In this document: in pieces, positions 1 through 37,844 of the stretch
Position numbering within the stretch: position 1 is the stretch's first letter
Layout: each line of letters opens with the position of its first letter
Assembly: GCA_025463165.1 (NCBI GenBank)
Contig: JAOBAU010000130.1
Span: 1 to 37,844, forward strand
Direction of reading: 5' to 3'
Source of the DNA: Acidobacteriota bacterium
Lineage (GTDB): Bacteria > Acidobacteriota > Thermoanaerobaculia > Gp7-AA8
Length of the DNA: 37,844 bases
Notes under the pieces: generated by a model
The model's input: only the letters and a program-made list of their open reading frames with translations
What the model was told of the DNA's origin: nothing
The model's database searches: none
Translations under genes and position numbers: made by a program

Positions 1-768
1 GTAGACGAGCGATGAGAACGCGCTGATGGCGATCATCGGGACGAGCACGCGTTTCCAGTCGACCGCCGTTTTGTCGACGTTGAGCCTGAACCAGAAGAGC
101 GCGGCGCTGATCGAGCCGATGAAGAACAGCAGGAAGACGGCGAGGATGAAGCGGCCGTTCGTCAGTGAGCCTTCGCTTTTGCAGGAGACGGGACGCGTGA
201 ACGCGAGGACGAGCGTTGCGATGAGCATCATCGCGCCGGCGACGAGTGCGAATGTCGACGAGTGCGCATGAGAGCGCAGCAAGGCAATCGCGAGTCGCGG
301 TACGCCGAGCATTGCGATCAGCAGCGGCACCAGCATGAGCTACACGAGGAGCAGGTTCCGAAGATACGAACCGGCGAACGCCCACGTGTCACCGCTGTTG
401 AGACCGAGGCGCGGCGTGAGGTAGTTGCTGAACTTTCGAAGCCACGTCAGCGGCTTCACCTCGGGCTCGAGCGGATCCGTCGTCGCACCAGTGCCGGTCA
501 GCTCGGAGGCGACGCCGGTCATGCCCGTCGGCGTTGCGACGGGCATACGAGGAGAGCCAGCTGCCGATGTAGCCGCCGCCGGAGACGGTGGAGATGAAAT
601 CGAATTTCGGCAGCACGCCGACGGCTGCGAGTCGCTGAATGACGCCGAGCGCGAAGGTCGCGCTGCGGATGCCGCCGCCGGAAATGCAGAGCGCCGTGTG
701 CGGCTCGGATGCAGGCGGATGTACTCCTCGCGCAGCACGGCATAGAGACTCAGCGGCTGGTCCGGCAT
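1..768 (-). pseudogene. patatin-like phospholipase, decayed (3' end outside window)
   Basis: No single frame is intact, but the three pieces join into one patatin-like protein. It starts at ATG 768 (MPDQPLSLYAVLREEYIRLHP). After a shift near 697-705 it continues with the oxyanion-loop motif CISGGGIRSATFALGV and the nucleophile region FISTVSGGGYIGSWL. After a second shift near 523-530 it returns to the first frame with LRKFSNYLTPRLGLNSGDTW. An in-frame TAG at 340-342 interrupts it, yet the same frame stays open to base 1 and encodes four hydrophobic segments, as expected for the membrane-anchored patatin homologues with this SNYLTPRLG motif. Two frameshifts plus a stop argue for a true pseudogene rather than one sequencing error. 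An intact homologue would be a lipid acyl hydrolase. Family call is firm; loss of function is likely. Confidence 0.72.
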
Positions 769-870
769 TGACGCTCGTTGTTTTGAACTGCTGGATTACC
801 TGGGAGTGTTTGGGACGCGGGGTTTCCTGCCTGTGCGGTTCGGGAAGAGTTCAGAAATTCGCCGAAGGCG

Positions 871-3501
871 TCAATGCCAGCCGACGACGAAGTGCAGGAG
901 TGAGTCTCCCGGACCGGGCGATCCGTCGATGAAGAGGAATGACCGGCCGTCCGGCGTCGGTGCGAAGCGGAGCGTTTCCGCGGGAATGCGGAAGAGCGCG
1001 GTCGCGACCGGATCGGTCCAGTCGTGCGGCGCACGCGGCACGACGCTCATCATGTCGTTTTGCGACGACGCGTAAAAAAGCTCGTTGCCGTCGCCGCGCC
1101 AGCGAGGAGATGTTCCGCCGTTCGTCGAGACGCGCACGCGCGGCATCCCGGCGTCCGCGAGATTCTGCAGATACACCTCGGCCACACCCGACGCGTCCGA
1201 AACGAAAGCCAGCCAGCTGCCGTCCGGCGAGACCTGCGGATCGTCTTCGGCAAACGGGGTATTCAGGACGGGCTCGGTCCTGTGCGTGCGGAGATCGAGC
1301 CGAAGGATGTCGCCTCTGGATTTCGCCGATTCGGTGCTGAAGTAGATCGTCGTCGCATCAGGCGTGAAGCTTCCCGCGAATTGAAACTCGTTGACCGGAT
1401 GCAGTCGCTCGGACGTCGACGAGCCGACGGCGCGGCGAACGAGATTCGGCAGCGAGCCCGCCGCCGCCGCTGAGTAAATGATCGAGCGATCGTCGGGCGA
1501 CCAGACAGGCATCAGCGCCAATCCGGGCTCGCTGGTGAACCGATCGCGAACGCCGCGCGCGAGATCGTAGATCCAGATGTCGCCCAGTCCCGTCGCACGA
1601 TCGAGCACGGTAACGCCGGCGCGGCGACCGTCATTGGAGATGCCGAGACTGAGGTTCTGGAAAGGGCCGCGCTCGTCGATGACGCGGAGTGTTCCCTTTC
1701 GATCGCCCATGAGCAGCCGGCCGCGACTCGTGTCGGTGCGATAGACGATCGTGCCGTTCGATGCGTCGAAGTCGCCGCGCGCCGCGGGGTAAAAGTACGA
1801 GACGTCATCGGCGAGCAGCGAAGGCTCGCCGATCATCACGCCTTTGGCGATGTCGACGCGTTGCGCGAGCAGGCGCGCGTCGCGAACGTACACGAGCTGA
1901 TCTGCCGAAACGAACTTCACCTGCGAGACGTTGCGAAGCAGCACGTTCGTCGCCGCGGAATCGAGCGATGCGAGCAGCAGCCGCCGATCGAGCGAATTCC
2001 TGATTGCCAGCATGTAGAGGAAGTGTTTTCCGTCGGGGAGCAGCTGAGGGAGCGAGTGCCGCCAGTCATCTTTCGTATTTTCCGTTACGCGGGTGACGGC
2101 TCCGCCGCGATCGGAGACGCGATAGATCTCTGTGCGGCCGCCCGAACGATCAGCGAAAAGAATCGTGTTGCCGACCCATGATCCGACGGCGCCGGACGCG
2201 GCAACCTCGCAGAGCGGCTCCGCGACTTCGCGGCCCGTGACTTTCGTCTTCCACAACTTTCCCTGCGCACTGAAGGCGACCCACTTTCCGTCGGATGACC
2301 AGAACGGTCCGCTGCCGCGCGTCGTGCCTTCGATTTTCGTGATGACGGGGGAATCGAGGTTCCGAAGGTAGAGCGCACGTTCGTCTCCGGATGCGCCGGC
2401 GAAACAGAGTGTGCGTCCGTCAGGCGAGATGGCGAAGTTCGGTGTTTCCGACGATGGCAACAGCGTGACGCCGGCCGTGAACGCGAGATCGAGCCGCGTG
2501 AGCGATGGCGCGTCGACGGGAGCCGCGAAGTATCGCGAAGCGCCCGCGGCGAGCAGGCCGCCGATCACGGCAGCGATCGCGAGTCCGACGAACGTGCGTC
2601 GCGGTGCGGCCGGTGCCGCGTGTGCGGTCTCGGTCGACGTCGACGCTTCCGCGAGCCACTTCAGCTGCCGCGCGAGATCGTGCGCGGTCTGCCATCGATC
2701 GTCGGGATCTTTTTCGAGCGCGGTGAGAATGATTCGTTCGAGCGCGGCCGGACAGCCGGGCTGCAGCGATCGAACAGGAATCGGGTCGGCCGACAGAATC
2801 GCGGCGATGACGCTCGCCTGCGACGTTCCGCCAAACGCGCGCTGCCCCGTCACCATCTCATACAGCACACAACCCAACGCGAAGATGTCGGTGCGGTGAT
2901 CGACCGCTTTTCCCTGCAACTGCTCCGGCGACATGTACATCACCGTCCCGACGATCGTCCCCTCGGCCGTAATCGGATTCAGCGCGGTGACAGGTGCGGA
3001 GTCATCGGAGAAAAGTCGGGGCTGCGTCGCGAGCTTCGCGAGACCGAAGTCGAGCAGCTTCACGCCGGACGCGCAGAGGATGACGTTGCCCGGTTTCAAA
3101 TCGCGATGCGTAATCCCCGCGCGATGCGCATGCTGCAACGCCTCGGCGATCTGCGCTCCGTAACGAAGGACCTGCGTGAGCGGCAGCGGACCGCGCGCGA
3201 GTTTGTCGGCGAGCGTTTCGCCATCGAGATACTCCATGACGAGGTATTCGGCGTCGCCGGCACGGCCGATGTCGTAGAGCGCGCAAATATGCGGATTCGA
3301 AAGTGCGGAGATCGCGCGCGCTTCGCGCTCGAAGCGGGCGCGGTGATCGCTAGCGGCGGTGAGATCGGCGCGAAGGACTTTGATTGCGACGGTGCGATCG
3401 AGACGCGTGTCGCGCGCGCGATAAACCTCGCCCATTCCACCGGCGCCGAGGAGCTGGTCGATTTCGTAGGGACCGAGAGAGGTGCCTTTGGGGAGTGTCA
3501 C
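871..3501 (-). CDS. membrane Ser/Thr protein kinase with TolB/PD40-like propeller
   Basis: Numbering here is from an upstream in-frame ATG at 3537. An N-terminal Hanks-type kinase has the glycine loop GAGGMG (31-36), VAIK lysine (53), HRDLKPGN (144-151), DFG (163-165) and SPEQ in place of APE. One membrane segment follows (about 315-335). The remaining 550 residues carry repeated SPDGR/SPDGSW-type strands typical of PD40/TolB beta-propellers, presumably outside the membrane. This architecture is characteristic of Acidobacteriota and related phyla. I prefer the GTG at 3501 (VTLPKGTSLGPYEI), giving about 876 residues: the kinase fold begins right after it, and a TATCAT hexamer at 3513-3518 would lie inside the longer version. 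The substrate is unknown. The gene is monocistronic, with the patatin pseudogene downstream. Confidence 0.9.
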   Translation of the reverse strand: MTLPKGTSLGPYEIDQLLGAGGMGEVYRARDTRLDRTVAIKVLRADLTAASDHRARFEREARAISALSNPHICALYDIGRAGDAEYLVMEYLDGETLADKLARGPLPLTQVLRYGAQIAEALQHAHRAGITHRDLKPGNVILCASGVKLLDFGLAKLATQPRLFSDDSAPVTALNPITAEGTIVGTVMYMSPEQLQGKAVDHRTDIFALGCVLYEMVTGQRAFGGTSQASVIAAILSADPIPVRSLQPGCPAALERIILTALEKDPDDRWQTAHDLARQLKWLAEASTSTETAHAAPAAPRRTFVGLAIAAVIGGLLAAGASRYFAAPVDAPSLTRLDLAFTAGVTLLPSSETPNFAISPDGRTLCFAGASGDERALYLRNLDSPVITKIEGTTRGSGPFWSSDGKWVAFSAQGKLWKTKVTGREVAEPLCEVAASGAVGSWVGNTILFADRSGGRTEIYRVSDRGGAVTRVTENTKDDWRHSLPQLLPDGKHFLYMLAIRNSLDRRLLLASLDSAATNVLLRNVSQVKFVSADQLVYVRDARLLAQRVDIAKGVMIGEPSLLADDVSYFYPAARGDFDASNGTIVYRTDTSRGRLLMGDRKGTLRVIDERGPFQNLSLGISNDGRRAGVTVLDRATGLGDIWIYDLARGVRDRFTSEPGLALMPVWSPDDRSIIYSAAAAGSLPNLVRRAVGSSTSERLHPVNEFQFAGSFTPDATTIYFSTESAKSRGDILRLDLRTHRTEPVLNTPFAEDDPQVSPDGSWLAFVSDASGVAEVYLQNLADAGMPRVRVSTNGGTSPRWRGDGNELFYASSQNDMMSVVPRAPHDWTDPVATALFRIPAETLRFAPTPDGRSFLFIDGSPGPGDSLLHFVVGWH

Positions 3502-3570
3502 GTGTGTTCGCGATGATAGCCCGCGCGGCAGGGGCACGGCGCGCAGCAGCGCGCCGCGCCTGTTGGCGGT

Positions 3571-4035
3571 TCACATCAGAGCTTGTTCATGAGGGCGACC
3601 AGCCTGGCGAATGAGATCGGCGCCGAGGATCCGATCCTGAGGCATGCGGAACTTGCTCGGCGGAGGCGTCTGCAGCCGTGAGGTGATCGACCCCTTTTTC
3701 TGAACCACGACCTGCTTCTGGAAGACGTGGAATCGCACGGAGCTGTGGCAGCGGAAGTAGTAGGTGTTCAACTGAGGCAGGAGCTCGGGATCGGGTTTCG
3801 AGATGTCGTCGGTCCAGTTCGCGTCTCCGGCGTTCCCAACGAATCCGCGGCGGATCGGCACCACGTGTTTGTTCTCATCGGCGCTGCCGACTTTGTGGAG
3901 CTGGCAGCGTATCTCTTCGCGAGAACGCTGTAACTCGACTGGTTGGGACCGGATACGCGAATTGTCGGGATGGAATGACGAAGTGCCGCTATGCGACTGG
4001 CGTCCACGCTCGCGGACGGCCGACGTAATCGTCAT
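3571..4035 (-). CDS. conserved small protein of unknown function, coupled to UbiA
   Basis: A 154-residue protein whose ATG overlaps the UbiA stop as ATGA (4032-4035), which fixes the start and indicates translational coupling. A longer open frame upstream only shadows UbiA. It has no signal peptide or membrane segment. The central part is the most family-like: VVPIRRGFVGNAGD (58-71) and TYYFRCHSSVRFHVF (91-105), followed by a basic tail ending in MPQDRILGAD. The Cys-His pair at 96-97 might bind metal or haem, but there is no CxxCH motif and I do not claim a cytochrome. I recognise no named domain. Position as last gene of the GT-C/toroid and UbiA trio suggests a role in the same polyprenyl or glycan chemistry. 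Confidence 0.6.
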   Translation of the reverse strand: MTITSAVRERGRQSHSGTSSFHPDNSRIRSQPVELQRSREEIRCQLHKVGSADENKHVVPIRRGFVGNAGDANWTDDISKPDPELLPQLNTYYFRCHSSVRFHVFQKQVVVQKKGSITSRLQTPPPSKFRMPQDRILGADLIRQAGRPHEQALM

Positions 4036-4940
4036 CCGACGAACAGCGCCGCCACCATTGCCAGGCCGATGACCGCGTACAGCACGCGGTAACGCGCCTG
4101 CAGACGGCAGACGCTCGCGAAGGTGAGGCCGTCGCGGAGAGTCTGGAACGACCACCACAATTGAATGGGATAGAGGACGACGACGATCGCGAGGGAGCGC
4201 GGAAGAATTCCGCGCAGTGCCAGCGTGAGGAAAAGAATCTGCGCCAGCGTAAAAAGGACGAGGCTCGCGGCGAACGTGCGGCGCTCGCCGAAGATCACCG
4301 CGTTCGTTCTTATGGCACTGACGGCGTCGCCCTGATGGTCGCGAATCTCCTGAGTGAGATGCCCGGCGGCGAAGATCAGCGCGAAAAATGTGGCGATGGC
4401 GACGCCGCGCTGATCGGCCGCGTGTCCCACGGAATAGCCGAGAAGGAAGTGGAGGATGCCGCCGGCGAGATGCGTCGCGGAGTTGAGGAGCGGTCTGCTT
4501 TTCCAATTGAAGAGCGGTAACGAGTAAAGGGCGCTCAGGATCGCAATGGCCAGCGCCAGTGAAAGCGTGATCGCGCCAAGCCGGCTGAAGAGAACGAGAC
4601 TTACGAGCAGAACGCCGGCCGTGAGGACGCCCATCTCACCACGTCCGACACCTCGGGCCGTAAATACGCCGGCCGCTTTGTTGGGATCGGCGAGATCGGC
4701 TTTTAATCCCGACCAGTCATTGAGCATGAAGATGTGCGTCACCAGGAAAATATTGGCGACGATGAGCATCGCCAGTGGACGCAGGTTCTCTACTCCCGGA
4801 TGGCCGATCGCGAACGCGGCGCCGAGCAGCGGCGAGCCCTGGAGCACGAGGACGTCCTGCAGTCGCAGCCAGGAAAGATAGCGAAGCGCGGAAGCTTTAG
4901 CCGGTCGGATGGGCGCGACCGAGTCGTTCATATTCGTCAT
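4032..4940 (-). CDS. UbiA-family prenyltransferase
   Basis: A 302-residue polytopic protein with about eight hydrophobic segments and the two Asp-rich motifs of the UbiA superfamily: LNDWSGLKAD (73-82, N74/D75/D82) and IRDHQGDAVSAIRTN (199-213, D201/D205). These bind the Mg-diphosphate of a polyprenyl donor. Which acceptor it uses cannot be told; ubiquinone, menaquinone, polyprenyl-phosphate sugar and terpene-cyclising members share the fold. It is the middle gene of a minus-strand trio: its start lies inside the end of the large membrane protein (44-base overlap) and its stop overlaps the small protein as ATGA. A second ATG at 4931 (MNDSV) is a possible alternative start. The neighbour's class II cyclase-like domain makes an isoprenoid acceptor or product worth considering. 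Confidence 0.85.
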   Translation of the reverse strand: MTNMNDSVAPIRPAKASALRYLSWLRLQDVLVLQGSPLLGAAFAIGHPGVENLRPLAMLIVANIFLVTHIFMLNDWSGLKADLADPNKAAGVFTARGVGRGEMGVLTAGVLLVSLVLFSRLGAITLSLALAIAILSALYSLPLFNWKSRPLLNSATHLAGGILHFLLGYSVGHAADQRGVAIATFFALIFAAGHLTQEIRDHQGDAVSAIRTNAVIFGERRTFAASLVLFTLAQILFLTLALRGILPRSLAIVVVLYPIQLWWSFQTLRDGLTFASVCRLQARYRVLYAVIGLAMVAALFVG

Positions 4941-7656
4941 AGAGTCTTAGCCACAGCGCGTAGCCGGCATCCTCGGACCAGTAATATCTGGCGACGCTCG
5001 CCGTGAGGTCGTTATGGTAGAGGAGCGGCGGATTCGTTCTTATGAGCGCAAAGTCGTCCCTCGCGAGCTCGCGCAGCACGGCGCGGATGAGCATCGCATC
5101 GGGCGGTGAGCCACCGGTCGCCGGCTCCATCATCATCCGGACGACCGACACCCAGAGCTGCTGTCCGGAAACGCCCGTGCGCATCCGTGACTCGGGCAGT
5201 TTCAGTTCGCAGCCGGCGCGCCGGAGATCGGCAATCCGCAGTATCGGGACCAGCGGCGTCTTTCGATAGTAGACCCAGAGGCGCTCCTCATCGATGACCG
5301 GCCGAAGCGCATCGCAGAGCGCGCGACCGCTCGCCGGACGCACTTCGGAGAGCAGCATCAGGAGATGCATCTGGATGGCGATGTCGGCAGGGTTCGGATC
5401 GCGACCGGGATCGAGACATTGATACGCGTCGCGTGGTGCGAGCCACGTGCGATAAAGACCGTCCGCCGTTCGATAACGATCGATGGTCGATAGTGCCGAT
5501 GTCAGGCGCGCGCGGTCATGCGCGGGAGCGATTCGCCAGACGAGAGCCGTGTTGTCGGTATCCGGAGTAATCGCGCAGCCAAGGGTACCGATGCCGGGAG
5601 CGTCGGGCAGGCCGTGATAGCGAACGAGTCCGCCGGATTCGATCTGACTGGTGAGGTGTTGCCGGGCGCGTTGCAGGTTTTCTTCAAGACCGCGCGCGGC
5701 GCTCAGAGGGTCGAGCAGATCGACGAGGAGCGACGTGAGAAACGTGTTCATCTCCGGATGCGGCCGATGAAAACGCGGCTCGCTCGTGTATGCGGTGAGC
5801 CAGTAACCCTGCGGCTGCTGATGCTCGCGAATGCGCGCTGCAGCGTTTCTGAATGCGTCGCTGAGATCTTCGGTGTTTAGCTCGCCGGCTTCGATTGCCG
5901 GAGCCGGCGCCGCGCCGACTCCGGCTCGCACCGTCAGCATGCGCTCGTCGAGGTACTGGCCTTCGCCGTTCCCGTAAGCCCAGGCCATTGCAGTGAGCCG
6001 GTGCTCGCCGGGAGTGAGAGCGGCCGTGTCGAGCGGAATGCTCCAGCCGGCGGGACTGGCCACGTGCATCGTCGCGCGAACGTCGGACCGGTCGGTAAAG
6101 ACCGACGTGGCGACGTACTGATGTCCGTCGATGCTGACGGCAACCTGCGCCGGTGTCCTGTCGCCGGCCAGCGTCCATCCGGCGACGACCGCCTGCTGGC
6201 CTGACGTAACCGCGGAGGTCACGCCGGCGCTGGTCACGACGCCATCGAAACTTCCGCGCATTGAATTCTTCAGATCGGGCGGCGCGATGCCCTGATTCAA
6301 AGCGACGATGAACGGCACGTTCCGCCAGCGAAACGCGGCGCGCATATCCTGCTCCTGCAAGTCGCGGTCAGCGGCGTAGATCGGCAGGTCGGTCGAACCG
6401 GTGTAGCAGAAGGCGCCGATGCCTTCGATGATGATTGCCGCACCGACGGCAATGAGAAAGCACGTCCGCGCGATGCCGCGCAATGCCGTAACGACCGGCA
6501 CCAGCATCCAGAAGAGGAACGGCAGGAGATCGGTCATATAGCGCGGTCCAAAGGAAAGACCGCCGCGCCAGTCGGTTTTCGCGTAGAGCAGGATCTGGAT
6601 GACGACAGCGATCGTCATCGCGAGAGTGAGTCGCCGCTCTTCGCGACTGTCCGGCAGATGACGCCACGCCAGCACGAGGAAGAGCAGAAAAGGGGAGAAG
6701 AGGAACAGTCCGCGCGTCGGGCTGACCAGCAATCCGGCCACTCCCGTCAACAGATCGTGCCGAAAGAAAGCAGCCTTGCCGATGACACCGTAACCACCGG
6801 CCACGTTGTTGGCCATGCGCAGGTTGTAGAACAGCACGATGAACATCGGCAGCGCGGCGGCCGCGGATAACAGCACAACCCGGCGCCGGCCGGCCCACAA
6901 AAGTCCGCAGATGCCGAGGGCCGCGCCGAGGATGACGTCGGGCGGGCGGTTGCAGGCGATGAGACCGCACAACAAGCCGGCGGCAAGCACTCGCGGCGTC
7001 GTACACCGCGCCGCGAGAAGCATCAGCACGCCGATCACCAGCACCTCGGCGAGCCCGTGCTGCCACAACGCCTGGCTGCTGATCACCCACGTCGTCGTGC
7101 CGAACGCATACGCGGCGGTGAGCAGCAGTGCGATCTTCACCGATGCGCGGCGGCGCAGCAGCAGGTAAAGCAGCGATGCGGAGAGCGCCGCAAGGAACGA
7201 GGCGCTCAGTTTCTCCATGACCTTCGCCACGTGATCCAGCCGCTGATTGCTCCAGCCGCGGAGATGCAGGTAAGCAACCGCGGGAACGTAAAGCGGTGCG
7301 ACGATCACCGGCACGACGATGGGATACAACGAGATGATGTGGCCGTCCGGCCGATGCAGCATCCAGAACGCCCCATCGCCGCGACCCTGCGCGGCGACGC
7401 TGGCGATCGGTTCGAAAAAAACGGTGTGGTACTGCACGATCGCGAAGGGGAGATATCGCGCCGGATACGTGTCGCCGGCAGTGATCGCGCGCAGGTTGGC
7501 GTTGTAGACCAGCATGCACATCAGGCCGATCAGGATGCTGGCCCGCAGTTCGTCGCGGTATCGGAATCCGGTCTCGAAATGCAGAGCTGACGCGGACTGC
7601 CCATCGGGCGGCGGGGTCATGGAGTCGTGGTCACTTGTGCTGATTTCCTGCGTCAT
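4897..7656 (-). CDS. GT-C-like membrane protein fused to beta-domain and terpene-cyclase-like toroid
   Basis: Start chosen at ATG 7656 (MTQEISTSDHDS), which has AAAAAGAG just upstream. A longer frame to 7776 would run into the divergent methyltransferase gene. The product is 919 residues. Residues about 40-420 hold ten or more membrane segments with GDTYPARYLP in the first outer loop and SFGPRYMTDLLPF before the last group, the layout of GT-C/GT39-type glycosyltransferases that use polyprenyl-phosphate sugars. Residues about 470-580 form a predicted beta-sandwich (VVAGWTLAGD...VAVSID). Residues about 590-915 are all-helical and contain PDTDNTALVW (698-707), very like the PDxDDTA catalytic motif of class II terpene cyclases, with Asn in place of the last Asp. 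The fusion is unusual. The membrane part is secure; the cyclase resemblance is inference from motif and helical pattern. Confidence 0.75.
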   Translation of the reverse strand: MTQEISTSDHDSMTPPPDGQSASALHFETGFRYRDELRASILIGLMCMLVYNANLRAITAGDTYPARYLPFAIVQYHTVFFEPIASVAAQGRGDGAFWMLHRPDGHIISLYPIVVPVIVAPLYVPAVAYLHLRGWSNQRLDHVAKVMEKLSASFLAALSASLLYLLLRRRASVKIALLLTAAYAFGTTTWVISSQALWQHGLAEVLVIGVLMLLAARCTTPRVLAAGLLCGLIACNRPPDVILGAALGICGLLWAGRRRVVLLSAAAALPMFIVLFYNLRMANNVAGGYGVIGKAAFFRHDLLTGVAGLLVSPTRGLFLFSPFLLFLVLAWRHLPDSREERRLTLAMTIAVVIQILLYAKTDWRGGLSFGPRYMTDLLPFLFWMLVPVVTALRGIARTCFLIAVGAAIIIEGIGAFCYTGSTDLPIYAADRDLQEQDMRAAFRWRNVPFIVALNQGIAPPDLKNSMRGSFDGVVTSAGVTSAVTSGQQAVVAGWTLAGDRTPAQVAVSIDGHQYVATSVFTDRSDVRATMHVASPAGWSIPLDTAALTPGEHRLTAMAWAYGNGEGQYLDERMLTVRAGVGAAPAPAIEAGELNTEDLSDAFRNAAARIREHQQPQGYWLTAYTSEPRFHRPHPEMNTFLTSLLVDLLDPLSAARGLEENLQRARQHLTSQIESGGLVRYHGLPDAPGIGTLGCAITPDTDNTALVWRIAPAHDRARLTSALSTIDRYRTADGLYRTWLAPRDAYQCLDPGRDPNPADIAIQMHLLMLLSEVRPASGRALCDALRPVIDEERLWVYYRKTPLVPILRIADLRRAGCELKLPESRMRTGVSGQQLWVSVVRMMMEPATGGSPPDAMLIRAVLRELARDDFALIRTNPPLLYHNDLTASVARYYWSEDAGYALWLRLYDEYERLGRAHPTG

Positions 7657-7721
7657 CCGGCTCTTTTTGCAGGGCGACGGAACGAAGCCGGAGACTACTA
7701 CAATCCTCGCCGCCGCTCGAC

Positions 7722-7727
7722 TATCGT
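7722..7727 (+). promoter_or_regulatory. TAnnnT -10 element (TATCGT), leaderless-type
   Basis: TATCGT ends exactly 6 bases before ATG 7734, with no Shine-Dalgarno between. A transcript from this hexamer would begin at the start codon. No convincing -35 is seen. Confidence 0.4.
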
Positions 7728-7733
7728 AGCGGC

Positions 7734-8465
7734 ATGACGGACGACGAAGTGCGCGCGCGGATTGCCGCCATTCCACACTGGTACCACCCCATCGAAGTAC
7801 GGCCGGGGATCATCACGCCCGGCGCGAACGCGGCGCGAACCGTGCTCGAGCTGCTCGACCTTCCGGCCGACTGTCGCGGGATGCGCGCGCTCGATCTCGG
7901 TACGCGCGACGGCTTCTTCGCGTTCGAGCTGGAGCGCCGCGGCGCCGAGGTCGTGGCGGTCGATTACATGGCAATGACCGACAGCGGTTTCGGCGTCGCC
8001 GCGGAACTGCTCGGCTCGGGCGTCACGTACCTCCAGCGCAATCTGTACGAGCTCACGGCCGCGGACCTCGGCACGTTCGACATCGTGCTTTTTCTCGGGC
8101 TGCTCTATCACCTTCCCGATCCGCTCGGCGCACTTCGCGTCGTGCGCAATCTCACGCGGCAGCGGATGTACGTCGAGACGCTGGTGCTCGATTTCGGACG
8201 TGAGCTCGACGAGTTGCCGCTGATGCGTTTCTTCGCCGGCTCGAGCTGGGCCGGCGATCCGACGAACTACTGGGGGCCGAACGTTCGCTGCGTCGAGGAG
8301 ATGCTCGGCGAGACGGAGTTCGCGACGCGACGGGTCGCTCGCATCGGCGACCGCTGCGTGTTCGCCTGCGAGGCGATGTCGAGTCCCGCCGCCGCGTACT
8401 ATATGCAGATCGCCACCGGCCGCCGCGCGCCGGAAAGCATCCCGGGAAACCCGCAACACCAATGA
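7734..8465 (+). CDS. class I SAM-dependent methyltransferase, CmoB-like
   Basis: A 243-residue protein. WYHPIEVRPGIITPG (16-30) and SAM motif I LDLGTRDGFFAFELERRGA (53-71) are followed by VVAVDYM and the motif IV-like FDIVLFLGLLYHLPDPLGAL. This pattern resembles the CmoB/DUF1698-like group, but these homologues outside the tRNA pathway often sit in glycan clusters, so a small-molecule or sugar O-methyltransferase is as likely as a tRNA enzyme. The stop overlaps the next gene as ATGA (8462-8465), so it is the first cistron of the glycosyltransferase operon. It is divergent from the GT-C/toroid gene across a 77-base shared promoter region. Confidence 0.85.
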   Translation: MTDDEVRARIAAIPHWYHPIEVRPGIITPGANAARTVLELLDLPADCRGMRALDLGTRDGFFAFELERRGAEVVAVDYMAMTDSGFGVAAELLGSGVTYLQRNLYELTAADLGTFDIVLFLGLLYHLPDPLGALRVVRNLTRQRMYVETLVLDFGRELDELPLMRFFAGSSWAGDPTNYWGPNVRCVEEMLGETEFATRRVARIGDRCVFACEAMSSPAAAYYMQIATGRRAPESIPGNPQHQ

Positions 8466-11400
8466 CCGTTCCGTTTCGGTTGATCGTCGCCGGCATGCAC
8501 CGGTCAGGCACGTCGTTCGTTGCCTCGCTGCTCGCGGCGTGGAACGTTCGGATGGGCGACCGGTTGGTCGCCGCCGACCGCGGGAATCCCGCCGGCTATT
8601 TCGAGGACGTCGATTTTCTGGAGCTCAACCGCCGCCTCCTTGTCGCCGCTGTTCCGCCGGAAGATGGCTATCGCGACTGGGGCTGGACGGAGAGCGAGAC
8701 GTTCGATGCCGGAGCGTTGCGCGCACATCGCGATGCGGCAGCGGCACTCATTGCCGCGCGCGATCGCGCAGGGCATTCGTGGGGGTGGAAGGATCCGCGC
8801 ACTTCACTCCTCCTGGATTTCTGGGATGACCTGCTCGGCGCGGACGCGCGCTTTCTTCTTGTCTATCGGCATCCGTGGGAAGTGGCCGATTCGATGCTGC
8901 GCACAGGCGCCGACATCTGGCTTACCAATCCGAGTTACCCCGCACGGATCTGGACGTATTACAACCGCAGCCTCCTCGACTTTCACCGGCGTCACGCCGA
9001 TCGAACGCTGCTCGTCAGCACCAATCGTCTGCTGCGCGATCCGGAAGCATTCGCCGCCCTGATTCGCCAGCGCTTCGGCATTGAGGCCGATGCGAAGACG
9101 ATCGCGAGTCTTCGCGCGGAGGGCTCGTTCGTCTCGTTTCCGGACGACGATCCGCTGCCGCGTCTGTGGCGATCCACGAACCCTGAGGCGATGGAACTGC
9201 TGGCGGCGCTCGACGATGCCGCCGATCTCGGCAACGATCGCGCGCGGGAAACGAAAGCTGCGCATCGAACGGCGACGCGACCGCGTCTCTCCGTCATCAT
9301 TCCCTGCCACGACGACGGCGATTACCTGATCGATGCCGTGGCCAGCGTAGAGCGCAACACGCCCGCGGATACGGAGCTGATCGTCGTCGATGACGGCTCG
9401 TCGCAGCCGCGCACGCGCGACGTGCTCGCCGCGCTTCGCGAAGCGGGACATCGCGTCATCGAACAACCGCACTCCGGTTTGTCGGCGGCGCGCAACACCG
9501 GAATCGTTGCATCGAGTGGCGATTACGTGCTGCCGCTCGACGCTGACAATCGCCTGCTGCCGGGCTTCGCCGCGGACGCGGTGGCGCTGCTGGACGCCGA
9601 TCCGTCCGCCGGCGTGGTCTACGGCGATCGCCGCGAGTTCGGCGCGCGAAGCGGCGACGTCGCGGTGCCGGAGCTCGAGCTGCCGCGGATGCTCTGGAGC
9701 AATTACATCGACGCCTGCGCCGTGTTTCGCCGCGCGGTCTGGAGCGACTGCAACGGCTACGACGTCGCGTTCACCGACTGGGAGGATTGGGATTTCTGGC
9801 TTGGCGCGGCGGAGCGCGGGTGGCGGTTCGTTCATCTGCCGCGGCCGACGTTCGAGTATCGCATCCGTCCCGATTCGCTGCACCAGCGGTTCCTCCGCCG
9901 CGACGATTACCCGTCGACGCTGCGCCGTCTGTACGAGAAGCATCGCGAACTCGTATCGACGCACGCCGCCGAAATCCTCATCGCCGCGCACGTCGAGCGA
10001 CGCGCGCTCTTCCGAGATACCGAAGCGATGCGCGCATCACGCGACGCCATTCAGGCGGAGATCGATCGGCTGGCGGTCGGGACGCGGGAGCAGCTCGCCG
10101 CGCTGCAGGAGATCGTCGCGGCACGCGATGCCGAACTGGCCTCGGTGAAGTTCGTGCTGGCAGCTCGCGACGAAGAGCTGGCCTCGCTGCGGCCTCGAGC
10201 GTCAGTCGCGTCGCCGGAGAATGCGCTGACGGACGCGACGCGCGTCTTCACGATCATCGCCCGCAACTATCTCGCTCACGCGCGCGTGCTCGCGGCGAGT
10301 CTGGCGCGTCACAATCCCGGAGCTCGTCTGCACGTCGTCGTGCTCGACGATCCGGACCTCGCGCCGGAGCCGTCATTCGAGATCATTCCAGTGGACGAGC
10401 TTCCGTTCGAGCCGCCATCGGATCTCTACACGATGGCCGCGATCTACGACGTCACCGAGCTTGCGACGGCCGTAAAGCCGTGGGCGTTCGAGTACTTCTT
10501 CGAGCGCGGCGCATCGGTCGTGATCTATCTCGATCCCGATATCGAGGTTTTCGACTCGCTCGCACCGCTCGAGTCGTTGACGCGCGAGCAGGGAATGGTT
10601 CTCACGCCTCACATCACCGAGCCGCTGCCGCGCGATGGGAAGCATCCCGACGAGCGCGATCTGCTGCTGTCCGGCGTCTACAACCTCGGCTTCCTCGCGC
10701 TCTCCGCCGATGCGGCGAAGACGATGCTGCCATGGTGGCGCGAGCGTCTGCGGCGCGATTGCCTCAACGATCCGCCAGGCGGATTGTTCGTCGATCAGCG
10801 CTGGATCGATCTCGCACCGGCGCTGTTCGAGCCGTCGATCCTCAAAGACGCCGGATACAACGTCGCTTACTGGAATCTGGCTCACCGCGTGCTCGCACGT
10901 GAAGGCGATCGCATGCTGGTGAACGGGCAGCCGCTGCGCTTTTTTCACTACAGCGGTTTTTCTCCGCGTGCGCCGCACGTGCTCTCGAAGCATCAGCATG
11001 GATCGCTTCGCATCCGCCTGAGCGAAAGGCCGCTCCTTGCCGAGCTCTGCGAGCGTTACGCCGCCGCGCTGGAGGAGGCCGGCTTTGCCGACTGCTGCGC
11101 GATGCCGTATGGATTCGCAGCGACCGCCGATGGACTGCCGCTCGATGCGCGGACGCGTAGAGTGCTCCGCCGCACGTATCTCGAGGATGAAGCGGGCGGG
11201 CGCGCGCCGTCGTTTCCGAATCCGTTCTCGTCCGCTGGCGCGGCCGACGTCGTGCAGCGTCTGTTGCGCCCATCACCGCACGCACCCGGCATTCCCATCT
11301 GGCTCGGCGAGATCTGGAACGATCGGGCGGATCTGCGCATCGCGTTTCCGCGCATCGACTCCGCCGACGCGGAGCGATTTCTTCAGTGGGTACGGACGCA

Positions 11401-12916
11401 GGGTGTTCGCGAACACGCCATTCCTCCGCAACTCATTCCGGCCGCAAATCCCGAGATCGCGCTGCAGGCAGCGCGCGCCAAGAATCTTGCTGCCGGTGTC
11501 AACGTGTACGGCTATGCATTCGCGGAGAGCGGTACCGGACAGATCGTCCGCTCCGTCGTCGCCGCGCTCGCCGCGGAAGGGATTCCGTACGCGGTCGTGC
11601 CGTTCACGCGCACGATCAGCCGGCAGCAACGCGAGTTTGCCGATCTCGGCGCGGTCGCTCCGTCATTTGACACGAATCTGATCTGCGTCAACGCCGACCA
11701 GGTGCCGCTGTTCTTCGAGAGCATGCGCGAGCAACTGCTGCCCGGCGCACGCAACATCGGTCTCTGGGCGTGGGAAATCGAAGAGCTTCCCGCAGCGATG
11801 GCCGCGAGCGAGCGCTATCTGGACGAGGTGTGGGGCATCAGCAGTTTCACCGCAGCGGCGCTGGCTCGCCGTCTCACGAAGCCCGTGCGCGCGTTTCCGC
11901 TGCCGGTCGTGGTGCCGGAAGTGCGACGTCGCACGCGCGCCGAGCTCGGGATGCCGGAAGGCTTCCTCTTTCTCTTCTGCTTCGATTACGACAGCGTCTT
12001 TCGCCGCAAAAACCCGCTCGCGATCGTGGCCGCGTTCCGGCAGGCGTTTGCCGATCGCGCGGACGTCGTGCTCTACGTCAAAACTACGAACGCCGAGCGG
12101 CACGCGGCGGAAGATGAAGCGCTGCGCACCGCCGCCGGAGGTTGCGCGAACATCGTCATTCGCGATGCCTACGTCACGAGCGACGACTACTTCTCGATGC
12201 TCGATGCCTGCGACTGCTACGTTTCGCTCCATCGTTCGGAAGGTTTCGGCCTGACGGTCGCGGAGGCGATGGCGCTCGGCAAGCCGGTGATCAGCACTGC
12301 GTATTCGTCGACGCTGGAGTTTGCGAACGAGTCGAACAGCTTTCCGGTGCCGGCGCGGATGGTCGAGGTGGGCGAGGGCGCACCGCCATATTCGTCCTCC
12401 TCGCGCTGGGCGGAGCCCGATGTCGCGATCGCCGCCCAACAGATGGCTCGCGTCTGCGCCAATCGCGAAGAAGCGGCAGCCGTCGGTGCCCGCGCGCGCG
12501 CCGACATCGAGGCGCTGCACGGTCCGTCGGCGCGCGGACCGCTGCTGCGCCGGCTGCTGGACGAGCATCGTCGCAGACGCGAGACGTTCATGCCGCCAAT
12601 GGAGGTGACAGTGGAACCAACCGCTCTTTTCGAAGCCGACGCCTCAGCCGTGGAGTCGCTCCTCGGCGTCCCGCGGCCGGACCTTCCGTCGAGGATGCAG
12701 CGACTCGCGACCCCGTTGCGCCGCCTGGTGCTGCGCTTCATCCGCGTCTACTGGGTGCAGCAACTCGCGGTCGATCGAGCACTGCTCGCCGCGATGCGCA
12801 CGCTGCGTCGCGAGTCCCGTAACGAGAGCGTTCGCATACGCGAGCAGTTGACCGAGCTCTCTGACGAAGTACGAGCGCTGCGCGAACGGATCGACGGTCC
12901 CGGCGGACGCGAGTGA
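8462..12916 (+). CDS. giant four-module sulfotransferase-glycosyltransferase
   Basis: A 1484-residue cytoplasmic protein with no membrane segments. Modules in order: (i) sulfotransferase-like, about 1-250, with a P-loop GMHRSGTSF (11-19) of the PAPS-binding type and later KDPRTSL and YRHPWEVADSML; (ii) GT2 family, about 275-510, starting SVIIPCHDDGDYL with LPLDADNR as the DxD region near 359; (iii) a helical linker, about 515-585, rich in Ala/Glu/Arg heptads; (iv) a GT8-like or nucleotide-diphospho-sugar domain, about 590-870, with YLDPDIEVFD near 690; (v) a GT4/GT-B domain, about 1010-1385, with the donor-site signature SEGFGLTVAEAMALGKPVIS (1259-1278). A helical tail follows. It probably builds several linkages of one surface glycan and may sulfate it. 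Coupled both sides by ATGA and GTGA overlaps. Confidence 0.88.
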   Translation: MTVPFRLIVAGMHRSGTSFVASLLAAWNVRMGDRLVAADRGNPAGYFEDVDFLELNRRLLVAAVPPEDGYRDWGWTESETFDAGALRAHRDAAAALIAARDRAGHSWGWKDPRTSLLLDFWDDLLGADARFLLVYRHPWEVADSMLRTGADIWLTNPSYPARIWTYYNRSLLDFHRRHADRTLLVSTNRLLRDPEAFAALIRQRFGIEADAKTIASLRAEGSFVSFPDDDPLPRLWRSTNPEAMELLAALDDAADLGNDRARETKAAHRTATRPRLSVIIPCHDDGDYLIDAVASVERNTPADTELIVVDDGSSQPRTRDVLAALREAGHRVIEQPHSGLSAARNTGIVASSGDYVLPLDADNRLLPGFAADAVALLDADPSAGVVYGDRREFGARSGDVAVPELELPRMLWSNYIDACAVFRRAVWSDCNGYDVAFTDWEDWDFWLGAAERGWRFVHLPRPTFEYRIRPDSLHQRFLRRDDYPSTLRRLYEKHRELVSTHAAEILIAAHVERRALFRDTEAMRASRDAIQAEIDRLAVGTREQLAALQEIVAARDAELASVKFVLAARDEELASLRPRASVASPENALTDATRVFTIIARNYLAHARVLAASLARHNPGARLHVVVLDDPDLAPEPSFEIIPVDELPFEPPSDLYTMAAIYDVTELATAVKPWAFEYFFERGASVVIYLDPDIEVFDSLAPLESLTREQGMVLTPHITEPLPRDGKHPDERDLLLSGVYNLGFLALSADAAKTMLPWWRERLRRDCLNDPPGGLFVDQRWIDLAPALFEPSILKDAGYNVAYWNLAHRVLAREGDRMLVNGQPLRFFHYSGFSPRAPHVLSKHQHGSLRIRLSERPLLAELCERYAAALEEAGFADCCAMPYGFAATADGLPLDARTRRVLRRTYLEDEAGGRAPSFPNPFSSAGAADVVQRLLRPSPHAPGIPIWLGEIWNDRADLRIAFPRIDSADAERFLQWVRTQGVREHAIPPQLIPAANPEIALQAARAKNLAAGVNVYGYAFAESGTGQIVRSVVAALAAEGIPYAVVPFTRTISRQQREFADLGAVAPSFDTNLICVNADQVPLFFESMREQLLPGARNIGLWAWEIEELPAAMAASERYLDEVWGISSFTAAALARRLTKPVRAFPLPVVVPEVRRRTRAELGMPEGFLFLFCFDYDSVFRRKNPLAIVAAFRQAFADRADVVLYVKTTNAERHAAEDEALRTAAGGCANIVIRDAYVTSDDYFSMLDACDCYVSLHRSEGFGLTVAEAMALGKPVISTAYSSTLEFANESNSFPVPARMVEVGEGAPPYSSSSRWAEPDVAIAAQQMARVCANREEAAAVGARARADIEALHGPSARGPLLRRLLDEHRRRRETFMPPMEVTVEPTALFEADASAVESLLGVPRPDLPSRMQRLATPLRRLVLRFIRVYWVQQLAVDRALLAAMRTLRRESRNESVRIREQLTELSDEVRALRERIDGPGGRE

Positions 12917-14310
12917 ACGAGCCGCTCGCGGATCGTCTCGCGGCGGCCGAACGGAGAATCGAGGAGCTCGAAGCCGAGCTCCAGCGCGAGCGCGAGCGTT
13001 CTCGCTATTCGCAGCAGCGGCTGGCGACGAAGGAGCGCGAGGTCCAGGACATCCATCGCTCCCGCGCCTGGGGACTCGTCGCTGCACTCCGTTCGCTCAA
13101 GCATCGTCTGGTCGACCCGCTGCTCGGTCGCGTCGGCATCGCGTGGCCGCGTCGTCGCGCCGCCGCGTCGCCGGCGGAGACGGGCCAGCCGTCGTCGTAT
13201 CCGCGTTCTCGTCAGGATGCGTACGACGTCATTTGCTTCTCGACCTGTGACTGGGATTCTCGTTTTCAACGGCCGCAACAACTGATGTCGCTCTTCGCGG
13301 CGGCGGGGCATCGCGTGTTCTACATCAGCCAGCAGTTCCGTCGCGACGGTCCGAGCTGGGCGATCGCGCGGAAGCGGCACAACGTCTACGAAGTCACGTT
13401 CCGCGGCAAAGTGCTCAATGTCTATGCTCACGGTCTCCGCGATCGCGCGCGCGATCTTCTGATGGATGGCCTCGACGCACTCCGCCGCGACGTCTCGATC
13501 GAAGCGGCGGCGATGATCGTGCAGCTGCCGTTTTGGTGGCCGCTGGCGCGCGAGGCGCGCGAGCGATTCGGCTGGCCGATTCTTTACGACTGCATGGATC
13601 TTCACTCCGGCTTCGCGACGGTGCGCAAGGCGATGGTGATTCAGGAAGACGAGATGCTGGCGAAGGCGGACGTGGTCGTTGCCAGCTCCGCGCTGCTCGA
13701 GCAGCGTGCGTTGACGAAGCGCGATGCAGTCGTCCTGTTGCGTAACGCGTGCGACTTCGAGCATTTCGCGAAAACGCCGAGTGCGAACAATGCACGGCCG
13801 GTGATCGGCTACTACGGCGCGATTGCCGACTGGTTCGACTCCGCGCTTGTCGCCGAGCTCGCCGAGCGCAGACCGGAGTGGGATTTCATCCTCGTCGGAT
13901 CGACGTACGGCGCCGACATCTCTCCTTTCGCGAATCTTCCGAATGTCTCACTGCCGGGCGAAGAGGCGTACGAATCGCTTCCGGAATGGCTCGGGCGTTT
14001 CGACGTGGCGATCATCCCGTTCAAACGAACGAAGCTGACCGAGGCGACGAATCCGGTGAAGGTGTACGAGATGCTTGCGGGTGGAAAGCCGATCGTCTCC
14101 GTTCCGATCCCGGAAGTCGCGGCGCTCGCGCCGCTCGTTCGTCTTGCATCGAGCGCGGAAGAATTCGAGCGTGAGATCACGGCCGCGCTCGCGTACGACG
14201 CCGGCTCAGCGGAGGAGCGTCGTGCCTTCGCGCGCGAACACACATGGAATCGGCGATTCGAAGTACTGCAATCGGTGACGAACGAGGCGGTTGAAAGGCG
14301 AGCGGACTGA
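12913..14310 (+). CDS. coiled-coil glycosyltransferase, GT4-like
   Basis: Starts at GTG 12913, overlapping the previous stop as GTGA; 465 residues. Residues 5-48 form a heptad-rich coiled coil, followed by SRAWGLVAALRSLKHRL, a sequence often seen ahead of GT modules. The GT-B domain (about 104-455) opens with DVICFSTCDWDSRFQRPQQL and contains ILYDCMD, VIGYYGAIADWFD and a donor-site-like stretch TEATNPVKVYEMLAGGKPIV. It is a clear paralogue of the central domain of the 736-residue protein at 16470-18680 (shared DWxxRxQRPQQLxSxFAxAGHRVF). Substrate is unknown; it belongs to the glycan operon that starts at 7734. Confidence 0.87.
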   Translation: MNEPLADRLAAAERRIEELEAELQRERERSRYSQQRLATKEREVQDIHRSRAWGLVAALRSLKHRLVDPLLGRVGIAWPRRRAAASPAETGQPSSYPRSRQDAYDVICFSTCDWDSRFQRPQQLMSLFAAAGHRVFYISQQFRRDGPSWAIARKRHNVYEVTFRGKVLNVYAHGLRDRARDLLMDGLDALRRDVSIEAAAMIVQLPFWWPLAREARERFGWPILYDCMDLHSGFATVRKAMVIQEDEMLAKADVVVASSALLEQRALTKRDAVVLLRNACDFEHFAKTPSANNARPVIGYYGAIADWFDSALVAELAERRPEWDFILVGSTYGADISPFANLPNVSLPGEEAYESLPEWLGRFDVAIIPFKRTKLTEATNPVKVYEMLAGGKPIVSVPIPEVAALAPLVRLASSAEEFEREITAALAYDAGSAEERRAFAREHTWNRRFEVLQSVTNEAVERRAD

Positions 14311-14332
14311 AACGTCTGATTCCGGCGCGTGT

Positions 14333-14338
14333 TAACGT
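14333..14338 (+). promoter_or_regulatory. TAnnnT -10 element (TAACGT) before wecB
   Basis: TAACGT lies 9 bases before ATG 14348 in the 37-base gap after the upstream operon. No Shine-Dalgarno is present, which fits an extra, leaderless promoter for wecB. Confidence 0.35.
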
Positions 14339-14347
14339 CCGCGCTCC

Positions 14348-15511
14348 ATGCCCCATGTCCTGTTCGTGTTTGGCACCCGGCCCGAAGCGATCAAGCTCGC
14401 ACCCCTGATCGAGGAGCTCCGCCGCAATCCTTCGTTTGACGTTCGCGTCTGCGTCACCGGCCAGCACCGCGAGATGCTCGCGCAGGTGCTGCGGCTGTTC
14501 GACATCGTTCCCGAGTTCGATCTCGATCTGATGACGCTCGATCAGGGTCTCAGTGAGATGACCGCGGCGATTCTGGCGGGGATGCGTGACGTGCTGCGCT
14601 CGACGCGCCCTGACCTCGTCGTCGTTCAGGGCGATACGACGAGCGCGTTCGCGGCGGGACTGGCGGCGTTCTATGCCGGCATCGACGTCGCCCACGTCGA
14701 AGCGGGCCTGCGCAGCGGCGATTCCCTCGCGCCGTGGCCGGAGGAAGTGAATCGCAAACTGCTCAGCATCGTCACGCGTTACCACTTCGCGCCGACGGAG
14801 GAATCACGCGCAAATCTTCTGCGCGAAGGAACCGATCCGGCGCAGATTTTCGTGACCGGAAACACCGTGATCGACGCGTTGAAGAAGGCAGCGTCGCGCA
14901 TCGACGGTGATGACGTGCTGCGCGCCAGGCTCGACTCGGAATTCTCGTTTCTCGATCGCCGGCGGCGACTCATTCTCGTCACCGGCCATCGGCGTGAGAG
15001 CTTCGGCTCCGGTTTCGAGTCGATCTGCGACGCGCTTGCCGAGATCGCGGGCGAGCACGAGGACGTCGAGATCGTCTATCCAGTGCATCTCAATCCGAAC
15101 GTGATGCTACCCGTACATCGCATTCTCGGCAGGAACGCTCGCATTCATCTCATCGAGCCGATCGACTACCTGTCGTTCGTGTATCTGATGACGCGCAGCG
15201 AATTCATCCTCACCGACTCCGGCGGCGTGCAGGAGGAAGCGTCGACGCTCGGCAAGCCGGTATTGATCCTGCGCGAAACGACGGAGCGACCCGAGGCGGT
15301 GAGTGAAGGGAACGCCCGCGTCGTCGGTACCGACCGCGAGACGATCGTGTCGGAGACGAGGCTGCTGCTGCACGATGCAGCGCATCGTGCGGCGATGAGT
15401 CAACCGAGCCTGGCGTTCGGAGACGGGAAGGCTGCGGAGCGGATTGCGGAAGTCCTGCTCGAGGCTACGCTGAGCGACCGCTGTCGCGCCGCATCCCCAC
15501 GAGCAACATGA
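14348..15511 (+). CDS. wecB: UDP-N-acetylglucosamine 2-epimerase (non-hydrolysing)
   Basis: Converts UDP-GlcNAc to UDP-ManNAc in the cytoplasm, a precursor for ManNAc-containing glycans. The 387-residue length is standard. Family landmarks are all present: FGTRPEAIKLAP (8-19), VQGDTTSA with D96, HVEAGLRSGD with E118, WPEEVNR (130-136), TGHRRESFG with H214, DSGGVQEEA (290-298) and TERPEAV (312-318). These match the catalytic Asp, Glu and His positions of the E. coli enzyme. The last 47 bases overlap the convergent methyltransferase gene. It implies the locus makes a ManNAc- or ManNAcA-containing polymer, although no WecC dehydrogenase is in the window. Confidence 0.95.
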   Translation: MPHVLFVFGTRPEAIKLAPLIEELRRNPSFDVRVCVTGQHREMLAQVLRLFDIVPEFDLDLMTLDQGLSEMTAAILAGMRDVLRSTRPDLVVVQGDTTSAFAAGLAAFYAGIDVAHVEAGLRSGDSLAPWPEEVNRKLLSIVTRYHFAPTEESRANLLREGTDPAQIFVTGNTVIDALKKAASRIDGDDVLRARLDSEFSFLDRRRRLILVTGHRRESFGSGFESICDALAEIAGEHEDVEIVYPVHLNPNVMLPVHRILGRNARIHLIEPIDYLSFVYLMTRSEFILTDSGGVQEEASTLGKPVLILRETTERPEAVSEGNARVVGTDRETIVSETRLLLHDAAHRAAMSQPSLAFGDGKAAERIAEVLLEATLSDRCRAASPRAT

Positions 15512-16388
15512 AGTCACTCACCAGCATCCCCGAGTCGATCAGCGCATCTTCGACGTCGAGAATGGCCTGGACGCGGTCCATGGCGTCGCGCCGATCGAGA
15601 GTGAAGTTGTGGACGATGCCGTTGTAGAGCAGGTGCTGAATCGTACCGCCGAGATTGCGGATCTCGACCACGCGGAAGAATTGGCGGAAGAGAGGAACGA
15701 TCTCCGCCGAGCGAATCGATTCGAACGGTGACGCGGCCACCACGTCGCTCACCTCCGGACGGCCTTCATACGGCTTCACCGCGCCCCACCGCAACATGCG
15801 CAGATCCTCCGGCAACAATTCCATGAGCGTGCGGACGACGTCGATCTGTCGATCCGTCCACTGGAACTGCGTCGGCCCGACGAACTCCTCGAGAATGAAC
15901 AAGCCATTCGGTGTCAGCGCGTCATGCACCTGTGCCATCACATGCTCGAGCGCGAGAAAGTGGTGCAGGCTGTGGCTGGAGAAAACAAGGTCGTAGGTGT
16001 TCGGCGGCAGCAGCGACGTGTTGACGTCGGCAACGCGAAACTCGCCCGGGATTCCGTGCGCGATCCGCATCCGCTCGGCTTCCGCGATGCGCTCTTCACT
16101 CACGTCGATGCCGTGCAGCTCGCGAGTGCTGCCGGCGCTGAACACGGCGAGGCTCTTCTGCCCCGCGCCGCAGCCGAGGTCGAGACTGCGATGCGCGGGC
16201 GCTCCGAGCCGGCGGCCAGCCCATGTTTCCCACGGCAGGCCCTCGATCAGGCCGCGCGCGCGGTAGTGGGTATTGATCAGCGGATGGTCGAGCCACGCAT
16301 GCCATTCGCCGGACGCTTCGACGCGGAGATGATCGCCCCACTTGCGGCTCTCCGCGGCGAGGCGCGACGCGTAATCGATGTCAGACAC
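15465..16388 (-). CDS. class I SAM-dependent methyltransferase
   Basis: A 307-residue protein starting at GTG 16388 (GTG-TCT-GAC, MSDIDY). SAM motif I is SLDLGCGAGQKS (68-79), then HGIDVSEERIAEAE as the acidic ribose-binding strand and YDLVFSSHSLHHFLALEHVM as motif IV region. The N-terminal 65 residues (HAWLDHPLINTHYRARGLIEG) and the C-terminal 120 residues are extra to the core and presumably recognise the substrate. Location inside the glycan locus suggests a sugar or glycolipid acceptor; this is inference. It is transcribed against wecB (47-base convergent overlap) and divergent from the 736-residue glycosyltransferase. Confidence 0.85.
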   Translation of the reverse strand: MSDIDYASRLAAESRKWGDHLRVEASGEWHAWLDHPLINTHYRARGLIEGLPWETWAGRRLGAPAHRSLDLGCGAGQKSLAVFSAGSTRELHGIDVSEERIAEAERMRIAHGIPGEFRVADVNTSLLPPNTYDLVFSSHSLHHFLALEHVMAQVHDALTPNGLFILEEFVGPTQFQWTDRQIDVVRTLMELLPEDLRMLRWGAVKPYEGRPEVSDVVAASPFESIRSAEIVPLFRQFFRVVEIRNLGGTIQHLLYNGIVHNFTLDRRDAMDRVQAILDVEDALIDSGMLVSDFMLLVGMRRDSGRSA

Positions 16389-16394
16389 GCGACG

Positions 16395-16400
16395 ATCCTA
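16395..16400 (-). promoter_or_regulatory. TAnnnT -10 element (TAGGAT), leaderless-type
   Basis: On the minus strand TAGGAT ends 6 bases before the GTG start at 16388. A transcript from it would start at the GTG. It lies in the 81-base divergent promoter region. Confidence 0.4.
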
Positions 16401-16454
16401 ACCCGCGAACAGACAGCCTGGTCGAACGAACTCGCCAGCCGGAACGGCATCGGT

Positions 16455-16460
16455 TAGTCT
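16455..16460 (+). promoter_or_regulatory. TAnnnT -10 element (TAGTCT)
   Basis: TAGTCT lies 9 bases before ATG 16470, with no Shine-Dalgarno in between. It is the plus-strand counterpart in the same divergent region. Confidence 0.37.
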
Positions 16461-16469
16461 GTCGCGCTG

Positions 16470-18680
16470 ATGTCGGACAACCGGGAAACCCCGCTTCACC
16501 AAACCATCGAAGCGCAGGCGGACCGGATCGTGAAACTCGAGCGGCAACTCGAGGCGCGGACCGCCGCGCTCGACGCCACCGTTGAAGAATACGCACGGCT
16601 GAAGGAGCGGCTTCGCGCGCAACAGCGGGAACTACCGCAAGACCGGTTGCAGCTTCCTGTTCTCTCCTGGCGGAAGCGCGTCCGCAAAACCGCGGTGCTC
16701 GTCGGCGGAAGGTTGCTGCCCCGGCCCGCGAAACGGTGGATCAAGCGCTTCTGGGATCCGTGGGCTCAGCCGCGGCGCATCTCCGCGCCAGTCGCCATCA
16801 CGCCTCGTACGCGAGGCATCCCAACCAGCACGACGTTCGATGTCCTCTGCTTCTCGATCATCGACTGGGGCTTTCGCTGGCAGCGGCCGCAGCAGCTTCT
16901 GTCGCAGTTCGCGAACGCGGGCCATCGCGTGTTTATCTTCAGGACCACCGAATTTCTTGCGCCGGGCAGGGCCACGTTCGCGATCCAGCAGATGCGCGAG
17001 AACGTATGGGAGATCACGATCGCACCGCCGGTCATGATCGACGTCTACGCCGGCGCGATCGATCCGGCCACGATGGCGTGGTTTCCCTCGCTCCTCGATG
17101 AAATGAGGCGCGAGCTGGATATCGTCTGCGCCGTATCGATCGTGCAGGTCGCGACGTGGCGCGAAGCAGCCGTGGAAGCGCGCCGGCGCTTCGGATGGAA
17201 GATCGTTTACGACTGCATGGACGAGTGGGACTCGTTTCCCGGCATGAAGCCGCAACTCCTCGTCGCCGAGAACCTCCTGGTCGCGGAAGCAGACGTCGTC
17301 ACTGTCTCAGCGCAGCGCCTTCTCGACAAATGGCGTGGACGCAACCCGCGCGTGGAGCTGGTCCGCAACGCTGCCGACTTCGCGCACTTCACGGCGCCGC
17401 AATCCGAGCATCTCCTCGACGATGTGAAGCGTCCGATCGCCGGCTACTTCGGCGCCATCGCGCCATGGTTCGACGTCGAGCTGCTGACCCGCCTCGCTGC
17501 CGAGCGCCCGCAATATTCGTTCGTCGTCATCGGCGGCGTGTTCGACGTCGACGTTCGTCCGCTGGAGAATCTCCCGAACGTCCATCTCCTCGGGCAACAG
17601 GCTTACGCGCGCATGCCCGCGTACCTCAACGACTTCGACGTCTGCCTGATCCCGTTCGTCGTCAACGAGATCACCGCCGCGACCGATCCCGTGAAGTTCT
17701 ACGAGTACATCTCCCGCGGCAAACCGGTCGTGTCGACGTTCATGCCGGAGCTCGAGCCGTTCGGCGATCTGCTCTATCTCGCGGGCGATGAACGCGACTT
17801 TCTCAGCAAGCTCGACGCCGCAATGACCGAGAGCGACGACGCTCTTCGCATGCGCCGCATCGACGCTGCACGCGCGAACACATGGACCGCGCGAGCCGAC
17901 GTCATGCGGAGTGTGATCCGCGACGTACACCCGAAGGTCAGCATCATCATCGTCTCGTACAACAATCAGGAGCTGACGCGTGCCTGCATCGAGAGCGTGT
18001 TGCGCAACTCGATGTATCCGAGCATCGAAGTGATCGTCATCGACAACGCATCGAGCGACGGTTCCGCGGAAATGCTCAGCGCGATGGTGGACGATCGCGT
18101 GCGGCTGATCCTCAATCGTGAGAATGCCGGCTTCGCGGCCGCAAACAATCAGGGCCTGCACCTGGCGACAGGAAAGTTTCTGGTGCTCCTCAACAACGAC
18201 ACGGTCGTTCCGCGCGGCTGGCTCCCGCGCATGCTGAAGCACCTCGAGGATCCGCAGGTCGGGCTGGCCGTTGCGGTGACGAACTTCTCCGGCAACGAAT
18301 CGCGCATCCCCGTGCCGTACGCCACGATCGAGGAGATGCATCCGTTCGCGGAGCAGTACATGCGCGAGCACGAAGGCGCGCGATTCGATATCCGCGTCGC
18401 CGCCATGTACTGCGTCGGGATGCGACGCGATGTCTGCGCGCTCATCGGCCCGCTCGATGAGGAGTTCGCCATCGGTATGTTCGAAGACGACGACTACTCC
18501 CACCGCATGCGCCTGGCCGGATTCCGCGTCGTCTGCATGGAGGATGTGTACGTACACCACATCGGCCAGGCTTCATTCTCGAAGCTCGTTCCTGCTGCGT
18601 ACGACGCCCTCTGGAAACGCAATCAGGCGCACTTCGAAAAGAAGTGGGGCATGCGCTGGGAACCACACCGCGCACGTTGA
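16470..18680 (+). CDS. two-domain glycosyltransferase (GT4-like plus GT2) with N-terminal coiled coil
   Basis: A 736-residue cytoplasmic protein. Residues 10-55 are a coiled coil. Residues about 123-480 are a GT-B domain beginning DVLCFSIIDWGFRWQRPQQL, the paralogue of the protein at 12913-14310, with IVYDCMDEWDS, IAGYFGAIAPWFD and ATDPVKFYEYISRGKPVV. Residues about 487-730 are a GT2 module: VSIIIVSYNNQELT, VIVIDNASSDGS, LLNNDTVVP (about 573-581) for metal/nucleotide binding and EDDDYSHRMRLAGF as the catalytic-base region. Two linkages in one chain is the likely product. Monocistronic; it converges on the oxygenase gene with a gap of only 7 bases. Confidence 0.88.
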   Translation: MSDNRETPLHQTIEAQADRIVKLERQLEARTAALDATVEEYARLKERLRAQQRELPQDRLQLPVLSWRKRVRKTAVLVGGRLLPRPAKRWIKRFWDPWAQPRRISAPVAITPRTRGIPTSTTFDVLCFSIIDWGFRWQRPQQLLSQFANAGHRVFIFRTTEFLAPGRATFAIQQMRENVWEITIAPPVMIDVYAGAIDPATMAWFPSLLDEMRRELDIVCAVSIVQVATWREAAVEARRRFGWKIVYDCMDEWDSFPGMKPQLLVAENLLVAEADVVTVSAQRLLDKWRGRNPRVELVRNAADFAHFTAPQSEHLLDDVKRPIAGYFGAIAPWFDVELLTRLAAERPQYSFVVIGGVFDVDVRPLENLPNVHLLGQQAYARMPAYLNDFDVCLIPFVVNEITAATDPVKFYEYISRGKPVVSTFMPELEPFGDLLYLAGDERDFLSKLDAAMTESDDALRMRRIDAARANTWTARADVMRSVIRDVHPKVSIIIVSYNNQELTRACIESVLRNSMYPSIEVIVIDNASSDGSAEMLSAMVDDRVRLILNRENAGFAAANNQGLHLATGKFLVLLNNDTVVPRGWLPRMLKHLEDPQVGLAVAVTNFSGNESRIPVPYATIEEMHPFAEQYMREHEGARFDIRVAAMYCVGMRRDVCALIGPLDEEFAIGMFEDDDYSHRMRLAGFRVVCMEDVYVHHIGQASFSKLVPAAYDALWKRNQAHFEKKWGMRWEPHRAR

Positions 18681-18687
18681 CCGTTCG

Positions 18688-19371
18688 TCAGGATCGGTAG
18701 TCGTGCAGCGAAGGCGTTTCTCCCGGTGGCCACATCGAGCTCACCGAGCCGGGGCGGTAGAACGTTGCCGTGAGGCTGCGGCGGGACGTGTGGCAGTCGT
18801 TCACGACGGGCGACACCGCGTGCCAGGAATTGGCCGACCGAACCAGGACGGCGGAGTTCCCGACGATGGGCAGGATCTGCGCGACCACGGCGGTGGGATC
18901 TTTCGCGCTCAGGATCGACAAGCACCCGCCATCCTTCAGGTCCCACGAATCATTGAAATAGAGGACGTGCGTGACGACCTTGTCCGGCAGATCCGAGTGC
19001 GCGCCGAGCGAGGCGCCCGGGCCGTAATGGAACACATTGACCTCGAGCGGTGCCGTCGAGAGGTCGCAGCCGGTCAGTTCCGACAATGCGTTGCGATAGG
19101 AAGGCGAGAGGAAATCGTCGGCCAGGCTTCGCCACGCGTCGCTGAGCGCCGACGCGTTTGAGATCGTTCTCGCACCCATGGCAATCAGCTCGCGCGCCTC
19201 GTATTCGTAATCCTTTTCTCCGCCGTAGCCCGATACGAGCTTGTAGTGATCCGACGGAAATGAGCGCGCCAGCTGCTCGGCATCGGCGTTACTGAAGAGA
19301 CGATCGATGGCCGCCCATCGATACGGCTCGGTTTCCATCCTGCTTTTTCGAAGGCGCTCCGGATCGATCAT
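18688..19371 (-). CDS. 2-oxoglutarate/Fe(II)-dependent oxygenase
   Basis: The start is ATG 19371, overlapping the upstream stop as ATGA; the open frame further upstream is only a shadow. 227 residues. The Fe(II) facial triad is visible as H125-x-D127 (GAHSDLPDK) with the distal H184 (NSWHAVSPV), and the 2OG-binding Arg is R197 or R198 (SRRSLTATFY). The fold matches the prolyl-4-hydroxylase-like group. Known members hydroxylate peptides or small molecules. Coupling to a polysaccharide pyruvyl transferase suggests modification of a surface-glycan component or precursor, but the substrate cannot be read from sequence. Confidence 0.85.
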   Translation of the reverse strand: MIDPERLRKSRMETEPYRWAAIDRLFSNADAEQLARSFPSDHYKLVSGYGGEKDYEYEARELIAMGARTISNASALSDAWRSLADDFLSPSYRNALSELTGCDLSTAPLEVNVFHYGPGASLGAHSDLPDKVVTHVLYFNDSWDLKDGGCLSILSAKDPTAVVAQILPIVGNSAVLVRSANSWHAVSPVVNDCHTSRRSLTATFYRPGSVSSMWPPGETPSLHDYRS

Positions 19372-20537
19372 GCAAGGCCCTCGGCCGACTGTTTTTCGAG
19401 AATGAGCGGAAGGGACTGCCAGAACGTGGCGATCGCCGCGCGCGTTGACGCGTCCGTTCCGTTGCGGATTGCAGTGACGGCGCGATCCCAATGATTGGCG
19501 AGGAGATGAAGTTTCGTTTCCACCGCCGGAAGAGGCTTGCGTTTTCCAACGCGTGATACGAACCAGTCCGGGCCGGATTCGCGCACGGCGGACAGGGGAT
19601 AGATCGTTTCGAACTCGAGCAGGGCCGTGAACTTTCCAACAGAGAGATCCATCCACGTGAACACCGGCACACCGGAGGTGAGCGCGGTGATCGCCAGATG
19701 GTAGCTGTGACCGACGACCGCCGATGCGTGGCTGATGAACTCCGCGAGCAGCAGCGGATCGGGCCACGTGGTCAGTGCCAGGAATCCCGGCAGATTGGAG
19801 GCGTGATCGCCGAGGACGGGACCGATCGGCAGCGCGACGAATTGCAATCCCGAAAACCGGCGCTTGCCTGACGCCACGAACCGCGGGAACCACGACATCG
19901 AGTCGGCGGCCTGCACGAGGACGTAAGGCTTCGTGATCCCGGCCGCACGCCACAGTCGTTTGAGCTCGTCCGACGGCTCCGCGGGGAGCAGGCGCGTGAT
20001 TCCGAACGCGGTGTCGGGAACGACGGTGACGCGGTCGTCCTCCACGAATTGCGCGAGCGTCGCTCGTGAAGGCTCGTCGCGAACGGCGACGTACGAGCTG
20101 AGACCGAGTGCCAGTCGCAGCAGAGGATGGGCCCATCGCGGAACATCATTGATGTGCATTCCGGGTGCGTTCCACACGACCGGGATCCCGCGCTGCAACG
20201 CGATCAGCGCGGGTGTAAGCCAGTAGCCGGTCGGATGCGGAATCGACGGGTTCGGCGGTGCGTACCCGGGCGCGACTTCCTTGTCGAAACGGATGAGGAA
20301 CCCGCCGCCGATCAGCATCGCATCGAGGTCGGCGACGACCCGCGGCAGGTCGGCGACGGAGGTGACGGCGTAAGGCCAGTCCGGCGGCGTCTTCGCGTGA
20401 TAGGAGAAGCGATGGAGCTTCACCGCGCCAAGGCGCTCGCGCAACTCCGCCTCAGCAATCAGAGGGAAAAGGAGGTCACCGAAGTTGCGCACGTCGAACG
20501 TACCGACGATCCCGATCTGCCACTGACGTTCTGTCAT
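19368..20537 (-). CDS. polysaccharide pyruvyl transferase family protein
   Basis: A protein of 389 residues from ATG 20537 (MTERQWQIGIVGTFD); an in-frame TTG at 20552 would add five residues, and neither has a clear Shine-Dalgarno. GTFDVRNFGDLLFPLIAEAEL near the N-terminus and ISHASAVVGHSYHLAITAL near residue 270 are the two hallmark regions of the CsaB/PF04230 family, which transfers pyruvate from PEP to glycans as ketals. A GGGFLIRFDKE stretch near 96-106 is also family-like. A TAAATT hexamer (20551-20556, minus strand) lies 13 bases upstream of ATG. The gene is translationally coupled to the oxygenase that follows. Confidence 0.87.
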   Translation of the reverse strand: MTERQWQIGIVGTFDVRNFGDLLFPLIAEAELRERLGAVKLHRFSYHAKTPPDWPYAVTSVADLPRVVADLDAMLIGGGFLIRFDKEVAPGYAPPNPSIPHPTGYWLTPALIALQRGIPVVWNAPGMHINDVPRWAHPLLRLALGLSSYVAVRDEPSRATLAQFVEDDRVTVVPDTAFGITRLLPAEPSDELKRLWRAAGITKPYVLVQAADSMSWFPRFVASGKRRFSGLQFVALPIGPVLGDHASNLPGFLALTTWPDPLLLAEFISHASAVVGHSYHLAITALTSGVPVFTWMDLSVGKFTALLEFETIYPLSAVRESGPDWFVSRVGKRKPLPAVETKLHLLANHWDRAVTAIRNGTDASTRAAIATFWQSLPLILEKQSAEGLA

Positions 20538-20618
20538 CTGCGCGCGCGGCAATTTAGCATGGGGGGCAGTACGCGGCCGAGCAACACCCTCCCGTCGTGA
20601 GCCGCAGTCTTCCTCGTG

Positions 20619-21656
20619 TTACAGCCGCGAGAGTGCGGCGTCCCGGACCGCGTCTCCGAGCGCCTGGCGAGACTCGCCGTCGATCGCGCGCGACGATCGG
20701 CGAATCGATGACACCATCTTCGCGGGAAGACGCTTCCACGCCCTGCGCAGATCCAGCGCACGGTCGTCTGCGAGAACCTCAATCAGTTGCGCGGCCTGCC
20801 GCCGGTCTTTGCGCGCCTTCTGCTGCTCGGACACCGGTCGTCTCTCCGCGACCCAGAGTTTGTGCAATGCGAATGCGGCGGGCGCTGGTATCTGCACGAG
20901 GATTCCTGCGCCGGCGAGAACGGCGGCTTCCGTGCTTTCGGCGAGGAGGTATCCGAGGCCGGGCAGCGGTTGAGCGGCAGCATTGAGATGCGGGAGATGC
21001 ACCGGCTTCGCACCATCCCGATTGCCGGGTGTCAGGAGATCTACACGAAGGTCGCGACCGCGAACTTTGAACGACGTGCTCGGGTCATGCGGATCGAGCT
21101 CCGGTACGGCAACGAAGCGCGGGTCGGAAGCACGGAGAGTCTCGAGGATGTCGATGCGGATCGCTGCGACGCCGACGCTGATCGCCGGCTGCGCGAGATC
21201 GACATCGGCGGTTCGCAGCGTTTGCTGATCGAATCGCACTCCCAGCATGTTGGCGATGCAAATGAACGCCTGCGTGCCGACCAGCACCGCGCCGGCGCGA
21301 AAGAGACCCGCGTCCGCGAGCGTGGTGAGCACACCGGCGATGGAGGCCTGTTCGCGAACCATTCCACCGGCGATGAGCATCGCGACCAGCTCGCGCCGGC
21401 GGCTCTCCTCATCCGCGAGCTCGTTGCGCGCTTCTTCCGCGCGTGCGATCGTGGCCAGCAACTCCGGTGACTCAGGGCCGAGATAGATCTGGCGTCTTCG
21501 CGCGCCGTCCTTCCGCTGCACGTACCAGTAGGTGGATCCGGCGACGGACTTCGAAACGAACGACCCCGAGCGCGGCACAAGCGTCGAGGAGCGAAGCTGA
21601 TCGAGCAATTCGCTGTAGACGGTCTGGGTCGTTTCCGCGACTCGGGAGATGGTCAC
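20619..21656 (-). CDS. GSU2403-family nucleotidyltransferase-fold protein
   Basis: A 345-residue protein with GTG start at 21656. It contains LVGTQAFICIANMLGVRFD (125-143) and TADVDLAQ (149-156), matching the GxxAF and DVDLA (DxD) pattern of the NTP_transf_8/GSU2403 family, a nucleotidyltransferase fold of unknown reaction. An N-terminal YWYVQRKDGARRRQIYLGPE strand pattern (43-62) and C-terminal helical region are also seen in this family. Its role is unknown; such proteins occur as single genes. It is divergent from the LytTR regulator, and its minus-strand promoter has a perfect TATAAT. Confidence 0.8.
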   Translation of the reverse strand: MTISRVAETTQTVYSELLDQLRSSTLVPRSGSFVSKSVAGSTYWYVQRKDGARRRQIYLGPESPELLATIARAEEARNELADEESRRRELVAMLIAGGMVREQASIAGVLTTLADAGLFRAGAVLVGTQAFICIANMLGVRFDQQTLRTADVDLAQPAISVGVAAIRIDILETLRASDPRFVAVPELDPHDPSTSFKVRGRDLRVDLLTPGNRDGAKPVHLPHLNAAAQPLPGLGYLLAESTEAAVLAGAGILVQIPAPAAFALHKLWVAERRPVSEQQKARKDRRQAAQLIEVLADDRALDLRRAWKRLPAKMVSSIRRSSRAIDGESRQALGDAVRDAALSRL

Positions 21657-21664
21657 GGCTGCAA

Positions 21665-21670
21665 ATTATA
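21665..21670 (-). promoter_or_regulatory. -10 element TATAAT before nucleotidyltransferase gene
   Basis: A consensus TATAAT on the minus strand lies 8 bases before the GTG at 21656. There is no room for a Shine-Dalgarno after the expected start point, so the mRNA would be leaderless or nearly so. No good -35 is seen. Confidence 0.5.
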
Positions 21671-21751
21671 CGCACAGTCGGAGAGGCGGGCGTATAAGCA
21701 CGCTCTTCGCTGTTTCCGTCCTCGTCATGAATCCAACATTCCGGCAATCCG

Positions 21752-21757
21752 TATACT
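21752..21757 (+). promoter_or_regulatory. -10 element TATACT before LytTR gene
   Basis: TATACT lies 7 bases before ATG 21765, placing the expected transcript start at the start codon. No -35 hexamer is evident. Confidence 0.45.
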
Positions 21758-21764
21758 CGTCACG

Positions 21765-22520
21765 ATGAACGTAAGGCAGGCGGTGCGGGCGATACGTCCG
21801 ATCCGGACGGTCCTCGTCGACGACGAGCCGCTGGCGCTGCAGTCGCTGCGCTCGCTGCTCGCGCACGAGGAGGATATCGACGTCGTTGCCGAGTACCGGA
21901 GCGGCACTGCCTTCCTGCACGATGCGGCGGCGATCGGCGCAGATCTCATTTTTCTCGATGTCGAGATGCCGACTCTTTCGGGGCTGGAGGTGCTGGAGCG
22001 ACTCCACGCCGCGGGGGCGCAGCCGCACGTCGTCTTCGTGACCGGCTTCGATCAATACGCCGTGCGCGCGTTTGAGGAACAGGCGCTCGACTATGTCCTC
22101 AAGCCGTATTGCGCGGACCGCATGGCCAGAACGCTGGGGCGGTTGCGGCAGCAGATCGCTCGGTCGCCGGAGTCGCCGGCGGCGGCGTTTCTCACGCGCG
22201 TAGCCGTCAGGAAAAACGCGCGGATCCACCTCGTCAGGATCGATGACGTCGACTGGCTGGAGACAGCGGGCAACTACGTGAGCCTGCACGCCGGCGCGGC
22301 GGAGTATCTCTACCGAACCACGATGGCAGCCATCGAGTCGCGGCTCGATCCCGCGCGGTTCGTCCGTATCCATCGCTCCACAATCGTCAATGTCGACCGC
22401 ATCGTCGAACTGCAGCCGACGTTCGGTCGCGAGCTCGTCGTGCTTTTGCGCGACGGCGCCCGCCTCCGCCTCGGCGCGCCTTACCGTGACGGTTTGCGCA
22501 AACTCATCGAAGGTCTGTGA
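21765..22520 (+). CDS. LytTR-family response regulator
   Basis: A 251-residue two-domain regulator. The receiver has the acidic pair VDDEP (18-22), phospho-acceptor D65 in IFLDVEMP, T93 (FVTG) and K113 (VLKPY). After a short linker, a LytTR DNA-binding domain occupies about 145-250 (HLVRIDDVDWLETAGNYVSLHAG, FVRIHRSTIVNVDRI, LRLGAPYRDGLRKLI). It is immediately followed by a LytS-type kinase, its obvious partner. Regulated genes are unknown; the lanthipeptide operon begins downstream on the other strand, so it is one candidate target by proximity only. Confidence 0.93.
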   Translation: MNVRQAVRAIRPIRTVLVDDEPLALQSLRSLLAHEEDIDVVAEYRSGTAFLHDAAAIGADLIFLDVEMPTLSGLEVLERLHAAGAQPHVVFVTGFDQYAVRAFEEQALDYVLKPYCADRMARTLGRLRQQIARSPESPAAAFLTRVAVRKNARIHLVRIDDVDWLETAGNYVSLHAGAAEYLYRTTMAAIESRLDPARFVRIHRSTIVNVDRIVELQPTFGRELVVLLRDGARLRLGAPYRDGLRKLIEGL

Positions 22521-22581
22521 ATTCACACTTTCGACATCGCCAGGCTGATGACTTTTCGGCGGGCCTTACGTATAAAAGGAC

Positions 22582-23676
22582 ATGCGCTATTGGCAGGAAA
22601 GCCGTCCCGCGCCGATGGCGCACCTCGGCCGGACGATGGCGCTCTTCTGGCTGCTGTACGCGGTCTTCCATACGTCGTTCGACGTCGCCATGCTTCGCGC
22701 GGCCACGTCGCCCGTCCCGTATCTGCGGCTGACGCTCACCAGACTGTTGTACTCCGCGATCTGGGCCGTCATCTCCTGGCTCCTTTTCCGCGCCTGCGAC
22801 TTCGCACTTTCACGCCGGCGGCGAGCTGTTCGCCGCGTGACATTCGCCGGCGCGATCGTCGCCGCGTGGGCGCTCCGTCTCGTCCTTTATGCGCTCACGA
22901 TCGAATTGCTCCGGATGCCGGCGCGGATCGACGGCGCGTCCTTTGTGCGCTCCCTGCGGTCCGGCTCCCCCGGCGTCGCGTTGTTCACGATCGTCCTCGC
23001 CGCCGCGGCGGTCGGCATGCGCTGGTGGCAACGCCAGCTCCACGCAGCGCGTCACCGTGCGGAGAATGAAGAGACTCTCGTTCGAGCCGAGCTGCGCGTC
23101 GTCGCGGAACAACTGGAGCCGCATTTTCTGCTGAACACGCTCACGAGCATCTCGGCGCTCGCCGCGAGCGATCCGTCCGCCGCGCGCGACATGCTGACGG
23201 GACTACGCGAGCTGTTGTCGTACTCCATCCGTCACGGCGCCGCCGCGACCGTCACGCTGGAAGACGAAGTGCACTTCGTCCGCCAGTATCTCCGTCTGCA
23301 GTCGCTGCGCTTCGGCACGCGGCTGCGCACGCGCATCGCCATTCCCGCCGATCTGCTCGATTGCCGGATCCCGCGGCTGATCCTGCAGCCGCTCGTCGAG
23401 AACGCGATCAAGTACGGAGTGGCACGGCGCGAAGACGGCGGCGAGATCGCGCTCGATGCCGAACGTGGTGTCGGCATGCTGACGATTCACATTCGGAACA
23501 GCAGCGCCGGCACTCCGGACTGTGCCGGTTTCGGGATCGGGATGGCCGCGGTCCGCGCGCGGCTGGCGCTCCTCTTCGGAAGCGCGCAGCGGTTGACGTT
23601 GACGGACGACCGCGACGGCGTGACGGACGTGACCGTGACGATGCCGCTCGTCGGGAAGAAAAGGATGGCCGCGTGA
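22582..23676 (+). CDS. LytS-type sensor histidine kinase
   Basis: 364 residues. The N-terminal half has four hydrophobic segments (about 17-35, 52-70, 87-110, 130-148) and no recognisable extracellular sensor. The cytoplasmic half is a His_kinase/HATPase pair: phospho-acceptor H181 in LEPHFLLNTLTSIS, N-box LVENAIKYG with N274, and a G-box GFGIGMAAVRARL near 316-328. ATG 22582 follows AAAAGGAC with tight spacing; ATG 22615 (MAHLGR) is an alternative. It sits 61 bases after its regulator and overlaps the next gene by one base (TGATG). Confidence 0.93.
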   Translation: MRYWQESRPAPMAHLGRTMALFWLLYAVFHTSFDVAMLRAATSPVPYLRLTLTRLLYSAIWAVISWLLFRACDFALSRRRRAVRRVTFAGAIVAAWALRLVLYALTIELLRMPARIDGASFVRSLRSGSPGVALFTIVLAAAAVGMRWWQRQLHAARHRAENEETLVRAELRVVAEQLEPHFLLNTLTSISALAASDPSAARDMLTGLRELLSYSIRHGAAATVTLEDEVHFVRQYLRLQSLRFGTRLRTRIAIPADLLDCRIPRLILQPLVENAIKYGVARREDGGEIALDAERGVGMLTIHIRNSSAGTPDCAGFGIGMAAVRARLALLFGSAQRLTLTDDRDGVTDVTVTMPLVGKKRMAA

Positions 23677-24326
23677 TGAACGTTCATCTGCTTGGCGTGG
23701 CGAAGGTCCGGCGCAGCCTGATGCTCCCGATCATCGTGTTCACGGTGCTGAACGCGGCGATGCACGTGCGCGGGTTCAACGACGGATGGCCGTGGATCGT
23801 CTCCGCGTACGTGCTTTTCGACAGCCTGCTCTGGATCGGCGTCGCGTTTGTCATTTTCGCGGTGGTCGAATGGCGGCAGAGACTCCGTCCCCAGCCGCGG
23901 CTCGCGGCGATGGCGGCGGCAACCGCCGGCATCGCCACGCTCGCGATGACGATCATCACCGTTCGCGCGCTCTTCGACTCGATCATCAAGCCGCAACCGT
24001 TCGTGGCGCGATGGCTCCAGTATCTTCCCGGCTCGTTCTACGCCGTTACGTTTTACGTCGCGATCGTTACGGGGATCGCCTACGGGGTTTACTCGTGGGC
24101 TGTCGACGACCGGCGCCTGGCCGAGGCGGCGGAGCTCGATGCGGCGATCGCGAGGGCGGAGCTGAAGACCGCGTCGGCACATCTGCAGCCTGAATTGCTG
24201 GACGCCGCACTGGCGCGTCTCTCCACGCTCATGGCTACGGACGTCGCCGGCGCGCAACGTCTGATCTCCGATCTCGGCGCGCAGATGCACGAGTCGCTTG
24301 GCGAGCGTTATCGCGATTCGGCGTAG
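23676..24326 (+). CDS. degenerate membrane histidine-kinase-like protein
   Basis: 216 residues with four membrane segments (about 15-30, 40-62, 77-98, 117-140). The cytoplasmic tail AELKTASAHLQPELLDAALA (161-180) aligns without gaps to the preceding kinase's AELRVVAEQLEPHFLLNTLT (169-188), so the phospho-acceptor His is replaced by Glu (E173) and the usual Asn is lost. The chain then ends; there is no ATPase domain. Start ATG 23676 overlaps the kinase stop by one base (TGATG), so it is coexpressed. It may act as a non-catalytic partner, for example by heterodimerising with the kinase. The last 19 bases overlap the convergent LanB gene. Confidence 0.78.
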   Translation: MNVHLLGVAKVRRSLMLPIIVFTVLNAAMHVRGFNDGWPWIVSAYVLFDSLLWIGVAFVIFAVVEWRQRLRPQPRLAAMAAATAGIATLAMTIITVRALFDSIIKPQPFVARWLQYLPGSFYAVTFYVAIVTGIAYGVYSWAVDDRRLAEAAELDAAIARAELKTASAHLQPELLDAALARLSTLMATDVAGAQRLISDLGAQMHESLGERYRDSA

Positions 24327-27300
24327 ACGCCTCGCCCCTCATCCGGCCTTCGGCCACCTTCTCCCGGAGGGAGAAGGGCTGCTTGCGCGCGCGTGTTTCT
24401 TGCCAACTGCGAGCGATACAACTGCACGAGATAGTCGTAGACGACCAGCTCGTGCTCGGGACCGGCGGAGCGGCTGAGACGATTCACGAACATATGGATG
24501 ACGCTCTGAAGGATCGCCTGCAGCGGCATCTGCAGACGGCCGCGGCGCTCGAGCGCGATCAACTCGGCGACGACTCCGGCTATCGCTGCCGATCTCCGTT
24601 GCAATGCGCGAACAGACGCCGAATCATCAACCAGCCGCTGGAATGCGCCGCGCTCGCGGCGGAACCGCTCCGCGAGGGCTTCGCGCACGGCGTCGTACTG
24701 AAACTGTTTCCCCAGCAGGTCGCGTGACGCTTCCGCCAGGTGCAGCCGGCCGGCGGCGTTGCAGCCGAAATCGCGGAGCAGCGCATCGATGCCGGCGGCA
24801 ATGAAAGGCGCGCGAGAGGCCGATCCCGCGTCGCCACTGCACGCGTCGAGCAGTTCGATCACCGCCACGCTGTCGCGGAAGAAGATCTCTTCGACGAGGT
24901 CGATCGCCTCGGCACCCCCATAGCGTTCGACTTCGCGCTCGTACGTGTCGAACTGCACTTTCCACGCGAGCCCTTCATCGAGAAGACGGCTGCCCGCCGC
25001 CTGCAGCGCGGGTTGAACCGAGTCGCGCAGCGTTCGCGGATCGCCGTGGAAACGGATGCGCAGATGCCAGTGCGGATCGGAATAGCGGATGAAGAACCAG
25101 CGGTCGGCCGCGCCATCTGCAATTGCCTCCGCGGCCAGACGTCCGACCTCCTCCGCCAGCACGCGATCGGCGGTGGCGGTGCCTGTGTAGAACTTCGCGA
25201 AGAGCCACTCCGATCCCGGAGCAAACGTACGTTGAATGAGCGGCGCGGGCGACCTCCTCGCGGCGGGCGCAGGCGCCGCGAGCTCCGCACGTTTCGCGAA
25301 CGGAATGACGAGCTCGTGGAAGAAGTGTCCTTCCGGACCTTCGGCGCAGAGTTGATCGGGCGCGGGATAGAGCTCGGTGAAGACGAAGTCCGGACGGTTG
25401 CGAACGAGCTCGATGGCCGCGTCGAGCGCGAGGACGTTCTCGAAGTCGACGAGCAGCTCGTGATCGCCGTCCGTCAACACGACGTAGCGAGGCATGCGAT
25501 GTTCCTCGCGAAAGCGCTGGACGGCGCGATAGCGCGCCGCGCCGGAGGTCGCCGCGATCGTTTGGATCCGCGTGGTCATGATGCGCCAGCGTGCGCGTGC
25601 CAGGACGATCCGGCCGCTGATGACGCGCGGCAGAAACGGCAACGTCTCGAGCGGTCCCCAGGTCCATTGCATGCCGAGTCCCTGCGAGACCGCGGCGAGA
25701 AAGCGATAGGCGCCGAGGCTTTCGGAGGTGGTGTTGTGCGCGCTGGTGAGGCGAGGAATCACTTCGCGGTCGAGGCGTTTCGAGCGAAGGCGGATGCGGT
25801 CGCCGGAGACGCTGACGAGCAGATCGTCGAGCGGAATCTGCGCGTCCTGCGGAGCGCCCGAGCGGCCTAGGAACGGAATCTCGAATCGGCGCAGCACGGG
25901 ACGCGCGAGGATGTTGCCGATCCGTCCGGCGGGGAGGTGGACGATCTCCGCGAACAGTGCGTCGGGGCGAAGCGCTTCTTCGTCCGCCAGGTGTTTCTCG
26001 ACGCCTTCGCGGATCGCGGCATCGACGTGACAGAAGCGGCCGAGCATGCGCGCGCCCGACGGACCGGAGGCGAAGTGAACGTGCATGCGGTACTCGCCGC
26101 GCTCCACCGCTTCGGCCGAGGCCGCGGCGATCGTCCCCATGACGTGAAACGCGTCGGGCAATGTCGGCCGTTCGACGTTCTGCATTCGGAGGAGATCGTC
26201 GTCATTGAGCTCGATCTCCGTCCGTCCTTCGCCGAGTGCGCGAACGAGCAGCTGCAGCAACGCGCCGTCGCTGTGGCTCAACGCGACGCGCGGTCTCTCG
26301 GCTCGTCCGCGCAGCGCAAGACCGGCGAGCAGCGGCGATGCTTCGGCGGCGGCGTTGGCGGCGCGCTCGTAGCCGATGCCGTTTTCCTCGTCGAGTGCGA
26401 TGAGGAGCGGAACCTCGCGATCGGATCCGTACCGCTCCTGAAAGGCGGCGCGAAATTCATCGAGCGCCTGGTCTCCCCGCTGCTGTGAAAAGAGGTGCAG
26501 GATCTCGACGCCGCGCAGGATCTCCGCGACGACGCTTTCGCCGAGGACGACGTCCGATGGCGGTTTGATGAGATCGACCTGGAAGAGCCGATTGAGCTCG
26601 AGCGGAATGCCGAGCGGCTCGAGCTCGCGCGCGACTTCGCGATAGCGCTCTTCCGTCGAAGTGCCGGCGCAACGATCGATGTCTGCCAGCGCATCCGCCG
26701 CGCCGGTCAATCGCGTGCGTGCGTCACCGGCGGCCGCGACGCCTTCGAGTTGTTGCAGCAGTCCGGCAGTGCTTTCGCCGCCCGTCACCGGCAGCGCGAG
26801 ATCGGGGAGGAGGAGCTGGTTGTCGACGACGTCATCGAGGAACGCCGCGGCATCCTCGATCGTGATCTCCCGATCCGGATCGGAAGCAACCAGCGCCTCG
26901 GCGAGCTCGCGCAAACGGACGCCGCCGCGTGCGCGCTGCAGTGTGTCGCGCAATGCATCGAACGCGTCGAACGCCACGAGGTGATACGTCCGCTGCCGCC
27001 CCGCAACGCGCGACTCCGCGAAGCGCAGGCGTCCTGCCGTTTCATAGAGCGTCGAGTTCGGACGAAAGGTCAGTTCGCCGCGGATCTCGGGAATCCGTGC
27101 GAGGTGCTCGCAGAGCGCGTGCAGATAGTCCATGTCGAGGCGGCTGTGTCGGCGCCACGCGCCGCGTTCGGTCAACGCCAGCCGCGTGCGCTCGCCGATG
27201 CGGCCGGGCGTGCAACCCGAGAAGAGCCCGAACGGCGTCGGCCGCGTGACCATGCGCAGGAAGTAGCGCACCAGTCCCTGCTCGGTGCGCCGCCCTTTCT

Positions 27301-27571
27301 TCGAGTCGGGCTCGCGTTGCCATGCTTCGATGCTGTCCATGATGGCGGGCGAGGCGAGGAAGATCGCATCGGCGACTTCCGGACGGCCGAGCATCGCCTG
27401 CAGCCGCTCGCGCAGCAGCGCGCGATCGTGGAGCAATGCGTCGTCGAGTGCTGCATCATCAGCCGATGAGGCGCGCAGTCCGTGCGTCCATGCGTCGAGC
27501 GTTTCGCGTGGAAGCAGCGGCGTGCGCATCACAATCAAACCGCTCGCGGCGAAGTCGCTGGAGATGCTCAT
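24308..27571 (-). CDS. lanB: class I lanthipeptide dehydratase (LanB, full length)
   Basis: ATG 27571 overlaps the LanC stop as ATGA; the frame upstream of that is shadow. 1087 residues, the length of a complete LanB. The N-terminal glutamylation domain has the hallmark RMVTRPTPFGLFSG near residues 103-117 and continues to about 770. The C-terminal elimination domain (SpaB_C, about 780-1065) has EWLFAKFYTG and RWFFIRYSDPHWHLRIRFHG. In known systems this enzyme glutamylates Ser/Thr of the precursor using Glu-tRNA and eliminates glutamate to give dehydroalanine or dehydrobutyrine. The last residues (LLPPGEGGRRPDEGRG) come from the repeat element, and the true C-terminus of homologues may be shorter. 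Confidence 0.93.
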   Translation of the reverse strand: MSISSDFAASGLIVMRTPLLPRETLDAWTHGLRASSADDAALDDALLHDRALLRERLQAMLGRPEVADAIFLASPAIMDSIEAWQREPDSKKGRRTEQGLVRYFLRMVTRPTPFGLFSGCTPGRIGERTRLALTERGAWRRHSRLDMDYLHALCEHLARIPEIRGELTFRPNSTLYETAGRLRFAESRVAGRQRTYHLVAFDAFDALRDTLQRARGGVRLRELAEALVASDPDREITIEDAAAFLDDVVDNQLLLPDLALPVTGGESTAGLLQQLEGVAAAGDARTRLTGAADALADIDRCAGTSTEERYREVARELEPLGIPLELNRLFQVDLIKPPSDVVLGESVVAEILRGVEILHLFSQQRGDQALDEFRAAFQERYGSDREVPLLIALDEENGIGYERAANAAAEASPLLAGLALRGRAERPRVALSHSDGALLQLLVRALGEGRTEIELNDDDLLRMQNVERPTLPDAFHVMGTIAAASAEAVERGEYRMHVHFASGPSGARMLGRFCHVDAAIREGVEKHLADEEALRPDALFAEIVHLPAGRIGNILARPVLRRFEIPFLGRSGAPQDAQIPLDDLLVSVSGDRIRLRSKRLDREVIPRLTSAHNTTSESLGAYRFLAAVSQGLGMQWTWGPLETLPFLPRVISGRIVLARARWRIMTTRIQTIAATSGAARYRAVQRFREEHRMPRYVVLTDGDHELLVDFENVLALDAAIELVRNRPDFVFTELYPAPDQLCAEGPEGHFFHELVIPFAKRAELAAPAPAARRSPAPLIQRTFAPGSEWLFAKFYTGTATADRVLAEEVGRLAAEAIADGAADRWFFIRYSDPHWHLRIRFHGDPRTLRDSVQPALQAAGSRLLDEGLAWKVQFDTYEREVERYGGAEAIDLVEEIFFRDSVAVIELLDACSGDAGSASRAPFIAAGIDALLRDFGCNAAGRLHLAEASRDLLGKQFQYDAVREALAERFRRERGAFQRLVDDSASVRALQRRSAAIAGVVAELIALERRGRLQMPLQAILQSVIHMFVNRLSRSAGPEHELVVYDYLVQLYRSQLARNTRAQAALLPPGEGGRRPDEGRGVYAESR
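24335..24378. repeat. dispersed-repeat-like element with two hairpins between convergent genes
   Basis: A short GC-rich block containing CCCTCATCCGGCC, a GGCC-TTC-GGCC mini-hairpin (24345-24355) and a perfect 8-bp stem with a 3-base loop (24358-24365 with 24369-24376). It resembles the short intergenic repeats of the 'CTCATCC...CTTCTCCC' type that recur in many high-GC genomes. It may terminate transcription from both sides. The LanB frame reads through it, supplying its last 20 or so residues. Confidence 0.5.
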
Positions 27572-28848
27572 GAGGCGATCGCTCCACGATGAACGTCCGG
27601 GCGCGGCGGGATGCTGACGACCATCACGCGATCCCATGACGGCTCGACGTCCGTGATCGCGGCGAGCAGCGCGAGACCGATGCCGGCGATGCCGGAGAGG
27701 AATCCCTGCTCGCCTCTCCACGAGCCTTCTGCGGTCGGAGTCGATTCGTACCAGCTGAGGAATCCCGCGAGGCCGTGGCCGGGGCGCCGCATGTCGAGTG
27801 CGATCCGATACCACCGCAGCGCGGCGTCGCGAAGCTCGTCATCACCGGTTGCCTGATACATGCGATTGAAGAGGTGCGCGATACCGGTCGCTCCGTGACA
27901 GAGGCCGGCATCGCTGACCATCGTGTCGTCGAACGAGCGCCGCGCCGCGACGTGCGCGATCGCCAGCGCTTCGTCCCGCCATTCAGGGCGATCGAAGGCG
28001 TGCGCGGCGGAGAGCAGCACCGCGGCGACGCCGAGATCTCCGTAGCACCACGCCGTACGCGTTTGCCGCGGCTCGGAATCGGGCGGAATGTGAGACGGAA
28101 AGAGAGAGCCGGGCCAGATTCCTTTCTGCGCGAGAACCCATTGCACCGCGTCGTTCGCCAGACGCGGAAGGCGCGGATCGCGCACGCCCGCATCCCGCGC
28201 TGCGGCGAGAAAACCGATCACGCCCGGGATGCCGTGCGCGACGCCGAGGTTGTAGTGGCCGCGCGGCATCAGCTCGCGTTGCCAGTCCGGCAGCCAGTCG
28301 GGATTGGAGAACCACGCGCCGTTGGATTCGCGTGAAGATTCGAGCAGTCCGATGACGCGATCGAGCAGTTCGGCGGCACCGGCGTTCGGGAGCCGCTCGA
28401 CGAGGTAGCTCCCGTAGCCGGTCAATCCTCCCACCAGCTCGAACGGCATCGGCCGCGTCACGTCGGAGAGCAACTGGCGCAGCGCGTCGTCGACCTCGAG
28501 TGCGAGATCGCCGTCGCCTTCGAACAACTCGCGCGTCAGATGCGCGAGCACCCATCCCACACCGGAGAAACCCGAGTAGAGATCGGGCAGAAGGCCGTGC
28601 TCGGCGAGTGCGCCGCTGCTCAGTTCGATCGCCGCCAGCGCGCGATCGGCGGCCGTGTCGTTGCCGCCGGCCGCGTGGAGATATGCGAAAAAAAGCGCCA
28701 CGCCGGACGTGCCGCCGGCGACGTGCGCCTGAAGATGCGTGCCGTCGTCCGGTCCGTACGCGACGTAGTCGGCGAGCACGCGCTCGATGTCGGCGATGGT
28801 GGCGCGGCAATCGCGGATCGTGTCCGCGCCGGCAATGGCTTGCCACAT
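27568..28848 (-). CDS. lanC: lanthipeptide cyclase (LanC)
   Basis: 426 residues from ATG 28848, chosen because AGGAGG (28857-28862) sits 8 bases upstream; the longer open frame covers the hairpin and precursor gene and is a shadow. LanC forms thioether rings by adding Cys thiols to dehydro residues. Zinc ligands are visible as C268 (TAWCYGDLG) and C317-H318 (GLCHGATGIAHL), with the conserved active-site H205 in LGVAHGIPGVIGF. GG-containing toroid repeats (YSGFSGVGW, GFLSGIAGIGLALL) fit the alpha/alpha barrel. It ends by ATGA overlap with LanB. Confidence 0.95.
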   Translation of the reverse strand: MWQAIAGADTIRDCRATIADIERVLADYVAYGPDDGTHLQAHVAGGTSGVALFFAYLHAAGGNDTAADRALAAIELSSGALAEHGLLPDLYSGFSGVGWVLAHLTRELFEGDGDLALEVDDALRQLLSDVTRPMPFELVGGLTGYGSYLVERLPNAGAAELLDRVIGLLESSRESNGAWFSNPDWLPDWQRELMPRGHYNLGVAHGIPGVIGFLAAARDAGVRDPRLPRLANDAVQWVLAQKGIWPGSLFPSHIPPDSEPRQTRTAWCYGDLGVAAVLLSAAHAFDRPEWRDEALAIAHVAARRSFDDTMVSDAGLCHGATGIAHLFNRMYQATGDDELRDAALRWYRIALDMRRPGHGLAGFLSWYESTPTAEGSWRGEQGFLSGIAGIGLALLAAITDVEPSWDRVMVVSIPPRPDVHRGAIAS

Positions 28849-28856
28849 CGGTCGTT

Positions 28857-28862
28857 CCTCCT
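28857..28862 (-). promoter_or_regulatory. strong ribosome binding site of lanC
   Basis: AGGAGG on the minus strand, 8 bases before ATG 28848. It decides the lanC start and stands out because promoter-proximal genes in this window lack such sites. Confidence 0.85.
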
Positions 28863-28897
28863 GAAGAAGAAAACGGCCGGGTGGTGTCCCCGGCCGT
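28861..28897 (-). terminator. hairpin and T-rich tail after the precursor gene
   Basis: A perfect 9-bp stem (28889-28897 with 28873-28881) with a 7-base loop, followed on the minus strand by TTTTCTTCTT. It begins 19 bases after the precursor stop and ends at the lanC ribosome binding site. A leaky rho-independent terminator here would let precursor mRNA exceed lanC/lanB mRNA, as in other lantibiotic operons. It could also protect the 3' end of a processed precursor transcript. Confidence 0.75.
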
Positions 28898-28915
28898 CTC
28901 ATGTGGTCGGGGATC

Positions 28916-29119
28916 TCAGCAGCAGTTCGCGGCCCAGGTCGGAGTGAGACAGCTGCCGCCGGTGATGCAGCTTTCGGTCGGACAGTCGAGGCAGAACGAG
29001 ATACCGGTCGGCACACATGCCCACGTCCGTCCACCGACCGCGCCCTGGAGGTCGCGTTCGGAGAGGTTACGCAGCGTTTCCTTGTTGAGGTGCAGCTTGC
29101 TGACGATCTGTTTTTTCAC
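28916..29119 (-). CDS. lanA: class I lanthipeptide precursor peptide
   Basis: A 67-residue peptide starting at GTG 29119, with AAAAGGAG (29126-29133) six bases upstream. The leader, residues 1-30, is MKKQIVSKLHLNKETLRNLS followed by ERDLQGAVGG; KLxLNKETLRNL is the signature of a known class I lanthipeptide precursor family. It ends in GG, the cleavage site of C39 peptidases. The core, residues 31-67, begins RTWACVPTG and ends WAANCC. It has seven Cys (35, 43, 46, 51, 57, 66, 67) and nine Ser/Thr (32, 38, 41, 48, 50, 53, 56, 59, 61), so up to seven thioether rings are possible. It lies 17 bases after lanT. I know no characterised lanthipeptide with this core. Confidence 0.93.
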   Translation of the reverse strand: MKKQIVSKLHLNKETLRNLSERDLQGAVGGRTWACVPTGISFCLDCPTESCITGGSCLTPTWAANCC

Positions 29120-29125
29120 GGCTGA

Positions 29126-29133
29126 CTCCTTTT
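29126..29133 (-). promoter_or_regulatory. ribosome binding site deciding the GTG start of the precursor
   Basis: AAAAGGAG six bases before the GTG at 29119. It lies between the lanT stop and the precursor start and supports GTG initiation. Confidence 0.8.
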
Positions 29134-29136
29134 CAT

Positions 29137-31356
29137 TCAGTTGATGCGCGTGAGCCTCGCCTCCACCCCCGCAGGTGCGGGGCTCGTGCGCGGGTTGACG
29201 GGGGTTGCTTCCTCCGCGCTCGCGAGTTGCGCGGAAACCAGTTGGCGATAGAGACCGTTGCGATTGACGAGGTCCGCGTGCGTGCCCGTCTCGACGGCAC
29301 ATCCCTGATCGAGGACGAGAATCAGACCGGCGTCGCGGATCGTGCTCAGTCGGTGCGCGGCGACGATGCGCGTGGCGCGCAGCGACTGCAGGTTCTTCAG
29401 AATCGTCTGCTCGGTGATGGCGTCGAGCGCGCTCGTCGCTTCGTCGAGGATCAGAATTTTCGGCCGGCCCGCCAGTGCGCGCGCGAGAGCGATGCGCTGT
29501 CGTTGTCCTCCCGAGAGCGACGTGCCGGCATCGGCGAGCACCGTGTCGTAGCCCATCGGCAGCGCGGCGATATCGTCGTGAATCGCGGCGAGCCTTGCGG
29601 ACTCCACGATCCGTTCGAAGGGGAGATTGGGGTTGGCCAGCGCGATGTTCGCGCGGATCGTCGTGCCGAAGAGATACGAATGCTGCGGCACATACGCGAT
29701 GCGCGCGCGCAGCCATTCACGCGGAAATTGTTCGAGCGGACGTCCGTCGTACAGCACGGCGCCCGCCTGCGAGGTGATGAGCCCCGCGGCGAGACCGGCG
29801 AGCGTCGACTTGCCCGACCCGGACGGGCCGACGACGGCGACGAACGAACCGGGCGCGATGTCGAGCGACACACCGGAGAGCGCGGGAGGAACGAGCGGTC
29901 CGTAGCGGAACGTAACGTCGTCGAATGCGATCCGCCCCGCGAACGACGAAGGCCGCGGCAGGTCGCGGCCCTGCGGTTCGCACGGAGTGGAGAGCACGTC
30001 GTCGAGCCGCTCGAGATAGCTGCCGAGCAACTGGAACTGCGACGCGTTGCTGACGAGTGTCGAGATCGGAGCGAGAAAGCCGGCTGCCAGCGCCGCGAGG
30101 CCGAGCATCGTGCCGAGCGTCAGACCTCTCTCCATCACACGCGCACCGCCGTACAGCAGCACCATCAGCGGAGAGGCGATTCCGAGCGCGTCGAGCAGCG
30201 ACGTGACCAGCACATCGAGACGTCCGCGGGCGAGTGAGACGTTGAGCTGGCGCACGAAGAGGTGCGACCACGTGTCGACCGCGCGTCGCTCCGCGCCACA
30301 TGCCTTGAGCGCCTCGATGCCGGAGAGCAGCTGGACTTCGTAGCTCTGCGCCGCCGACTGCGCCTGCAACTGTTCCGAGGTGAGGCGCTGGCGCTGCCGC
30401 AACGCGCCGAGGAGGATGGCTACGCGCAGCAGCGCCAGTCCGGCGACGACGAGGCCGAGATGGACGTCGGCGACGAGCAGCAGGACGAGATACGAGATGA
30501 CCATCAGGCCGTCCAGCGCGCCGGAGAGCACGGTCGAGGTGAGGATCTCGCGGATCGTCGAGTTGCTCGCGACGCGCATCATCAGATCGCCCGCCGACCG
30601 TTGTTGAAAAAACGAGAACGGCAGGTGGACGAGGTGCTCGAGAAAATCGGTCGTCAGCTGTGCGTCGAGCCGCGTGCGCAACGCGAGAAGGATCTGACCG
30701 CGGATGAACGTGACGAGCGCGGAGAAGACGACCAGCATCACCGCGCCGGCCGCCAGAATTCGGAAGAGGTGCGTGTCGCCGTGCGGCACGACGCGATCGA
30801 CGACGAGCCGCGTCAGGAGCGGCATGGCGAGCGCGAAGAGCTGCACGAGAATCGACGTCAGCACGACGCGGACGAGCGCCGCGTCGTGACCGAGGACGCG
30901 TTTGAGATAGCGGCCGAGAAGCGGCGTGCGCCGGCTGCCGCCCGGCGCGAACTCCGGCCCCGGCTCGAGCGTGAGCGCGACGCCGGTCAGCGCGCGATCG
31001 AGCTGCGCGCGCGTCACGAAGGTTCGGCCGCTCGCCGGATCGACAATCCACGCACCGTTCTTCTCCGCGCGCTCGAGCACGACGAAGTGCCGGAACTCCC
31101 AATGCAAAATGCTGCCGGCGTCGAGGCAGGCGAGGTCGTCGGGCGTGCGCAGATGCACGCCGCGGCCGCGCAATCCGAAATGCGCGGCCGCGGTGAGCAG
31201 GCGTTGCGCGTCGAGGCCGTGACGCGAGAGGCCGGTCACGCCGCGCACGTCATCGAGCGAGACGTGCTTTCCGTGCAGCGCAAGCGTCATGGCCAGACAT
31301 GCCGAGCCGCAGTCCGTTGCCGCGGTCTGCGCGACGAAGGGGATGCGTTTAGCCAT
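29137..31356 (-). CDS. lanT: bifunctional C39 peptidase-ABC exporter (LanT)
   Basis: 739 residues from ATG 31356; the upstream open frame is a shadow of the preceding gene, whose stop overlaps this start by eight bases. Residues 1-135 are a peptidase C39 domain with catalytic C16 (TAATDCGSACLAM), H90 (FRHFVVL) and D106 (WIVDPASG). Six membrane helices follow (about 160-430). The nucleotide-binding domain has Walker A GPSGSGKST (about 510-518), Q-loop YVPQHSY, signature LSGGQRQRIALARAL (near 612) and Walker B ILILDEATSALD. It should cut the precursor after its GG and export the core. Confidence 0.95.
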   Translation of the reverse strand: MAKRIPFVAQTAATDCGSACLAMTLALHGKHVSLDDVRGVTGLSRHGLDAQRLLTAAAHFGLRGRGVHLRTPDDLACLDAGSILHWEFRHFVVLERAEKNGAWIVDPASGRTFVTRAQLDRALTGVALTLEPGPEFAPGGSRRTPLLGRYLKRVLGHDAALVRVVLTSILVQLFALAMPLLTRLVVDRVVPHGDTHLFRILAAGAVMLVVFSALVTFIRGQILLALRTRLDAQLTTDFLEHLVHLPFSFFQQRSAGDLMMRVASNSTIREILTSTVLSGALDGLMVISYLVLLLVADVHLGLVVAGLALLRVAILLGALRQRQRLTSEQLQAQSAAQSYEVQLLSGIEALKACGAERRAVDTWSHLFVRQLNVSLARGRLDVLVTSLLDALGIASPLMVLLYGGARVMERGLTLGTMLGLAALAAGFLAPISTLVSNASQFQLLGSYLERLDDVLSTPCEPQGRDLPRPSSFAGRIAFDDVTFRYGPLVPPALSGVSLDIAPGSFVAVVGPSGSGKSTLAGLAAGLITSQAGAVLYDGRPLEQFPREWLRARIAYVPQHSYLFGTTIRANIALANPNLPFERIVESARLAAIHDDIAALPMGYDTVLADAGTSLSGGQRQRIALARALAGRPKILILDEATSALDAITEQTILKNLQSLRATRIVAAHRLSTIRDAGLILVLDQGCAVETGTHADLVNRNGLYRQLVSAQLASAEEATPVNPRTSPAPAGVEARLTRIN

Positions 31357-32323
31357 GACCGATTCCCACGGAAAAGAGAAGCGCCAGCAGCAGAGCCGCG
31401 ATCGTGGCCACCGCGAGCCACGGCGTGCCGCGCGTCCACGCCGCGTTGATGCGCAACGGTTCGGAACCGGCCAGCAGCGGCTGATCGAGCTCGCGCAGCG
31501 CGTTGTGACGAAACGGACTGCCCGGCGTCTGCACGAGCCAGGTGGCGAGGTACGGACTGGCATGCGCGGCCAGCGCCTCGAGCATCGCGACCTCGGCTGG
31601 CTGAAATGGAGACTCGTGTTCCGGCCGGAGCGCGACGAGCACCGCCACGATGGCGCCGCGCGCAGCGCGCACCGGCACGCCAAGGAACCGGTCGGATGAA
31701 TCGCCGTCCGGATTGTCGAGATCGAGATCGACGCGCGGATCGCCGGCGAGCCGCGAGAGACAGACGGTCATCCCGGTGCGGACGATGAAACTGACGAGAC
31801 CAACCGCGGCGCTCGCTTCTTCGCTGGCGTCGCCCGGACTCCAGAGGACGTGTTGCTCACGCTCAAACAACACGCAGCGGCTGCGCCGCGTCTCGACGAC
31901 GCTGGCGATCGCGCGCTCCACCGCATCGGCGACGTCCGCGACATTCTCCGCCGTCGCCATCCTCCGCAAATCCTCGGCAGGCAGAAACAGATCGGCCGGT
32001 GCATCACGGCCATCGGTCATGCGCGCGGCGTCGATCAGTGCATCGAGCTCGCGTTCCGGAAGGTCACCACAGGAGAGATAGAAGAGCCGATCGGTGTCGA
32101 TGAGCGGCTGAAAGTCCGCCAGCTGGTCACGCGAGCTGAGCACGATGCTCGTACATCGAGTGCTCTTCTCCGCGAGGAGGTCAAGCACCGCGCTAACGTC
32201 GCGTGCGACGGCACCGGGACCGAAGACGAGGACCGCCTGCTCGTTCTCCCCGATGGCGTCGAGTTGCACGCGGTCGATCACCGATTTGATGCGATAGAGC
32301 GGCTGCGTGCCGGTACTTGTCAC
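31349..32323 (-). CDS. pseudo-receiver/GAF protein with C-terminal membrane anchor
   Basis: 324 residues from GTG 32323, first gene of the lanthipeptide operon and overlapping lanT by eight bases. Residues about 28-100 have a receiver-like alternation (AVLVFGPG, SIVLSSRDQ, LFYLSCGDLPERELDALI) without a clear phospho-Asp. Residues about 130-262 look like a GAF domain (FLGVPVRAARGAIVAVLVAL, FQPAEVAMLEALAAHASPYLA). A single membrane helix (301-320) ends the protein, only four residues from the stop. Membrane-fusion (HlyD-type) proteins would normally continue after such a helix, so this may be a truncated adaptor or a standalone sensor or scaffold for LanT. Function is unknown. Confidence 0.68.
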   Translation of the reverse strand: MTSTGTQPLYRIKSVIDRVQLDAIGENEQAVLVFGPGAVARDVSAVLDLLAEKSTRCTSIVLSSRDQLADFQPLIDTDRLFYLSCGDLPERELDALIDAARMTDGRDAPADLFLPAEDLRRMATAENVADVADAVERAIASVVETRRSRCVLFEREQHVLWSPGDASEEASAAVGLVSFIVRTGMTVCLSRLAGDPRVDLDLDNPDGDSSDRFLGVPVRAARGAIVAVLVALRPEHESPFQPAEVAMLEALAAHASPYLATWLVQTPGSPFRHNALRELDQPLLAGSEPLRINAAWTRGTPWLAVATIAALLLALLFSVGIGHG

Positions 32324-32412
32324 CGGCCGAGTCTGCGGTGCGTCGATCGCGTGGCGAACGAGAAAGGGATGGATGCGACGGAATCAGGGATGGATTGGGC
32401 GGGGGTGGGGAT

Positions 32413-32784
32413 TTATGGGCGGAAACTCGACAGCCACCGACTTTTCGAGAATGGAGACGGAGACGATTTAGGCGCAGGGCGGCCGCGCTCATGCAGCACG
32501 ACGCCGGTGTACCGCTGGTGAGCCTCCTTAGATGTCCACCAGGCGCCGGCGGTGATCTGGTCGATGGGGGTCAGGACGGCGCCGCTGGCCTGGAGCTGCC
32601 GGATCTGCAACAGTTCGGCGGTGGGCCTCGGCTGGTCCGGGACCTCGAGCATGTTGGCACTGCGTTGGTGCGCCAGAGCGTCTCGCGGAGTCCCTGCACC
32701 GGCGGACGAAGATGTAGCCGGGAACAGCGGCAGGTGCGAGACGAACGTCCTCCCGGCGAGGTAAACCCAGTCGCGGAGATAGCT
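32413..32784 (-). pseudogene. NusG/UpxY-like transcription antiterminator remnant
   Basis: Broken reading frames on the minus strand join into a NusG-like C-terminal part. SYLRDWVYLAGRTFVSHLPLFP (from 32784) is followed by a one-base shift at 32714-32727 and then GYIFVR, restoring the PLFPGYIFV motif. Then RETLWRTNAV, another shift at 32651-32660, and NMLEVPDQPR, AELLQIRQLQASGAVLTP (up to about 32560), matching the LRTNxVxxVLPVPDQ...IxxLxxSGAPLTP pattern of this family. The frame then runs to a stop at 32413. At least two frameshifts make it a likely pseudogene. Such regulators usually stand ahead of polysaccharide or natural-product operons, and here it precedes the lanthipeptide operon. Confidence 0.55.
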
Positions 32785-32863
32785 GCTGCGCGGCGTATTA
32801 CGGCGTTATAGCCAGCCTTCTGTTAATATCTCCGCTCTAGCTTCAGCACAGCGAGGGATACTT
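32785..32863. promoter_or_regulatory. AT-richer intergenic promoter region
   Basis: The 79 bases before the SH3b gene include TTAATAT and TATAGC stretches and a GAGGG ribosome-site six bases before ATG 32864. It could serve the plus-strand gene and once served the minus-strand NusG-like gene. No exact promoter can be assigned. The 89 bases at 32324-32412, between the remnant and the lan operon, hold only a short GGGATGGAT direct repeat. Confidence 0.35.
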
Positions 32864-34384
32864 ATGCGTCGAGCTGCCTGCATGCTCATGGTGTGGCTGG
32901 TCGCCGTCACTGCTCTTGGCGAGGCGGGCAAGCCGCGCACCGATGTCAACCTGCGCACCGCGCCGAACACGCGGAGGAGCAGAGTCATCGCCGTGTTGAG
33001 CACGGCCGACACCTTCGAGATCCTCGAGATGCGGCGCGCGTGGTGTCGCGTGCGCGTGGCGGGCGGCGGCGCCGAGGGCTGGCTGGCAAAAAAATACGTC
33101 GAAATGATTCCCGCCGCGCCGCCGGCGCCCGCTCCCGTTGCCACTGAGGGTGGCGGCGCGCTGGCCACTCTGCTCGTTCTCCTCTTGATCGGAGCGTTGC
33201 TGGCCGGCATCGGCTACTCCGCCGGGCAACAGCCCGATTCCGCGACGAGCAAACGCTGGGCCGTTTTCATCGCCAGTTTCGCTCTGGGTACGTTCTACAT
33301 CGGCTTCACGCTGCCGAAAGGATTGGCGACGCTCGGCGCCGAGCGGCAATGGCTGGCGGTCCAGCGCCTCGGCGAATGGAGCCTCGCCTTTAATCGGCGA
33401 CTGGCCGGCGCCATTCCCGACTTTTCCACGTTGATGCGTTACGTCGCGTGGGCGGTCGTGATCTACCTCATCTCGCTGCTGATCCTTGGCGTGCACCACG
33501 GACAGGTGAACCTGTTCGGATGGGGCGCGGCCACGCTCGCGTTTTCCGTGGCGATTCTGCACGTGCTGATCTGGGTATCGTTCATCGTGGCGAAGATCGT
33601 AATGTTCGTCTTGTGGGTCTTCGGAGGGATCGCGCGGTTCTTCGGCGCCGTGCTCACGTGGATCCTCCAGGCCGTTTTCGCGATTTTCGTGTGGATCTAT
33701 GAGCTGCTCGCGAACTGGCTCGGCGCGTTCTGGTGGATCGTGCCCGTCGCAGGCGTCGTCGTGATGCTGGCGCTGATGCTGCGATCACGCACCAGCCCGA
33801 AAGATCTGCTCGCGCTAATCGGCCGCGTTCTGCTCGTGGGCGCAGCGGCGAGCGGAGTGTTGTTCGCGCTGGTCTGGGCCTGGCGGTGGATCGAGCCGAT
33901 TCTGGTCGCGCTCGCGACATTCCTGCGATCGATCGTGCTGTTCATCGTCGCTCTGATCGCGAAGCTTTTGCTGGGTGCGTTGTTGATCGTGGCAGTGGCG
34001 ACGGTCGGACAGTTGCTGCTCGATCAGATCAACGGCGCACTTTCCGCGGGACGCCGCCGCTACGGCGTCATCATCGGAGCAGTCGCCATCGGCAGTTCCA
34101 TCGCGGTCCTGCTCTTCATCAGCAATCTTTATGGTGTGACCGGATGGCTGCCATCCCAGGTGACGGAATTTGCGACGCACTACCTCCACCAGCCGGCGCC
34201 GCTGCTCGACGCGGTGATCGCGCTTGCGGTCGTCGCCCTGAGCGTTGTCGGCGTGTGGCGCAACATGCCGGCGATGGGCCAGGAGCCGACCTTGGCGGAG
34301 TTCGGCAAGTCGATGGTCTACGTCATCGCAGGCATCTGCGTGACGGGCGCGCTTGGCGCGATCGCGGGACAGACGGAGAGTTGA
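32864..34384 (+). CDS. secreted-SH3b, multi-TM membrane protein
   Basis: 506 residues. A signal-peptide-like start (1-19) is followed by a bacterial SH3 domain (about 25-80: VNLRTAPNTRRSRVIAVL and GWLAKKYVEM), then a Pro/Ala linker and ten or so hydrophobic helices up to the C-terminus. The outer SH3 domain may bind peptidoglycan or a peptide. The membrane part has many aromatic residues (WILQAVFAIFVWIYELLANWL) and no recognisable transporter motif. GAGGG six bases before ATG 32864 supports the start; later ATGs at codons 7 and 9 are possible. It stands alone between two decayed regulator genes. Confidence 0.8.
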   Translation: MRRAACMLMVWLVAVTALGEAGKPRTDVNLRTAPNTRRSRVIAVLSTADTFEILEMRRAWCRVRVAGGGAEGWLAKKYVEMIPAAPPAPAPVATEGGGALATLLVLLLIGALLAGIGYSAGQQPDSATSKRWAVFIASFALGTFYIGFTLPKGLATLGAERQWLAVQRLGEWSLAFNRRLAGAIPDFSTLMRYVAWAVVIYLISLLILGVHHGQVNLFGWGAATLAFSVAILHVLIWVSFIVAKIVMFVLWVFGGIARFFGAVLTWILQAVFAIFVWIYELLANWLGAFWWIVPVAGVVVMLALMLRSRTSPKDLLALIGRVLLVGAAASGVLFALVWAWRWIEPILVALATFLRSIVLFIVALIAKLLLGALLIVAVATVGQLLLDQINGALSAGRRRYGVIIGAVAIGSSIAVLLFISNLYGVTGWLPSQVTEFATHYLHQPAPLLDAVIALAVVALSVVGVWRNMPAMGQEPTLAEFGKSMVYVIAGICVTGALGAIAGQTES

Positions 34385-34411
34385 GGATCATGAGAAACTC
34401 CGCGCGATGGT

Positions 34412-34580
34412 CTAGCATCGTTCTCCTTCGCCAATCGCGCGAATTGCTTTGGGACGCAGGATGAGAATGGTCGAGAGCCCTGGCCTCGCCCTGGCGCTTG
34501 AATCGCTCAGCAGCCGGGCCACGGTCTCGCGCGAGGTGCCGATCATCTGCGCGAGGGACAGCGTGAGAACGAATACTGCC
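34412..34580 (-). pseudogene. Crp/Fnr-family HTH remnant
   Basis: On the minus strand VLTLSLAQMIGTSRETVARLLSD (up to about 34571) is a typical Crp/Fnr recognition-helix region. Inserting one base after GAT restores DFKRQG, as expected, and a second shift leads to STILILRPKAIRAI, the usual C-terminal strand. The N-terminal cyclic-nucleotide-binding part is absent; instead the GHKL ATPase gene stops at 34618. The remnant therefore looks cut off by the incoming module at 34570-34618 as well as frameshifted. Inference from motif only. Confidence 0.55.
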
Positions 34581-34617
34581 GTGAATGATTGGAATCCTCT
34601 CCTGCTTCCCCTCTTCG

Positions 34618-36912
34618 TCATTCTTCCGCAGCTTCAGCAAGCGTTGCCTCGGTTTTCATCTCCCTGCCCGCGATCATCGCGGACATCGTAGCGATTCGGC
34701 ATCTCTCTTCTCGATCAAGCTTTTCTTCGACCTCCTCGTCGATCTCCGCATGATCCTCTGCTGCATCGCGTGCTTGCTTATCTTGGTATGCCAGTAGCGA
34801 GTGAACTGCCAACCAGATTTTGTATCGCTCGACGAAGGAGGCTCCTGTTTGAGGGCTTTTCTGCTCGAAAGATGAGCGAGGCTTGACGAAGTTCGGGAAC
34901 ACCGTCGAGTAGTAGATGACGAGGGTACCTGCTTCCATTTGAGCCGAGGACGCGACGGCCGAAACGTCCTCGGGCCAATCCAAAGTCATCCAAAGTTGCG
35001 CATCAACGCTGTCGACAGGTTCAAACTTGAACGGCGGCAATGTGGACTTGCTGCTTGCAGGGCGCGCAGGTGGTTTCTGAACAATCCGAACAGCACGCTC
35101 ATCGGAAAGGCTTGGCAGACCGACTCGACTCAACTCAACCCGGATGAGGCCCTCTGAGCCGATCTGGCTCTGAGCCGGAGCCTCGAAGATGACACGCATC
35201 CGACCGTCCTTCAGCGGAGTTGATCCGCAGTAGTCGAGCGCAAGGCCGGTGACGATGACGTTGATCCGCGAAATTTGAGGATCGTTAGGGTTGTGGTACG
35301 ACGAGGCTGCATCCGTTTCTACTCGGACGTAACGGCGTTGACCGGAGTAGAAGGTGATGTCTTCTCCGGACGACACGAGCCTCACGTACGTTGGTGGCTC
35401 CTGAATCTCGATTGGCTGCGGCTTCGGACGGGGTGGCCTCGTGACGCGCGGCCTGTCGCCCGGTTTGTCACCGGATCGCCGTTCGCCCTCGATTTCTCCG
35501 ACAGTTACTCCTTGCAGTTTCAGGAGACGCGAGACTTCTTTCTTGATCGTTTCCGATGCCGCCTCGTCCTTACCCTTCTGAAGGTCGTCACGAGCCTCGG
35601 CATTCAGCTCCGCAAGTTTGTCGTCGGAACGGAGAGCCTTCACCAACTCGCCTTCGATGAGTTCTGAGATCAGCCCCTTGCGTGCATCTTCGCGTGTTGA
35701 GACGAAGAGGGCACGCTTCGCTTGGGGCGTCAGGTTGTTGCAGTCGATATGACAGATCAGGCGCTGTGACAGAAACGGGAGATCCGCGTCCTTGCGGATG
35801 AGCGAATGCGAAAGCTCCGCTTGGTTCTGTCCATTCAGCGTCAGCACGATCGGGCGAGAGGGATTCACGAACGCAGCGCTCGGTCGCTTTCGCTCTTTCT
35901 CCGGTGCGTCGAGCACCCAATACTCGATCCCGATCCTTCCGAAGTCGCTGAGCCTCACGAAGTACAGCGGTACGTTGTGCGCTAGCTTCGGACCTCGACG
36001 GTCCTCATCACCTTCATCGACAGCACCATTCAAGGCGTTCCGGGAACCCTTGATAACGCGTCGATAGCCATGAACGACGGAGTCGAGCCAGATCGGAATG
36101 ATCGGATCGAACATGACCTCGTTGAACAGGCCGTACAGACTGTTGGGACCCACAGGAGATGGATACTTGCTCAGGTCGTAGCCGAAGTGTCGAATGAAGG
36201 TTCCAGGAGGAAATTCGTCCTCCGACATCTCGACTTCCAGCACGGAGCCATCCAACGTGAGGTATGCGTATCGGCCGATCTTGAAAGTCTCGGGCGGCAA
36301 GTCATGGAATCGGACTACGCTGAAGCCGACCAGAGGCGACTCGTGCTGTCGCGATGCGATCAGGACGTACTTCGACGCGGCGAATGTGCTCGATCCCCCT
36401 TGTCCGTACGCGCCAGCGAGATAGTGCTTCTGCATTTTGTTGCTCTCGTTGAGGCTCAGAATCGTGAGCGGAAGCTGTGTTGGCGTCACACCGACGCCGT
36501 GGTCACGAACCTCAACTAACCGTGATTCGCGACCCTCGCCGGTCAGAAGCCTGATGACGCAACGGTCTGCAAGCTTCTGACGCTGTGCGGGACTCAGCGC
36601 ACTGAGTCCGTCCTCCGGAACGTTTAGCCAAGTGACAGCAGCTTCGCGAGGCGACCCGCACTCAGGCAGGCCATGATGCTTCTCATGCTCAGCTTCGAGG
36701 ACTGCATCGATCGCGTTCGTGAGGCGTTCGACGAGTGAGCGTCCGGGATCGGCTGACACCTCGACGATACCTCGGTTGTTCTCTCGGTCGCCGAGCGGTC
36801 GCCACGCGAGGTCAGACTCGCCAACACTTTCCTCAAATCGCGTGAGCGCGGATTGGACTTCATCGACTGAGTTAGCGACTTGAAGCCGCTGATACAGCTC
36901 GCGAATGGGCAT
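34618..36912 (-). CDS. GHKL-fold ATPase coupled to DNA methyltransferase
   Basis: 764 residues. The N-terminal Bergerat ATPase has E62-x3-N66-A-x-D69 (LVERLTNAIDAVLE), DHGVGV (137-142) as motif DxGxG and a glycine-rich lid GAYGQGGSSTF (167-177), so it should bind ATP-Mg. A transducer-like region follows to about 420, then a charged helical stretch (430-465), a Pro/Arg/Lys linker (480-500), and a beta-rich C-terminal part. Its ATG lies 41 bases inside the methyltransferase gene, showing coupling. GHKL ATPases of MutL/MORC type are known in predicted restriction-modification operons. No nuclease motif is recognised here. Base composition is lower in GC than in the rest of the window. Confidence 0.83.
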   Translation of the reverse strand: MPIRELYQRLQVANSVDEVQSALTRFEESVGESDLAWRPLGDRENNRGIVEVSADPGRSLVERLTNAIDAVLEAEHEKHHGLPECGSPREAAVTWLNVPEDGLSALSPAQRQKLADRCVIRLLTGEGRESRLVEVRDHGVGVTPTQLPLTILSLNESNKMQKHYLAGAYGQGGSSTFAASKYVLIASRQHESPLVGFSVVRFHDLPPETFKIGRYAYLTLDGSVLEVEMSEDEFPPGTFIRHFGYDLSKYPSPVGPNSLYGLFNEVMFDPIIPIWLDSVVHGYRRVIKGSRNALNGAVDEGDEDRRGPKLAHNVPLYFVRLSDFGRIGIEYWVLDAPEKERKRPSAAFVNPSRPIVLTLNGQNQAELSHSLIRKDADLPFLSQRLICHIDCNNLTPQAKRALFVSTREDARKGLISELIEGELVKALRSDDKLAELNAEARDDLQKGKDEAASETIKKEVSRLLKLQGVTVGEIEGERRSGDKPGDRPRVTRPPRPKPQPIEIQEPPTYVRLVSSGEDITFYSGQRRYVRVETDAASSYHNPNDPQISRINVIVTGLALDYCGSTPLKDGRMRVIFEAPAQSQIGSEGLIRVELSRVGLPSLSDERAVRIVQKPPARPASSKSTLPPFKFEPVDSVDAQLWMTLDWPEDVSAVASSAQMEAGTLVIYYSTVFPNFVKPRSSFEQKSPQTGASFVERYKIWLAVHSLLAYQDKQARDAAEDHAEIDEEVEEKLDREERCRIATMSAMIAGREMKTEATLAEAAEE

Positions 36913-37844
36913 GGGCCTGGCCTTGTTTTTGCGGCTTCTGGCTTGCCGCGTCGTCGAGACTGAAGCGAAATTCAGATGCGCTAACGTACGCGTCGGATGC
37001 TTCGATCGCGGCCCAGCGCCGCTTCAGCTTTTCCGCAGCGTATCCGGTCGTGTTGCTTCCGGCGAACGGGTCAAGCACGAGGTCGCCCTTTTCTGTCAGG
37101 AAACTGATGAAGAACGATGCGAGTTCAACCGGCATGCGTGCGGGATGCCCTTGAATGCCGTACTCGCGACAAAACCGCTGATAAGGATCATTGCTGTTCG
37201 TGTTCGAGATCGTTAGCACATTCGGTGGTATCGATCCACCGTGATCGGTGAGAAACGACTCCTCGCCGATCTTGTGCTGGGATGGTCGTCTACCCGAGTT
37301 GTACTTCTGTCGGTTGAGCAGCTTTCTCATCGCGGGACTATATGGCTGGAGAATCCGGCGGTTGTCGGCCTTCGGTCGGTCGGAAAGGGCCATCCACCAC
37401 AGGCGAGTGTAGGCATCCTTGACTCGAATCCGCTCGACAGTCACCCACTGCGCTGGACTCGGCAACCGCGCCGGGTTGTAGCAGATGAATTCCTGACAGA
37501 GTCGCAACTCCGCTTTTTCCTGCAACTCGATGAGGGCTTTCAGGGCGAGGGTCGACATGACGGGCCTGCCCGGCTCCCACGCGTTGCCTACTTCGATGAC
37601 CACTGAGCCATCGTCGGTGAGAAGGTTGCGGAACAACGGGCCGAAGGTTGCCAGCCAGTCCACATATTCTGAGCCGTTCCGATTGCCGTAGCGCTTCTTC
37701 GTATTCAGCGGGAACGGGGGAGATGTGAAGATGAGCTGGACGGAGTTCGTGAGGTCCGAAAGCGGGCGCTTCTTCAAAGCGTCTTCGGCGAGTCCGCAGT
37801 ACATTCGGCCGAGCGTCGTTTTGTACGCTGGTTTGATGCGACCG
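36872..37844 (-). CDS. DNA methyltransferase, beta-class N4/N6 (5' end outside window)
   Basis: An ATG exists at 37804, but the frame stays open to the right edge with RIKPAYKTTLGRMYCGLAEDAL, the usual N-terminal sequence of these enzymes, so the true start lies beyond 37844. The catalytic motif IV TSPPF appears near the N-terminus and the SAM-binding motif I DPFAGSNTTGYAAEKL near the C-terminus; this order defines the beta class. SPPF/SPPY is most often found in cytosine-N4 enzymes, though N6-adenine cannot be excluded. The middle, about 60-230, would hold target recognition. It precedes the GHKL ATPase and overlaps it by 41 bases. A cognate nuclease is not in the window. Confidence 0.9.
   Translation of the reverse strand, partial: GRIKPAYKTTLGRMYCGLAEDALKKRPLSDLTNSVQLIFTSPPFPLNTKKRYGNRNGSEYVDWLATFGPLFRNLLTDDGSVVIEVGNAWEPGRPVMSTLALKALIELQEKAELRLCQEFICYNPARLPSPAQWVTVERIRVKDAYTRLWWMALSDRPKADNRRILQPYSPAMRKLLNRQKYNSGRRPSQHKIGEESFLTDHGGSIPPNVLTISNTNSNDPYQRFCREYGIQGHPARMPVELASFFISFLTEKGDLVLDPFAGSNTTGYAAEKLKRRWAAIEASDAYVSASEFRFSLDDAASQKPQKQGQAHAHSRAVSAASSR

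Follow-up and report, generated by a model that had tools for sequence, protein, structure and literature searches.

The window analysed here, a stretch of 37,844 nucleotides from an Acidobacteriota bacterium, carries on its minus strand an intact open reading frame of 919 codons (4897-7656) whose product has a GT-C-like membrane domain followed by an Ig-like beta-sandwich and then by an all-helical carboxyl-terminal domain. This fused architecture is conserved among its relatives. Comparison with homologues suggests that the true start of the gene may lie some codons downstream of the first codon of the frame. The stacked open reading frames found around it in other frames were dismissed as shadows of the high GC content. 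No Pfam family matched in a search with the whole fusion protein. The 3' end of the gene overlaps by 44 nucleotides the gene of a UbiA prenyltransferase (4032-4940, minus strand; Pfam UbiA, E = 2.7e-19). The initial annotation of this DNA, made from the sequence alone, had correctly reported the frame, the overlap with UbiA and the peptide PDTDNTALVW, whose residues D699-T-D701-N702 (codons 699-702, GAT ACC GAC AAC) occupy 5562-5551 of the minus strand. It had also counted a small conserved protein among the overlapping genes, which has to be withdrawn: across 31 related loci, no reading frame is conserved in the segment 3540-4045.

Upstream of the fusion gene a divergently oriented methyltransferase gene (7734-8465, plus strand; Pfam Methyltransf_23, E = 2.4e-9) is followed by a gene coding a glycan-cluster protein of 1484 amino acids with sulfotransferase-like, GT2 and GT4 domains (8462-12916, plus strand). 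Multi-glycosyltransferase proteins resembling the latter are found near the fusion gene in several other loci. The loci read in detail contain genes for GT4, GT2, GDP-mannose dehydratase, UDP-sugar dehydrogenase, sulfotransferase and methyltransferase, and in them the module is part of surface-glycan assembly.

The amino-terminal membrane domain (residues 36-420; 6397-7551, minus strand) has about 12 hydrophobic segments according to hydropathy. Its residues 155-404 weakly match NF047440, the family of the LA_3751/LA_3752 putative glycosyltransferases, with 52.5 bits, far under the cut-off of 200; unlike in that family, Ig-like and toroid domains are fused to the membrane domain here. The motif G61-D62-T63 in the first predicted extracytoplasmic loop is invariant (D62 in the nine members of the order), as are W363-R364 and G370-P371-R372 ahead of the last two transmembrane segments. 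The GT-C membrane enzyme proposed by the initial annotation agrees with this topology and with the weak family match; the score stays below the family cut-off and the model of the full-length protein is poor, and the domain is called GT-C-like here.

Loops such as the conserved W363-R-G-G-L-S-x-G-P-R are found on the active-site side of GT-C enzymes. The loop is followed by two transmembrane segments with a positively charged loop between them; counting back from the carboxyl-terminal end, this charge pattern would place both the Ig-like domain and the toroid on the extracytoplasmic side, with an ambiguous count at TM2/TM3. A toroid predicted to be a lipoprotein in a distant genome agrees with this location. 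We know of no terpene cyclase that works extracytoplasmically or is built into a glycosyltransferase. The Ig-like domain (residues 466-577; 5926-6261, minus strand) is the best-scoring region (pLDDT about 60-80) of the full-length AlphaFold model, which was otherwise set aside (pLDDT 44).

The carboxyl-terminal domain (residues 600-919; 4900-5859, minus strand) is predicted with good confidence by AlphaFold2, run on 31 sequences (pLDDT 90.4, pTM 0.90), to be an alpha/alpha toroid with the fold of the beta-type domain of monodomain class II terpene cyclases. In a Foldseek search of the PDB the drimenol synthase AsDMS comes first (E = 2e-5, TMq 0.64), followed by a monodomain squalene-hopene cyclase (SHC; 1e-4), by the merosterolic acid synthase MstE (1.7e-4) and by an SHC, with all glycosidases below; the glycosidase MmpH is found at E = 3.6e-4 (TMq 0.50) and complement C3 chains come next. 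The TM-score of 0.64 for the best match is reached at an rmsd of 5.4 A, a level that unrelated alpha/alpha toroids can attain as well. A QW-like motif, Q613-QPQ-G617-Y-W619 (QxxxGxW; 5800-5820, minus strand), is apparent in the family alignment.

Sequence comparisons of the toroid gave no match to the Pfam cyclase families, nothing significant in sequence searches of the PDB and no match below E = 0.001 among the BFVD structures. Alignment with hhalign to the SHC of Acidobacteriota was not significant (best probability 21%), while a GH88 profile used as control scored below SHC. Profile comparison alone is no proof of homology between the toroid and the cyclases and their predicted kinship is therefore drawn from modelled structure and motif, not from sequence statistics. 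A search of the genome of the window for SQHop_cyclase returned a single weak match on a different contig. Assignment as a two-domain SHC, defined by a pair of beta and gamma toroids that enclose the active site, was rejected, the protein having one toroid of ~320 amino acids. Since cyclases rank first in the structural comparison and the aspartate motif is conserved, a glycosidase or peptide-binding toroid devoid of an aspartate pocket did not emerge.

The likeness to the PDxDDTA acid motif noted at the outset extends to the whole family: PD[TAS]DDT is found in every relative and DxDD in 31 of 32 toroids (all but that of the window, which is counted among the 32), and such conservation argues against a chance resemblance. 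The eight full-length relatives of the same order (59-73% identity in the alignment) all have PD[TA]DDT. The replacement of the last Asp by Asn, also recognized early, is real and private to the window, where a single transition changed GAC to AAC. D699 and D701 are present in 32/32 toroids, N755 (5392-5394, minus strand) in 31/32, and Y796, Y797 (5266-5271, minus strand), H881 and R708 in 32/32. R708 lies seven residues past the acid, as does the Arg of the pattern DxDDTA[ML]x[FW]R of plant class II diterpene cyclases. Polar or charged invariants are numerous (E635, N637, D758, Q762, R807, D883) and suit sugars as well as terpenes.

By spacing along the sequence, and not by superposition, the pocket residues correspond to D331, D333, Y426 and Y427 of AsDMS and to D271, D273, N324 and Y361 of AstC. 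Counted from the middle Asp, the Asn equivalent to AstC N324, which holds the acid Asp, stands at +54 here compared with +51 in AstC, and the Tyr pair at +95/+96 compared with +93/+94 in AsDMS. AsDMS uses D333 of its D331-x-D333-T-T motif as the acid, which is held by Y427, and binds the diphosphate through Y373, Y426 and R378 (PMC12365925); the mutation D333N abolishes cyclisation (PMC9128629). In AstC, N324 and Y361 hold the acid D273 (PMC13244436). Both enzymes are active with Thr as third residue of the motif. Asn702 by itself does not imply loss of function, therefore, and by analogy the DxDN copy of the window may still be active as it retains the two Asp used by the DxDTT enzymes. That the window carries a member in decay or already inactive, a view that would fit whichever function the family has, is improbable. 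In its favour, Asn is found in only one of the 32 toroids and arose by one transition; against it, the frame is intact over 919 codons, every other invariant residue is retained and the active AsDMS and AstC have Thr at the equivalent position.

A scan of one genome per species in 84,980 species yielded 31 loci. The taxa concerned are Acidobacteriota (with Thermoanaerobaculia and Blastocatellia among them), Mesorhizobium, Variovorax, Hydrogenophaga, Tahibacter, Lysobacteraceae and others. The loci cannot all be counted as independent, as part of them share genomes with the eight relatives of the same order and several Mesorhizobium loci are closely related. In 30 of the 31 a UbiA gene lies directly beside that of the toroid, mostly overlapping it, in Acidobacteriota and Proteobacteria alike; the exception is L058, and in L055 UbiA is on the opposite strand. 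In one genome (L036 / L058) the fusion gene has no UbiA within the contig and is followed by a different gene. UbiA is a near-obligate partner of the toroid gene. In a 376-genome sample of Acidobacteriota its close clade (E below 1e-90) is found only beside toroids, save for one copy cut by a contig end, and the three UbiA relatives lacking a toroid neighbour are distant (about 28-32% identity) and stand in other contexts.

The membrane domain is the variable part of the module. It is LA_3751-like in most loci, DUF6077 in L083 and L051 and of another multispanning type in Hydrogenophaga, and the pairing of toroid and UbiA is kept through these complete amino-terminal swaps, even where the GT-C is of unrelated type. 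Paralogues composed of the GT-C part without toroid also exist. In one distant genome (L052, 6832-17592) two stand-alone toroids, one of them the predicted lipoprotein with the sequence PDADTT (DxDTT), lie near UbiA together with several GT-C-like proteins, a DPM1-like GT2 and a phosphodiesterase of the AlkP superfamily; it may be a related pathway, differently arranged. Since the pairing outlasts the GT-C swaps, toroids stand alone near UbiA and GT-C-only paralogues occur, the conserved unit is the toroid together with UbiA, joined to a glycosyltransferase-like membrane protein. Gene order across phyla strongly supports a functional link of the toroid gene to UbiA, and to this extent the polyprenyl-glycosyl transfer system put forward as possible by the initial annotation is supported; cyclisation, in the light of the non-significant SHC profile comparison, stays conjectural.

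The UbiA protein scores above the Pfam cut-off and has the two Asp-rich motifs of its family, NDWSGxxxD (4695-4721) and ExxDxxxD (4326-4349), with N74, D75, D82, E198, D201 and D205 invariant. In 30 of 31 proteins Gly takes the place of the third Asp of NDxxDxxxD. Searched against the PDB, the family profile finds AfUbiA (4tq3; E = 1.1e-6), with UBIAD1 as a weak match (0.11); DPPR synthase structures are absent up to E = 10. According to PMC11127046, PPPRS requires the third Asp of motif 1 (D251) and carries RxxE in its loop IV. Identity with DPPRS/PPPRS was rejected on account of the Gly at this essential position, the lack of RxxE and the absence of DPPRS structures among the matches. With the Asp and RxxE missing, this UbiA is more likely to transfer a prenyl group than to act on phosphoribose.

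The strongest rival of a cyclase function, ranked below it, builds on a three-component extracytoplasmic glycosylation. UbiA would make a polyprenyl-phosphate sugar, like the DPPR/PPPR synthases, a flippase would export it and the GT-C would transfer the sugar to a surface glycan, leaving the toroid as a periplasmic module for glycan binding or trimming, with DxDD as an acid cluster that acts on sugar or serves the structure. Such a scheme is quite possible. UbiA and GT-C are an established pair in pentofuranosylation, which likewise unites a PPPRS UbiA, a MATE flippase and a GT-C (GT136) in surface-glycan clusters (PMC11127046). The glycan clusters around the present loci, the Mesorhizobium GT2 directly after UbiA that resembles polyprenyl-phosphate-hexose synthases, the predicted periplasmic location of the toroid, its distant lipoprotein version, its polar invariants and the presence of MmpH among the structural matches all fit this scheme. 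Against it, the UbiA motif residues needed for PPPRS are absent and the structural relative is AfUbiA rather than DPPRS, while the toroid matches terpene cyclases above glycosidases and GH88 scores under SHC. The GT-C of pentofuranosylation is of a different family and, as far as described there, has no toroid, and no flippase was identified in the module.

The reading preferred here, to which we assign a probability of about 0.45, is a monodomain class II cyclase-type domain that acts on a membrane prenyl lipid and is coupled to GT-C transfer. The model with a pLDDT of 90, the order of the Foldseek matches, the conserved pocket residues, the adjacency of UbiA, its persistence through the membrane-domain swaps, the restriction of the close UbiA clade to toroid neighbours, the distant stand-alone toroids near UbiA and the AfUbiA match speak for it. 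The hhalign result with SHC, the lack of Pfam cyclase matches, a TM-score within reach of unrelated toroids, MmpH, residue equivalences drawn from spacing, the extracytoplasmic topology, the polar invariants and the DxDN of the window weaken it. UbiA would transfer or elongate a prenyl group on a membrane acceptor, and D701 of the predicted toroid, helped by D699, N755 and Y797, would protonate the far end of the prenyl chain and so start its cyclisation; the two-gene module would then yield a prenyl-modified surface glycan or glycolipid. The prenyl substrate, its cyclisation and the coupling to glycosyl transfer are what we infer from these features.

The nearest functional analogues would be MstE and AsDMS. 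MstE reportedly is a monodomain class II cyclase that was crystallised with a geranylgeranylated aromatic acid. Like the toroid proposed here it has one toroid with a class II acid motif, and it acts on a prenylated acceptor, not on a prenyl diphosphate; it differs in being a stand-alone enzyme, with 12-14% identity in the structure match, and we know of no link of MstE to a glycosyltransferase. AsDMS and AstC, the HAD-TCbeta drimane synthases, have a single carboxyl-terminal TCbeta toroid fused to a partner enzyme, a DxD(T/D) acid motif with similarly spaced Tyr and Asn partners, and provide the best structural match. Their partner, in contrast, is a soluble HAD-like domain and not a membrane protein, their motif is DxDTT and not DxDD, identity is about 9%, and the accessible text on them mentions no UbiA or glycan context.

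The same fold and conserved pocket might instead serve a non-catalytic toroid that holds the prenyl tail of the UbiA product, or of the lipid donor or acceptor of the GT-C, while the latter works. Such a role would account for a toroid that is fused carboxyl-terminally to GT-C-like domains of three types and has UbiA as its almost constant neighbour. Against it, a binder has no need for the strict invariance of D699, D701, N755 and Y797; this alternative is the least probable of those considered.

Occurrence of the module is patchy, in 8 of 396 Acidobacteriota genomes and, among 274 genomes from the class of Variovorax, in the query genome alone, which suggests horizontal spread along with glycan clusters. 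No relative was found in the plasmid collection. With the module, the few single-domain proteins that resemble class II cyclases gain a family outside all Pfam models. The cyclisation of terpenes and the assembly of glycans are as a rule considered apart, and the module suggests an undescribed link between prenyl and glycan chemistry; the open-access literature searched, with subscription journals mostly outside, holds nothing that connects UbiA, GT-C and terpene cyclase, in line with the novelty claimed for the combination at first. The more ambitious proposal, a first extracytoplasmic class II terpene cyclase, housed within a GT-C and acting jointly with UbiA in the cyclisation of prenyl groups carried by a surface glycan or glycolipid in soil Acidobacteriota, Mesorhizobium, Variovorax and Hydrogenophaga, is rather doubtful. 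The UbiA and GT-C::toroid module is present in named bacteria (Variovorax paradoxus, Mesorhizobium, Hydrogenophaga pseudoflava), so that the question can be addressed by gene deletion combined with analysis of surface glycans and lipids.

Two further groups of genes lie on the minus strand of the window. A class I lanthipeptide-type cluster (24308-31683) codes for a full-length LanB dehydratase, a LanC cyclase and an ABC transporter with a C39 peptidase. Between LanC and the transporter, at about 28916-29119, lies a putative lanthipeptide precursor, of uncertain start codon, with a GG leader and a core rich in Cys, Ser and Thr that ends in LQGAVGGRTWACVPTGISFCLDCPTESCITGGSCLTPTWAANCC. At 34618-37804 the gene of a 764-residue protein resembling ATPases of the Hsp90/GHKL type, which has no Pfam or PADLOC match, overlaps that of an N6/N4 DNA methyltransferase; the two are a possible defence or modification pair.
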